This document shows, piece by piece, positions 1-48,358 of a DNA stretch of 48,358 nt. The position numbers and the translations under genes are program-made. The notes beneath the pieces were generated by a model, which made no database searches, was not told the origin of the DNA, and saw nothing but the letters and a program-made list of their open reading frames with translations. The stretch spans positions 1 through 48,358 of the IMG/VR virus record IMGVR_UViG_3300042562_000315, one strand, 5' to 3'. This DNA comes from a virus. Numbering within the stretch: position 1 is the stretch's first letter; each line of letters opens with the position of its first letter.

Positions 1-69
1 AATTACTGTGTTAGTTCCAATTAGACTTCTTCTGATTACAAATCTTTTTGTAGTGATTGTGTTTGACAT
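1..69 (-). CDS. small early protein, 5' part only (paralogue of the 421-651 gene)
   Basis: The window edge cuts this gene, leaving its first 23 codons; the start codon is at 69-67 on the minus strand. The visible peptide begins MSNTITTKRFVIRRSLIGTN and is almost identical to the start of the protein at 421-651 (MNTITTKRFVIRKSLIGTN). The two are therefore tandem duplicates. Each sits behind a copy of the same promoter (108-148 and 706-746), so they are probably expressed together early in infection. I do not recognise the family, and no function can be given. Confidence 0.75.
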   Translation of the reverse strand, partial: MSNTITTKRFVIRRSLIGTNTVI

Positions 70-107
70 GGTAATATATATTAAGTTAATGAAGATCATT
101 ATTAATC

Positions 108-148
108 TTCAAATATATTATCTGACTATAAAACTTGTAAGTCCGTGT
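108..148 (-). promoter_or_regulatory. minus-strand phage promoter, copy A
   Basis: On the minus strand the block ACACGGACTTAC is followed by 14 bases and then GATAATATATTTGAA. Copy B at 706-746 has the same two blocks with exactly the same spacing. The second block contains TATATTTG, matching the Bacteroidota -7 consensus TAnnTTTG. The first block ends 19 bases upstream of it, where the -33 element is expected. The promoter lies 39 bases upstream of the start codon at 69. The upstream block differs from the usual host TTTG box, so this may be a phage-specific version. Conservation is seen directly; promoter function is inferred. Confidence 0.7.
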
Positions 149-234
149 ATAGCAGATAGTTACTACAATGTAATACGAAAGTATGACGTAGGACGGAGTC
201 TACTCTTCCGACTCTATTTCAAAGTCAGGCCTAA

Positions 235-258
235 AAAGGATGCCTTTCGACATCCCTT
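235..258 (-). terminator. rho-independent terminator, minus strand
   Basis: Read on the minus strand, an 8-bp stem AAGGGATG/CATCCTTT (one G-U pair) encloses the loop TCGAAAGG, and the T-run continues for two more bases past the stem. It lies seven bases downstream of the stop codon of the small minus-strand ORF at 265-363 and upstream of promoter copy A. It would end that transcript before the next gene starts. Confidence 0.6.
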
Positions 259-264
259 ATTTAA

Positions 265-363
265 TTATCGTATCAAAGATCTTACTACAAAGTACATTGC
301 TATTGAACATCCGAAGATGACCTGTGGCTTTGCACAACTAAAGAAATACTTTACATGCTTCAT
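265..363 (-). CDS. putative 32-residue membrane peptide
   Basis: A short minus-strand ORF starts with ATG at 363-361 and encodes MKHVKYFFSCAKPQVIFGCS followed by a hydrophobic stretch, then ends in arginine-containing residues. It could form one membrane span. Support comes from position: same strand and same direction as the flanking small early genes, and a terminator right after its stop codon. There is no homology evidence, and an ORF this short can occur by chance. Function unknown. Confidence 0.35.
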   Translation of the reverse strand: MKHVKYFFSCAKPQVIFGCSIAMYFVVRSLIR

Positions 364-420
364 GTTATATATATTAGATTAATAAATTAAGCAGTTTAAC
401 GACTTGCTTAGGTCGATGCA

Positions 421-651
421 TTATACTAACTCAGGTAGCGCTCGTACAAACGCTGGTAGGTTATTAGTATTAGTATAAGAACCATATTTAGCAAAGCACG
501 GCATAAGATCGAACTTAGCTTTTAACTGGTTATATACTTTGTCGTGGTCGTAAGTACATTCAACGTTCTTGTTGTTCGTGAAAGTGATTACTGTGTTTGT
601 TCCGATCAAAGACTTTCTGATAACGAAACGTTTTGTTGTGATTGTATTCAT
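421..651 (-). CDS. small early protein of unknown function (76 aa)
   Basis: The protein begins MNTITTKRFVIRKSLIGTN and is rich in Thr, Lys and Asn. Its N-terminal region has alternating hydrophobic residues that suggest a small beta-sheet fold; the middle (residues 33-52) looks helical. No catalytic motif, membrane span or signal peptide is visible. Its start region is duplicated at the window edge (1-69), and the conserved promoter at 706-746 lies about 55 bases upstream. Left of the stop codon, 384-424 can form short hairpins but no clear terminator. An early host-takeover or regulatory role would fit the position but is a guess. Confidence 0.7.
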   Translation of the reverse strand: MNTITTKRFVIRKSLIGTNTVITFTNNKNVECTYDHDKVYNQLKAKFDLMPCFAKYGSYTNTNNLPAFVRALPELV

Positions 652-705
652 AACTGTGGTTGAATTTATGGTTTAATATATAATTAATTTTATATATAAT
701 TTAAA

Positions 706-746
706 TTCAAATATATTATCAAATAAAATAAATAGTAATTCCGTGT
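706..746 (-). promoter_or_regulatory. minus-strand phage promoter, copy B
   Basis: The same two blocks as copy A are present: ACACGGAATTAC, 14 bases, then GATAATATATTTGAA (including TATATTTG as -7 box). The intervening 14 bases are not conserved while the spacing is, the pattern expected of a promoter. It lies 54 bases upstream of the start codon at 651. Confidence 0.7.
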
Positions 747-768
747 GCTTGAATAAAGTTTAAAAAAA

Positions 769-794
769 TAGTAACTCCGTGTATAGCAAATATA
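769..794 (-). promoter_or_regulatory. extra copy of the promoter upstream block
   Basis: On the minus strand this reads TATATTTGCTATACACGGAG then TTACTA. The part TGCTATACACGGAnTTAC also occurs upstream of gene 1-69 (137-154). The shorter CACACGGAATTACTA at 733-747 is a third version. Here the block is preceded by its own TATATTTG, a second candidate -7 box, but no second downstream block follows at the usual distance. It may be a tandem promoter or an activator-binding site; the role is not settled. Confidence 0.45.
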
Positions 795-930
795 AATAGC
801 TAAACCCTATTTTTAAACCATGCCAATCACATTCATTATAAACCCCTAAATCCTATAAAGTTGGGGAACCCGCCATTTAAAAACCAATTTGCCTTTTGAA
901 AAAGAAAATAGAAAAAGGGGTAGTAACCCT

Positions 931-964
931 ATAATTCCCTATATCTCATAATTCCCTATATCTC
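931..964. repeat. 17-bp perfect tandem repeat
   Basis: ATAATTCCCTATATCTC occurs twice back to back (931-947 and 948-964) without a mismatch. Six bases further on lies a run of eight A then eight T (970-985), likely to bend the DNA. A direct repeat beside a curved AT-rich tract in the only long intergenic region could be an origin element or a regulator-binding site. There is no direct evidence for either. Confidence 0.7.
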
Positions 965-1164
965 ACAACAAAAAAAATTTTTTTTACAGTATTTTTTTAC
1001 GATGCATTATATTATGGACAAAAGCGTTGATTATGTATATAATATGATACATTTTTATTTTCAATACTATGACATTAGGGTACTAGAAAGAAAGAGTAAT
1101 AGGCTATTGTCACACTAAACAAATATGTAAAAATCACTGTTTATTTGTGATAGTATATCTATAA

Positions 1165-1235
1165 CGCGGTTTAGTGTAATTGGCAGCATTCCGGGCTCAT
1201 AACCCAGAGGCGAGGTTCGAGTCCTTGATCCGCAA
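1165..1235 (+). tRNA. tRNA-Met (CAT anticodon), initiator-like
   Basis: The sequence folds as a cloverleaf. The acceptor is CGCGGTT/ATCCGCA with discriminator A, the T8 A9 linker is canonical, and the D-arm contains AATTGG. The anticodon arm is CCGGG/CCCAG with loop CTCATAA, the variable loop is three bases, and the T-arm is CGAGG TTCGAGT CCTTG. Two hallmarks of bacterial initiator tRNA are present: an unpaired C1/A72 and three consecutive G:C pairs next to the anticodon loop. The CTCATAA loop matches the initiator loop. Against it, the D-stem pair 11:24 is U:A as in elongators, and positions 6:67 and 28:42 mismatch. CCA is not encoded. The gene sits 14 bases before the first late gene. Confidence 0.8.
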
Positions 1236-1249
1236 CTAAAAACAACATT

Positions 1250-1552
1250 ATGGCATTCCAATTAAGATCACAGTCACCTATAAAACAATTCACTCCGCCT
1301 GGTAAAGGGAGGAAGACAGTTGAGGCCGGCATTAGCGCTGATAAAGAAACAATGACACTAAGCCCTTATTTAAACGCTAACTCTGGAAAATTCAATGCCA
1401 ATGCAAGTGCAAATATATCACCAGAAGGAAAAAGCTTTAATGCTGGGTTGAACTACAATAAAGGAGGACTATCTGCTGGGGTAGGAGTTGAAAAAATTCC
1501 TGGGTTAAAGCCAAATATGACAGCAAACATTAGTTACAGCAAAACATTTTAA
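1250..1552 (+). CDS. small Gly/Asn/Ala-rich protein, virion-type (100 aa)
   Basis: The protein starts MAFQLRSQSPIKQF, almost the same N-terminus as the next gene, and continues as alternating short strands rich in Gly, Asn, Ser and Ala with no cysteines. That composition suggests an extended beta structure, perhaps a trimeric or solenoid surface protein. No signal peptide or membrane span is seen. It is the first gene of the plus-strand late operon, directly after the tRNA. The shared N-terminus may be a virion-targeting tag. Function unknown; a virion protein is inferred from context. Confidence 0.7.
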   Translation: MAFQLRSQSPIKQFTPPGKGRKTVEAGISADKETMTLSPYLNANSGKFNANASANISPEGKSFNAGLNYNKGGLSAGVGVEKIPGLKPNMTANISYSKTF

Positions 1553-1556
1553 TATC

Positions 1557-2210
1557 ATGGCATTCCAACTAAGATCTCAATCATCTACAAAGCAAAAAGA
1601 AGATCCTTACGTAGCTAGTAGACTTAAAGCTAAAGCAAAAGGTAGTAACCCAATGTCTTTTGAAGAATACGGAAATAGAAATCCTATAGTTAAGTCTATT
1701 GTACAGTTTGTGGATCCTACTGGATATACATCGCATGGTGATGTTAAGAAAGCTTGGAATGACGGCAAAACAAATTCTGATGATATACTAGAACCATTAG
1801 GAGCAATACCACTTATAGGTAAGATACCTAAAGTAATTAAAGCTATTAAAGGAATAAGCAATGTAACAAGAGCTGCTAAAATAGGATCAGATATAAATAG
1901 ATTCACTTCAAAGGTAAATAAAACAGGTAAGTTTATTAATGCAGAGAAAGTAGCGGAATCACCTTTACAGAAACAAAAGTTATCTCCTTTAGCTGCCAAG
2001 AAAAAAGCTGCTAGAGATCTAGCCTATGCTAAGACTGATGATAGGAGAGCGAAGAAGGCGCATGCGCAAAGAAAGCATCGTTCGGATCCTAAGGGAGATG
2101 GTAAGGATTGGGATCATGAAGACCAACAGTGGGAGACTGCTAAGAGGAATAGGGGAAATGATGGCAATGGAACAAAGAGTGAGAGTGGTAAAAAATACAG
2201 TACAAAATAA
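1557..2210 (+). CDS. basic protein with toxin-like central segment (217 aa)
   Basis: Residues 1-13 repeat the MAFQLRSQS tag of the preceding gene. Residues 50-100 contain VDPTGYTSHGDVKKAW followed by a hydrophobic GAIPLIGKIPKVIKAIKGI segment, a layout reminiscent of the pre-toxin linkers in polymorphic toxins. The C-terminus (151-217) is strongly basic with a DWDHEDQQW cluster (residues 184-192) and NRGNDGNGTK. It could bind nucleic acid or metal. SPLQKQ and SPLAAKK occur at 135-148. A membrane-active or ejected virion protein would fit, but I recognise no family with certainty. Confidence 0.7.
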   Translation: MAFQLRSQSSTKQKEDPYVASRLKAKAKGSNPMSFEEYGNRNPIVKSIVQFVDPTGYTSHGDVKKAWNDGKTNSDDILEPLGAIPLIGKIPKVIKAIKGISNVTRAAKIGSDINRFTSKVNKTGKFINAEKVAESPLQKQKLSPLAAKKKAARDLAYAKTDDRRAKKAHAQRKHRSDPKGDGKDWDHEDQQWETAKRNRGNDGNGTKSESGKKYSTK

Positions 2211-2228
2211 TTAATAAATAAAAACAAA

Positions 2229-2813
2229 ATGGCAATAATTCCAAGCGACGAGAAAGTGTTTATGGTCGATAAAAGAACAAATACAATATATGGTGGTAGT
2301 GCAGCTTTACAAGCTATGCAACAATGGTACACAATGCAAGACATAGCTGACACAATAGGTAATGTAACATTACATAAAGCAGCATCATCCACATATCAAA
2401 CCGCCGCCGGTGTCTTGCAAAGCATTTCAGCGCCAATACCCAGTAGTATATTTACAAACGGTAATTTATTAAAATTAAATGCCGTTATAACTACTACAGC
2501 GGCGAGCGTTGCCATTGCGACAATAGAATTTTATATAAATTCTGCGGCAACAACAGTTGGAGCAACTTTAATAGGTAGATACAATGGCCCTATTGGTAAT
2601 CAATATATTCCAGTAGATAGATTCTTTTGGGTATCCGGCACAACTATCTATGGAAGGGATTTTACAGCTAGTGCGTCAACATCAACATCTAATTCAACTT
2701 TCGCAATCAATAGTGTTGCAATTCCAGCCACTGATTTTTACATAATTACACAGGTTACAACAACATCAACGGATAGAGCTTGCATATCATCATTTCAAAT
2801 AGAAAAATCATAA
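2229..2813 (+). CDS. putative small fibre/spike or surface protein (194 aa)
   Basis: After an N-terminal region ending in WYTMQDIADTIG (residues 33-44), the rest is a predicted all-beta domain with many Thr, Ser, Ala and Ile residues, ending SSFQIEKS. This resembles the N-terminal anchor plus beta-sandwich layout of short tail fibres or head decoration proteins. No enzymatic motif, signal peptide or membrane span is visible. It lies two genes upstream of the paralogous fibres. A virion surface role is inferred from composition and position. Confidence 0.6.
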   Translation: MAIIPSDEKVFMVDKRTNTIYGGSAALQAMQQWYTMQDIADTIGNVTLHKAASSTYQTAAGVLQSISAPIPSSIFTNGNLLKLNAVITTTAASVAIATIEFYINSAATTVGATLIGRYNGPIGNQYIPVDRFFWVSGTTIYGRDFTASASTSTSNSTFAINSVAIPATDFYIITQVTTTSTDRACISSFQIEKS

Positions 2814-2818
2814 ATAAA

Positions 2819-3208
2819 ATGTACGGAAAAGGGATAGGCCCTCAAGGGTTAGGGACAAGCAAAAATAACGGATACACTATTGGGGAAGCGAGTGGAAGAG
2901 GATGTGGCTGCAATGGAGATTGCGGTTGTAGTCCATTAAAGAAAACAGCTGCTTGGACACGCAAAGAAGGGAAGTCTGCGACTGGCGGCCTCAATGCTAA
3001 AGGCGTTGCAAGTTATAGAAAAGAAAACCCGGGGAGTAAACTACAAACGGCAGTAACTAAAAAACCATCGGAATTAAAAGCTGGTAGTAAAGACGCTAAC
3101 CGCAGAAAATCTTTCTGTGCTAGGATGTCTGGTATGCCAGGACCAATGAAAAAACCAAACGGAGAACCAACTAGAAAAAAACTTGCTTTAGACAAGTGGA
3201 ACTGTTAA
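2819..3208 (+). CDS. small basic Cys/Gly-rich phage protein (129 aa)
   Basis: I start at ATG 2819, just after the preceding stop; the frame stays open upstream to 2780, but that would overlap the previous gene. Four cysteines cluster as GCGCNGDCGC (residues 28-37), followed by SPLKK. The C-terminal part, about residues 42-129, is Lys/Arg-rich and contains RRKSFCARMSGMPGPMKK and a final KLALDKWNC. It resembles a small basic protein family common in marine phages (I believe DUF6321, from memory). DNA binding or packaging is plausible. Six cysteines in a small protein suggest metal binding, which is not proven. Confidence 0.65.
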   Translation: MYGKGIGPQGLGTSKNNGYTIGEASGRGCGCNGDCGCSPLKKTAAWTRKEGKSATGGLNAKGVASYRKENPGSKLQTAVTKKPSELKAGSKDANRRKSFCARMSGMPGPMKKPNGEPTRKKLALDKWNC

Positions 3209-3218
3209 AAAATAAACT

Positions 3219-5000
3219 ATGCCAATAATATATTCATACCCATTAAATGTTGATATACTAGATACTGATATACTAGTTGGTACTTCTACGGTTCTTGTTG
3301 GGCCTAAAAGAAAGAACCAGACTAAGAGTTTCAGCATGCTGGATATATACGGTTATATAGTGGACAAATTACCAGAACCTGAAATACCAACATTACAACA
3401 AGTTACAGATATAGGTTCAACTACTACAAATAATATAACTGCTAATGGTTTTATTAAATCAGGCGGAACTTCAAGTCAATTCCTCAAAGCAGATGGAAGT
3501 GTAGATACTACTACTTATTTATCATCTATTCCAACATTACAACAAGTAGCAACCGCTGGAAATACTACTAATTTAGATATTAATATTAATAGTTTAACAG
3601 TTGGTAAAGGTTCTGGGACCGGAATTAATAATACAGCAGTTGGAAATTTAGCTTTAAATTCTAATATAACGGGTAATAATAATACCGCAACTGGAAAAGA
3701 TGCTTTAAGTAATAATACATCAAGTAATAATACCGCTAATGGAGCAAATACATTAAGAGCGAATACTTCAGGAGATGGCAATACCGCTATTGGGTATCAA
3801 TCATTAATATTTAACACTACAGGTCGTCTTAATACAGGTTTAGGGATGCAGGCATTGGTTTTTAATACTACAGGTATTGAAAATGTTGCTGTTGGCTTTA
3901 ATGCCATTCAATCTAATACTTCAGGTTCTTACAATACAGCTAGTGGAAATAGTTCTTTATTTAGTAATACAACAGGTAATAATAACACAGGTGTTGGGAA
4001 TGGGGTACTTGGATACAATAGAGTAGGTTCAAATAACACAGCTTTAGGGGTTAACGCAGGCGGAAGAACTTCTCCTTCTGGCAGTAACATAACATCAAAT
4101 AATTCAGTGTTTTTAGGTTCCGAAACTAAAGCATTAGGTAATGACCAAACTAATCAAATAGTAATAGGTCACAATGCGATAGGTTTAGGTTCCAACAGTA
4201 TTGTTTTGGGCAATAGTTTAACTATTGCAGCAGCTATATATGGAAATCTTTTACTAGGTTCAACATCTAATAACGGTGTAGATAAATTACAGATTAATGG
4301 TTCGTTGGTCGCAACATCGATCAAAAAGTTAGACGGAACATCAAGTGAATTTTTAATGGCTGATGGTTCTGTTACTACAGCAGTAACCCCAACAATACCA
4401 ACCTTACAACAAGTAACAGCCGCAGGAGCTACTACAGATAGAAGGATAACATTATCTTGTATTGAATCTTTTAAAGGAAGTGCTGGTTTAATTATAACGC
4501 CAGCAATTCCCATCCCGGGAGTTAGCATTAGGGGCGAAGGTCCATGTTTAATTGCTCACTCTACAGGTTCAAATGGAATATTAGTATCAACTCAAAGCAT
4601 ATATGCTGCTGTAAAAGGAGAAAATGCTGATACAGGTGTTGCAGTACAAGGACATAATCTTGGTGACGGTATTGGTGTAGCAGTAAACGGATTAAGTAAT
4701 TCAGGAACTGCTGGTTTATTTGAAATTGGTCTAGCTAATGGTAAAGGTGTGGTTATAAAGATGGCTGAAGGTCCTTATACTGGAGATATGATGCAGTTTT
4801 ATGTTGGTACGGTAATGAAAGCGTCAATAGACCATAATGGAAACTTTAAAATTCCATCTCTTTCATTAACAACTCTTAACACAGCCCCCGCTAACGCGTC
4901 AGCATCTGGTACTCTTGGTGAAATAAGATGGGATGCTAATTATATGTATGTATGTGTTGCTACAAATACTTGGAAAAGAAGTGCAATAACAACTTGGTAA
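3219..5000 (+). CDS. tail fibre 1 with YadA-head-like repeats (593 aa)
   Basis: The N-terminal 50 residues (MPIIYSYPLN..., SFSMLDIYGYI) are nearly the same as those of the fibre at 5438 and probably attach both to the virion. Residues about 133-285 hold many 14-16 residue repeats of the form NNTAxGxxALxxNTTG, the pattern of YadA-head-like left-handed trimeric beta-rolls. A second repeat block with TLQQVTxxGxTT linkers occurs at about 54, 106 and 395. The C-terminal part ends in GEIRWDANYMYVCVATNTWK, typical of phage fibre tips. It would act in receptor binding at the host surface. No chaperone or intramolecular peptidase domain is obvious. Confidence 0.85.
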   Translation: MPIIYSYPLNVDILDTDILVGTSTVLVGPKRKNQTKSFSMLDIYGYIVDKLPEPEIPTLQQVTDIGSTTTNNITANGFIKSGGTSSQFLKADGSVDTTTYLSSIPTLQQVATAGNTTNLDININSLTVGKGSGTGINNTAVGNLALNSNITGNNNTATGKDALSNNTSSNNTANGANTLRANTSGDGNTAIGYQSLIFNTTGRLNTGLGMQALVFNTTGIENVAVGFNAIQSNTSGSYNTASGNSSLFSNTTGNNNTGVGNGVLGYNRVGSNNTALGVNAGGRTSPSGSNITSNNSVFLGSETKALGNDQTNQIVIGHNAIGLGSNSIVLGNSLTIAAAIYGNLLLGSTSNNGVDKLQINGSLVATSIKKLDGTSSEFLMADGSVTTAVTPTIPTLQQVTAAGATTDRRITLSCIESFKGSAGLIITPAIPIPGVSIRGEGPCLIAHSTGSNGILVSTQSIYAAVKGENADTGVAVQGHNLGDGIGVAVNGLSNSGTAGLFEIGLANGKGVVIKMAEGPYTGDMMQFYVGTVMKASIDHNGNFKIPSLSLTTLNTAPANASASGTLGEIRWDANYMYVCVATNTWKRSAITTW

Positions 5001-5025
5001 TTATTTAATTACAAGCAAATAATCA

Positions 5026-5430
5026 ATGATAATAATGAATGATTTGAATAAATATATAGAAGCTCCCAATGAGCTTTTAGCTATGATGTATAACCAAAAT
5101 AATGTAAAACCTAATGATTTTTATGGGGACACTCTTTTTGTAGGTATGGGTAATTTATACTTTCAAACAAAAATATCTGTTGATAGTATAACAATTATAG
5201 AAAAATATGCTGATGTGATTGAATTGCAAAAAAATAACATCTTACCAGAGTGGATAATTATTCAAGATGATGGATATATTTTTACAACTGACAAAAAGTT
5301 TGATGTTATTATGCTTGATATGTGGTATGAAATGATACCTGAAGAAGAATTAAATGAACAAATTAACAGATACAAAAAATTTTTAAAAAAAGACGGCAAA
5401 GTAATTTATTTGGAAACAATAAAAATATAA
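5026..5430 (+). CDS. small SAM-methyltransferase-like protein (134 aa)
   Basis: The order of segments matches a class I Rossmann methyltransferase or spermidine synthase-like fold. A glycine loop follows a strand (LFVGMGN, residues 37-43), and an acidic residue ends the second strand (ITIIEK, E59). Then come a D81/D82 loop, a fourth strand FDVIMLDMW (residues 92-100) and a late strand GKVIYLE. At 134 residues it lacks the substrate-binding extras of most such enzymes. ATG at 5035 is an alternative start. It sits between two paralogous fibre genes, so modification of a fibre or of a host surface molecule is possible. The fold call is moderately sure; the reaction is unknown. Confidence 0.6.
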   Translation: MIIMNDLNKYIEAPNELLAMMYNQNNVKPNDFYGDTLFVGMGNLYFQTKISVDSITIIEKYADVIELQKNNILPEWIIIQDDGYIFTTDKKFDVIMLDMWYEMIPEEELNEQINRYKKFLKKDGKVIYLETIKI

Positions 5431-5437
5431 AAAACAA

Positions 5438-8101
5438 ATGGCAATAATATATAGTTATCCTTTAAATTTTAATATACTAGATACTGATATAGTAGTAGGT
5501 ACATCGACTAAATTAGTGGGCGGTAAAAAGAAAAACTTCACGAAAAGTTTTAGCATGTTAGATATATACGGTTATATAGCTAGCAACCTAGACATCCAAG
5601 CACCAAACCTACAAGAGGTAACAACTACAGGTAATATTACTACATTAGACATACAAGTAAATGGATTAACTATAGGTAGAGGTAATGGTAGTATAAGTGG
5701 TAATACTGCTATAGGTGACAATGCTTTGAAAAATAGTTTAACAGGGAATAGTAACACAGCTGGTGGCTTTTACTCTTTATTTAACAATACTGATGGTAAT
5801 GGTAATTCAGTTTGGGGATATAATGCGTCGTTCTATAATACGATAGGTAATGAAAATGTAAGTGTTGGAACACAGTCTTTGTTATTTAATACGACAGGAA
5901 GTAACAATACTGCTATAGGATCTGAGTCGGGTAAGTTTTTAGCTAATAAAACATCGGACGCGACTATATTAAACAACAGTGTAATGTTAGGTTGCCTTAC
6001 TTCTCCGTTAGGGGATAATCAATCTAACCAGATAGTTATTGGTTATAATGCTACGGGACTTGGGAGCAATACAACTACTATAGGTGATACATCGATAACA
6101 ACTACTAGATTAAGAGGAGCAGTTTTAGGTGGATCTTTTGTAAAAGACGGTGGAACTAATTTACAGTATTTAATGGCTGATGGTAGTGTTAGTGCAGGGG
6201 ATAGTATAATACCTGATCTACAACAAGTAACAACAATTGGAGAGACTACTAATGTTGGTATAAAGGTAATAGGATTAGAAAAGTATATATCAGTTACTAG
6301 TCAGGATAACGAAACAGGTGCCGTAACAATATCAACTGATGTAAACGGATTACCATATATACAACTAGGGTTGACAGCAAATGAAAACACGGCAATATTC
6401 AGAGCTGATAATATAAATACTAATAGTGTTTATCAATTACCTAATCAATCAGGAGTGATGGCCTTAATTAGTGATATACCTACTCAAGGATTAACTTCTG
6501 TAGGGTTAACAATGCCTTTAGCATTTAATGTAGCAAATAGCCCTTTAACTTCAAACGGCGCTCTTGCTGTAACAGCATTAGGGACTGCCTCCCAATATAT
6601 TAGAGGAGATGGACAGTTAGCTGCGTTTCCTTCAACAGGAGGCGGAGGCTCGTCTGTTAATTATTATTTGAATGGTAGTATACCATCAAGTGTTGTTGGT
6701 TATCAGCAAATGGATAATGATGCGGTAATTGGAGTCGGTACTGATTTTAGTTTAACAGGTAATGGATTAATAGCACAGTTTTTAACAGATATAGGTAATC
6801 CAAATAGACTTGAGATACCGGGTGGAGCGTGGAATTTTGAAATGTTTTTTTCAATGTCTTCCAACGGAGGAATCCCTAAGTTTTATGTTGAACTTTTAAA
6901 ATATAATGGTGCTGTATTTACAAGTATTGCATCAAGTTCTTTAGTACCTGAAACAATAAATGGGGGAACAGCTATTGATTTATATTTAGCATCGTTAGCA
7001 GTACCTACAACACCGTTATTAGTTACGGATAGGTTAGCTATAAGAGTTTATATAGTTAATAATTCAGATGGTAGAACAGCTACATTACATACTGAGGATA
7101 GTCATTTATGTGAAATCATTACTACATTTTCAGGAGGGGTTACTTCATTAAATGGACTTACTGCAAATACTCAATATTTAGCTGTAGGTACAAGCGGAAC
7201 AAACTTTAATATCAGCAGTGTAAGTGAAACACATACATTTAATTTACCTAGTGCAAGTGTAACAGCAAGAGGACTCGTTACTATAAATGACCAATCATTT
7301 TCAGGGTTAAAAAACTTTACTGACAATATCATAGTAAATACAATTAGAATATGGAGGGGCGATAATAATACCGCTACTAATATAGGAATTGGTTTAGATA
7401 CGTTAATTGACAACAGTGGAAATCAAAATACAGTACTCGGGTATCAAGCAGTATCTTCTTTGCTATCAGCTAGTAGTTTTACTACAGCTGTTGGGTATCA
7501 ATCTTTAAAAAATGTTTTAGGAAATAACAATACTGCCATTGGAAATTTATCAGGATTACTTCTTACAGGTGGTTCTCAAAACACTTTTATTGGTTCACAA
7601 GCAGGAGGGGTTGTTGGACAATTAGTCAATGCTGCTAATAGCGTAGCTATAGGATATCAGGCAATTACAACTAAAAATAATCAAGTTGTTTTAGGTAATT
7701 CGCTAGTAACTGAAACTGTGTTAAACGGATTAGTACTTGCTCCATTAACTACAAACACACTAATAGATGCGAATTTAAGTGGTAAATCACTTGTTACTAA
7801 AGAATATGTAAACAATAGACTTGTAGTTGAAAGAACGACAGGATATACATTAACTAATGCCGATAGTGGAGGAATAATTATATTTAAAACAGCAGCAGCG
7901 CAAACACTAAATATTCCGTTAGGCCTTGCCGATGGGTTTGAATGCACATTTGTAACATTAGCGGGTATTACTTTAACAGTTCCTAGCGTAGTAGGTATTA
8001 CATTAAATAATGCGGTAGGCACAACAATGGCAGGTGGTCTAAGTTTTACATTGAAGAGAATGTTAACTACAGATACATTTATAGTAACAGGAAATCTATA
8101 A
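5438..8101 (+). CDS. tail fibre 2 with YadA-head-like repeats (887 aa)
   Basis: The N-terminal region (MAIIYSYPLN..., SFSMLDIYGYI) is paralogous to fibre 1. Two separate repeat blocks of the NTAIGxxAL type occur, at about 85-170 and 650-770. Between them lies a long unique section (about 320-600) containing a GGGGS-like flexible stretch and a beta-rich domain that may be the receptor-binding part. The C-terminus (about 795-887) has a repetitive Thr/Leu-rich beta fold. It is longer than fibre 1 and different outside the N-terminus and repeats. The two may be co-assembled or alternative host-range determinants. Confidence 0.85.
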   Translation: MAIIYSYPLNFNILDTDIVVGTSTKLVGGKKKNFTKSFSMLDIYGYIASNLDIQAPNLQEVTTTGNITTLDIQVNGLTIGRGNGSISGNTAIGDNALKNSLTGNSNTAGGFYSLFNNTDGNGNSVWGYNASFYNTIGNENVSVGTQSLLFNTTGSNNTAIGSESGKFLANKTSDATILNNSVMLGCLTSPLGDNQSNQIVIGYNATGLGSNTTTIGDTSITTTRLRGAVLGGSFVKDGGTNLQYLMADGSVSAGDSIIPDLQQVTTIGETTNVGIKVIGLEKYISVTSQDNETGAVTISTDVNGLPYIQLGLTANENTAIFRADNINTNSVYQLPNQSGVMALISDIPTQGLTSVGLTMPLAFNVANSPLTSNGALAVTALGTASQYIRGDGQLAAFPSTGGGGSSVNYYLNGSIPSSVVGYQQMDNDAVIGVGTDFSLTGNGLIAQFLTDIGNPNRLEIPGGAWNFEMFFSMSSNGGIPKFYVELLKYNGAVFTSIASSSLVPETINGGTAIDLYLASLAVPTTPLLVTDRLAIRVYIVNNSDGRTATLHTEDSHLCEIITTFSGGVTSLNGLTANTQYLAVGTSGTNFNISSVSETHTFNLPSASVTARGLVTINDQSFSGLKNFTDNIIVNTIRIWRGDNNTATNIGIGLDTLIDNSGNQNTVLGYQAVSSLLSASSFTTAVGYQSLKNVLGNNNTAIGNLSGLLLTGGSQNTFIGSQAGGVVGQLVNAANSVAIGYQAITTKNNQVVLGNSLVTETVLNGLVLAPLTTNTLIDANLSGKSLVTKEYVNNRLVVERTTGYTLTNADSGGIIIFKTAAAQTLNIPLGLADGFECTFVTLAGITLTVPSVVGITLNNAVGTTMAGGLSFTLKRMLTTDTFIVTGNL

Positions 8102-8103
8102 TT

Positions 8104-9267
8104 ATGAACAGAACAACGTGGCAAATTTATGGGTTAAAAAAAAGTGGAACGTTTACATCAACTTGGAATACTGCTAATGTTTCAACCGGGTCAAGTACTA
8201 ATACTCAAATTAAGCTTCCATTAGAATCTACAGGAACATATAATTTTATAGTTGATTGGGGAGATGGGACTACCGATAATATTACAGTTTGGAATCAAGC
8301 TCAAGTTACTCATACTTATAGCGCAATAGGCACTTATACAGTAAAGATTGAAGGATTAATATTAGGATGGAGATTTAGTCAAGCCAATACTGATGCATTA
8401 AAAATACTAACAGTTACAAAATGGGGTTCTTTACATTTTGGTAATAATGGAGGAACTTTTCAAGGATGTCAAAATGTAACTATGAGTGGTATTACAGATA
8501 TACCTAACTTAACAGGGATAACAACATTAGCTAATAGTTTTTCTTTTTGTAATTCTATAAGTACAATAGGAAGGCTTAATGAATGGGATATATCTAATAT
8601 CACTAGTCTTAGTTTTATGTTTGCTACTCAAGGTTCTAGTTGGACTGGTGTAGGTGTATTCAATCAAAATATTGGAGCTTGGGACGTATCAAGTGTTACA
8701 AATTTTAGTGGAATGTTTAGGTTTTGTGCTTTGTTTAATAATGGCAATAGTCCTGACATACAAAATTGGGATATGTCAAGTGCAATTAATTTAGCTGCTA
8801 TGTTTAGTAGATGTCAAGGATTTAATCAACCTATAGCAAATTGGGAAAGAACAACTCCTACAGTGTCTACTCTTGTCAATGTTACTACTATGGCTAATAT
8901 GTTTGATTCAGGAAGACAAGCTTGGGCATTTAATCAGCCAATAGGAAATTGGAATGTAAGTAATGTCACTAATATGACGGCTATGTTTAGTAGAAGTGTA
9001 TTTGCTCAAGATATTAGCGATTGGGATGTTAGAAAAGTTACTACTATGACAAGTTTTGGAATAAGACTTTCAGGTTCTGGTGGTATATTTATTCCTTTTA
9101 CATCAGCTCAATTAGACGCAATGTATAATAAATGGAGTTTATTATCACCATTAAAAATAGGAGTAAATTTAAACTTCACTCAAGTAAGCACGGTTGCAGG
9201 AGCAGCGGGCAAAGCTATTTTAACAAGTGCTCCTAATAATTGGGTAATTACCGAAGGAACAGGATAA
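8104..9267 (+). CDS. PKD plus DUF285 (BspA-type) repeat adhesin (387 aa)
   Basis: Residues about 35-83 form a PKD-like domain, with the signature DWGDGTTDN (51-59) and HTYSAIGTYTVKI. From about 155 onward come repeats of the DUF285/BspA type: WDISNIT, WDVSSVT, WDMSSAI, WNVSNVT, WDVRKVT, each followed by an MF or similar hydrophobic pair. Such repeats are usual in Bacteroidota and Mycoplasma surface proteins and bind host or matrix ligands. The gene begins two bases after fibre 2 and has no signal peptide, so it is likely a virion fibre or fibre-tip protein. Horizontal exchange of these repeats with host surface proteins is plausible. Confidence 0.8.
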   Translation: MNRTTWQIYGLKKSGTFTSTWNTANVSTGSSTNTQIKLPLESTGTYNFIVDWGDGTTDNITVWNQAQVTHTYSAIGTYTVKIEGLILGWRFSQANTDALKILTVTKWGSLHFGNNGGTFQGCQNVTMSGITDIPNLTGITTLANSFSFCNSISTIGRLNEWDISNITSLSFMFATQGSSWTGVGVFNQNIGAWDVSSVTNFSGMFRFCALFNNGNSPDIQNWDMSSAINLAAMFSRCQGFNQPIANWERTTPTVSTLVNVTTMANMFDSGRQAWAFNQPIGNWNVSNVTNMTAMFSRSVFAQDISDWDVRKVTTMTSFGIRLSGSGGIFIPFTSAQLDAMYNKWSLLSPLKIGVNLNFTQVSTVAGAAGKAILTSAPNNWVITEGTG

Positions 9268-9317
9268 TATTTATAATAAAACGGAATTAAGAATAAAATA
9301 TATGAAAAATTAACAGA

Positions 9318-9491
9318 ATGAAACAGTATTTTTTAGATTTAAAATTATCATTACTTACAGGAACTTATTTTGTTATATCCTTTACGGATGTAGATGCTGC
9401 AATGAAAATACTTGCTTTTATAGCCGCAACTGGTTACACATTAAGAAGATGGTATTTATTAGAAAAAAAAAATAAAGACGAGATTAATTAA
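9318..9491 (+). CDS. 57-residue membrane protein, holin-like
   Basis: This ATG-initiated frame encodes MKQYFLDLKLSLLTGTYFVI, a short polar break, a second hydrophobic stretch (about residues 29-40) and a charged tail (EKKNKDEIN). Two short membrane helices with a basic/charged C-terminus suit a small holin. It lies directly upstream of the spanin-like gene and the M15 endolysin. Holin activity is inferred from topology and location. Confidence 0.6.
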   Translation: MKQYFLDLKLSLLTGTYFVISFTDVDAAMKILAFIAATGYTLRRWYLLEKKNKDEIN

Positions 9492-9501
9492 ACAAAAACA
9501 A

Positions 9502-10119
9502 ATGATTATATTAAACTGGATTAAAAAAAATTTCTTTAACACTATTATACTAATACTAATAGCAGTTATTCTTTTACAGAAATGTAATAAAGATAACATC
9601 CCTACTGAGCAACCTTCTGTTAAGACAGATACAGTGTGGGTAGTTAAACAGAACACTGTGATTACTAAACCTACATTAGTTAAAACTATTCCAGGAGTGT
9701 CAGATACTAGCTATGTGCCAGACCCAAATCACGCTAAGCTTGTATTACAATATACTAAGTTAGCGGAAGAATACCTAGCTCTTAATATATATAAAGACAC
9801 AATTAAATTGGATAGTATAGGGCATGTGTATATTAACGATACTGTAAGCAAAAACAATATTACTTATAGAAAAGTTGCTTGGGATTTAAAATATCCAACT
9901 ATAACTAAAACAATCACCCTTCCGCCTCTTAGAACTAATCAAGTCTATTATGGAGGGGGTTTACAAGGAGGGCAAGGCCAACTTATTAATCAATTTAACG
10001 TAGGAGTTCTTCTTAAAACAAAATCAGATCAAATATATAATGTATATACAGGTCTTGACGCAAATGGTCAAGCACAAGTAGGATTACAAGCTTATTGGAA
10101 AATAAAATTAAGGAAATAA
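9502..10119 (+). CDS. membrane-anchored spanin-like protein (205 aa)
   Basis: One N-terminal membrane helix (about residues 11-27) is followed by C28 and a long soluble region. The Cys lies at the end of ILLQKC, which is not a good lipobox. Residues 35-110 look extended and polar. The C-terminal third contains a Gly-rich stretch (YYGGGLQGGQGQ) and ends in a basic patch. The position between a holin-like protein and the endolysin supports an outer-membrane disruption (spanin) role in a Gram-negative host. It matches no classical i-spanin or u-spanin that I can name. Confidence 0.55.
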   Translation: MIILNWIKKNFFNTIILILIAVILLQKCNKDNIPTEQPSVKTDTVWVVKQNTVITKPTLVKTIPGVSDTSYVPDPNHAKLVLQYTKLAEEYLALNIYKDTIKLDSIGHVYINDTVSKNNITYRKVAWDLKYPTITKTITLPPLRTNQVYYGGGLQGGQGQLINQFNVGVLLKTKSDQIYNVYTGLDANGQAQVGLQAYWKIKLRK

Positions 10120-10124
10120 TTATT

Positions 10125-10541
10125 ATGGTAACATCAGTACAAGCTTTAAAAAAATATGGTGACCCGGTTAAAGAATTAGGAATGACTCTTTGGGACGTGC
10201 CAACAGAATTAGAAATAGGTGTAATTCCTAAAAGACTTTATTGTAATAGAGATATGATAAAGCCTTTATCAGAAGCTTTTAAAAATCTTATCGACAGAGA
10301 ATTTGTTAAAGAACTTAAAACTTTTGATGGTTGTTTTAACATAAGGGCCAAAAGAGGATCATCTTCTCCTTCATTACATTCATGGGGAATAGCTATTGAT
10401 GTTAATGCTGCTTGGAATGGTTTACATAAAACTCCACAACTATCTGCAGGATTTGTAAAATGTTTTACAGATGTTGGATTTGATTGGGGAGGAATTTGGA
10501 CAAGAAAAGATGGAATGCACTTCCAACTTAAATCTATTTAA
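10125..10541 (+). CDS. M15-family peptidase endolysin (138 aa)
   Basis: The core SLHSWGIAIDVN (residues 83-94) and DGMHFQL (129-135) give the zinc ligands H85, D92 and H132 of the VanY/L-alanyl-D-glutamate peptidase M15 family, with D129 as probable catalytic acid. It would cut peptide stems or cross-links in the cell wall. The size matches single-domain phage M15 endolysins; there is no signal peptide, so export depends on the holin. I use ATG 10125; the frame is open from a TTG at 10095, but that would overlap the preceding gene. Confidence 0.9.
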   Translation: MVTSVQALKKYGDPVKELGMTLWDVPTELEIGVIPKRLYCNRDMIKPLSEAFKNLIDREFVKELKTFDGCFNIRAKRGSSSPSLHSWGIAIDVNAAWNGLHKTPQLSAGFVKCFTDVGFDWGGIWTRKDGMHFQLKSI

Positions 10542-10542
10542 C

Positions 10543-10863
10543 ATGAAACTAAAAATTTTAATACTTAGTTGTTTTTTATTCAGTATAATTTCATACTCTC
10601 AAACTTATGTTCATTCTGTAAAGTTAAGTAGAGTTCTTGCTACTACAGCAGCTGCAAGTCCTTCTCTTTATAAACAAAATATTTTTGAACTTAAAGAATT
10701 TGCAAATAATACAGCTGCACTTGATGGCGGTTTAAAAGTGGGAATGTTTTATTCCTTACCTATTGCTGACGATGTATCTTTGATAGCAGTGGTGAAACCT
10801 AGACAAGTGTTAACTAAAGGAAGCGTTACAAATGTAACAAGTTATATGGGTAAAGAAAAATGA
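10543..10863 (+). CDS. secreted small protein with signal peptide (106 aa)
   Basis: I start at ATG 10543, which gives MKLKILILSCFLFSIISYSQ, a clear signal peptide with a Bacteroidota-type SYSQ cleavage region near residues 17-20; the frame is open further upstream but inside the endolysin. The mature part contains NNTAALDGGLKVGMFYSL, similar to a short 'AAxxGGLxVGxxY' motif found near the ends of many phage proteins. The stop codon overlaps the next start by four bases. It may be periplasmic or outer-membrane; its role in lysis is unknown. Confidence 0.65.
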   Translation: MKLKILILSCFLFSIISYSQTYVHSVKLSRVLATTAAASPSLYKQNIFELKEFANNTAALDGGLKVGMFYSLPIADDVSLIAVVKPRQVLTKGSVTNVTSYMGKEK

Positions 10864-11132
10864 GTTTCATAAAAGACATATTACAAGAATACGATAAAAC
10901 TAAAAAACAGCACGTTTATTCTTTAAGAAGAGTATGTATCATTGTTGCTTTTCCTTTTGTTTTAGCATTAGGAGCGTATATTGTTTTATCAGATAGACTT
11001 TTAGATTTAAAAACCGTAAATATTTATGCAATACAAGTATTTAATACTGTATTTATATTTGTAGCTTATGGGTTAGGATTAAATTTAGCTTCTTATGTTA
11101 AAAATAAAGAACCAGAACAATATAATAATTAA
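10860..11132 (+). CDS. two-helix membrane protein, holin candidate (90 aa)
   Basis: Two hydrophobic helices (about residues 25-44 and 57-82) are separated by a short polar hairpin with a charged loop (DRLLDLK). The N-terminus is basic/acidic and coiled-coil-like (EYDKTKKQH) and the C-terminus is charged. Size and topology suit a class II holin or antiholin. It overlaps the preceding gene by four bases. Two other small membrane proteins lie in this cluster, so which one forms the lethal hole cannot be decided from sequence. Confidence 0.6.
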   Translation: MSFIKDILQEYDKTKKQHVYSLRRVCIIVAFPFVLALGAYIVLSDRLLDLKTVNIYAIQVFNTVFIFVAYGLGLNLASYVKNKEPEQYNN

Positions 11133-11136
11133 TATT

Positions 11137-11367
11137 ATGAACCTACCATTGATACCTCAAGATAAAGCAAACCATTTTATCTATGGTTTTGTTATTTATT
11201 TTATATCAAACTTATTTTTTAATTCAATTATTTCTTTAAGTATTGTTTACTTATTTGCTTTAGCAAAAGAATGCTACGATGAGTACTCTTACGGCGGATT
11301 TGATGTAAAAGATATAATTGCAACAATGATTCCGGCTGCACTTTTATTTTTAAAAAATTTAATATAA
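11137..11367 (+). CDS. small membrane protein with PQDKANHF motif (76 aa)
   Basis: I use ATG 11137 (the open frame runs upstream into the preceding gene). The protein begins MNLPLIPQDKANHFIYGF, then a hydrophobic segment (about 14-41) and a second one near the C-terminus. The pattern 'P-D-K-x-N-H-F-xx-G' followed by membrane helices and 'AKExYDExxxGGFDxxDIxAT' is seen in YfiM/DUF2279-like small envelope proteins. The motif is conserved in that family, which hints at a functional site. It closes the lysis module. Confidence 0.6.
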   Translation: MNLPLIPQDKANHFIYGFVIYFISNLFFNSIISLSIVYLFALAKECYDEYSYGGFDVKDIIATMIPAALLFLKNLI

Positions 11368-11460
11368 TGAGCAAGGAACCGTTTAATTTAATTTTAAGTA
11401 TTGTAAAATAACAGTAAACTATGTAATATATAAACTATACAAATCAAATCAAATAAAATT

Positions 11461-13005
11461 ATGTCAGACGCTATAGTCAAGAATTTAAGTTTCGGAAAAG
11501 AAGCTAGTGATAAAGTATTTGCTGGAATAGAGAAATTATCTAGGGCAGTTAGTTCTACCTTAGGAGCAAGTGGTAAGTGTGTTCTTTTAGAAGATTCTTC
11601 TGGAAGACCAGTAATTACAAAAGATGGGGTTTCTGTCGCTGATTCTATTATTTTATTAGATCCAGTAGAAAACATGGGAGCAACACTTTTAAAAGAAGCA
11701 GCTAGGAAGACTGTTAGAGAAGCCGGAGACGGAACTACTACAGCAACTGTTTTAGCACATGCTATTTTAAAAAACGCTTATGCCATAGAAAATCCAAATG
11801 CTAGAAAGATAAAAGAAGGAATAAATAAAGCCGCTGATAAAGTTATAGAATATCTTGAAAAACACTCTATAGTTGTAGAAGGAGATATGTTAGATCAAAT
11901 AGCAACTATATCTACAAATAATGACGCTGAATTAGGTAAGATAGTAGGAGATGCTTTTAGGTCTGTAGGTAATACTGGAATTGTTATGATGGAAACATCT
12001 TCAGATCCAGAATGTAGTTTAGAAATAGTAGAAGGAGTACAATGTAACATGGGTTTAACTAACTCTCACTTTGTAACAAATCAAAAAAATAAAACAGCAG
12101 AACTAGATAATCCTTTGGTATTATTAGTAGAATCTCCAATACAATCTATTAGACAAATTCAATCTGTATTAGAGTATATTATAAAAAACAATAAATCATT
12201 GCTTATAATAGCAAACATGGAACAGGTAGTTCTAACTACATTAGCAATGAATAAGTCTAAAGGTAATTTAAAAGTAAACGTAATTAATGCACCTACTTTT
12301 GGAATAAACAGAAAAGAGACCTTTGATGATCTAGCGTTATTAACTAACGCAGTATTAATAAACGAAGACTTAGGCGATGATTTAGACTTAATACAACCAG
12401 AAATGTTAGGTACATGTATTAAGAGTATAACGAATCACGAAGAAACTATTCTTCACGTTGGAGATAGTTCTGAAGAGGTATTAGATATAATTAAAGATAT
12501 TAAAAAGTCTTTATTAGAAAATAATACAAGTCCACAAGTTATAAAATTAGAAAAAAGACTAGCACGTTTAACTGCTAAAATAGCCGTAGTTAAAGTTGGT
12601 GCTAATTCGGAAATAGAGTTAAAAGAAAAAGCAGATAGAATAGAAGACGCTATTTGTGCAACAAAAGCAGCTATTAAAGAAGGTATTGTTGCGGGTGGTG
12701 GAATTGCTTTGTTGAATGCATCTTATAACATAGATACTTTTTCAATTGGAGAAGAAATATTATTAGATTCTATCAGAGCACCTTTTAAAACTATACTAGA
12801 CAACGCTGGAATTGAAGACGCTCCTATAGAGATAATATCAAAAGTTGGGTATGGTCTCAATGTTATAACTGGAGAAACAGTTGACATGATTAAAGCAGGT
12901 ATAATCGATCCTTTACTAGTTACAAAAAGTGCTTTAAGAAACGCCGTTTCTGTAGCGACTACAATATTATCAACTGACTGTGTAATTAATAATTTAAGAG
13001 CATAA
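11461..13005 (+). CDS. groL: phage-encoded GroEL (group I chaperonin, 514 aa)
   Basis: The whole chaperonin architecture is present: equatorial, intermediate, apical, then intermediate and equatorial again. Key ATPase residues match E. coli GroEL by position: D55 in TKDGVSVA (D52), D90 in GDGTTTATVLA (D87) and D396 in IEDAI (D398), followed by EGIVAGGGIALL. The apical segment (about 190-375) is more divergent and lacks some aromatic substrate-contact residues. The C-terminus ends NNLRA without the GGM tail, and the protein is 34 residues shorter than E. coli GroEL. The stop overlaps the GroES start by one base. It probably folds virion or other phage proteins with the partner at 13005. It lies between lysis and virion genes, so host contamination is unlikely. 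Confidence 0.95.
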   Translation: MSDAIVKNLSFGKEASDKVFAGIEKLSRAVSSTLGASGKCVLLEDSSGRPVITKDGVSVADSIILLDPVENMGATLLKEAARKTVREAGDGTTTATVLAHAILKNAYAIENPNARKIKEGINKAADKVIEYLEKHSIVVEGDMLDQIATISTNNDAELGKIVGDAFRSVGNTGIVMMETSSDPECSLEIVEGVQCNMGLTNSHFVTNQKNKTAELDNPLVLLVESPIQSIRQIQSVLEYIIKNNKSLLIIANMEQVVLTTLAMNKSKGNLKVNVINAPTFGINRKETFDDLALLTNAVLINEDLGDDLDLIQPEMLGTCIKSITNHEETILHVGDSSEEVLDIIKDIKKSLLENNTSPQVIKLEKRLARLTAKIAVVKVGANSEIELKEKADRIEDAICATKAAIKEGIVAGGGIALLNASYNIDTFSIGEEILLDSIRAPFKTILDNAGIEDAPIEIISKVGYGLNVITGETVDMIKAGIIDPLLVTKSALRNAVSVATTILSTDCVINNLRA

Positions 13006-13265
13006 TGAAAGCGATAGGTGTAAATTTAATTATACAGAAAGTAAAAGAAGGTACCACTAAAACTAAAGGTGGATTAATGCTTGCCGAAAGTCAAAGAGAA
13101 GATATTAGATATATAGAAGCACAAGTAATGTCAGTAGGAGAAAACGTAGTTGGTATCAAAGAAAGAGATGTGATATTCTATGATAGACACGCTGGGCATA
13201 AAATAGAACTTGGCAAAGAAACATATCATATTATAAAAATCCAAGACGTAGTAGTTGTTCTATAA
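13005..13265 (+). CDS. groS: phage-encoded GroES-like co-chaperonin (86 aa)
   Basis: The N-terminal strand IGVNLIIQKV is followed by a mobile loop TTKTKGGLMLAES (residues 17-29). This matches the GroES loop that carries the GroEL-binding hydrophobic tripeptide (GGLML here, GGIVL in E. coli). The rest (SVGENVVGIKERDVIFYDRH, HKIELGKETYHIIKIQDVVV) follows the GroES barrel pattern. The roof region is short. It overlaps groEL by one base, in the opposite order to bacterial groES-groEL operons. This arrangement implies equimolar co-expression. It caps the GroEL chamber. Confidence 0.9.
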   Translation: MKAIGVNLIIQKVKEGTTKTKGGLMLAESQREDIRYIEAQVMSVGENVVGIKERDVIFYDRHAGHKIELGKETYHIIKIQDVVVVL

Positions 13266-13726
13266 TGAGATTAGAACCTACAGATATAAAGGAAATTGGA
13301 TTACTAAAACATTATAGAATAATAAGAAGATGGGCGTGTAGAAACAATGGTTTGACAGACGCTGACTTAGAACTTCTTATTTATTTTGATTGCATGGATT
13401 TCTTTACAAAACAAGATTTTAAAATAGGTACATACGCATATAGTTGGAACAATAGACGCTGGAACGATTTGTTGAAACAAGGTTGGATAACGATTTGGAG
13501 AGAAAGAAATCATACAACACAAAAGTATAATATATATAAAGTTTCATTTAAGTGCAAACAACTAATAAGTAAAATGTACCGAATAATGCTTGGCAAAGAA
13601 GATATACCAACTAGTAATAGAAATTCTATAATGAGTGGTAGTACGTATATGGATACTGTTATGATAACGGCTATAGAAAATACTAATAGAGATAAAACAA
13701 GAAATAACAATAATATCAATAACTAA
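13265..13726 (+). CDS. winged-helix-like DNA-binding protein (153 aa)
   Basis: Residues about 20-105 fit a MarR-like winged helix: helices (LKHYRIIRRWACRNNGLTD, LELLIYFDCM), a recognition-helix-like SWNNRRWNDLLKQGW and a beta-wing (ITIWRERNHTTQKYNIYKVS). They are followed by a helix with basic residues (CKQLISKMYRIMLGKED). The C-terminus (125-153) is Asn/Thr-rich and probably flexible. It overlaps the groES stop by one base, so it is co-expressed late with the chaperonins. It could be a late regulator or a virion DNA-binding protein; fold assignment is by pattern only. Confidence 0.5.
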   Translation: MRLEPTDIKEIGLLKHYRIIRRWACRNNGLTDADLELLIYFDCMDFFTKQDFKIGTYAYSWNNRRWNDLLKQGWITIWRERNHTTQKYNIYKVSFKCKQLISKMYRIMLGKEDIPTSNRNSIMSGSTYMDTVMITAIENTNRDKTRNNNNINN

Positions 13727-13731
13727 CAAAT

Positions 13732-13977
13732 ATGGATTATAATCAAATAAGTCCAACTGCTCTTAGTAATCAAAACACCATAAGTAGTGTTTTTGGTCAA
13801 ACAGTACCAGGTACTTTCAATAGAAACATGAACTTAGCAGAATCTCAGATTACTGTAGATCCATTAACTGGTAGAACTATAGATCCAACGGCTAATCAAA
13901 GTCCTTACGCTCCAGTTCCACCTCCAACAGGAGTACAACAACCTATAACACCAACTTACGATTTAAACTCTCAATAA
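13732..13977 (+). CDS. small Pro/Gln/Thr-rich protein (81 aa)
   Basis: No hydrophobic core or catalytic motif is seen; the sequence is polar and rich in Pro, Gln, Asn and Thr, with PVPPPTGVQQPITPTYDL near the C-terminus. It resembles a disordered linker or a small virion protein. It begins six bases after the winged-helix gene and is followed two bases later by the next gene. Function unknown. Confidence 0.55.
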   Translation: MDYNQISPTALSNQNTISSVFGQTVPGTFNRNMNLAESQITVDPLTGRTIDPTANQSPYAPVPPPTGVQQPITPTYDLNSQ

Positions 13978-13979
13978 TT

Positions 13980-14198
13980 ATGAATGTAAATATAAAAAAA
14001 CACCCAATGGATTCTCATGACAAATTAGCAGCCGATTCAGGTGTTGGAGCTAACGCGTTATGGAATGGACCTTTCAATACAGACTCTTTACCAAAAGGAA
14101 GAGGATCTAGCAGTGGAAAATATGGTATTATCTTTAATAACGATAAACCAACTTGTTTAGCAGGTCCAATAACATCAAGAGCTAAATCTAGATTTTAA
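13980..14198 (+). CDS. small protein of unknown function (72 aa)
   Basis: The protein has a polar N-terminus with a KHPMDSHDKLAADSG stretch, a Gly/Ser-rich middle (PKGRGSSSGKYG) and ends AKSRF. No domain is recognised. It is packed tightly between neighbours in the late cluster (two bases from the gene before, three from the gene after), which supports real translation. Confidence 0.6.
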   Translation: MNVNIKKHPMDSHDKLAADSGVGANALWNGPFNTDSLPKGRGSSSGKYGIIFNNDKPTCLAGPITSRAKSRF

Positions 14199-14201
14199 GT
14201 T

Positions 14202-14624
14202 ATGTCTTTAGGTTTAGTAAAGAAAAATAGCAGTTCTCCTTTTCAATTACAAAGAAGTATTGTTGATCAAGGTGGAGAAAGTGGAGCTTACGGCGTAAAA
14301 GGTGGAGCTTATGAGTCTGGTGGTTTTAATCCAGATACGGTATATGATGGTACAAGTGCTGCTAGCGCTATAATTGGTATGGGAAAAACAGTAGGTGCTT
14401 CATTAGCTTCTAGAACTTCAGGAGATATTAATAAATCTAATATTAAAAGAAAATCTAAACTAGAAGAAAGAAAGAAAAATCTAGAGAAAAATACAGAAAA
14501 GAACAGTAAAAAAATAAAAAGAGTAGAAGGTAGAATAACTAAGAAAACTAATTCTATTAAAGAATACGAAGAAAGAACAAAACCTAGTCTAGAAGCAGAT
14601 ATACTCGATATAACTAAAAAATAA
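14202..14624 (+). CDS. small protein with C-terminal coiled coil (140 aa)
   Basis: Residues 1-85 are Gly/Ser-rich with the SSSPFQLQ motif (10-17) and a GGESGAYGVKGGAYESGG repeat; residues about 86-135 form a strongly charged Lys/Glu coiled coil (KSKLEERKKNLEKNTEKN). The split into a flexible head and a rod-like tail fits a small virion or scaffold-associated protein. No enzymatic feature is seen. Confidence 0.6.
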   Translation: MSLGLVKKNSSSPFQLQRSIVDQGGESGAYGVKGGAYESGGFNPDTVYDGTSAASAIIGMGKTVGASLASRTSGDINKSNIKRKSKLEERKKNLEKNTEKNSKKIKRVEGRITKKTNSIKEYEERTKPSLEADILDITKK

Positions 14625-14663
14625 TAATAAACAATAATAAACAACTAAAACAAAAAAAACAAA

Positions 14664-14921
14664 ATGGTAAAATTTATCTCAATTCCAGTTACAGGATTAG
14701 GAACAACTCTTATACCTACAGACGGTTTAATTACGCAATATCTTAGTGCTACTAGTGTTAAATTAGCAGCTGGCGGAAGATTACTAGCTCTAACAACAGT
14801 AGGAGCAACAACTGCATTTACTGATGCTATCAATAATGCTGCTTTAACGCTTAACGGACCAGTCTTAGCTTCTGTGGATTTACCTAGCGGACAGACTTGC
14901 ACAGCTATTGTGATATCGTAA
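14664..14921 (+). CDS. small beta-rich protein, virion-type (85 aa)
   Basis: The sequence alternates hydrophobic and polar residues (FISIPVTGLGTTLIPTDGL) with short glycine turns and one cysteine, as expected for a compact all-beta protein. It ends SGQTCTAIVIS. There is no membrane span or catalytic motif. A capsid decoration or minor structural protein would suit its place in the late cluster, but this is inference. Confidence 0.6.
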   Translation: MVKFISIPVTGLGTTLIPTDGLITQYLSATSVKLAAGGRLLALTTVGATTAFTDAINNAALTLNGPVLASVDLPSGQTCTAIVIS

Positions 14922-14938
14922 CAATTAATTTAAAATCC

Positions 14939-14958
14939 CCTATAGAGTAATTTATAGG
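14939..14958. terminator. short hairpin, possible weak terminator or RNA-processing site
   Basis: CCTATA and TATAGG form a 6-bp stem around an 8-base loop, between the gene ending at 14921 and the ATG at 14982. No T-run follows, so it is not a standard terminator. It could stabilise or slow transcripts in this densely packed cluster. Confidence 0.3.
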
Positions 14959-14981
14959 TGAATTTAATAAACTTAAAAATT

Positions 14982-15227
14982 ATGAAAACTCCATTAAGTC
15001 AAAAAACAGTTAAAAAAGAAAAAGACGTTTCTTACAAAAGTGATATGATAGGTTTACCTAGTAAAGTTGTTAAACAACAAAAGACAACGATGAAAGAAGC
15101 TAGTAGTGGACCAAGATATGAAATAAAGAAAAATGGATCAGGTGTTTCATCTAAAAAACCTACCCCACTTAATATGAAAAAAGAATACGGAAAAACAAAA
15201 TCTCCTGCTAAAATGAAAAAATGTTAA
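14982..15227 (+). CDS. small Lys-rich protein (81 aa)
   Basis: I use ATG 14982; a GTG at 14958 in the same frame would start inside the hairpin. The protein is highly basic (many KK and KKE runs), begins MKTPLSQK and ends KSPAKMKKC, resembling the SP(L/A)K tags of other small late proteins here. It is probably disordered and may bind DNA or the capsid interior. The neighbouring gene starts two bases after its stop. Confidence 0.6.
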   Translation: MKTPLSQKTVKKEKDVSYKSDMIGLPSKVVKQQKTTMKEASSGPRYEIKKNGSGVSSKKPTPLNMKKEYGKTKSPAKMKKC

Positions 15228-15228
15228 T

Positions 15229-15543
15229 ATGGCATTTGTAATGAATGGAGCGCCATATATTACAAACAACACTCCAATATACAGCGTTGATATGGACGAT
15301 AATGTTTTGGGTATGGCTCAAAATAATGGTTCTATTCTTATAAACAAAAATGTTTCACCTTTAGAATTAGAGAAAAGTAAAACTATAGAGCATGAAATGG
15401 TTCACATCGATCAAATGAAAAGAGGCGACTTGGACTATACAGATACTTCAGTAACTTGGAAAGGTAAGAAATATCCAAGATCTTCTATGAAAGAAGGGTC
15501 TAAAAAACTACCCTGGGAAGTAGAAGCTTATAAAAAGCAATAA
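15229..15543 (+). CDS. small HExxH zinc metallopeptidase-like protein (104 aa)
   Basis: The motif EHEMVHIDQM (residues 54-63) carries HExxH, and WEVEA near the C-terminus (96-100) provides a downstream Glu that could be the third zinc ligand. This is the layout of minimal gluzincin-like domains. The protein is only 104 residues, so a full protease is doubtful; it may act on a specific virion substrate or on the cell wall at entry. It lies amid virion-type genes, not next to the endolysin. Confidence 0.7.
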   Translation: MAFVMNGAPYITNNTPIYSVDMDDNVLGMAQNNGSILINKNVSPLELEKSKTIEHEMVHIDQMKRGDLDYTDTSVTWKGKKYPRSSMKEGSKKLPWEVEAYKKQ

Positions 15544-15578
15544 ATACGTGTAATAATAATACTAAAGAAATAAACAAA

Positions 15579-15899
15579 ATGGCTTATAAACAAAACGCGG
15601 GTAGAGGTAACTCCCCAAAAACAGGAAATGGAATTCCTTCTGCTTTAATGCAAGTTAAACCAAGTTTCAAAGGTTCTACCGATAAAACAGAATCTGCAGG
15701 AGGTAATGCTCCAGGAATGACAGCTAACACTGACTTATTAAAAGTAGCAAAATACTACGGTGGTAAAGCAATTGATAAAATCAAACAAGGTGGTCAATAC
15801 TTAGCTGATGTTGCAGAAGGTAAAAAAGGTTCGTCTAGTTATAGTGGTGGAGCTGAATCAATGAGACAAAAAAACATAGCTAAGAAAAAAGCTAAATAA
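15579..15899 (+). CDS. small Gly/Lys/Ser-rich protein (106 aa)
   Basis: The protein starts with a flexible N-terminus (AGRGNSPKTGNG), has a helical middle (about 50-85: LLKVAKYYGGKAIDKIKQGG) and a Lys-rich tail. No signal peptide, membrane span or enzyme motif is seen. It resembles the small internal proteins of podovirus heads in composition, but the family is not recognised. Confidence 0.6.
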   Translation: MAYKQNAGRGNSPKTGNGIPSALMQVKPSFKGSTDKTESAGGNAPGMTANTDLLKVAKYYGGKAIDKIKQGGQYLADVAEGKKGSSSYSGGAESMRQKNIAKKKAK

Positions 15900-15906
15900 A
15901 TAAATT

Positions 15907-16212
15907 ATGGGACAGTACGGAAATCAACCAGATTTTGGAACAAGAGCAAAAAATATAACTCCATCTGGCGATCCATCTAATGGAACTACTAATATAGCCC
16001 CAGCAGCTTTATATATAGGCGTTGGTGGTACATTAATATGCAGAGTTGTTGGAGGTAACGCTAATATATTAAATCCAAATGAAGAACAAACCGGATGGAC
16101 AACTTTTATTAATATCCCAAGTGGCACTTTTTTTCCAGTTATAGTTTCTGCAGTTTATGGAGGCGATGGTGATAATAGTACAACTTGCACGGACATAGTA
16201 GCACTTTACTAA
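15907..16212 (+). CDS. small beta-sheet virion protein of the 'GxGGxL...IVALY' type (101 aa)
   Basis: The protein has the pattern ALYIGVGGTLICRVVGG, FINIPSGTFFPVIVSAVY and a final DIVALY. I recall the same run of strands from a widespread small phage protein family thought to decorate capsid or tail. Recognition is from memory only. It overlaps the next start codon by one base. A surface or decoration role is inferred. Confidence 0.6.
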   Translation: MGQYGNQPDFGTRAKNITPSGDPSNGTTNIAPAALYIGVGGTLICRVVGGNANILNPNEEQTGWTTFINIPSGTFFPVIVSAVYGGDGDNSTTCTDIVALY

Positions 16213-16484
16213 TGGGGTGGGGAATAGGTATTGGAATAGGATGGGGGGGATATAATGCACCAGCCTTGCCTCCTGGTGTAAATGAAATATTTTTATATGG
16301 TTGCCTTAACCTTATACCAATTGCAACTGTATATAGTCTTGAAAATGAGTTGGTAATTGGGGGTCTATATTATAACGATCCTAATTTTAATGAAGCATTC
16401 AATGGATTTGGCGGGGCCGGGGAGGGCGCCGACCAATATGAATTTGTTGTTGGTGAAATGACTCCAAATTTTCAGGTTTGCTAA
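16212..16484 (+). CDS. small Gly-rich hydrophobic protein (90 aa)
   Basis: I use ATG 16212, which overlaps the preceding stop; the frame is open upstream to 16185 inside the previous gene. The N-terminus is very Gly/Trp-rich (MGWGIGIGIGWGGYNAPA), the rest a mixed beta segment ending NFQVC. The glycine stretch could be a membrane-inserting or packing element. Function unknown. Confidence 0.55.
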   Translation: MGWGIGIGIGWGGYNAPALPPGVNEIFLYGCLNLIPIATVYSLENELVIGGLYYNDPNFNEAFNGFGGAGEGADQYEFVVGEMTPNFQVC

Positions 16485-16524
16485 TAAATAATAAAATAAT
16501 TATAACAATCAAATTAAATAAAAA

Positions 16525-16794
16525 ATGGAAGAAACAAAAAAGATTACAACAGAACAATTAGAAACAATTGTTAAAGGGCAAAAAGAATTAAATACCTTAT
16601 TGGTAAATATTGGTATTTTGGAATCACAAAAACATGGATTGCTACATCAAATTGCAGAAGTAAACAAATTCAACGAAGAGTTTAAATCTGGATTACAAGA
16701 AGAGTATGGTGCAATTAATATTAATTTAGAAGACGGTTCTTATACAATTGTAGAAGATGAAAAAGAAACTGAGGCTAAACTTAATGTAGTGTAA
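16525..16794 (+). CDS. small coiled-coil protein (89 aa)
   Basis: Residues 5-60 make a continuous heptad-like helix with Leu/Ile/Val spacing (QLETIVKGQKELNTLLVNIG), followed by a Glu-rich tail. The pattern (helix, glycine break, short beta tail ININLEDGSYTIV) recurs in small proteins of marine phages. It may be an assembly chaperone or virion scaffold component. It is part of a tight gene string leading to the terminase. Confidence 0.6.
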   Translation: MEETKKITTEQLETIVKGQKELNTLLVNIGILESQKHGLLHQIAEVNKFNEEFKSGLQEEYGAININLEDGSYTIVEDEKETEAKLNVV

Positions 16795-16795
16795 A

Positions 16796-17023
16796 ATGGA
16801 TTCAGTTATAAGAAAAATAAGTATTGGTACGGACTATAAGAACGAAGCAATGCACTATTCCATTGGGCAACAAGTATACGGCGGTCATGAAATTGCTTAT
16901 ATCAAGTTAGATCAAACAGATTCTTCTTATAACATATATATTAAAAAAGAAGATGAGATTATGCCTTGGAAAAAGTTTAATGCTAACATGGCAATCTCCG
17001 TAGAATACGATTTGGAATACTAA
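16796..17023 (+). CDS. small conserved phage protein (75 aa)
   Basis: The sequence VIRKISIGTDYKNEAMHYSIG and WKKFNANMAISVEYDLEY resembles a small protein found in several marine and Bacteroidota phages (recalled, not searched). Its strands and lack of a hydrophobic core span suggest a compact soluble beta protein. It overlaps the next start by one base. Function unknown. Confidence 0.6.
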   Translation: MDSVIRKISIGTDYKNEAMHYSIGQQVYGGHEIAYIKLDQTDSSYNIYIKKEDEIMPWKKFNANMAISVEYDLEY

Positions 17024-17631
17024 TGAAAAGTGTATTTAATTTTATCGTGAAACCGGTAGGTGAAAGATACGATAATAAAATTAAGGTAGAAGGCAAAGAG
17101 CTAATACTGAATACTAAAATAGAAAGTTTTAAGTCTGTGAATAATTTAGCGGAGGTAATATCTACCCCGCTAGCTTATTCAAGTGATATAAAAGTAGGTG
17201 ATATTATTGTTATACATCATAATGTTTTTAGAAGATTCTATGATATTAGAGGTAATCAAAAAAATAGTAGAGCATACTTTATGGACAATATGTACTTCTG
17301 TGATATAGATCAAATTTATTTATACAAATCAGAAGGCAAATGGAAAACTCTAGGTGATAGATGTTTTATAAAACCATTAAAGAATATTGACCCTTTAAAG
17401 CTTGATAAAGAGCAACGCCTTATTGGTATATTAAAATACGGAAACAACTCCCTAAAAGAGCTTAAAATAAACGAGGGAGACCTTGTAGGTTATACTCCTT
17501 ATGGTGAGTTTGATTTTATCATAGATGGGGAACGACTTTATTGTATGAAATCTAATGATATTGTAATTAAATATGAATATAAAGGAAACGAAGCAGAATA
17601 TAATCCTAGCTGGGCACAAGGCAGTTCTTGA
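17023..17631 (+). CDS. tandem GroES-fold co-chaperonin-like protein (202 aa)
   Basis: Two GroES-like barrels are visible. Barrel 1 has FNFIVKPVGERY at the start, a strand-loop-strand VGDIIVIHHNVFRRF (58-72) and a closing CDIDQIYLY (93-101). Barrel 2 begins DRCFIKPLK (112-120), has a strand-loop-strand EGDLVGYTPYGEF and ends SNDIVIKYEY (about 179-188). Both follow the GroES pattern 'F-IKP ... GDhh ... D-h--h'. No typical GGhhL mobile loop is seen, so GroEL binding is uncertain. It sits just before the terminase genes and overlaps the next gene by 59 bases. A chaperone for capsid or packaging proteins is the likeliest role. Confidence 0.75.
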   Translation: MKSVFNFIVKPVGERYDNKIKVEGKELILNTKIESFKSVNNLAEVISTPLAYSSDIKVGDIIVIHHNVFRRFYDIRGNQKNSRAYFMDNMYFCDIDQIYLYKSEGKWKTLGDRCFIKPLKNIDPLKLDKEQRLIGILKYGNNSLKELKINEGDLVGYTPYGEFDFIIDGERLYCMKSNDIVIKYEYKGNEAEYNPSWAQGSS

Positions 17632-17848
17632 ATTAATTAAAGTTGCTGAAGAGGCGATCTTAAATAATGGAGACGATGATTTAAGCGCAGATAAATTAAA
17701 AAATGCTGCTGCTACAAAAAAATTAGCAATCTTCGATGCTTTTGAAATACTAACACGTATCGAAGAAGAAGAAAAGTTATTAGTTGAAGGAGATAAAGAA
17801 GCTGAAGTAAAAGTATTTAAAGGTTTTGCAGAAGGGAGATCTAAATAA
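17573..17848 (+). CDS. terminase small subunit candidate (91 aa)
   Basis: Immediately upstream of TerL, whose start overlaps its stop by one base, this mostly helical acidic protein (KAVLELIKVAEEAILNNGDD, KKLAIFDAFEILTRIEEEEK) has the size of small TerS proteins of podoviruses. The N-terminal helix could bind DNA, but no helix-turn-helix is clear. It overlaps the previous gene by 59 bases in another frame. TerS is inferred from gene order; sequence alone is weak. Confidence 0.6.
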   Translation: MNIKETKQNIILAGHKAVLELIKVAEEAILNNGDDDLSADKLKNAAATKKLAIFDAFEILTRIEEEEKLLVEGDKEAEVKVFKGFAEGRSK

Positions 17849-20070
17849 TGTACGAGCAAACTTTATATAAAATAATACCAGACTATATAAAGTCAAGTGT
17901 TATTAAGCAGGACAATCGTTTAAAAAAATGGAAGTATGGGTATAATAAAGACCATGATGTGGTTGTTATTAGTAAAACTGGAAAGATTGGTGAAATTATT
18001 GAAATCCAAAATTTAAAAATAGCTTTACCATTATCTGAAAACCCTTATTCCAGGTCTTCTAAAAAAGAAGAACAATATTGGGAACAAATGAGTTACCCAA
18101 AAGAAATAAGTAAAATAAAAAGCACGTTTGATTGGAACAAGCAACCTGATGTATTTAAAGACAGATGGTATGATTATATTGATAACGAGTTTAAGTATAG
18201 AGAGGAAGGTTTATTCTTTTACAACAACGGTAAACCCACTTATATAACAGGTACGCACTATATGTACTTGCAATGGAGTAAAATAGATATTGGTGCTCCA
18301 GATTACAGAGAATCAAATAGATTATTTTTTATATTCTGGGAAGCTTGTAAAGCAGATCTTAGATGTTACGGAATATGTTATTTAAAGAATAGACGTTCTG
18401 GATTCTCATTTATGTCATCTTCTGAATTAGTTAACTTGGCCACCATATCAAGTGACTCTAGATTTGGTATATTATCAAAATCGGGAGCAGATGCTAAAAA
18501 AATGTTTACCGACAAAGTTGTTCCAATATCAATAAATTATCCTTTCTTTTTTAAACCTATTCAAGATGGTATGGATAGACCTAAAACAGAATTAGCTTAT
18601 AGAGTACCTGCTTCTAAACTTACAAGAAAGAAACTTGATACTAATGATAAAGCTGAAGAGATGGACGGGCTTGATACTACTATTGACTGGAAAAATACAG
18701 GTGATAACAGCTATGATGGTGAAAAATTAAAACTGTTAGTTCATGATGAAAGTGGTAAATGGGAAAGACCTGATAATATATTAAACAACTGGCGAGTTAC
18801 TAAAACAACTCTTAGATTAGGTAGTAGGATTATTGGTAAGTGTATGATGGGTTCAACTTCAAATGCTTTAGATAAAGGAGGGGAGAATTTTAAAACACTT
18901 TATTATAATTCAGATGTTACAAAAAGAAACCGCAATGGACAGACTAGCTCAGGACTATATAGTTTGTTCATACCTATGGAATGGTCGTACGAAGGATTCA
19001 TTGACACTTATGGCTTACCTGTATTCGACACTCCAGAAAAACCAGTCAACGGAGTTGATGGTGGAGAAATAGTATATGGTGTTATTGAACATTGGCAAAA
19101 TGAAGTTGATGGTTTAAAATCTGATCAAGATGGTCTTAACGAATACTACAGACAGTTTCCAAGAACAGAACAACACGCGTTTAGAGACGAAGCAAAACAA
19201 TCTTTGTTTAATCTTACTAAGATATATGAGCAAATAGATTATAATGAGGATTTAAGAAATACAAGCATTATAACTAAAGGAAGTTTTCAATGGGAAAATG
19301 GTATACCAGATACTAGGGTTATTTTTTACCCAAACAGAGACGGTAGATTTTTAATATCATGGATACCACCTCAACATTTACAAAATAACGTAGTTATTAA
19401 AAATGGTAGTAAATATCCAGGTAATGAGCATTTAGGAGCTTTTGGATGTGACCCTTATGACATATCAGGAACTGTAGATGGTAAAGGATCTAATGGAGCA
19501 TTGAGTGGATTAACTAAATTCTCAATGGACGAAGCACCTGCTAATAGTTTCTTTTTAGAATACATTGCTAGACCTCAGACTGCTGAGATATTTTTTGAAG
19601 AAGTTTTAATGGCATGTGTATTCTACGGTATGCCAATACTAGCAGAAAATAACAAACCTAGATTACTTTTTCATTTTAAAAGAAGAGGTTACAGAGGTTA
19701 CTCAATGAATCGACCAGATAAAATATATGCTAAATTATCTATAACAGAAAAAGATATTGGTGGAATACCAAACTCTAGTGAGGATATTAAACAAGCTCAC
19801 GCCGCTGCTATTGAATCATATATAGAAGACCATGTTGGTTTTACAGAAAATGGATTTGGTTCAATGTACTTTAATAAAACATTAAACGACTGGGCAAGAT
19901 TTAATATAAATGATAGAACAAAACATGATGCTTCTATTAGTTCTGGATTAGCGATAATGGCTTGCAATAAGAATAGATATACTCCAAACAACCCTATAAT
20001 TAGACAGGTGCATAATTTAGGAATTAAAAAATATGACAATACAGGTTCTTCATCAAAAATATACAAATGA
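17848..20070 (+). CDS. terL: terminase large subunit (740 aa)
   Basis: The ATPase half has an altered P-loop region (CYLKNRRSGFSFMSSS, residues 177-192) without the usual GKS/T, and a Walker B LLVHDESGKW with D300 and E301. A coupling motif GSTSN follows at 335-339. The nuclease half starts with an acidic residue after a strand, GAFGCDPYDISG (D535). The length (740 aa) is large for a podovirus TerL but usual for Bacteroidota and crAss-like phages. It packages DNA through the portal. The start overlaps the upstream small gene by one base and the stop overlaps the portal start by four. Confidence 0.85.
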   Translation: MYEQTLYKIIPDYIKSSVIKQDNRLKKWKYGYNKDHDVVVISKTGKIGEIIEIQNLKIALPLSENPYSRSSKKEEQYWEQMSYPKEISKIKSTFDWNKQPDVFKDRWYDYIDNEFKYREEGLFFYNNGKPTYITGTHYMYLQWSKIDIGAPDYRESNRLFFIFWEACKADLRCYGICYLKNRRSGFSFMSSSELVNLATISSDSRFGILSKSGADAKKMFTDKVVPISINYPFFFKPIQDGMDRPKTELAYRVPASKLTRKKLDTNDKAEEMDGLDTTIDWKNTGDNSYDGEKLKLLVHDESGKWERPDNILNNWRVTKTTLRLGSRIIGKCMMGSTSNALDKGGENFKTLYYNSDVTKRNRNGQTSSGLYSLFIPMEWSYEGFIDTYGLPVFDTPEKPVNGVDGGEIVYGVIEHWQNEVDGLKSDQDGLNEYYRQFPRTEQHAFRDEAKQSLFNLTKIYEQIDYNEDLRNTSIITKGSFQWENGIPDTRVIFYPNRDGRFLISWIPPQHLQNNVVIKNGSKYPGNEHLGAFGCDPYDISGTVDGKGSNGALSGLTKFSMDEAPANSFFLEYIARPQTAEIFFEEVLMACVFYGMPILAENNKPRLLFHFKRRGYRGYSMNRPDKIYAKLSITEKDIGGIPNSSEDIKQAHAAAIESYIEDHVGFTENGFGSMYFNKTLNDWARFNINDRTKHDASISSGLAIMACNKNRYTPNNPIIRQVHNLGIKKYDNTGSSSKIYK

Positions 20071-22472
20071 ATATATACACAAATACAAATAGCGCATTTC
20101 CTAGTCAAGTCGTACCTGATGCGGTTAAAGCTTCCGAAGAATATGGATTGCAAGTATCACGTGCTATAGAACAAGAATGGTTTGACCAAGGTAGAACCAC
20201 GGGTAATAGATACTTAACTAATTGGAATAATTTTCATCAATTAAGATTATATGCTAGAGGAGAACAGTCTGTTCAAAAGTATAAAGATGAATTAGCTACA
20301 AATGGTGATATTTCATATTTAAACTTAGATTGGAAACCAGTACCTATTATATCTAAATTTGTTGACATCGTAGTTAATGGTATGTCTCAGAAAGGTTATG
20401 ATATAAAAGCGTATGCTCAAGATCCAGAATCTTTAAAAGCAAAAACAGAATATGCTCAATCTATATTAAGAGATATGCATTCTCAAGATTTAATTGAAAA
20501 AGCTAAAGAATTAATAGGTGAAGACTTTTCTAGTTCTACACTTAAAAAAGATGAACTTCCTGAGACTAAAGAAGAGTTAGAATTGCACATGCAATTAAAT
20601 TATAAGCAATCTATTGAGATAGCAGAAGAAGAAGCTATTAATAACGTACTAGCACAAAACAAGTGGGACTTAACTAAGCGTAGATTAAATTACGATTTAA
20701 CAGTATTAGGTATTGCATGTACTAAAACAAACTTTAACGTTAGTGAAGGTATTAAATTAGAATATGTTGATCCAGCTTATTTAGTTTACTCTTATACTGA
20801 AGATCCAAACTTTGAAGATATATACTATGTTGGAGAAGTTAAAGCAGTTACAATACCAGAATTAAAAATGCAATTTCCTAGTCTATCAGAAGAGGAATTA
20901 AAGCGAATTCAGGAAATGCCAGGTAATAGACAATATATAACTGGTTGGGGTAATTATGATGAAAACACTGTTCAAGTATTATATTTCGAGTATAAGACTT
21001 ATATGAATCAAGTTTTTAAAATAAAGTATGGAGAAAACGGAATGGAAAAAGTCATTGAAAAAACAGACGATTTCAATCCACCTCAAAACGATAAATTTGA
21101 TAGAGTATCTAGAACTATAGAAGTACTATATACTGGAGCTAAAATCCTAGGTACTAATACAATGTTAGAATGGAGATTATCTGAAAACATGTCTAGACCA
21201 TTTGCAAATATGACAAAAGTTGAAATGAACTATGTTATCACTGCTCCTAGAATGTATAAAGGTAGAATAGATTCATTAGTAAACAAGGTAACAGGTTTTG
21301 CTGATATGATTCAGTTAACACATCTTAAATTACAACAAGTAATGTCTAAGATGGTTCCTGATGGAGTATTTGTTGATGTAGATGGTCTTGCTGAAGTTGA
21401 CTTAGGTAATGGTACAAACTATAATGCTGCTGAAGCATTAAATATGTATTTCCAAACTGGTAGTATAGTTGGTAGATCTTTAACACAAGAAGGTAACGGA
21501 AATCCAGGTAAAGTACCAATTCAAGAATTAAGTAGTTCATCAGGTCAAGCTAAGATAGCTTCGCTTATACAAACTTATCAATATTATTTACAACTTATAA
21601 GAGATGTTACTGGACTTAATGAAGCTCGTGACGGAAGTATGGTTGATAAAGATACATTAGTAGGACTTCAAAAGATGGCCGCTAATGCGTCAAATACTGC
21701 TACTAAACATATTTTACAGTCTAGTTTATTTCTGACCCTTAGAGCGTGTGAAAATGTTTCGTTAAGAATTGCAGATTGTTTAGATTATCCATTGTTAGCA
21801 AAAACATTAGAAGAAAGTATAACTTCATATAATGTATCTACTTTAAAAGAAATGAAATATCTAAACTTGTATGAGTTTGGTATTTACTTAGAACTAGAGC
21901 CAGATGAAGAAGATAAAGCTTTATTAGAACAAAATATACAAGTAGCATTACAGAGTGGAGGTATAGACCTTGACGATGCTATTGATATTCGTCAGATTAG
22001 AAATTTAAAACTAGCTAATCAAACTTTAAAATTCAGAAAAAAGAAAAAACAAAAAGCCGCTCAGGAAGCTCAGATGGCTAATATACAAGCGCAAGCTCAA
22101 GCGAATCAACAGACTGCAGAAAAAGCAGCTTTATTTGAAGTTCAAAAACAACAAGCATTAACTCAGGAAACTGTTAATGTAGAACAAGCTAAATCTCAAT
22201 TTGAGATACAAAGAATGCAAGCCGAAGCTCAAATAAAGAAACAACTAATGGAAGCGCAGTTTCAATATGATATGCAACTAGCACAGATTAAAATGCAAAC
22301 CATTGATAAAAACTTACAAACAGCCGAAGATAGAAAAGATGCTAGAACAAAAATACAAGCAACTCAACAATCAGAGTTAATAGATCAACGTAAAAACAAT
22401 TCTTTACCAAAAGATTTTGAAGGTCAAGATTTAGGTTTTTCAGATGAATCAATTCAATCGTTCGGAATGTAA
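20067..22472 (+). CDS. portal protein (801 aa)
   Basis: Order (directly after TerL), length near 800 residues and an N-terminal half with mixed alpha/beta content support a portal. The C-terminal 150 residues are a long Gln/Ala-rich helix (QANQQTAEKAALFEVQKQQ), the barrel-like extension common in Bacteroidota podovirus portals. The protein would form the dodecameric vertex ring for DNA entry and tail attachment. Its start overlaps the TerL stop. No enzymatic motif is expected or seen. Confidence 0.85.
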   Translation: MNIYTNTNSAFPSQVVPDAVKASEEYGLQVSRAIEQEWFDQGRTTGNRYLTNWNNFHQLRLYARGEQSVQKYKDELATNGDISYLNLDWKPVPIISKFVDIVVNGMSQKGYDIKAYAQDPESLKAKTEYAQSILRDMHSQDLIEKAKELIGEDFSSSTLKKDELPETKEELELHMQLNYKQSIEIAEEEAINNVLAQNKWDLTKRRLNYDLTVLGIACTKTNFNVSEGIKLEYVDPAYLVYSYTEDPNFEDIYYVGEVKAVTIPELKMQFPSLSEEELKRIQEMPGNRQYITGWGNYDENTVQVLYFEYKTYMNQVFKIKYGENGMEKVIEKTDDFNPPQNDKFDRVSRTIEVLYTGAKILGTNTMLEWRLSENMSRPFANMTKVEMNYVITAPRMYKGRIDSLVNKVTGFADMIQLTHLKLQQVMSKMVPDGVFVDVDGLAEVDLGNGTNYNAAEALNMYFQTGSIVGRSLTQEGNGNPGKVPIQELSSSSGQAKIASLIQTYQYYLQLIRDVTGLNEARDGSMVDKDTLVGLQKMAANASNTATKHILQSSLFLTLRACENVSLRIADCLDYPLLAKTLEESITSYNVSTLKEMKYLNLYEFGIYLELEPDEEDKALLEQNIQVALQSGGIDLDDAIDIRQIRNLKLANQTLKFRKKKKQKAAQEAQMANIQAQAQANQQTAEKAALFEVQKQQALTQETVNVEQAKSQFEIQRMQAEAQIKKQLMEAQFQYDMQLAQIKMQTIDKNLQTAEDRKDARTKIQATQQSELIDQRKNNSLPKDFEGQDLGFSDESIQSFGM

Positions 22473-22504
22473 AACAATTATAACCAATTTTATATTATTA
22501 TATC

Positions 22505-23683
22505 ATGTCAGAAATTATTAAACAAGAAGGAGACTTCAAAATGCAGAAACCAAGAAAACCTAGAAATTTATCTAAAGAAGATAACATAACAAAGGTTGAT
22601 TTGTCTAAACCTTTAGTAGATCAAGAGGTAATAAAAGTAATTATTCCTAATACAGAAAAAGATGCCGTTCAAGAATCAAGCACAAAGGAAAGCGTGTTAC
22701 GCACAGAACAATCCACAGTGGAATTGCAAGAAGTGGGACAAAGAGACGAAAGGTCCGTTGAAGATGTTATTCAAGAAATCGAAATTACAGAAGTAGACGT
22801 TAAAGAGGTTGAAAAAGAAATTGCACATCACGTACAAGAACAAATAAACACTGGTAAACCATTACCAGAAAACATCGAAAAGCTAGTTACTTTTATGGAA
22901 GAAACTGGTGGAACTATAGATGATTATGCTAGATTAAATACAGATTATTCTTCTGTAGACAACGAAGTGTTATTAAAAGAATATTATAAAAAATCAAGAC
23001 CGCATTTAGATTCTGAAGAAATTGAATTTCTAATGGAAGATGAATTTAGTTATGATGAAGATATTGATGAAGAGCGAGACATCAGAAAGAAAAAACTCGC
23101 TTACAAAGAAGAGGTTGCTAAAGCAAAAAGATTCTTAGAAGATCTTAAATTAAAATATTACGATGAAATCAAGTTGAGGTCAAACGTATCTAAAGATCAA
23201 CAAGAAGCTTTTGAATTTTTCAACCGATATAAGAAGACAGAAGAGCAGAATGCTGAAAGACATGCTAGATTTAAAAGTAATACTAAAGGTTTATTCAACG
23301 GTGAATTCAAAGGTTTTGAATATAATGTCGGAGAAAAACGATTCAGGTATGGAATACAAAATCAAGAGCAGGTCGCAGAGAAACAATCAGACATCAATAA
23401 TTTCTTAGGGAAGTTCCTAGATAAAGAAGGTAATATTATTGATACAAATGGTTATCACAAAGCACTCTACACCGCAACGAACTCAGACAAAATCGCGCAA
23501 CACTTTTATGAACAAGGTAAAGCAGATGCTGTTAAAGAAGTTATAGCTAATTCTAAAAACCCGGGTTCAACACAACCAAGACAAGCTCCTGGTGACGTAT
23601 TTATAAACGGGTTAAAAGTTAAAGCTATTAGTGGTTTTGATTCTTCTAAATTAAGAATACAAACAAAAAAATTTAACAATTAA
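22505..23683 (+). CDS. putative scaffolding protein (392 aa)
   Basis: The protein is highly charged (long Glu/Lys/Asp stretches), predicted to be largely helical and coiled-coil, with the N-terminal 60 residues Lys/Val-rich and a C-terminal basic segment ending SSKLRIQTKKFNN. It stands between portal and major capsid protein, the standard place for a podovirus scaffold. No protease signature was seen. The start at 22505 could be replaced by ATG 22541 (MQKPRKPRN). Confidence 0.75.
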   Translation: MSEIIKQEGDFKMQKPRKPRNLSKEDNITKVDLSKPLVDQEVIKVIIPNTEKDAVQESSTKESVLRTEQSTVELQEVGQRDERSVEDVIQEIEITEVDVKEVEKEIAHHVQEQINTGKPLPENIEKLVTFMEETGGTIDDYARLNTDYSSVDNEVLLKEYYKKSRPHLDSEEIEFLMEDEFSYDEDIDEERDIRKKKLAYKEEVAKAKRFLEDLKLKYYDEIKLRSNVSKDQQEAFEFFNRYKKTEEQNAERHARFKSNTKGLFNGEFKGFEYNVGEKRFRYGIQNQEQVAEKQSDINNFLGKFLDKEGNIIDTNGYHKALYTATNSDKIAQHFYEQGKADAVKEVIANSKNPGSTQPRQAPGDVFINGLKVKAISGFDSSKLRIQTKKFNN

Positions 23684-23694
23684 AATTAACGATT

Positions 23695-25161
23695 ATGTCA
23701 AATGTGACTCCACAATTCGGTTCAATTAAACCGTCTCAAAAACAACAAGCGTTAGAAACAAATTACTTAAACTTCACAAACGGAAGTGGTAATGATTTCG
23801 CGCAACAATATTTACCAGAAGTATACGAAGCTGAAGTAGAGCGTTATGGAAACAGAACTCTTTCTGGATTCTTACGTATGGTTGGTGCTGAAATGCCAAT
23901 GTCTTCTGATCAAGTAGTATGGTCTGAACAAAACAGATTACACATTGCTTACAAAGATGTAACTTGTGCTTCTGCAACAACTTTAACTTTTGTTACTGGT
24001 GGTACTGGTGCTAACTTCGTAAACAACGTAATTTCTGTAGGTCAAACTTTAGTAGTGGCAAGTCCTTCTACTGGAAAAGAACTTAAAGTTTATGTTACAG
24101 CTTCTACTGCTGATGCCGCTACTGGAACAGGTGGTTCTACTAACCCTGCTGTTATCACTGTTAAACCTTATACTCAATTAGATTTGACTACTGGTGCTGG
24201 TAACGTAGTAAACTTTGCTTCTGCAACAGATCTTAAAATCTTTGTATACGGTTCTGAATTCAAAAAAGGAACTACTGATGCAACTATCAACTCTGTAACT
24301 CCATCTTTTACTCAATACAGTAATTCACCTATTATCATCAAAGAAAAATATCAAATCTCAGGATCTGATACTGCTCAGATTGGTTGGGTTGAAGTTGCCA
24401 CTGAAGAAGGAACAAGCGGATACTTATGGTATTTAAAAGCTGAATCTGAAACTCGTCTACGTTTTGAAGATTACTTGGAAATGTCTGTTATTGAAGGTGA
24501 ATTAGTTTCTGGTGGATCTACTTTAACTTCTGCTAACGGATTGAAAGGAACTCAAGGTCTTTTCTCTGCTGTTAAAGAAAGAGGAAATGTTGTAAATAAC
24601 TTTACTGCTGCTGCAGGTTTAAGTGATTTTGATTCAATCTTGAAAAACTTAGATACTCAAGGAGCAATTGAAGAAAACATGTTCTTCTTGAACAGAGCTA
24701 CTTCTCTTGACTTTGATGATATGTTGGCTTCTTTATCTTCTGGCGCTGCTGGAGGTGTTGCTTACGGATTGTTTGAAAACTCTGAGCAAATGGCTTTGAA
24801 CTTAGGTTTCTCTGGATTCCGTAGAGGATCTTACGATTTCTATAAGACTGACTGGAAATACTTGAATGACGCTTCTACTCGTGGAGGTATGGCTAACACA
24901 TCTATCGATGGTATCCTTATCCCTGCTGGAACATCTACAGTATATGACCAACAATTAGGTACTAACATCCGTAGACCATTCTTACACGTGCGTTATAGAG
25001 CTAGTCAAGCTGATGACAGAAGAATGAAAAACTGGATCACTGGATCTGTTGGAGGTGCTTACACTTCTGATCTTGATGCAATGCAAGTACACTTCTTGTC
25101 TGAAAGATGTCTAGTTACTCAAGCTGCTAACAACTTCGTGTTGTTTACTGCTTCAGTATAA
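23695..25161 (+). CDS. major capsid protein (488 aa)
   Basis: The gene directly follows the scaffold and has the size of a podovirus capsid protein with the HK97-type fold. The N-terminus (MSNVTPQFGSIKPSQKQQAL) is helical and acidic/neutral, then comes a long mixed alpha/beta domain with two insertions rich in Gly/Thr/Ser (about 95-190). Codons ending in C or in GCT, GGT, TCT and CGT are more frequent than in neighbouring genes, as expected for the most abundant virion protein. A strong terminator follows at 25174-25202. Assignment rests on gene order, size and expression features. Confidence 0.85.
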   Translation: MSNVTPQFGSIKPSQKQQALETNYLNFTNGSGNDFAQQYLPEVYEAEVERYGNRTLSGFLRMVGAEMPMSSDQVVWSEQNRLHIAYKDVTCASATTLTFVTGGTGANFVNNVISVGQTLVVASPSTGKELKVYVTASTADAATGTGGSTNPAVITVKPYTQLDLTTGAGNVVNFASATDLKIFVYGSEFKKGTTDATINSVTPSFTQYSNSPIIIKEKYQISGSDTAQIGWVEVATEEGTSGYLWYLKAESETRLRFEDYLEMSVIEGELVSGGSTLTSANGLKGTQGLFSAVKERGNVVNNFTAAAGLSDFDSILKNLDTQGAIEENMFFLNRATSLDFDDMLASLSSGAAGGVAYGLFENSEQMALNLGFSGFRRGSYDFYKTDWKYLNDASTRGGMANTSIDGILIPAGTSTVYDQQLGTNIRRPFLHVRYRASQADDRRMKNWITGSVGGAYTSDLDAMQVHFLSERCLVTQAANNFVLFTASV

Positions 25162-25173
25162 AAACCTGGTGAT

Positions 25174-25202
25174 ATTACCCTCGTTGAATTTACGGGGGTA
25201 AT
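25174..25202 (+). terminator. rho-independent terminator after the capsid gene
   Basis: ATTACCCTCGT pairs with ACGGGGGTAAT over 11 bp (one G-U pair) around the loop TGAATTT, followed by TATTACCTTTT. It begins 13 bases after the capsid stop codon. It would let the capsid mRNA be made in excess over downstream tail genes, with some read-through. Confidence 0.75.
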
Positions 25203-25242
25203 TATTACCTTTTAAAAAAAATTTATTAAATTATATTATATT

Positions 25243-26085
25243 ATGCCAATAGCAAAAAAAGAAATTGAAAAAGTTATTGTAACAGAATCTACAGAAGTAG
25301 AAGTTACAACCCAGAAACAAGTTGCCAAAGAAACAAAACCTAGTGCACCTGTGTGGGAAATAAAAGATAGAACATACGTTATATCTGATAGTCATGCTCC
25401 ATTAACTTACACGTTACAAGGTAAGCATACACTTAGATACCCATTATTGTGGTTTGATAAGGTAAAAGGAGAGCAAGAAGAAATAAGATATGCAACTAAT
25501 CAAAATTCGCCTTTAGTTAAAGACCAAAAAGGTCAAGCAACATTAGGTCACATTATATTTGAAAATGGTATTTTGAATGTTCCAAAAGAAAAACAAAATT
25601 TACAAAAATTATTATCACTTTATCACCCAGGTTTAAATGTTAAATATACTGAGTTTGATCCAACAGCAGAAGCTGAAGACGATTTAGATTATTTAGAATT
25701 AGAAGTTGAAGCGATGAATGCTGCTTTTAGTATGGATATTGATGAAGCAGAAGCTATAGTACGTGTCGAAGTTGGTTCTAGAGTAAATAAAATGAGTTCT
25801 AAGGAGATTAAAAGAGATTTGCTACTATTCGCTAGAAGAAATCCTTCTTTGTTCTTAGAATTAGCTAATGATGATAATGTACAATTAAGAAACTTAGCAA
25901 TTAGAGCTACAGAATCTAATATTATAAAACTATCTCACGATCAACGTACATTTATGTGGGGAGAGAATGATAGAAAATTAATGACAGTGCCGTTTGATGA
26001 AAATCCATACTCAGCAATGGCGGCTTTCTTTAAGACAGATGAAGGCGTACAAGTCTTTAAGTCTATAGAGAAAAAACTTAAATAA
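25243..26085 (+). CDS. conserved hypothetical head/neck protein (280 aa)
   Basis: The N-terminal 40 residues are polar and basic/acidic; a beta domain around YVISDSHAPLTYTLQGKHTL (residues 46-65) is followed by FENGILNVPKEKQNLQKL and a long helical part (about 145-215). The ending has DRKLMTVPFDENPYSAMAAF. I recall a similar pattern in proteins next to the capsid gene of marine phages, with no assigned function. It lies between two terminators, so it forms its own transcription step. A head completion or minor capsid role is inferred. Confidence 0.6.
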   Translation: MPIAKKEIEKVIVTESTEVEVTTQKQVAKETKPSAPVWEIKDRTYVISDSHAPLTYTLQGKHTLRYPLLWFDKVKGEQEEIRYATNQNSPLVKDQKGQATLGHIIFENGILNVPKEKQNLQKLLSLYHPGLNVKYTEFDPTAEAEDDLDYLELEVEAMNAAFSMDIDEAEAIVRVEVGSRVNKMSSKEIKRDLLLFARRNPSLFLELANDDNVQLRNLAIRATESNIIKLSHDQRTFMWGENDRKLMTVPFDENPYSAMAAFFKTDEGVQVFKSIEKKLK

Positions 26086-26102
26086 CATGTAATATTAATA
26101 TC

Positions 26103-26140
26103 TAGGCGGTTATTGTAATTAAAACTGCAATAACTGCCTA
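26103..26140 (+). terminator. rho-independent-like hairpin before the connector genes
   Basis: TAGGCGGTTATTG pairs with CAATAACTGCCTA over 13 bp (one G-U pair), with a 12-base loop. No clear T-run follows (AATATTATAA), so it may be a partial attenuator or an mRNA-stabilising element. It lies 17 bases after the stop of the preceding gene. Confidence 0.6.
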
Positions 26141-26162
26141 AATATTATAATAAATATAACAA

Positions 26163-26942
26163 ATGGCAGTAAACGTAGACACAGTTTATAAAACAGTTTT
26201 ATCTATAATAAACAAAGAGCAGCGTGGTTACATGACTCCTCAAGAGTTTAATAGAACAGCGGCACAAGTGCAGTTAGAAATATTTGAACAATATTTTGAT
26301 GATTTAAATCAACAATTAAGAGTCAGTCAAAGTGACTACGAATATTCTGACAGAGTTGTTGAGATTGATCAGAAGATGTCTATATTTAAAACAACAGGAC
26401 TTTGTACTTACGTATCTAATGTGGCTGGCAGTTATTTTACTCTGCCAACAACTGACATATACGGTGTTACAAGTTCACTTTATAGACTTGGTACATTAGC
26501 ATATAAAAATGTATACGGCCAACAAATAGGACCATTAGAAGAGTTACAAAAATACGAATTTTATTACATACAAAATTCTAGACTTACAGCATCAACTACA
26601 ATTAACCCTACATTCTTTAGAGAATCTAATAGAGTTGTTGTTGCTCCAAGTTCTATAACTGGCAATACTTCTATAATTGCTAACTATATTAGAAAACCAC
26701 TAGATCCTATATGGGGTTTTACAATTGGTACACGAGGTCAATACATATATAACCCAAGTCCTTATAATCCACTTTCAGTACCTGTACCAACTGGTTCTAG
26801 AAACTTTGAACTACACGAGTCTGAACAGACAAGATTAATTATAAAAATATTAGTATACGCAGGTATAATAATAAAAGATCCTCAAATCGTACAAGCCGCA
26901 GCTCAACAAGCACAATCAGAAGAAGTAAACTCAAAAAGCTAA
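26163..26942 (+). CDS. head-tail connector (gp11-like tail tubular A) protein (259 aa)
   Basis: The N-terminal helices (VDTVYKTVLSIINKEQRGYM, QEFNRTAAQVQLEIFEQYFD) and a C-terminal helix (HESEQTRLIIKILVYAGIII) surround a beta region, the layout of adaptor/tail tubular A proteins. It is the first of two connector genes between the capsid module and the nozzle. It would bind under the portal. Identification is by order and fold pattern; no search was done. Confidence 0.65.
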   Translation: MAVNVDTVYKTVLSIINKEQRGYMTPQEFNRTAAQVQLEIFEQYFDDLNQQLRVSQSDYEYSDRVVEIDQKMSIFKTTGLCTYVSNVAGSYFTLPTTDIYGVTSSLYRLGTLAYKNVYGQQIGPLEELQKYEFYYIQNSRLTASTTINPTFFRESNRVVVAPSSITGNTSIIANYIRKPLDPIWGFTIGTRGQYIYNPSPYNPLSVPVPTGSRNFELHESEQTRLIIKILVYAGIIIKDPQIVQAAAQQAQSEEVNSKS

Positions 26943-26949
26943 ATAGAAC

Positions 26950-28182
26950 ATGCCAACACCTAACAATGGTTTAATAACCGAAACTAATAGACAGTACTAC
27001 GAAGGAGCACAAGGTTTTATAGCCGACGGAGTTACGACTAGTTTTTTAACAACATTTGATACTAATTTAGTTTTTAGAAGTTATAACCCGGCAGACGAAG
27101 TATATGTTTTAAACAACTTTAAATTATATACTAGTCCAAATGGTTATCCTGGAACGTTTACTGAATACGTAAGCAATTATTCGGTTATTGGTAATACAAT
27201 AACTACAGCAGCGACTTTAGCTGATGGTATTTATGTTGTTGTCCAGTTAAAGTCTTTAAGTGGCGGTAATTATGGGGACGTCGATGATGCTGATAGTTAC
27301 GCTTATGGTAATACAGTAGAAGAAAATTATGGATCGTATGCTTATATATCTTTAAATGACTTGATTGATAATTTCATGATTGCTTATGTAGGTAATGGAA
27401 AATTAATTAGTTCTGCAAAAAAGACAGACATTATATTCCATGCTAAACGAGGTATGCAAGAATTTAGTTATGATACATTAAGGAGTATTAAGTCTCAAGA
27501 ACTAACAGTACCTTATAATTTAAGTGTCGTAATACCTCAAGACTATGTAAACTACGTTAAAATTTCTCGAATAGATCATCATGGTGTAAAACATCCATTG
27601 TATCCAACAAATAATCTTACTGTAAGTACTTATGAAAATCCAGTACAAGACACGGAAGGAGTTCCAACGCAGGACAATTTTAATACCAATATTGAGGGTA
27701 CATCGATTACTGAAGAAAGATGGAAAAGAAATAATTCCGGTCAGTTATCCTTTGATTCTGGAAATTTTGTAGGCGATTGGTATAATGGCGATATGTGGGT
27801 GCAAAGTGCTGCTTATGGCAGAAGATACGGTATGGACCCACAATACGCTAATATGAATGGTTATTTCACAATGAATGACAGAGAGGGTAAAATATCTTTT
27901 AGCAGTAACTTAATAGATAGACTAATAGTATTAGAATATATTTCAGATGGGTTAGCTTATGATTTAGATACAAAAGTGCCTAAGTTAGCAGAAGAAGCTA
28001 TGTATGCTCATATTTTGCATGCGGTAATATCAACTAGAGCAAACCAACCTGAGTATTTAGTACAAAGATTAAAACAAGAAAGATTTGCTAAATTAAGAAA
28101 TGCCAAAATAAGATTGTCTAATATAAAACTTGAAGAAATATCTCAAGTTTTAAGAGGTCAATCAAAATGGATTAAACACTAA
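26950..28182 (+). CDS. tail tube/adaptor protein (410 aa)
   Basis: The gene begins eight bases after the connector gene. The N-terminal half is beta-rich (SFLTTFDTNLVFRSYNPADE, VYVLNNFKLY); the C-terminal half has long helices (KLAEEAMYAHILHAVISTR, QRLKQERFAKLRNAKIRL). It fits the second ring or tubular protein of a short tail. It holds conserved-looking motifs DDADSYAYG and YVNYVKISRIDHHGVKH. Assignment rests on gene order and composition. Confidence 0.65.
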   Translation: MPTPNNGLITETNRQYYEGAQGFIADGVTTSFLTTFDTNLVFRSYNPADEVYVLNNFKLYTSPNGYPGTFTEYVSNYSVIGNTITTAATLADGIYVVVQLKSLSGGNYGDVDDADSYAYGNTVEENYGSYAYISLNDLIDNFMIAYVGNGKLISSAKKTDIIFHAKRGMQEFSYDTLRSIKSQELTVPYNLSVVIPQDYVNYVKISRIDHHGVKHPLYPTNNLTVSTYENPVQDTEGVPTQDNFNTNIEGTSITEERWKRNNSGQLSFDSGNFVGDWYNGDMWVQSAAYGRRYGMDPQYANMNGYFTMNDREGKISFSSNLIDRLIVLEYISDGLAYDLDTKVPKLAEEAMYAHILHAVISTRANQPEYLVQRLKQERFAKLRNAKIRLSNIKLEEISQVLRGQSKWIKH

Positions 28183-28186
28183 TTAT

Positions 28187-31100
28187 ATGGCAGAAATTAA
28201 AAATAATTTTCTAAGTTCAAAAATGAACCAGGACATTGATGATAGATTAATGCCTAACAATGAATACCGATCTGCTATAAATTTACAGATAAACAGGTCA
28301 GAAGGTTCAGACGTTGGTACATTACAAAATGTACTAGGTAATAAATTAACGGTAGACTTTAATGCATTAGCTGGTATAGTTGATCCAACTCCTAAATTAG
28401 AATCTATAGGTGTATTAACTGATGATTCAAATAATAATATATACGTATTCTTAACTAATTATAATGGAACAATATATAGTACAACAGCAAAGAATTATGT
28501 ATATGTGTATAATGAATTACAAAATACAACTCAATTACTAATTAGTGGTTCGTTTTTAAACTTTTCTACTCAATTTCCAATATATGGTATAAATTTAATA
28601 GAGAACTTATTGTTCTGGACTGATAATAGAAACCAACCAAGAAGAATAAATGTACAAAAAGCATCTACTAATGCCAATTATTATACAAATGAAGAGCAAA
28701 TATCAGTTGCTAGACTAAGTCCTTTATATACCCCAGAACTTTTTAAATATTCTGACTTTAATATACCACTTTTAACTTCTGGTGCAGTCGGTGTTGTCTC
28801 TGGAACTGGACCTTATACCGCAACAATTACTCCATCGCCTGTCTTTGCGTCAAGTTTATTAACTGTTGGCATGACTGTTTATGCGACTCCAGGTACATCT
28901 TCTTTTACTAGCGGTGTGGTTACAAGTATAACTACATCTGGTAGTAATGTAGCGTCATTCGTTGTGTCTTCTATAGTAATTTTCACTACTGGTAATGTAT
29001 CTTCATTAGATTTAAAACAATATGAGACTTCTATGTATGATGTTGTCAGCGAATTTTTACCTGACGGAACTACTGACAACCCTTATTTAATAGATCCATA
29101 CGCTGGAGATCCAGCTTACTTAGAAAGTAGGTATGTTAGATTTAGTTATAGATATAAATTTGAAGATGGTGAATATTCTATAATGGCTCCATTTACGCAA
29201 ATAGCTTATATACCTAAACAAGATGGTTACTTTTTATACGATACAGATCCTGTTGTAAACGATGAAGAGAGTACTTATCGAAGTACTATAGTTAGTTTTA
29301 TGCAAAATAAAGTTAATAATATACTTTTGCAAATAGCAATGCCTTATTTACCAATTCCAATAATTACACCTCCATCAACTGTACAACAATTTATTCCGTG
29401 TCCTGCTAATGAATTAAATTCCATATACAAGATAGTAGAGATAGAGATACTTTATAAAGAAGCAGACAGTATTGTGGTTAGTGTAGTTGACTCTATACCT
29501 ACAATACCTGATGCTAGTAAAGGTGTATTATATTTTTGGAATACAGACGATGTTGTTTATAATTATAATTATCAATCTAAAAAGCCATTTAAAACTTTAC
29601 CAGAACGAGATGTTATAAGGGTAAATGATATAACTCCTGTTAAAGCGTTGAGTCAAGAGGTTGCTGGAAATAGAGTTATATATGGTAATTATCAAGATAA
29701 GTTTTCATATCCAAAATACTTAGATTATAATGTAGGTGTTAGTACTAAATTTGACTTTGGATTTTTACAAAATCAAGGAACTAGTATTGTAGAATATCCA
29801 AATCATTCAGTTAAACAAAATAGAAATTACCAGGTAGGAATTATACTAGGTGATAAATTCGGTAGAGAATCAGGTGTTATATTATCAGATTTAATTAATA
29901 TTGCTGATTCTGGTTTATTTGGAGCATCTTCTTTATACGCTCCATATATAGGTATTGGAGACATTTTACCATCGACATGGCCAGGTAACTCGTTAAAAAT
30001 ACTGTTTAATAATACAATATCTCCTACTGGTCCTGACTTAGTATCAAATTGGCCTGGTTTATATAATGGAGATAAAAATAGTGCTTCTTATAATCCAACT
30101 GGTTGGTATTCATATAAGATAGTAGTTAAACAGACTGAACAAGATTATTACAATGTTTATTTACCTGGAGTAATGGCTGCTTATCCTGGAACAGCACCTG
30201 CTCCTGGTCCAACTACAGAATTAGGTAAAACATCGCATACAGTATTGATTAATGATAATATAAATAAAGTGCCTAGGGATTTATCTGAGGTAGGACCTGC
30301 TCAAAAGCAATTTAGAAGTAGTATTATTTTATATCCAAGAGTTAATAATAATACAGAACTTTATAATAACGAACAATACTATCCTGATAATACATACGCT
30401 TTCGCTAGTACAATAGCTACAAATAATTCTTTATTTTTTCCTAACGGAGTCTATCCAGTGTCACCAGATCCTGGGTTTGCAGAATTTTATCAAATTGATT
30501 CTGATCCATTGATAGCTAGAATTTCAACTGTAGCTGAGTTAGGAGTAATAGCAACTTCAAGCGTGATAAATTTAGCAGTTTATGAAACAAGACCTATAGA
30601 ATCAAAACTTGATATATATTGGGAAACATCTACAACTGGACTAATAAGCGATTTGAATACCGCGATACAATTAGGATCTGACGAAAGTATAGCTAGTTTA
30701 TCAGGTTGGACTTTTGAATTACTTGAATCTTCTTCACCTGAAACTATGGTTTCTGGAGATGGATTTGTTTTTAGAGATGTTTTAGGAGTGGAGATAACGC
30801 CTGATAATGTTGAAATAGTTTCAGTATTTACTCTTACAGGTGTTAACGTAACTAGTAAATTTACTATAGATGATACTGATAGTCCAATATATAAGATAAA
30901 AACTGCACCTGGAGCTTATTTTTACTATGGGTTTAATGCTGTTAATGCTGAATCGTATGAATTTAACATCATAGCTAGTATTGGTTCACCAGTAGTATCT
31001 GAAAATTTTATACGTACTGGTAATCTAACAAACGTATCTCCTACAATAGATGAAGATCCTGCAATACCAAATCCAATAATTAAAACTACTGGTGAAATAA

Positions 31101-31657
31101 ACGTGTATCAATTTAACGGTGTAAATGGTTCTAATCCTGCTGGTGGCAATAGTACTGCAGATTTAACTTGGAGTGTTACTGGCAATCCAATATTTACAAT
31201 AACAAGTGGCGGGTTATTACGAAACCTTAGTGGTTCTGCATCAGGAACATATAACTTAACAGTAACATTGACAGATGCAGGAGGAGCTACTGATTCTATT
31301 AATATAGTTGTTCAATATCCATTAATACAATCATTCATAATTGACGGTGATACTGAAATATGTGTAGTTTCTCCTGGAGGATATGTAGAGACATTTGGTA
31401 CTATTGAAGTATCAGGAAATGGGTGGTTTGCTAGAGTATATGCAGATGCTAATTACGATACCGAGCAAGGATACGTTGAATTAGAACTTACTCCAGTACC
31501 GTCTGGAACTACAATATTAGTATATGAAAGTTATGATTTTGGATTATTAACAGGTAATTCTCCTGTATCTATTCCATCTGGTTCTTATTCATATAGATTA
31601 GGTGTTCAAATGATAAATGGAGGTGGTTGTGGTAGATTTGAAGCTTATGATGAATAA
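28187..31657 (+). CDS. tail nozzle/stabilisation protein, N-terminal part (1156 aa)
   Basis: The start has NNFLSSKMNQDIDDRLMPNN and NEYRSAINLQINRSEGSDVG, a signature of the large 'stabilisation' or nozzle proteins of marine and crAss-like podoviruses (from memory). Most of the protein is beta-rich, as expected for a propeller-like nozzle. Residues about 960-1050 form an Ig/cadherin-like domain (GEINVYQFNG, SGTYNLTVTLTDAGG), perhaps a host-contact module. The next gene encodes what looks like the second half of the same protein, so a single ancestral polypeptide may have been split. Confidence 0.75.
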   Translation: MAEIKNNFLSSKMNQDIDDRLMPNNEYRSAINLQINRSEGSDVGTLQNVLGNKLTVDFNALAGIVDPTPKLESIGVLTDDSNNNIYVFLTNYNGTIYSTTAKNYVYVYNELQNTTQLLISGSFLNFSTQFPIYGINLIENLLFWTDNRNQPRRINVQKASTNANYYTNEEQISVARLSPLYTPELFKYSDFNIPLLTSGAVGVVSGTGPYTATITPSPVFASSLLTVGMTVYATPGTSSFTSGVVTSITTSGSNVASFVVSSIVIFTTGNVSSLDLKQYETSMYDVVSEFLPDGTTDNPYLIDPYAGDPAYLESRYVRFSYRYKFEDGEYSIMAPFTQIAYIPKQDGYFLYDTDPVVNDEESTYRSTIVSFMQNKVNNILLQIAMPYLPIPIITPPSTVQQFIPCPANELNSIYKIVEIEILYKEADSIVVSVVDSIPTIPDASKGVLYFWNTDDVVYNYNYQSKKPFKTLPERDVIRVNDITPVKALSQEVAGNRVIYGNYQDKFSYPKYLDYNVGVSTKFDFGFLQNQGTSIVEYPNHSVKQNRNYQVGIILGDKFGRESGVILSDLINIADSGLFGASSLYAPYIGIGDILPSTWPGNSLKILFNNTISPTGPDLVSNWPGLYNGDKNSASYNPTGWYSYKIVVKQTEQDYYNVYLPGVMAAYPGTAPAPGPTTELGKTSHTVLINDNINKVPRDLSEVGPAQKQFRSSIILYPRVNNNTELYNNEQYYPDNTYAFASTIATNNSLFFPNGVYPVSPDPGFAEFYQIDSDPLIARISTVAELGVIATSSVINLAVYETRPIESKLDIYWETSTTGLISDLNTAIQLGSDESIASLSGWTFELLESSSPETMVSGDGFVFRDVLGVEITPDNVEIVSVFTLTGVNVTSKFTIDDTDSPIYKIKTAPGAYFYYGFNAVNAESYEFNIIASIGSPVVSENFIRTGNLTNVSPTIDEDPAIPNPIIKTTGEINVYQFNGVNGSNPAGGNSTADLTWSVTGNPIFTITSGGLLRNLSGSASGTYNLTVTLTDAGGATDSINIVVQYPLIQSFIIDGDTEICVVSPGGYVETFGTIEVSGNGWFARVYADANYDTEQGYVELELTPVPSGTTILVYESYDFGLLTGNSPVSIPSGSYSYRLGVQMINGGGCGRFEAYDE

Positions 31658-31700
31658 TATAAAATAGTAAATGAATTAATAAATAAGTGATAATAAATAC

Positions 31701-33164
31701 ATGGCAACAGTAATAGAAATAAAGTATTTTAATACATTTTTACTTAAAAAAGTGTTTGCTGAAGCGAATACTCCTATATGGGGAGGTTCTTTTGGTATAC
31801 CGACTACTATTAACGGTGATAATACCGGTTGGCCTATAGCAGAGGTTTCTCCTGAACCAGCTAAAGAATGGGTTATTGAAGAAGCTAGGATACGAGGTGG
31901 ATATAACAACTTATCTGTTGACTTAGGAGTAAAAGCGTATATAGTTGACACAACAAATACTGCGTCTATTAGATCTAACTCATTAATATATTCAGGTATA
32001 TTTAATTCTAGAACTGGAATTAACAACACTAATCAATTCTCATCTGGCGAAGAAATAACAAAAAGTTTAGATCCAGCAAATGGTTCTATTCAAAAATTAT
32101 ATGCTGAAGACACTAACTTAATAGTGTTTCAAGAAAACAAAGTAAGTAGAGCTTTAATTGATAAAGACGCTATATATTCAGCAGAAGGAGCAGGTACTTT
32201 AACATCGTCAAATGTTGTTATTGGACAGACTCAATCTTATGCTGGTAACTATGGCATAAGCAAGGACCCTGGTAGTTTTGCTGTTTACGGTTATCGAAAA
32301 TACTTTACAGATAGATATAGAAATGCTGTGTTAAGATTATCGCAAGACGGTATAACTGAAATATCACAGTATGGTATGACAGATTACTTTAGAGATGAGT
32401 TTGCTAGTATAAACAATGCGGTATATGGACCTGGAAAAGTAATTGGTGGTTGGGACACTCATAATAAACAATACACAATATCTACTCAAACATCTAGTAC
32501 AAATCCAGTACAAAAATACAATACGTTAGGATTTAATGAAGATGCAAATGGTTTTACAAGTTTTTATACTTTTAAACCTTCTCAAGTTTTAAGTTTAAAA
32601 GGTAAATTTTATTCTTTAAACGGTGGTAAACTTTGGTCTCACTATGACGAAACAATTAATACTAGATGCAAGTTTTATGGAGTGCAATATAACGCTTCTA
32701 TAAGATTTATTTTTAATGAAGCAGCAAGTAATGTAAAAATATTTAAAACTGTTTCTTACGAAGGTTCTAATGGTTGGCAAGTAGATTCTTTCGTATCAGA
32801 TTTTACTGGTGCAGATTATTTAAGTCCTAATTATATCCAGACACAAGATACAACAGGTGTTTTAGCAACTCCTTCTGTGTTTAGTTATGTTGAAGGATCT
32901 TATGACGATTATGGTAATTCATATCCAAGTACTTTATATCCACCTATAAATAGAGCAGGATTTGACAGAAAAGAAAATAAATATATGGCTGCTTTAATTA
33001 ACAAAAGCGAACCAACTCAAGGAGAAGTATCTTTTGGTAATGAAATATCAGGAATAAAAGGTTACTTTGCAGTAGTTGACATGTCAATAGATAATGTTAC
33101 ACAACCAGGAGGTGTTAAAGAATTATTTTCAGCATCGACAAATTACGATTTCTCAGTATATTAA
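31701..33164 (+). CDS. tail nozzle protein, C-terminal part (487 aa)
   Basis: The protein begins MATVIEIKYFNTFLLKKVFA and has EEARIRGGYNNLSVDLGVKA (residues 56-75), LYAEDTNLIVFQENKVSRAL (134-153) and YRKYFTDRYRNAVLRLSQDG. In similar phages these segments belong to the end of one large nozzle protein, by my recollection. It is separated from the preceding gene by 43 bases, with a stop codon between. It would complete the short tail tip. Mostly beta; no membrane or enzyme motif. Confidence 0.7.
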   Translation: MATVIEIKYFNTFLLKKVFAEANTPIWGGSFGIPTTINGDNTGWPIAEVSPEPAKEWVIEEARIRGGYNNLSVDLGVKAYIVDTTNTASIRSNSLIYSGIFNSRTGINNTNQFSSGEEITKSLDPANGSIQKLYAEDTNLIVFQENKVSRALIDKDAIYSAEGAGTLTSSNVVIGQTQSYAGNYGISKDPGSFAVYGYRKYFTDRYRNAVLRLSQDGITEISQYGMTDYFRDEFASINNAVYGPGKVIGGWDTHNKQYTISTQTSSTNPVQKYNTLGFNEDANGFTSFYTFKPSQVLSLKGKFYSLNGGKLWSHYDETINTRCKFYGVQYNASIRFIFNEAASNVKIFKTVSYEGSNGWQVDSFVSDFTGADYLSPNYIQTQDTTGVLATPSVFSYVEGSYDDYGNSYPSTLYPPINRAGFDRKENKYMAALINKSEPTQGEVSFGNEISGIKGYFAVVDMSIDNVTQPGGVKELFSASTNYDFSVY

Positions 33165-33179
33165 ATTAAATAAAATCAA

Positions 33180-33587
33180 ATGGAATTAGAAGCAAGATCA
33201 TTACAAGAATCAGATTGGGAAACGATGCAAGTATGGTGGAAAGCATGGGGTTGGCCTGAAGTAACAAAAGACCTAATGCCGTTAGATGGCTTAGGAGGAC
33301 TTATTATTGAAAAAGATGGTAAAGCTATAGCTTCTGGATTTCTGTACCTTACAAATGCTAAGGTCGCATGGACAGAGTGGATTGTATCTGACCCTGATTA
33401 TAGGGAAGAAGATAGAGTAGATGCTTTAAAACTTTTAGTAAAAAGTTTAGAAAACGTAGCTATATTAGCTGGATATAGTATAATATTAAGTGTAGGTAGA
33501 AACAAAGGATTATTAAACATACATAAAGAATTAGGATATACAGTAGATGATAATCCTTCTTATGAAATTTCAAAAAAAATAAAGTAA
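33180..33587 (+). CDS. GNAT-like protein in the tail module (135 aa)
   Basis: The segment order (strand GGLIIEKDGKAIASGFLYLT, strand VAWTEWIVSDP, helix RVDALKLLVKSLENVAI, ending GRNKGLLNIHKELGY) matches the GNAT acetyltransferase fold. The Q/RxxGxG/A acetyl-CoA loop is not clearly present. Position between nozzle and internal proteins resembles that of T7 gp13-type genes. It could be a degenerate structural or assembly protein rather than an active enzyme. Confidence 0.6.
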   Translation: MELEARSLQESDWETMQVWWKAWGWPEVTKDLMPLDGLGGLIIEKDGKAIASGFLYLTNAKVAWTEWIVSDPDYREEDRVDALKLLVKSLENVAILAGYSIILSVGRNKGLLNIHKELGYTVDDNPSYEISKKIK

Positions 33588-33588
33588 T

Positions 33589-34308
33589 ATGGCAGTAATA
33601 TCAGCAATAGTTGGAGGAGCTTTAGCAGTAGGAGGATCTTTAGTACAAGCTAATCAAGCTAAACAAGCGGCAAAAGGATATAAAAATGAAGCTGATAGAA
33701 AAGCAGCTGAAATAGCTATTATAGAAAAAAATAGACAAGCTATACCTAATCCTTATGCTGGTATTAAAGATTTAAGTGGAATCGCTAAAGATCTAAGCGG
33801 AATGGTTAGTAATCCATACGCTAATTTAGGTGTCGCTACTCAAGCAGCAGAAATGCAAGCAGAAGAAGCAGATATATCTTTAGCTAATACTTTAGATACA
33901 TTAAGAGCCACTGGAGCAAGTGCTGGTGGAGCAACTGCTTTAGCTCAAGCGGCTTTACAAAGTAAGAAAGGTGTATCTGCTAGTATAGAACAGCAAGAAG
34001 CTGCTAATGAAAAAATGAAAGCACAAGGCGAATCTGACATGCAGAAAATGAAAATGTCAGAAGCTCAAAGAGTTCAAGGTGTTCAATTTAGTGAAGGTCA
34101 GAGATTACAACAAGCAGAAACAGAAGGTATTAAGTTCCAGTACGGAGAGCAAGAATCTAGGGATATATCTAAATTAAATAGGTTATCTGGACAACAGGCT
34201 CAAGCGCAAGCAAATCAAGCGGCCGCTAAACAAGCTCAAGGAGCGGCTATTGCATCTGGTATAAGTGCTGTTGGAAATATAGCTGGTGGGTTTGCATCTG
34301 CTGGTTAG
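33589..34308 (+). CDS. internal virion protein, Ala/Gln-rich (239 aa)
   Basis: The N-terminus (AIVGGALAVGGSLVQANQAK) and C-terminus (AIASGISAVGNIAGGFASAG) are Ala/Gly-rich and hydrophobic; between them are Gln/Glu-rich helices (EMQAEEADISLANTLDTLRA). This pattern is typical of gp14-like ejected internal proteins of podoviruses. It starts two bases after the GNAT-like gene. It is probably injected with the DNA to form or line a channel across the envelope. Confidence 0.75.
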   Translation: MAVISAIVGGALAVGGSLVQANQAKQAAKGYKNEADRKAAEIAIIEKNRQAIPNPYAGIKDLSGIAKDLSGMVSNPYANLGVATQAAEMQAEEADISLANTLDTLRATGASAGGATALAQAALQSKKGVSASIEQQEAANEKMKAQGESDMQKMKMSEAQRVQGVQFSEGQRLQQAETEGIKFQYGEQESRDISKLNRLSGQQAQAQANQAAAKQAQGAAIASGISAVGNIAGGFASAG

Positions 34309-34338
34309 TATTTTATAAACAATTAAAAAAAAACATCA

Positions 34339-36141
34339 ATGGGGTATTACGAAAATCCACCTATAATTCAACCAGGAAGAGGTAGCGAAATGATTTCTTC
34401 AGCTATAGTAGATGCTTCTACTTCTATGTCTAGAGCTTTAATAGAAAAAGGTGAAAGAAAACGTCAAGAAGAAAAAGAGTATAAGTTAACACTTCAAAAA
34501 CTTCAAGATAGAAAAAATGAGACTGATCTTTATTATAACGAAAAGTTATCTGAATGGGCTGTAAAGCAAACACACACTGATGACGTTGCTGATAAACAGA
34601 TTTATTCTATAATGCAAGATTCTATAAAAAGTGCTGCTGATAGTAGAATATTATTGTTAAATGAAAACGATCCTAATAAAAGACAAGAATATTTAAAAAA
34701 TATTAGAAATGCTAACTCTCTTTTAGAAGGTTCTTCTACTTTTGCTAAGTCATTAGCTGGTCAAGTTGCTACTTGGAAGTTAGATACTAAAGGTAGTAAA
34801 GTTGGTGTAGTAGGTGGTCATTTTGTTAATGGTAAAGACGAAGATGAAATAATGAATAACACTGCTGGTCTTGAAATACTTGGTAATATGAAACAAAGAT
34901 ACATAGATCCAAAAATAGATATACAAAAAGATGAAGATGGAGATGGTTTAATATTAACTGTAACAGGTAAACATAAAGATAATAATAAAGATATTAATTT
35001 TAAGATATATTCTAAAAACTTTAATAAATCAGAAACTGAAACTGAAGACGGATTATTAGTACCTGTTGAAAGTTTAGATACTTTTAACACTCAAGCTAAA
35101 GAGACTATAGTTGATAAAAAAGGAAATATATATGATGGTTTTTTATTAAAAGACTACGAAACTTTTGATCTTGATAGTAAAGGTACATCTGGAGGTAATG
35201 GAAGAGATATTTATCAAATAACAGGTGGAAGAAGATTACAAGTAACTGCTGCTAAAAACGAAATACGTAAGAAAGCAGAGGTTACAGCAACAGGTATGAT
35301 TGGTGCCGATAGTGTTACTAGACTTAAAGCGATGTTAAATTACACATTAGAGAAAGGTCCATTATTCTATAATGAAAAATTTGTAGTAGATGAAAAAGGA
35401 CAGCCTAGAAGTACTGAGTCTCAAAAACAAATGCTTACAGAAATGCTTACTGAGAAATCATTCCAAAACATGGTTAATAATTTCGAAAAAACCACGACTA
35501 AAGAAGGTGTTATATATTGGGATCCTACTGCTGACGTTAAATTAAAAGACAAACCTAGTAACGCTGATCTTAGAGGAACAACAAATAAAAGTGGTGGTGG
35601 TGAAGACACTGGTAAAGACTATAGATCTGATTATTATGACAATTTAATTAAAGGTCCTAAGAAGAAACAAGGTGAAAGTCAAGCATATTACGATTATAGG
35701 TCTAGAAAATACTATGCTGAAAATCTAAACAGATTAGCTGGAGGTACAAGTAAATTTATTACTGGTGACGATCTATATAAAAAATGGTTACAAGGAGCGT
35801 CTAGCATTAAAGGAAGTGATAAAACAATAAAAGAAGAGTATGAATCTGGCAAATTAAAAGGAAATGATCCTAAACAAGCTTTCTATTCTGAATATCCTAA
35901 ATCTGATTTATATTACGAAGAATCAGCTAATGATTATAGACCATTAACTAATTACAATATAAACAAAGCTGAGAGTAGAACTAGATTAGCATTAGACCTT
36001 ACCGCTGGAGAAGGAGAAATTAAAAAATTACAAGGAAAAGTTGGAGAAGCTAGTTTATCAGATTGGATGACCGCTAATCCTAAGAAGCAAGGTGAATCAG
36101 ATATGCAATACGTTGCTAGATACAAAAAATATAAAATATAA
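34339..36141 (+). CDS. internal virion protein, gp15-like (600 aa)
   Basis: A mostly helical, Lys/Glu-rich protein that begins MGYYENPPIIQPGRGSEMIS and contains long coiled-coil segments near 30-130 and an acidic/basic alternation throughout. It sits between the gp14-like and the giant protein, the position of T7 gp15. No membrane span or catalytic motif is visible. It probably enters the host with the genome. Three bases separate it from the next gene. Confidence 0.65.
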   Translation: MGYYENPPIIQPGRGSEMISSAIVDASTSMSRALIEKGERKRQEEKEYKLTLQKLQDRKNETDLYYNEKLSEWAVKQTHTDDVADKQIYSIMQDSIKSAADSRILLLNENDPNKRQEYLKNIRNANSLLEGSSTFAKSLAGQVATWKLDTKGSKVGVVGGHFVNGKDEDEIMNNTAGLEILGNMKQRYIDPKIDIQKDEDGDGLILTVTGKHKDNNKDINFKIYSKNFNKSETETEDGLLVPVESLDTFNTQAKETIVDKKGNIYDGFLLKDYETFDLDSKGTSGGNGRDIYQITGGRRLQVTAAKNEIRKKAEVTATGMIGADSVTRLKAMLNYTLEKGPLFYNEKFVVDEKGQPRSTESQKQMLTEMLTEKSFQNMVNNFEKTTTKEGVIYWDPTADVKLKDKPSNADLRGTTNKSGGGEDTGKDYRSDYYDNLIKGPKKKQGESQAYYDYRSRKYYAENLNRLAGGTSKFITGDDLYKKWLQGASSIKGSDKTIKEEYESGKLKGNDPKQAFYSEYPKSDLYYEESANDYRPLTNYNINKAESRTRLALDLTAGEGEIKKLQGKVGEASLSDWMTANPKKQGESDMQYVARYKKYKI

Positions 36142-36144
36142 AAA

Positions 36145-39100
36145 ATGGAAGACTTATATACTTTACCAGACGGATCAACAGTTGATATATCAAAATACTC
36201 TCAGTTACAGAGAATGCAGTTTTTATTAGACAATGAAGGAGCAAAAAAGTCAAAAGGCGGTGCAAAGAGTGCAGTTGTAACGCCAAGAAAAAACAAAGCA
36301 CTGACAAAAGATACGGATTCAAAATCGGTAAGTGGTACTTCAGCGCCTCAAAAATTTAGATTACCTACTATTGAAGAACTTCAGAAAAAAGGCGAAGCAC
36401 CGCCACCATCTGAATCTGCAAGTCCTAGTATAGTAGATGTAAGTAGATTATATAACATGGTTGGTAATACTGGTAATCAAGTAAACCAACAAAATTTTAA
36501 AACTGCTACTACTAAAGGTAGGAAAGAACAAAAAGTTGAAGGTTATTTTACAGCTGGATCAGGCGCTATCGATGACTTAGTAGAAAGCATCGACAATCCT
36601 GGTAACACAAAAAACAAAAGAAGAGATTTAAAATATAGTATAGACACTATTAAGAATAAAATACAATTAACTGATTCTAATTTATTGAATCCGTATTTAT
36701 ACTATTCTTCTAATAAGAAGGGCATTGATGATAGTTTTGTAGATAAAAACTATAGTTCTAAAGAGTTACAAGATATAGGTGTTAATCCAGATGATTTCGA
36801 TGGTTACTTAAATAAAAAAGGATATAAAGAAGACTTCCTAAAAAAAGAAGCACAAGGTTTATACGAAGGTACTGGTAACGCTGCATTTTCAAGATATAAT
36901 ATAGGTTTAGCCAAAGAACTTGCTAAAAAGAAAATGCTTAATATGTATATGGAAGATATGCAAGGAAGGGATTTTACTAAACAAGATCTTGATCAAGACT
37001 TAGAAATAGCTTTTGGTATGCGAGACAAGAAAGAAATAGTACGAAATGAAATATTCAATACTAATGGTATATCAAAATACGTAGAAAAAAACTTCCCTAT
37101 AGTAACTCAAAAGTTAAAAGATAGAGATATTGAAAATAAAAGAATATACGAAGAGTCTAAAAAAGGAGGAACTGATTTCTTTTCTTGGGACACACTTGGT
37201 AAAATGGGTAAATCTGGGTGGAACGCAGTATCTGATAGAACTAAGCAGATTAGTGCTACGGTTTATGACACTTTAGGAATGGATACTACCGCTGAAGGTA
37301 TTAGAGCTTTAGACGAAGAAAATAAATTTATAAGACCAGATGACAGAGGTATTGCCTATGCTTCTGGTAAATCTGTTTCATATAAAGGAACAAACTATTT
37401 AGTTGATTCTAAAGGAGAAATATATGACACGGATGCAAAGATAAGGGTTACTGATTTATTTGATGAATCTGAGTATAAAAACATAGTAGAAACATCTAAG
37501 TACGCTCCATCTGATTTCGTATTCAGTACTCAAGGCGCTGCAGTACAAACTTCAGGCGTAATGGCTGATATGCTAATACAGGCAGCTGTTACTCGTGGAA
37601 TTGGACAATTTGGCGCTATGGCAAGTGGAGCTAGACTAGCTTTAAATGGAGCTAGACAAACTAGTAGGTTCACATCTATATTAAATGATAGTTCTCAATT
37701 ATTAAAAAGAATACCACTTGATAGAGCTACTGGTTATTCTATGATAGCACAAGGTGCTTTAGGATATTCTCAAGGTTACGAGGATACATTAAAAGCAGCT
37801 AGAGATGCTGGGATAAATGATGAAGAAGCTTTTAAACTTGCTTCTACCAGCGCTCAAAGAATGGCTATTCTATATAGTACAACTGGTGCAATCAACCCGC
37901 AAACTAAATTAGTAGAAAATGTATTTGGTTCTAAAAATGTAATTAAAAAAGCTATAGATCAATACTTGAAAACAGGTGAAAAAGGATTTGTAGCTTATAT
38001 AGATGATATAATTAAAAGTACACCTAGAAACTTAGTTGAGTTCGCTGAAGAAGGTGGTAAAGAAGTTATTCAAGAGAATATACAACAGGCAGGTGAATTA
38101 GGAGTTAACAGACTTACTAATCAAGAAGCTGGTAAGAAGATAGTTAATGATGTAATGACAGGAGATGATTTCATGAATACATCGATACTTTCTTTTATAT
38201 CTTCTGGTTTGATTTCTAAAGCTAAAATACCTAGTTTTAGTTCTAATGATAATAATGTAGATAATTTAACTTCATTAAATACTTTAGCTAAAAATAAAAA
38301 AGAGTTTGTAAAAATAGTAGATGGATTAGTAGATCAAAAAGTGTTCACATTAGATCAAGTAAAAGCTTTGAAAGACGATGTGGATATTTATGATAATAAT
38401 GTAAATAAAATACCTAAATCAATATCTCCAGAAATAGCAATGCCTGTTATGAGGGAGTTAGATAAGGTTACTAAACTTCAAAATGAAAAAGAATCTGTAG
38501 ACAAAGCCTTTCACCCTAAGTTAGATGAAAAGATAAATCAAATTAGACAGAATATATTAGATATAGAGTATTCAAATGATTTAAAAATAAAAAACAAACA
38601 GATATTAAACGCTATAAATAAAGGTGTAGCTAAAGGTATTTCTACTAAAAGTTTTTCTACTACTGAAGAAGTTAATAATTACTTAATTAATGAAGTAGGT
38701 ATACCTGAAAAAGATGTCTCTATGTACAGTTCTCAAGGTGGATTTGCTTTAAGTTCTGCTGCATTAAAAAAATATTCTAAAGATCCAGATTCTATTCCAG
38801 AAAATACTCAATTAATAGTCATTAATGAATCTAAGAGTAGAGACGCAGGTGTAATACAACACGAATTTTTACACGGAGTACTTCAGAATACTTTAAAAGA
38901 AAATCCTGAAGCACAAAAACTAATAGGTAATGCTTTGGCTAAAGAATTGTTGAAAATAAATGATAACTTAAAGAAAAAAGGATTAGACGAAAGTGCTTTA
39001 CCCGTAGAGTATGCAAAAAGATTAGGTGCATATATGGAAAGAAACACTAACGACAAAGCTGAAGCGATTGCAAGGTATGAAATAAATATGCGTGAAGCTA

Positions 39101-42100
39101 GAAACAACCCATCTAAGATGGCAGAAATAAAAGCGAAGCATAATGATTATATGAGTGGATTAGATGGTGTTTTCTGGGAAGAAGCAATAGTTCTATATTC
39201 CGATGCTTTGAGACGTGGTTATGTAACTTATAATGAAAATACATTTACAAAACTTGGAGATACAATAAGAAGAGTTTTACAATACCTAGGTATAAAAGAT
39301 GTAAAATTTAATTCTGGTAAAGATGTTTATAATTTCTTAAAAGATTATAATAATAGCATTGAAACTGGAAATTGGGGTAAGGCATTGACTAAAATGAGTA
39401 ATAAAGGCGCTAGTATAGGTATAAAAAGCGATAAAGATGTTACAAAATCAAAACCATCAGCACCACAAAAGAAATTCTCTTTAAGTGAAAAAAAATCTGC
39501 AGATGAAATTAAAAAAGACGTAAATAAAAACTACAATAAAGATACTTTTACACAAAAAATAAATAGTGAAAGAGATCCTTCTTTATATGACATATTAAAA
39601 GAATATGAGTTTATAGTTAAAGGTAAAGCTAAATCACTGGGTTACGCAAACACACCTGACTATAGTGAGTTAGATATGATAATGGAAACTCAAATGGCTT
39701 TAATTCCTCATATTCGTAACTTTAATAAAGAATTTTTACAAAAAAGAGAAGAATATAAGCAAGAATTAATAAGTAAAGGTCTTGATCCTGACAGTAAAGA
39801 GTTTAAAGACAAAGTACAGACACAAGATGAAAAAGGTTATCAAGGTAAAAAAGGCATCGTAAAAGAAAATGACGACTTAAATGCTTGGATAAATTCTCAG
39901 TTAGGTAATAAAATGAAGGTTGCACTTAATACAGGTAACGTAACTACTCAAAAATTTACAGAAGATGTAGAAGGTGAAATGTTTAAAGAATCTAATATAT
40001 CTGACGGTTTTGGTGGTGATGAAGGTTATTTAATGGACGAAGGTGAAACTGTCTTTGAAGCACAACAAGACTTTGAACAAGAGCAAAATGCTTTAGCAGT
40101 TTTATTAAGTGATCCTGTATTTAGATTTACAGATGATAAAGGTAATTATATAGACATTGAAACAATACCTTTTGGCGCACTATATGTAACAGAAGCTACA
40201 GATCCTTCTGTTCCTGCTAATAAGAAATTAAAAACAGAAACTAATCTAGCAAAAATAAAAGAACTTAAAAAAGAGATAAGTGATTTAAGACGTGGTTTAG
40301 AACTAGAATCTAAAAAAGATATAACACCTGAAGAAAAACAAGAACTTAAAAACTTAAAGTCTTTTGATTCTTTTGATCTATCTACTGGTAATGTAATAAA
40401 AACATTTAAAGCTTTATCTACACAAGACACACCTGCTAAAATCGTTATAGATGATGTTGCTCGTGAAATATTATATTCTCCAAACATTGAGACTTTAGAG
40501 TTCCGTAATTTTAAAGAGAAGTTATCTGATTTGTCTAAGACAATGATGAAAAGAATGACTTTTGAAACAGGTGAAGGACTTGAATCTTTAATGTATAATG
40601 AATGGAAGTTATTATACGATGTTATTAATCACCCTATTGATGCTGTTACTGGGGAATCTAGTTATGCATCTAAGAAATTGCCTCCTAGATTAAAAGAATT
40701 TGATGATAAAGGTAATCTTAAGAAAATAGGTAATATAACTAGAGTTAAGTTCTTACAATCATTTTACGGAATAGAAGATGCTACTAGAATAATAAATAAG
40801 TTTGGTGGAAGTAATGCTGAATCAGAGATTTTACAGTTTGAAGATCCTGAAATGAATGATAAAACAGGTAATAAACTATGGCCAACCGCTTATTTTGATA
40901 GAAGAACAGCACTAAGAGAGTTATTTGGTGACGTAATGGTACTTCAAGAAGCTAGAAGACTAATACGTAACGAGGAATTTTTATCTAAAGTAGCTGAAAG
41001 AAATGTTAACTTATATAACAGTCTTAAAGATGATATTATTAGAGCAGAAGTTCTAAATAATATGGCTAAAGGTAAAAGTGATATAGTTAAATTTAGTTTA
41101 GCAGAAGAATCAAATGGTAAAATATCTGAATTTTTACAAGGATTAAACATAGGACAACAATGGGTTGTTGCTAGAGACATAGATAGAGCTATCTTAAATA
41201 GTAGATTATTAGTAGGAACACAACAAGACGTAGTAACTTTTAAAGTTCCTAGTAGATCTAAAATGTCTGATAAATCAACTGCTTATTTTATAATAAGTAA
41301 AGTTGCAGAAGGTTACAATAACTTTGAGTTCATGGTTGATAAGAATTCCAAAGGTCCTTTAACTAAACAGGTGTTAAATGCTGTTGATATTAAAAACAAA
41401 GATATATCTAAAACAAAACAAAATGCAATAGTTAAGTTTAGTCTAGAAGAAACAATGAATGATATAATAGAAGAAAATACTGGAGTAAAATCTTCTGAAA
41501 AATTCTCTCCTGAAACTGCTAAAAACATAGGTAAAAACATAGGTAAAAATGAATTCTATCTACCACCACAAGATGAGGATTTCTTAGGTTTAATATATAC
41601 ACTTGCTTCTGGTAAAGGCGCGATGGGAGAGGCTCAGTTAGATTTCTTTAAAGATAATTTATTAAAACCTTATAGTACTGCGATGCTTAATTTAATGAAA
41701 GCAAGACAGACTATGTATAAAGACTGGAAAGACTTAATAAAGAACAAACATAAAGGTATAACTAAGTTGTTGAAAGAAGATTCTGGATATGAAGGTTATA
41801 CTATAGATCAAGCTGTTAGGGTTTATCTTTGGAAAAATGCTAAATACGATATACCTGGATTAGATTCAAAAGACATGTTTAATTTGGTTCAATTAGTTAG
41901 AACTAATAAAAAACTAAGAGATTTTGCTACAGACGTTTCGTTATTATCTAAACAAGCTAATGGATATATAGAACCAGATAAGAATTGGGGTTTTGGTAGT
42001 GTTGTTGGAGATATAAACACTGTAATATCTAAGTCTAATAGAAAAAAATACTTAGAACAATGGCAGAACAATGTAGATAAGATATTCTCTAAAGATAACA

Positions 42101-43476
42101 TGAGTAAGATAGAAGCTGTTTATGGCAGACAATATGCTAGTGCTTTAAGGAATATGTTAGATAGAATGGAAAGTGGTACTAACAGACAGAAAGGTTCTAA
42201 TGATGAATTTTTAAACTGGTTAAATGGTGCTACAGCTGATGTAATGTGGTGGAACGTTCGTTCTGCTGCTCTACAAACATTAGGAGCTATAAACTATATA
42301 AATACTAGTGATAACAATATATTAAAAGCTAGTAAGGCATTTTTAAATATGCCTCAGTTTATAGAAGACTTCATGACTATATGGAGATCAGATTATTCTA
42401 AAGATAGAAGATCTGGACTTATGAATGACGTTGCTGAAGCTGAATTTGCTCAAATGATGAACGATCCAAGAAATAAAAGTCTTGGAGATAAGTTAAAAGC
42501 GGCTAACTATTATCTACTTAAAAACGGATTCAATGCTACTAGATTTATGGATAGTTTCGCTATTGCATTAGGTGGTGCTAGTTTCTATAGAAATAGATTA
42601 GATACATATAAAAAACAAGGTCTATCAGATGAAGAAGCTGAAACTAAAACAATGAGTGACTTCTATGATGTATCAGAACAGTCGCAACAATCAGCAGATG
42701 TTTCTAAAATATCTAAAAATCAAGCAAGTACTAGAGGTAGATTGCTATTAGCCTTCTTAAATACTCCTTTTCAATATTCAAGACTTATAAAGAAATCAGT
42801 AATTGATTTAGTTAAAGGAAGAGGAAGTGTTGTAAACAATGTTTCAAAGATAGTATATTATGGTGTAGTTCAAAACGTTATGTTTAACATGCTTCAAAAT
42901 GCTTTATTCACTAAGATATTTGGTGATGATGACGAAGAAGAACTTACTACTGCAGAAATGAGAACTATAAACGGTGCTTTAGATACAATATTAAGAGGTG
43001 CTGGTTTAACAGGAGTATTAATGTCTGTAGCTAAAAATGCTATAGTTAAATGGTATGAAAAAAGTGGTGATCCAAAAGGTTACGGTGATGTATTGTTAGA
43101 ACTAGCAAACGTTGCTCCTGCTATAGGAACTAAACTTAGATCAGTAGCTAAAGCATATAAAGCATTTGAATATAATAAAGACGAAATAATGTATAAAGGA
43201 TTTAGTCTTGATAATGAATATGCTATTGAAGCTCTTACTTCTTTAACTACGGCTAGATATAATATACCTTTAGATAGAATATATCAAAAATCACAGAATA
43301 TTATGGCTGCTTTAGATTCAGAAACAGAGAACTGGCAGAGAGTATTCTTATTGATGGGTTATAGCGCATGGAATTTAGGCATGGAAGATAAAGATGAAAA
43401 ACCAGAGACTAACGCTAGAAGTTTAAAAAAATCTAATCTAACAAGAGGAGGTTTGAAAAAACAAGGTTTAAGATAA
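36145..43476 (+). CDS. giant multidomain internal/ejection protein (2443 aa)
   Basis: The largest gene of the window lies at the end of the late operon, in the place of T7 gp16. An HExxH motif (HEFLHG, H906-H910) followed by WEE at 1011-1013 marks a metallopeptidase-like domain. The tetrapeptide KFSL recurs at 1110, 1649 and 1764, and a variant KFRL at 70, always at predicted domain borders. The C-terminal 300 residues contain hydrophobic and amphipathic helices suited to membrane insertion. I saw no RNA polymerase catalytic signature. It is probably ejected into the cell, with a peptidase domain acting on the envelope or on the protein itself. Confidence 0.8.
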   Translation: MEDLYTLPDGSTVDISKYSQLQRMQFLLDNEGAKKSKGGAKSAVVTPRKNKALTKDTDSKSVSGTSAPQKFRLPTIEELQKKGEAPPPSESASPSIVDVSRLYNMVGNTGNQVNQQNFKTATTKGRKEQKVEGYFTAGSGAIDDLVESIDNPGNTKNKRRDLKYSIDTIKNKIQLTDSNLLNPYLYYSSNKKGIDDSFVDKNYSSKELQDIGVNPDDFDGYLNKKGYKEDFLKKEAQGLYEGTGNAAFSRYNIGLAKELAKKKMLNMYMEDMQGRDFTKQDLDQDLEIAFGMRDKKEIVRNEIFNTNGISKYVEKNFPIVTQKLKDRDIENKRIYEESKKGGTDFFSWDTLGKMGKSGWNAVSDRTKQISATVYDTLGMDTTAEGIRALDEENKFIRPDDRGIAYASGKSVSYKGTNYLVDSKGEIYDTDAKIRVTDLFDESEYKNIVETSKYAPSDFVFSTQGAAVQTSGVMADMLIQAAVTRGIGQFGAMASGARLALNGARQTSRFTSILNDSSQLLKRIPLDRATGYSMIAQGALGYSQGYEDTLKAARDAGINDEEAFKLASTSAQRMAILYSTTGAINPQTKLVENVFGSKNVIKKAIDQYLKTGEKGFVAYIDDIIKSTPRNLVEFAEEGGKEVIQENIQQAGELGVNRLTNQEAGKKIVNDVMTGDDFMNTSILSFISSGLISKAKIPSFSSNDNNVDNLTSLNTLAKNKKEFVKIVDGLVDQKVFTLDQVKALKDDVDIYDNNVNKIPKSISPEIAMPVMRELDKVTKLQNEKESVDKAFHPKLDEKINQIRQNILDIEYSNDLKIKNKQILNAINKGVAKGISTKSFSTTEEVNNYLINEVGIPEKDVSMYSSQGGFALSSAALKKYSKDPDSIPENTQLIVINESKSRDAGVIQHEFLHGVLQNTLKENPEAQKLIGNALAKELLKINDNLKKKGLDESALPVEYAKRLGAYMERNTNDKAEAIARYEINMREARNNPSKMAEIKAKHNDYMSGLDGVFWEEAIVLYSDALRRGYVTYNENTFTKLGDTIRRVLQYLGIKDVKFNSGKDVYNFLKDYNNSIETGNWGKALTKMSNKGASIGIKSDKDVTKSKPSAPQKKFSLSEKKSADEIKKDVNKNYNKDTFTQKINSERDPSLYDILKEYEFIVKGKAKSLGYANTPDYSELDMIMETQMALIPHIRNFNKEFLQKREEYKQELISKGLDPDSKEFKDKVQTQDEKGYQGKKGIVKENDDLNAWINSQLGNKMKVALNTGNVTTQKFTEDVEGEMFKESNISDGFGGDEGYLMDEGETVFEAQQDFEQEQNALAVLLSDPVFRFTDDKGNYIDIETIPFGALYVTEATDPSVPANKKLKTETNLAKIKELKKEISDLRRGLELESKKDITPEEKQELKNLKSFDSFDLSTGNVIKTFKALSTQDTPAKIVIDDVAREILYSPNIETLEFRNFKEKLSDLSKTMMKRMTFETGEGLESLMYNEWKLLYDVINHPIDAVTGESSYASKKLPPRLKEFDDKGNLKKIGNITRVKFLQSFYGIEDATRIINKFGGSNAESEILQFEDPEMNDKTGNKLWPTAYFDRRTALRELFGDVMVLQEARRLIRNEEFLSKVAERNVNLYNSLKDDIIRAEVLNNMAKGKSDIVKFSLAEESNGKISEFLQGLNIGQQWVVARDIDRAILNSRLLVGTQQDVVTFKVPSRSKMSDKSTAYFIISKVAEGYNNFEFMVDKNSKGPLTKQVLNAVDIKNKDISKTKQNAIVKFSLEETMNDIIEENTGVKSSEKFSPETAKNIGKNIGKNEFYLPPQDEDFLGLIYTLASGKGAMGEAQLDFFKDNLLKPYSTAMLNLMKARQTMYKDWKDLIKNKHKGITKLLKEDSGYEGYTIDQAVRVYLWKNAKYDIPGLDSKDMFNLVQLVRTNKKLRDFATDVSLLSKQANGYIEPDKNWGFGSVVGDINTVISKSNRKKYLEQWQNNVDKIFSKDNMSKIEAVYGRQYASALRNMLDRMESGTNRQKGSNDEFLNWLNGATADVMWWNVRSAALQTLGAINYINTSDNNILKASKAFLNMPQFIEDFMTIWRSDYSKDRRSGLMNDVAEAEFAQMMNDPRNKSLGDKLKAANYYLLKNGFNATRFMDSFAIALGGASFYRNRLDTYKKQGLSDEEAETKTMSDFYDVSEQSQQSADVSKISKNQASTRGRLLLAFLNTPFQYSRLIKKSVIDLVKGRGSVVNNVSKIVYYGVVQNVMFNMLQNALFTKIFGDDDEEELTTAEMRTINGALDTILRGAGLTGVLMSVAKNAIVKWYEKSGDPKGYGDVLLELANVAPAIGTKLRSVAKAYKAFEYNKDEIMYKGFSLDNEYAIEALTSLTTARYNIPLDRIYQKSQNIMAALDSETENWQRVFLLMGYSAWNLGMEDKDEKPETNARSLKKSNLTRGGLKKQGLR

Positions 43477-43523
43477 TAGAAACAATATAAGATGAGCAAC
43501 ATACTCAAAGTTTCTATATAAGA

Positions 43524-43554
43524 AAAGGGGATCACAATTAAGTGTATCCCCTTT
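43524..43554. terminator. bidirectional terminator between convergent operons
   Basis: AAAGGGGAT pairs with ATCCCCTTT (9 bp) and the loop contains a further CAC/GTG pair; T-rich sequence follows on both strands (CTTTATTT on plus, TTCTTATA on minus). It lies 47 bases after the stop of the giant gene and 29 bases beyond the last minus-strand gene, so it can end both transcripts. Confidence 0.8.
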
Positions 43555-43565
43555 CTTTATTTAGT

Positions 43566-43575
43566 GTGTATAGCA
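43566..43575 (-). promoter_or_regulatory. third copy of TGCTATACAC motif
   Basis: On the minus strand TGCTATACAC occurs here, as in the upstream blocks of the early promoters (145-154 and 779-788). Here it lies after the end of all minus-strand genes, next to the terminator, where a promoter has nothing to transcribe. It may be a protein-binding, replication or packaging-related site, or a chance match of ten bases. Confidence 0.35.
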
Positions 43576-43583
43576 CTTATAAG

Positions 43584-43802
43584 TTATTCCGTTAATGGTT
43601 CAATATCAATAGGTGCGCTTTCTGGTTTTAATCTTTCAGTCATTAGTTTGATAGCATCGTCATAACTAGGCATTAGTTTTAAAGTTTGTAACGTTCCAGC
43701 GGCTAATGTTGTTAAATGCTGTTGTTCGTCCATTACTTGCTGTAGAACTCTAACTAAAGCTTCTACTTTATTTTTCATTTCAATTAAACTTTGTTCTTTC
43801 AT
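43584..43802 (-). CDS. small coiled-coil protein (72 aa)
   Basis: Residues 1-50 form a helical coiled coil (MKEQSLIEMKNKVEALVRVL) followed by an acidic tail. It is the last gene of the minus-strand operon and overlaps the preceding gene by four bases. No enzymatic motif is present. A small adaptor or regulator is possible, but the role is unknown. Confidence 0.65.
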   Translation of the reverse strand: MKEQSLIEMKNKVEALVRVLQQVMDEQQHLTTLAAGTLQTLKLMPSYDDAIKLMTERLKPESAPIDIEPLTE

Positions 43803-44014
43803 TTTTCTAATTCTTTAATAAGCTTTTTAATCAATTTAAACTCTCCGTGAGTAATTCCTATTGTTCTATCTGTATAATTACAAACGTTTATATCAAATCC
43901 TTCTCCATTATTCCATTCGGTTATTTCTACATAACCATGTTCTTTAGCTAAAAAATCATAATCTTTTAACGAAGAGAATATTGTTTTTCTATCGTATCTT
44001 TCTATTTCTTTCAT
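43799..44014 (-). CDS. small protein with WNNGEGFD segment (71 aa)
   Basis: Pattern VEITEWNNGEGFDINVCNYT and a C-terminal helix (HGEFKLIKKLIKELEK) suggest a small alpha/beta fold. The ATG overlaps the stop of the 44011-44163 gene (ATGA). I recall comparable small proteins in Bacteroidota phage early operons, without an assigned function. Confidence 0.65.
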   Translation of the reverse strand: MKEIERYDRKTIFSSLKDYDFLAKEHGYVEITEWNNGEGFDINVCNYTDRTIGITHGEFKLIKKLIKELEK

Positions 44015-44163
44015 TTGTCTATAGTAAATATAATATTTATGAATGGTAAATATAACACATGTGTATTGAATGTTTGTTCTTCATAGGTTCTAATTCCAAG
44101 CAGAATACCTGGATATGTGCCAATTGCTAATTCCCAACCTTTTTCATCATTGTTTAACGTCAT
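44011..44163 (-). CDS. 50-residue conserved-looking small protein
   Basis: An ATG-initiated frame encodes MTLNNDEKGWELAIGTYPGI, continues with LLGIRTYEEQTF and a hydrophobic end (VLYLPFINIIFTI). Both ends overlap neighbours tightly: its start lies inside the endonuclease gene's last 17 bases and its stop overlaps the next ATG as ATGA. That packing supports translation. Function unknown. Confidence 0.6.
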   Translation of the reverse strand: MTLNNDEKGWELAIGTYPGILLGIRTYEEQTFNTHVLYLPFINIIFTIDK

Positions 44164-44605
44164 CTTGTCTTTGTTTTAATATTAATCTAACGGTCTCATC
44201 ACAGTCTTTCTGCGATTGAGGTTTGTATAGTATTCTAGTGTCATTATTATTTGTCATCCAATCTTTAAACATTTTCCAGCGTAAAGGAAAAGAATCATTC
44301 GCTTTACCTTTTGTTTCTATTATAAAATCCCACCCAGTAAAATCTGGAGTATACTTTATATTGAGAACTTTTTTATTACCTCTATTCACGAAATCACCTT
44401 TACCATTTGATTGCCGTTCATAACAGTTATTACTAAACTGAAAAGCATGTAATAATTCAAAGTTCTCGCCTTCGTATCTAAAATCTATATTAGCATCTTT
44501 TAAAGCTTTATACATATACTTTTCCAAACCAGAAGCGAAGGTAATACCATTATATATTACCTTCTTTGAAACAACTGGTCCTTTTTTCCTACTTATCCTC
44601 TTCAT
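44147..44605 (-). CDS. T7 endonuclease I-like resolvase (152 aa)
   Basis: The PD-(D/E)XK active site is visible: E28 in ASGLEKYMYKAL, D88 in KYTPDF and E97-T-K99 in FIIETKG. The SGLE...YTPDF...ETKG order matches phage T7 endonuclease I, which cuts Holliday junctions and branched DNA before packaging. The length is close to T7 gp3 (149 aa). The gene starts by overlapping the stop of the MazG-like gene upstream. The basic N-terminus (KRISRKK) could contact DNA. Confidence 0.8.
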   Translation of the reverse strand: MKRISRKKGPVVSKKVIYNGITFASGLEKYMYKALKDANIDFRYEGENFELLHAFQFSNNCYERQSNGKGDFVNRGNKKVLNIKYTPDFTGWDFIIETKGKANDSFPLRWKMFKDWMTNNNDTRILYKPQSQKDCDETVRLILKQRQDDVKQ

Positions 44606-44976
44606 TAGTTACGATGACCATACTTTTCTTTTTTAGCGTCTACTAATTCGTAATTAACTTTAATATCACCGATAGAACTACTACATAAATTTTCTAAATA
44701 ACCAAAATCTAAAACTTCAGAATCGTCAAACTCTTTTATTAATGCTTCTTCTGTTAAATCTTGTATTTCTTCTCTACATGCTTGTATATAAAGAATTGCA
44801 TCCATTAACTCTTCTTGTACATCGTTTAAGTACTTAGCAAGACCTTTCATCTTTGTTGTACGTTCTTCATGTAATGTAGTTCCGTATTTAGCAAAACCAA
44901 TATCTGATCTTGATACAAACTTTTGCACTACTCTTTCTACTACAGGATCTCTAAAATCTATTGATACTTTATTCAT
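44605..44976 (-). CDS. MazG-like all-alpha NTP pyrophosphohydrolase-like protein (123 aa)
   Basis: Helices with the pattern VQKFVSRSDIGFAKYGTTLH and KYLNDVQEELMDAILYIQAC (EExxDA) resemble small MazG-type proteins in phages. The metal-binding Glu pair E56-E57 is seen, but the second ExxD is less clear. It lies between the endonuclease and the GIY-YIG/MazG fusion with single-base overlaps. Hydrolysis of non-canonical or host dNTPs is possible. Family placement is by pattern only. Confidence 0.6.
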   Translation of the reverse strand: MNKVSIDFRDPVVERVVQKFVSRSDIGFAKYGTTLHEERTTKMKGLAKYLNDVQEELMDAILYIQACREEIQDLTEEALIKEFDDSEVLDFGYLENLCSSSIGDIKVNYELVDAKKEKYGHRN

Positions 44977-45818
44977 TATAATGTTGTTATTAAAGGTTTA
45001 TTTTCTTTTACAAAAGTACCATTTACCATCTGACCATGTCTTGATTTAATTACGTCATAAGCTGATACAATACAGTCTTCAACTTTTAATCCCTCTAAGG
45101 CAGCTAGATTTGTCAATACAACCATCATATCGCCTATCGCATCAATAAATTCATCTTTATCATTCTTAAGAATAGATCTACTTAATTCACCAGCTTCTTC
45201 CATTAGTTTTACAAACTGAGTTTTAGTATCACCATTTCTGTATATGCCACGCTCATCAGCCCATTGTCTAATCAAGTCATATACATTAGGAACTTCAACT
45301 TCAACTTCTTCAGGTTGATTTTTATGTTCCATTGCTGGACTTTTCTTACCTAATGATTTACAATACTCATCCATTGCTTTATTATAAATAAATGAACGAG
45401 CTGGATTGTACATAGATGTTTTAGCGTTTTTAACTATCCAATCGCATAGGTCAGGCGTTAAAAGATATTTACCAAAAGAATTATCTAATTGAATACCTAA
45501 ACTATCCATTAAATTACCCTTTAACTTGTTTAGCGGATAAGGAAATGTAGTTGTTTGTTCTGTTACGTTTAATACCATTCGATTTAATTTTTTGTTTAAT
45601 TTATTAGTTATTAATTCTTTGTAAGATTGCCTATCTACTTTATAGCCAAATTTGTTTTGAAGTTCTATCTCTTTATTAGAGATGTAATCTATACATTCAC
45701 TTGAATCTAGAACTTCATATTCTTTATAACCATAACCTTGTTGTCTAGTTAATCTTTCCTTAAGATTACATGTAACTCCTATTTTTTTACCAAATATATG
45801 ATATAGATAGTATTTCAT
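44976..45818 (-). CDS. GIY-YIG nuclease-like / MazG fusion (280 aa)
   Basis: The N-terminal 60 residues resemble a GIY-YIG domain: YLYHI (4-8), KIGVTCNLKERL (12-23, R22), E50 and N55. The middle (65-175) is unassigned and partly charged. The C-terminal part carries the MazG signature E207-E208-xx-E211, then E223-xx-D226 and D230 in KLMEEAGELS and DEFIDAIGD. MazG hydrolyses NTPs or dNTPs to monophosphates; GIY-YIG domains nick DNA. Coupling the two in one protein is unusual. The MazG call is firm, the GIY-YIG call moderate. Confidence 0.7.
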   Translation of the reverse strand: MKYYLYHIFGKKIGVTCNLKERLTRQQGYGYKEYEVLDSSECIDYISNKEIELQNKFGYKVDRQSYKELITNKLNKKLNRMVLNVTEQTTTFPYPLNKLKGNLMDSLGIQLDNSFGKYLLTPDLCDWIVKNAKTSMYNPARSFIYNKAMDEYCKSLGKKSPAMEHKNQPEEVEVEVPNVYDLIRQWADERGIYRNGDTKTQFVKLMEEAGELSRSILKNDKDEFIDAIGDMMVVLTNLAALEGLKVEDCIVSAYDVIKSRHGQMVNGTFVKENKPLITTL

Positions 45819-45821
45819 AAT

Positions 45822-46001
45822 TTATTCTTTTACAATTACTTCTAAGTTAAAAGACTCTAAATCTACAATTAAACCAACAGGTTCTAAACCGTTTTCTATT
45901 AATTTATTAAAAAACTCTTTTAAATTGTTTCTTATAAAGTAACCACCTCTAGCATTATAATCACCGTCTTTCCAAAATTCTATTGTTTTTTTATCTTCCA
46001 T
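45822..46001 (-). CDS. 59-residue small protein
   Basis: An ATG-initiated frame encodes MEDKKTIEFWKDGDYNARGG and ends VDLESFNLEVIVKE. It starts inside the end of the 45980 gene (overlap of 22 bases) and stops three bases before the GIY-YIG/MazG gene, filling what would otherwise be a gap in the operon. Charged, soluble; function unknown. Confidence 0.6.
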   Translation of the reverse strand: MEDKKTIEFWKDGDYNARGGYFIRNNLKEFFNKLIENGLEPVGLIVDLESFNLEVIVKE

Positions 46002-46174
46002 AATTGTTTAATATTTTCTACTTCTTGTTTAACTTCATACCAGTATTTTGCTCCTGTTTCTTTTATTAATTGATTAACTGCTACCAAAGCGCATTGTTGT
46101 GCTTTTTCTTCATCCGCTATTATATCTCTATAGAATTTAAAGAATAAATGAAACGCTTGTTCTTTTGGTCTCAT
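45980..46174 (-). CDS. small helical protein (64 aa)
   Basis: The helices FKFYRDIIADEEKAQQCALV and KQEVENIKQLWKI are separated by a short turn; composition is Lys/Glu-rich. Similar small proteins occur in Bacteroidota phages (from memory). It overlaps the thymidylate synthase-like stop by four bases and the following gene by 22. Function unknown. Confidence 0.6.
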   Translation of the reverse strand: MRPKEQAFHLFFKFYRDIIADEEKAQQCALVAVNQLIKETGAKYWYEVKQEVENIKQLWKIKKQ

Positions 46175-46809
46175 AATTTGTCGTTGTATAAATGTAAATT
46201 ATGAGCAAAATGATAATATGTACCAATCTCTATTTGTAATATATGAGCAATATCAGCTTGTAAGTTTGAAAAACAGAATTGATCGTTACAGAAACCATAC
46301 CAAATATCATTAGAACGCATTAGAACGGCCATATTTAATTTACCGTCTAATATTGTAAACTGAATAGCATACGTACAAGGAGTGTCATTAGAATACGTAT
46401 CTATCTCTTTGCCATCATATATTGATATAGTTGCTTTTCTAGTGTTTGGATTGTCTTGAAGTAGTTTTATAACTTTACCTATTTGGTCGTTTCGTTTCCA
46501 CTGCCAACCATAATTAGATCTAACGTTTCCATTCTCGTCCATCATGTTTTTCCATATTGGAGCAAACTTTGATATTTCTTCTGCATTAGGATCACCAGAT
46601 AAATACCACATCCATTCTCTCATAGCATAGACTGGATTCCATTTCCTACTAAGATCTCTAATAGAATTGTCTGTTGGATTTTCTATGTAGAAACCTACGT
46701 TAAACAAAGCTTTAGTGTCGTCAAAATCAACTCCTTCTAAGATTATTTTGTCTAATAAATATCTGTAGGCTTCATCTGCATTTTTAAAACTATTTTTCAT
46801 ACTTGTCAT
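46171..46809 (-). CDS. thymidylate synthase-family enzyme, possibly dCMP-specific (212 aa)
   Basis: The catalytic cysteine C145 (NDTPCTYAIQF), R165-SND168 and H206-LY208 align one-to-one with C146, R166/D169 and H207/Y209 of E. coli ThyA. At the position of ThyA Asn177, which selects dUMP, this protein has D176 (YGFCND). Asp there is characteristic of dCMP hydroxymethylases such as T4 gp42. The N-terminal WMWYLSGD and YGWQWKR also match the family. The protein ends just after HLY, lacking about 50 C-terminal residues of ThyA, so activity cannot be assumed. ATG 46800 is an alternative start. Confidence 0.8.
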   Translation of the reverse strand: MTSMKNSFKNADEAYRYLLDKIILEGVDFDDTKALFNVGFYIENPTDNSIRDLSRKWNPVYAMREWMWYLSGDPNAEEISKFAPIWKNMMDENGNVRSNYGWQWKRNDQIGKVIKLLQDNPNTRKATISIYDGKEIDTYSNDTPCTYAIQFTILDGKLNMAVLMRSNDIWYGFCNDQFCFSNLQADIAHILQIEIGTYYHFAHNLHLYNDKL

Positions 46810-47035
46810 AATAATATGTGTAATACTTGAATATTTGTTTCCATATTTCGTTTTTTTTGTATGTAACTGGACTTATACTTATCTTTTTATTCATATCGAT
46901 ACATATAAACCATTCTATTAAAGATTTAGCTTGTGGTGATATATAAATGCCATTATTGACACACCAAACATGTGCTTTTCTTTCTTTATCAGAAGGAAGA
47001 TAATCTCCCATGTCTACACCTTTTTTAACCGCCAC
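46790..47035 (-). CDS. small protein of unknown function (81 aa)
   Basis: The N-terminus is Lys/Asp-rich, followed by WCVNNGIYISPQAKSLIEWF and a Tyr/Lys-rich helical end (KQIFKYYTYYYDKYEK). It overlaps the thymidylate synthase-like gene by 20 bases and adjoins the primase-helicase stop. The repeated aromatics suggest a small folded or nucleic-acid-binding protein; no domain is recognised. Confidence 0.55.
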   Translation of the reverse strand: MAVKKGVDMGDYLPSDKERKAHVWCVNNGIYISPQAKSLIEWFICIDMNKKISISPVTYKKNEIWKQIFKYYTYYYDKYEK

Positions 47036-48358
47036 TTAGTCCCAAGGCATTTTATCATCACTAGTGTCTAATGGTTCATGAGGTATAAAACAACCAGAAC
47101 GTGGTTCCCATTTAAAATGCGCTTCTGCTCCGTTCTCACCGAGGTTTTGAAACTTTACTTTAAGTACTTTACATTTAACTGTTTTATCTTCATAATTCCT
47201 ATGAACTAATAAACCATGATACGAAGCATCATACCATTCACCACCACCTTTTATATTATACATAGTAGGTTCTTCTATTTTACCTTCTCTATCTTTATAC
47301 ATTTTAGTTGGGTGAGCAACTACGATAACTAATACATCATACTTTTTAGCAAAGACTTCTATCTGTTGTAGATATTCTAACGTATAAACATTTACATCTC
47401 CAGAAGCATCTGTTGCTCTAACCTTATTAAATGGATCTATAACAAGACATTTAATACCTTTACGTTTAACCAACTCAGCACCTTTTCTAAGAACAGACTC
47501 TAACGTATAACGTTCCATGTCTATAAAGAAATAACTACTATTAACATGCGTTGCTATTTGATTCCACTTTTCTCCGTGTATATCTTCTGCTGAAGGCATA
47601 TCGCCCCAGGTTTTACGCATTAGTTTATGAGCATGTAAATAAGTAGGTTGATTCTCTGGTGAAGCAAATGCTGTTTTCCAACCATACTTACCATTGTAAC
47701 CTACAACCATTTGGTCAACAAAATCAGACTTACCACTGCTAGGTATACCAGTAACGGTAATAAACTGACCCGTATAAGTAGAAAATATGCTATCAAAGTT
47801 ATCGAGTCCGACTTGAAACCCAGGTTTGAAACCATTTCTAACAAAATCCGTGACTTCATCTTCAATGTCACGGAATGTAGTAACATTTTCCAGCGGAACA
47901 GGTTTAGATCTTGATATTCTTTGTGATAATGCTTCTTTTCCATATTTAATTAAGTATTCGTTTGCGTCTTTACAATCATCGAAAGTTGCAATATAACAAG
48001 TTTCTGATCCTAGTCGTCTAACTAGTTCTGTCTGTAAGGCTTGCCCAGCAGCGTCTGAATCAACTGCAATAATGATTTTTGATTTGTCTTCAAAGTAATC
48101 AATACAATTATCTAAGTACTCGAGATTGTTTGTGCCTAAGGTTGCACCATTAGGAACAGATATTGCATTAGTAATCCCTGCTTCGTGTAATGCTAATACG
48201 TCCATTTCGCCTTCAACAATAACACAATATTCAAAACCTACAATGCTGTTAATATTATAGAATACTTTTTCAGCTCCTTTGAATAATTTAAAGTGTTTAT
48301 GCCCGTCTCTGTATTTTACATTGATAAGTTGATCGCCAATAAAATAATTAAAGTGTAT
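47036..48358 (-). CDS. primase-helicase, 5' end outside the window
   Basis: The reading frame is open to the window edge, giving about 440 residues. A TOPRIM domain shows EYCVIVEGEMDVLAL and AVDSDAAG; upstream of it INVKYRDGHKHFKL fits the primase core. The helicase part has Walker A TGIPSSGKSDF, Walker B KCLVIDPFN and an H-motif VVAHPTK. This is the T7 gp4/Twinkle type of bifunctional primase-DnaB helicase. The M at 48205 lies inside the TOPRIM motif and is not the true start. It leads the minus-strand replication operon as far as this window shows. Confidence 0.9.
   Translation of the reverse strand: MHFNYFIGDQLINVKYRDGHKHFKLFKGAEKVFYNINSIVGFEYCVIVEGEMDVLALHEAGITNAISVPNGATLGTNNLEYLDNCIDYFEDKSKIIIAVDSDAAGQALQTELVRRLGSETCYIATFDDCKDANEYLIKYGKEALSQRISRSKPVPLENVTTFRDIEDEVTDFVRNGFKPGFQVGLDNFDSIFSTYTGQFITVTGIPSSGKSDFVDQMVVGYNGKYGWKTAFASPENQPTYLHAHKLMRKTWGDMPSAEDIHGEKWNQIATHVNSSYFFIDMERYTLESVLRKGAELVKRKGIKCLVIDPFNKVRATDASGDVNVYTLEYLQQIEVFAKKYDVLVIVVAHPTKMYKDREGKIEEPTMYNIKGGGEWYDASYHGLLVHRNYEDKTVKCKVLKVKFQNLGENGAEAHFKWEPRSGCFIPHEPLDTSDDKMPWD

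Follow-up and report, generated by a model that had tools for sequence, protein, structure and literature searches.

A phage-encoded GroEL/GroES pair with a roof-shortened lid, and a second GroES-type gene beside the terminase gene

The window analysed here, the whole 48,358-nucleotide stretch of the virus contig with IMG/VR record IMGVR_UViG_3300042562_000315, carries a complete pair of chaperonin genes on the plus strand. The first encodes a GroEL-type chaperonin of 514 aa (55.0 kDa; bases 11461–13005), identified from Pfam, PHROGs and PDB sequence matches and by residue mapping. It is followed by a gene for a small GroES-type co-chaperonin of 86 aa (13005–13265), assigned from matches to PF00166 and phrog_3188, loop lengths and an AlphaFold2 model, which has a GGLML mobile-loop motif and a short roof segment. 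The groEL stop codon and the groES start codon overlap by one base (TAATG), and the groES stop codon shares one base with the start of a 153-aa ORF taken from the ORF list (13265–13726, plus strand; phrog_17028, E = 3.3e-8). Both chaperonin ORFs are intact, as the preliminary description of this sequence had stated, and the late-operon setting that it had proposed was also borne out, with a lysis-type M15 peptidase gene (10095–10541) on one side of the pair and a terminase-portal-virion block on the other.

The second GroES-type gene (202 aa; 17023–17631, plus strand) adjoins the gene for the terminase large subunit (17848–20070; phrog_6681, E = 4e-163), and this is followed, again on the plus strand, by the portal gene (20067–22472; phrog_6547, E = 2e-147) and a gene for a virion protein of 488 aa and 52.7 kDa (23695–25161). 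The latter is a candidate major capsid protein on the basis of its match to phrog_13704 (virion structural protein, E = 7.5e-95), its position after the portal gene and its mass. The terminase is 65% identical to that of MW202828 (an uncultured podovirus from Manatee Spring), 45% identical to that of Flavobacterium Elemovirus and 42% identical to that of Maribacter phage Panino, with 38–39% identity to those of Cellulophaga phages of the Pachyviridae and Pervagoviridae. From this kinship to phages of Flavobacterium, Maribacter and Cellulophaga, we infer that the host is probably a Bacteroidota-type bacterium.

Several other features of the window were recorded. Two virion ORFs (28187–31657 and 31701–33164) gave matches to PF25731 and PF25729, the Pfam families of the crAss-phage muzzle protein, so a crAss-like tail module is common to the phage group. 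A protein of 2443 aa (36145–43476), for which PHROGs and Pfam gave no match, is placed like the very large structural proteins (approximately 1700–3900 aa) of related phages. At 8104–9267, beside tail-spike-like ORFs, lies the gene for a 387-aa protein that contains DUF285 repeats and matches PKD weakly; a DUF285 ORF is found near the chaperonin pair in Elemovirus too. The minus-strand genes at bases 43584–48205 encode a resolvase-type endonuclease, a MazG-like protein, thymidylate synthase and primase/helicase functions. There is one tRNA-Met gene (1165–1236, plus strand).

A conserved two-block promoter-like element, GTAAAA-N14-GTRATATATA, was found on the plus strand at bases 11403–11432, 58 bp before groEL, and this is its single exact match in the window. 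Of 191 distinct loci, 52 carry the element upstream of groEL, and these include 41 of the 48 in which the GroEL is at least 80% identical. In all 52 loci the spacer is 14 bp, and in 39 of them the distance to groEL is 58 bp. Elsewhere only 33 matches were detected in 3.87 Mb, a density at which approximately 0.13 matches would be expected in a search space of the same size. Because the element recurs in a fixed place with a fixed spacer and is almost absent elsewhere, it is a putative promoter belonging to groEL-groES in the subclade that carries it. A leader made up of period-5 AAATC/AAATA repeats (11441–11460, plus strand) abuts the groEL start codon. Period-5 runs of at least 8 (AAAT[CT]) were found in 48.5% of 196 groEL leaders but in only 1.9% of 1305 other ORF starts. 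The leader may be comparable to the UUAAA repeats in the operator of T4 gene 32. A search of the groEL region against Rfam gave no match.

The 514-aa protein shows Group I chaperonin homology over its full length (PF00118, 182.7 bits against a cut-off of 34.3, residues 26–510; phrog_5725, E = 1.4e-133). The three ATPase aspartates that the preliminary description had listed as retained, D55, D90 and D396 (D52, D87 and D398 in Escherichia coli), are invariant in all 196 distinct viral relatives as well as in 79 bacterial GroELs, and the complete Mg/ATP site (D52, D87, D398, D495 and G88–T91, E. coli numbering) is invariant in the window protein and the 196 relatives. Loss of the GGM tail was equally general. 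Only five residues follow the last strand in the window protein, and a GGM tail was found in none of the 196 viral relatives compared with 70 of the 79 bacterial GroELs. The divergence reported for the apical substrate region is real at five positions (Y199 to L, Y203 to H, L234 to Q, V263 to A and V264 to M) but does not extend to F204, L237 and L259, which are retained. The L234 to Q and Y203 to H changes could mean that binding of the lid or of clients has been altered or lost. Comparison with near relatives gave low dN/dS values for groEL (0.06–0.10) and groES (0.07–0.43), indicating that both are under purifying selection; the values for the 202-aa gene were 0.09–0.22.

An ATPase site preserved as a whole, in a protein that aligns end to end with ordinary bacterial GroELs (E = 1e-109; approximately 40–43% identity), is what would be expected if the pair simply provided an extra dose of chaperone, a general boost to host proteostasis during infection with no dedicated viral client. 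This is quite improbable, as changes in the apical site, the tail and the roof of the lid point to specialisation, and the chaperonin genes stand beside virion genes in a position that is kept in close relatives.

Residues at the contacts between rings have also changed. In the residue alignment the allosteric salt bridge D83–K327 is lost and R197 is mostly lost, with K or M in most cases. Alteration or shortening also affects helix Q and the loops near A109 and E434, though the columns concerned lie beside gaps and their alignment is uncertain. An apparent deletion of S463/V464 in relatives proved to be partly an effect of gap placement, the loop being approximately three residues shorter, and was not counted as a loss. 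The altered ring-ring contacts, some of them in columns that border gaps, suggest that the rings may be single, labile or easily separated.

The 86-aa protein matches PF00166 with 46.1 bits (cut-off 21.1) in addition to phrog_3188. Its mobile-loop segment is 27 residues long, compared with 24 in bacteria, and the hydrophobic motif of the loop is kept, as GGLML in the window and as G-L-x-L in the relatives, where G24 is present in 203 of 203 and L25 in 200 of 203. The roof segment is 11 residues long in 198 of the 203 relatives and a bacterial-length roof hairpin is absent, whereas nearly all bacterial proteins have a roof segment of 15–20 residues, with the Bacteroidota examples at 15 and others reaching 20. 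A hairpin of that length is typical of GroES/Cpn10 and is not a defining feature, as T4 gp31 is without one. The small lid has apparently lost its roof, and part of the shortening may be ancestral, the roof of Bacteroidota GroES being already shorter (15 residues). The AlphaFold2 model (mean pLDDT 87) is nearest to the Cpn10 structure 1wnr (Z 12.1, rmsd 1.3 over 75 residues), and comparison with gp31 in complex with GroEL (2cgt) gave Z 9.9 and rmsd 1.5 over 64 residues. The profile match to gp31 (1g31; E = 0.26) was not significant.

The order of the two genes, which the preliminary description had noted to be the opposite of that in bacteria, is a consistent property of the viral loci. In 278 of 278 viral loci with groEL, from a set in which contigs are partly repeated, groES was downstream on the same strand, and in nearly all of them it follows groEL directly, whereas groES came first in every one of the 71 bacterial loci that had the two genes. 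At least 571 stretches in IMG/VR encode a relative of the window GroEL. A search of phage genomes for adjacent genes, as had been suggested, found groEL followed by groES in Elemovirus, Panino and MW202828 and a near pair in phi38:1; in Immutovirus the order is groES-groEL. The earlier view that a matched pair beside virion genes is rarer is only partly right, as several isolated relatives carry an adjacent or near pair and the presence of both homologues in some phages is documented (PMC7185714), with both reported for Panino (PMC11590407).

In a tree of 60 proteins, the window GroEL fell in a metagenomic phage clade with 99% SH-aLRT support, and this clade was found together with Elemovirus, MW202828, Panino and phi38:1 on one side of a branch with 97% SH-aLRT support. 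A grouping of the metagenomic clade with Flavobacteriaceae GroEL was rejected (p-AU 0.008). On this phylogenetic evidence, the phage GroEL is a phage lineage outside the host GroELs. The tree has long branches, and the position of the deep root is left unclaimed. The sequence named 'Acinetobacter phage MD-2021a' was excluded from the tree, as the stretch concerned is a bacterial chromosome; the part examined (CAKLQH020000021) contains pckG, groS-groL and glpQ, and the GenBank label is likely wrong. Contamination with host DNA, for which the preliminary description had proposed a phylogenetic check, or recent capture of the genes from a host has a negligible probability. The best matches among solved structures do include ordinary bacterial GroELs and reconstructed Bacteroidota-group GroELs, but all of the neighbouring genes are phage genes, the gene order is reversed relative to bacteria and the GroEL belongs to the phage clade described above.

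The product of the second GroES-type gene is predicted to consist of two GroES-fold domains in tandem (approximately residues 1–105 and 106–186). The match to phrog_13932, annotated co-chaperonin GroES, covers the whole protein (E = 8.9e-25). The best PDB match of the model (mean pLDDT 84) is the Cpn20 of Chlamydomonas (7ekq_R; Z 9.9, rmsd 4.0, 151 residues aligned), in an alignment that spans both predicted domains (residues 1–185). Sequence profiles detect GroES in the C-terminal domain only; the N-terminal half gave no GroES match in the profile search, and its GroES fold is predicted from the model. In the profile alignment, the C-terminal domain has no G-G-L motif and its mobile loop is short by approximately ten residues. 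A loop in the N-terminal domain contains a hydrophobic stretch that is conserved. Because the C-terminal domain is without a full mobile loop, the protein was not filed as a Cpn20.

The 202-aa gene was found in 86 of the 105 groEL loci that have enough downstream sequence, and homologues lie upstream of the terminase gene in Elemovirus, Panino, MW202828, phi38:1 and phi13:2. The phi38:1 homologue of the tandem GroES-type protein is gp089 (24848–25432 of the stretch examined), which is annotated as hypothetical. Cellulophaga phage phi13:2 (NC_021803) has genes for two GroES-type proteins, one small and one large, and when a GroEL was looked for in this genome none was detected. Because phi13:2 keeps both GroES types without a GroEL, the second GroES gene is not strictly tied to a phage GroEL. 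In Gundel_1, GroEL, the small GroES and the large GroES-type gene were all undetected. A partial literature search found no description of tandem GroES proteins in phages, and novelty is thus not proven.

In 127 of 132 metagenomic loci the terminase gene starts less than 700 bp from the 202-aa gene. This association, together with the lack of a GroES mobile loop in the C-terminal domain and the retention of this type of protein in phages without GroEL (phi13:2), gives a substantial, if less than even, chance that the 202-aa protein is a packaging or head protein that has recruited a GroES fold and is not a lid. Such a role is compatible with our main view of the pair. It is countered by the fact that both PHROGs and GenBank annotators class this type with GroES, by the conserved hydrophobic stretch in the N-terminal loop and by algal Cpn20, which is an existing tandem lid. 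The tandem protein is probably an extra lid component, or a lid specific to certain clients, in head and packaging assembly.

We consider it likely that the locus as a whole specifies a phage-owned GroEL/GroES folding machine that has a roof-shortened lid, virion proteins as its putative clients and the tandem protein as a probable extra lid. The preliminary description had proposed a dedicated phage folding machine, and in identity and dedication it is judged to have been right, with the function read from sequence. Phage GroEL rings, which the altered contacts may leave single or easily separated, would bind unfolded phage proteins in a cycle driven by ATP binding and hydrolysis. The 86-residue lid would dock onto them via its GGLML mobile loop, and its short roof and long mobile loop would make the dome wider and more open, like that of T4 gp31. 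An open-topped chamber of this kind would suit virion proteins whose size approaches or exceeds the usual limit of the cage, with the client folded or held for assembly, and the tandem GroES-type protein would be added to the lid or would replace it for particular head or packaging clients. Virion proteins of 30–60 kDa would be the clients, the likeliest being the 52.7-kDa candidate capsid protein encoded at 23695–25161. The 2443-residue protein, which the preliminary description had put forward as a possible client, has a mass of 275 kDa, far above the GroEL cage size; its enclosure was ruled out on this ground, and a 275-kDa client is unlikely. At approximately 56 kDa, T4 gp23 already exceeds by a little what the GroEL-GroES cage can accommodate (PMC6318259).

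The lids could instead serve the host GroEL, as T4 gp31 does, leaving the phage GroEL to act as a lid-free holdase like those of phages EL, OBP and AR9. Proteins of that kind are known to work without a lid (PMC7185714, PMC9598537), hydrophobic positions in the apical domain of the window GroEL have changed, and phi13:2 carries both GroES types with no GroEL detected. We nevertheless regard this as unlikely, because the position of groES directly after groEL in nearly all of the 278 loci favours joint use of the phage GroEL and the small lid, and the host and phage GroELs might both be capped. A mixed lid, in which three tandem GroES proteins and one small GroES provide seven domains, or two lids that alternate for different virion clients, is conceivable but doubtful. 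We know of no two-lid chaperonin of the mixed-lid type outside plastids, and the phage case would be the first if this were true. A seven-domain mixed lid has been proposed for chloroplast Cpn20/Cpn10 (PMC3542282).

A GroEL-GroES pair in a phage is already known, and what is new here is the gp31-like lid and the three-part set of GroEL, small lid and tandem lid-like gene, which seems to be undescribed. To our knowledge, no phage chaperonin with a solved structure has a lid, and gp31 is a lid with no chaperonin of its own. The lineage examined here joins a chaperonin, a gp31-like lid with roof loss and loop lengthening, and a tandem lid-like gene linked to those for packaging. Its members are widespread in metagenomes and include cultured phages of Flavobacterium, Maribacter and Cellulophaga, so viral reshaping of a folding cage for a capsid protein is directly testable.

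Among known systems, Elemovirus (e.g. NC_062741), MW202828, Panino and phi38:1 (Callevirus) resemble the window in having their own GroEL and a small GroES, together with a GroES-type gene of 180–200 aa upstream of the terminase gene. The window GroEL is only approximately 36–39% identical to those of Elemovirus, MW202828 and Panino. In Elemovirus and phi38:1 alike, the chaperonin genes and the virion genes are on opposite strands, and in phi38:1 the order is also different (GroES, one ORF, then GroEL). The bacterial groES-groEL operon, as in E. coli and Flavobacteriaceae, has homologous subunits and the same ATPase site but differs in gene order, the GGM tail, the roof and the apical and ring-contact residues.

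Like the window GroEL, the chaperonins of EL, OBP and AR9 are phage-encoded and have remodelled ring-ring contacts. In the EL chaperonin the same bridges are lost, including D83–K327, helix D is shorter, helix Q is replaced and the ring-ring interface is remodelled (PMC7185714); the loss of D83–K327 is shared with the window protein. However, EL, OBP and AR9 have no GroES, whereas the window GroEL has an adjacent, co-encoded lid and was not placed in the lidless class. It is also closer to bacterial GroEL (approximately 40% identity) than is the EL chaperonin, for which 22% has been reported.

The 202-aa protein is like algal Cpn20 (7ekq_R) in its two GroES-fold domains in tandem, but Cpn20 is a eukaryotic organelle protein and the phage protein is without a full mobile loop in its C-terminal domain. 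In apicomplexan cpn20 both domains have a mobile loop and a roof (PMC3542282). T4 gp31 has no roof loops and longer flexible loops and serves the capsid protein gp23, and its longer loops and missing roof are held to allow this service (PMC6318259). Gp31 uses the host GroEL, is encoded without a GroEL and has no significant sequence relation to the small lid of the window, but the two are alike in their short or missing roof, their longer mobile loop and their fold.

Follow-up and report, generated by a model that had tools for sequence, protein, structure and literature searches.

The window analysed here is a stretch of 48,358 nucleotides of viral DNA (IMG/VR record IMGVR_UViG_3300042562_000315, positions 1 to 48,358). 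A minus-strand gene at 46171-46809 encodes a protein of 212 residues with the thymidylate synthase (ThyA) fold and without the C-terminal tail of that fold, predicted here to be a folate-dependent dCMP 5-hydroxymethylase. The preliminary description had placed a ThyA-superfamily enzyme at this position, and this was borne out by the open reading frame (ORF) call and by matches to PF00303 (E = 4.8e-27, Pfam) and PHROG 160 (E = 1.6e-42). The codons of Asp142, Cys145 and Asp176 lie at 46384-46386, 46375-46377 and 46282-46284, respectively.

Neighbouring genes and the MazG-type pyrophosphatase

The enzyme gene stands in a minus-strand run, flanked by Toprim primase/helicase and DUF1064 nuclease genes. 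Upstream are an ORF of 81 residues (46790-47035), whose family was found in 66 loci, and a Toprim primase/DnaB-type helicase gene (47036-48358) that runs off the end of the window (PF13155 E = 7.7e-15, PF03796 E = 1.7e-8, PHROG 239 E = 2.9e-75). Downstream, the start of a 64-residue ORF (45980-46174) overlaps the stop of the enzyme gene; this ORF had no Pfam or PHROG match. An ORF of 59 residues (45822-46001) lies between the enzyme gene and a gene for a MazG/PRA-PH all-alpha NTP pyrophosphatase (44976-45818; PF03819 E = 2.6e-6, PF01503 E = 8.6e-6). The run continues with a conserved ORF of 123 residues (44605-44976; 60 loci) and a DUF1064 nuclease-like protein (44147-44605; PF06356 E = 3.2e-7; 57 loci), all on the minus strand. 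The N-terminal extension of the MazG protein weakly resembles GIY-YIG/MUG113 domains (PF13455 E = 0.046, below the cut-off) and is kept in 12 aligned relatives.

Ribonucleotide reductase genes were observed downstream of the enzyme run in relatives (L174:126-1994, L080:10374-12155, L077:12279-13289); no ORF of ribonucleotide reductase size is present at 43476-44147 of the window. The plus-strand gene block closes with a single ORF of 2443 residues (36145-43476), of a family found in 32 clustered sources.

ORFs of the window and 80 loci were clustered. The enzyme ORF was countable in 80 cases, L020 being left out because the enzyme runs off the end of that locus. The MazG family was found in 79 of these 80 and was always on the same strand as the enzyme; in the one exception (L078) the locus ends soon after the enzyme gene. 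The gap between the two genes in the 79 loci had a median of 2 bases and a maximum of 1253. An ExxE/ExxD motif was located by a simple motif search in 60 of the 72 MazG ORFs of at least 180 residues. PF03819 was detected in 41 of 42 enzyme-bearing records vs 2 of 42 ThyA-type records, each set being 42 of the 80 fetched and made up of related phages, so that the rows are not independent.

The association does not extend to dCMP hydroxymethylases in general. PF03819 was absent from all 10 cultured records searched, including those of Bacteroides phage BF503P2, Agathobaculum phage AB434P2 and Enterococcus phage VPE25, whose ThyA-type enzymes bear an Asp at the position of E. coli ThyA Asn177, and a general partnership was therefore ruled out beyond the clade of the window. 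The elemovirus record MT497065 carries an annotated PRA-PH gene and no PF00303, so the presence of a pyrophosphatase is by itself no sign of modified cytosine. In the MetaGPA study, PRA-PH is described as turning up together with thymidylate synthase domains, and often only in contigs with the modification (PMC8670742).

Active-site residues of the enzyme family

The main residue set comprised 81 rows: the protein of the window plus 80 relatives retrieved from viral contigs. A ThyA-type control set was fetched with E. coli ThyA, and 49 phage loci were examined of the 80 fetched. The reference alignment contained the window family, E. coli ThyA, T4 gp42, SPO1 gp29, Vi01 and other phage proteins; E. 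coli numbering is marked Ec below.

The catalytic Cys and the phosphate- and ribose-binding residues had been described as matching E. coli ThyA one-to-one with an offset of one. In the alignment this offset held for C145, R165, S166, D168, D176, H206 and Y208 (Ec C146, R166, S167, D169, N177, H207 and Y209) and failed for the remaining phosphate ligands: Ec R21 is replaced by Thr and has no counterpart, and Ec R126/R127 correspond to R124/K125, offset by two. K125 stands for Ec R127 and T4 gp42 Arg124, a column that holds Gln in 38, His in 28 and Lys in 15 rows of the family.

The replacement of Asn177 by D176 was confirmed. Asp was present in this column (Asp177 hereafter) in 81 of 81 rows vs Asn in 49 of 49 ThyA-type loci, which shows that it is not a chance substitution. 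The catalytic Cys (Ec 146) and a Thr in the Ec 147 column were also found in 81/81 rows, and the controls carried L143, C146, H147 and N177 in every examined locus. According to the MetaGPA study, positions 177 and 147 are those most tied to cytosine-modified contigs in the ThyA family (PMC8670742).

The hydroxymethylation signature given in the T4 structure paper consists of an Asp three residues before the catalytic Cys (Cys-3) and a Ser-x-Tyr motif (PMC6400193). Both elements were kept in 81/81 rows, as D142 and as the Ser at Tyr-2 in S98-N99-Y100 of the window enzyme; the corresponding residues of E. coli ThyA are Leu and Pro. The folate-handling residues Ec E58, W80 and D169 (E65, W86 and D168) were each retained in 81/81, as were Gly in the Ec G173 column and Tyr in the Ec 209 column. 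Only 4-14 residues follow Y209 in the 81 rows, vs 55 in ThyA and 28 in the T4 dCMP hydroxymethylase. By its Asp at 177, Thr at 147, Asp at Cys-3 and missing C-terminal tail, the window family departs from thymidylate synthase.

If the change from Asn to Asp were neutral, the protein could be a standard thymidylate synthase or a dUMP hydroxymethylase. Both are of the same superfamily, and SPO1 gp29, annotated as a dUMP hydroxymethylase, also has Asp at Cys-3. However, Asp177 and Thr147 are invariant in the 81 rows, L143/H147/N177 are equally constant in the controls, and neither SPO1 gp29 nor Vi01, which we take to be a dUMP hydroxymethylase, has Asp in the 177 column; a phage in the same hit group as Vi01 bears that annotation. 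A dUMP-type enzyme is thus considered extremely unlikely. The pattern of SPO1 gp29 indicates that the two features are separable, with the Cys-3 Asp going with hydroxymethylation and Asp177 with cytosine.

A dCMP 5-methylase, which would yield 5-methyl-dCMP, was also weighed. The change N177D alone converts thymidylate synthase to a dCMP methylase, according to mutants cited in PMC8670742. Thymidylate synthase seals its active site through the C-terminal tail and hydrophobic residues, as described in PMC6400193. The window family lacks the tail and has Asp at Cys-3, and the window enzyme has Met in the Ec W83 column, all of which speak against methylation; this alternative is highly improbable, ranking between the dUMP-type enzyme and the 5-hydroxylase considered below.

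The sugar of the substrate was assessed by residue proxy only. MilA, the CMP hydroxymethylase of Streptomyces (PDB 5jnh, 5b6d), carries, like the window enzyme, Asp and Thr in columns 177 and 147, and it was the top match in both sequence and structure, as would be expected if the enzyme acted on the ribonucleotide CMP. Its sugar-choice positions Lys133 and Ala176 align with R124 and S166, and Arg and Ser were found there in 81/81 rows. The double swap K133R+A176S in MilA itself gives dCMP preference, as published. The MilA chain is also longer (342 residues in 5jnh). A CMP hydroxymethylase is the least probable of the four alternatives.

Predicted structure, phylogeny and named relatives

The 212-residue enzyme was modelled with AlphaFold2 at a mean pLDDT of 91.1, the short C-terminus included. 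A fold search with this model returned MilA as the best match (Z 24.9, 1.6 Å over 208 residues), followed at the same level by 9iqc, a flavin-dependent dCMP monooxygenase (Z 24.6, 2.1 Å over 209 residues), and by 9iqu (Z 23.9, 2.0 Å over 199 residues). The T4 dCMP hydroxymethylase scored below MilA and 9iqc (Z 20.4, 2.4 Å over 196 residues). This tie of MilA and 9iqc above the T4 enzyme counts against the hydroxymethylase reading.

The match to 9iqc and 9iqu raises the alternative that the window enzyme is a flavin-dependent dCMP 5-hydroxylase of the Mosigvirus type, producing 5-hydroxycytosine. Mosigvirus makes 5-hydroxy-dCMP with an enzyme of the thymidylate synthase superfamily, described as homologous to the hydroxymethylase (PMC13390438), and a Mosigvirus protein is almost the same as the crystallised one (536 bits over 238 residues). 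The Mosigvirus/Kanagawavirus synthases (9iqc, 9iqu; flavin-dependent according to the PDB title) share with the window family the ThyA fold, Asp177, Thr147, Cys146 and a comparable size (238 vs 212 residues), with dCMP as their substrate. In contrast, the folate residues kept in the window enzyme are lost in the two reference hydroxylases compared, which carry Phe, Ala, Asn and Val at Ec 58, 80, 169 and 173 where the window family has Glu, Trp, Asp and Gly in 81/81 rows. At 209, Cys-3 and Tyr-2 the hydroxylases further have Phe, Glu and Thr, against Tyr, Asp and Ser in 81/81. With the profile of the window family, the 5-hydroxylase scored 58.8 bits, below MilA (94.2), the T4 enzyme (84.6) and E. 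coli ThyA (74.5). A 5-hydroxylase is accordingly judged very unlikely, and is placed first among the alternatives.

The Mosigvirus and Kanagawavirus synthase genes adjoin an annotated peptidase gene, of the U32 family in the Kanagawavirus record (L189:1-245 and 523-1239; L190:1-308 and 541-1239). The small gene between synthase and peptidase is annotated as chorismate mutase in the Kanagawavirus record.

Asp at this position had been taken earlier to mark dCMP hydroxymethylases. This stands for dCMP as the substrate and not for the product, as the 5-hydroxy-dCMP synthases and MilA share the Asp. The fold search and the Mosigvirus comparison led to Asp177 being dropped as sufficient evidence: the Mosigvirus protein also has Cys146, Thr147 and Asp177, so Asp177 marks dCMP as substrate without fixing what happens to it. 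On its own it cannot separate the outcomes methyl-dU, hydroxymethyl-dU, hydroxymethyl-dC and hydroxy-dC; at the level of predicted function from residues, the wider set tells these four ThyA-fold outcomes apart.

The hydroxymethylation signature, the folate residues, the MilA positions and the short C-terminus all point to a folate-dependent deoxycytidylate 5-hydroxymethylase as the product of 46171-46809, with a probability of roughly 0.86. The suggestion that such an enzyme would make 5-hydroxymethyl-dCMP gains support from the signature together with E58, W80, D169 and G173 in 81/81 rows.

In a phylogenetic tree, from which MilA was left out, the window family and gene 42 of BF503P2 formed a group (87/83) separate from both the ThyA clade and the 5-hydroxylases. 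The comparison with T4 gp42 and ThyA proposed in the preliminary description therefore sets the family apart from ThyA; with its weak deep forks and adjoining long branches, the tree speaks neither for nor against an origin from T4 gp42.

T4 gp42 (PDB 1b49, 6a9a) has in common with the window enzyme Asp177, Thr147, the Asp at Cys-3, Ser-x-Tyr, E58/W80/D169 and the lack of the thymidylate synthase tail, at 24-25% identity in structure alignment. It differs in its longer C-terminus, in its Arg124, where the window family has Lys, Gln or His, and in its neighbour gene, gp56 in T4 and MazG in the window. The nearest cultured relative is gene 42 of BF503P2 (WAX07047.1; 45.1% identity over the whole length), which is annotated as a deoxycytidylate 5-hydroxymethyltransferase and has the signature residues of the window family. 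Its neighbours are a carbamoyltransferase, an AAA_28 kinase-like gene, a second ThyA paralogue and a dUTPase, with no PF03819.

The second ThyA paralogue of BF503P2 (L082:17127-17933) is also annotated as a deoxycytidylate 5-hydroxymethyltransferase. It keeps the Cys, Thr147, Asp169 and Asp177, but Ec E58, W80 and G173 are replaced by Leu, Tyr and Leu, so this paralogue may not use folate.

Proposed cytosine modification in the phage clade

On established chemistry, Cys145 of the proposed hydroxymethylase would attack C6 of dCMP, with Asp176 recognising and protonating the cytosine. A one-carbon unit would be supplied by methylene-tetrahydrofolate, and water activated by Asp142 would then attack the exocyclic methylene, yielding 5-hydroxymethyl-dCMP. 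Lacking the thymidylate synthase tail, the active site would not be sealed for hydride transfer.

MazG, PRA-PH and the all-alpha dUTPases belong to one superfamily. T4 gp56, the annotated dCTPase, matched dUTPase_2 (E = 2e-5) and weakly PRA-PH (E = 0.019, under the cut-off). From its context, the neighbouring MazG-type pyrophosphatase probably clears dCTP, the task of gp56 in T4, and modified cytosine would then outcompete cytosine in replication. The step from 5-hydroxymethyl-dCMP to the triphosphate may be carried out by host kinases, as the gene context would suggest. A T4-type dNMP kinase (DNMK) that would account for the route to the triphosphate was found in none of 28 records of the window clade, which counts against the reading. 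PF13521 matched BF503P2 and, weakly, a single record of the clade within an unusually long reading frame; the latter match was not counted.

Genes for decorating hydroxymethylcytosine occur near Asp177 enzymes in cultured phages. The carbamoyltransferase near gene 42 of BF503P2 (L082:14657-16492), annotated as hypothetical, matched PF16861 (E = 3.4e-34) and PF02543 (E = 2.4e-13); such a carbamoyltransferase was shown in the MetaGPA study to make 5-carbamoyloxymethylcytosine from 5hmC (PMC8670742). In VPE25, the Asp177 protein and a beta-glucosyltransferase of the T4 type (PF09198 E = 8.6e-62) lie two genes apart. Both cases count for the hydroxymethylase reading.

In AB434P2 (L083:1314-4500), the protein annotated as a deoxyuridylate hydroxymethyltransferase carries Asp177 together with the Cys-3 Asp and the Tyr-2 Ser, which makes dCMP its likelier substrate. 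Genes next to it, among them one for a cytidylyltransferase-like protein (PF01467 E = 2.1e-11) and one whose product weakly resembles choline kinase, possibly make up a hypermodification cassette.

No carbamoyltransferase, GT1, GT2 or T4-type beta-glucosyltransferase (PF16861, PF00534, PF00535, PF09198) was found in the 28 window-clade records, nor any match to PF21448. A Pfam scan of 75 of the 80 called ORFs of a 66-kb relative (G002), five including the largest being omitted, likewise returned no decorating enzyme. IMG/VR classes the clade records as linear and they are often fragments, so this absence is weak. In these records the clade thus offers no gene of its own that requires hmC, a point against the reading, and plain 5hmC is the simplest prediction and best guess for its DNA.

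The preliminary description had suggested that the phage DNA could carry modified cytosine and so evade restriction. The gene context and the association of Asp177 with modified contigs in the MetaGPA study (PMC8670742) lend support to this suggestion of modified cytosine.

The window encodes a TerL-like protein of 740 residues that matched 87 phage records. Of these, 68 are of Flavobacterium phages (elemoviruses where listed), 15 of Cellulophaga, 2 of Tenacibaculum and 1 of Maribacter phages, and the remaining one is of an environmental podovirus (64.8%). PF00303 and PF03819 were found in none of the 7 of these records that were searched, so the enzyme-bearing clade appears, as far as these searches go, to be uncultured and related to flavobacterial podoviruses. 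Among genome contigs, 4 loci lie in metagenome bins labelled Flavobacteriaceae, Aliivibrio (2) and Verrucomicrobiales; the bins may be contaminated and no host was drawn from these labels. A GroEL-type chaperonin is encoded at 11461-13005 (PF00118 E = 1.4e-53) and is also annotated in a related elemovirus and in Manatee Spring podovirus.

Literature searches returned no report on a dCMP hydroxymethylase of a Bacteroidetes phage, on a hydroxymethylase with MazG and hydroxymethylcytosine, linking Flavobacterium phage, thymidylate synthase and hydroxymethyl, or on a dCMP hydroxylase. The enzyme is of a known kind; what is added here is a set of residues that argues against 5-hydroxylation, together with the extent of the uncultured clade and a MazG neighbour specific to it. 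A tentative picture, somewhat doubtful on balance, is that this aquatic-phage clade has a pared-down form of cytosine replacement, in which a tail-less dCMP hydroxymethylase would be paired with a dedicated MazG-type dCTPase bearing a GIY-YIG-like fusion, with neither a T4-type kinase nor the transferases sought; the DNA would contain undecorated 5hmC or be decorated by an enzyme not recognised here.

Public annotations name several proteins of this kind thymidylate synthase or deoxyuridylate hydroxymethyltransferase, among them those of VPE25 and AB434P2. 5-Hydroxymethylcytosine in phage DNA is a known means of escaping bacterial restriction enzymes. As the gene context suggests, much of the cytosine in this phage DNA may be 5-hydroxymethylcytosine, which would make it resistant to many restriction enzymes. 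If true, this would bear on restriction escape, on the modification-dependent restriction of the hosts and on metagenomic and deamination-based sequencing, and many contigs of a large and little-studied group of aquatic phages would be predicted to hold modified cytosine.
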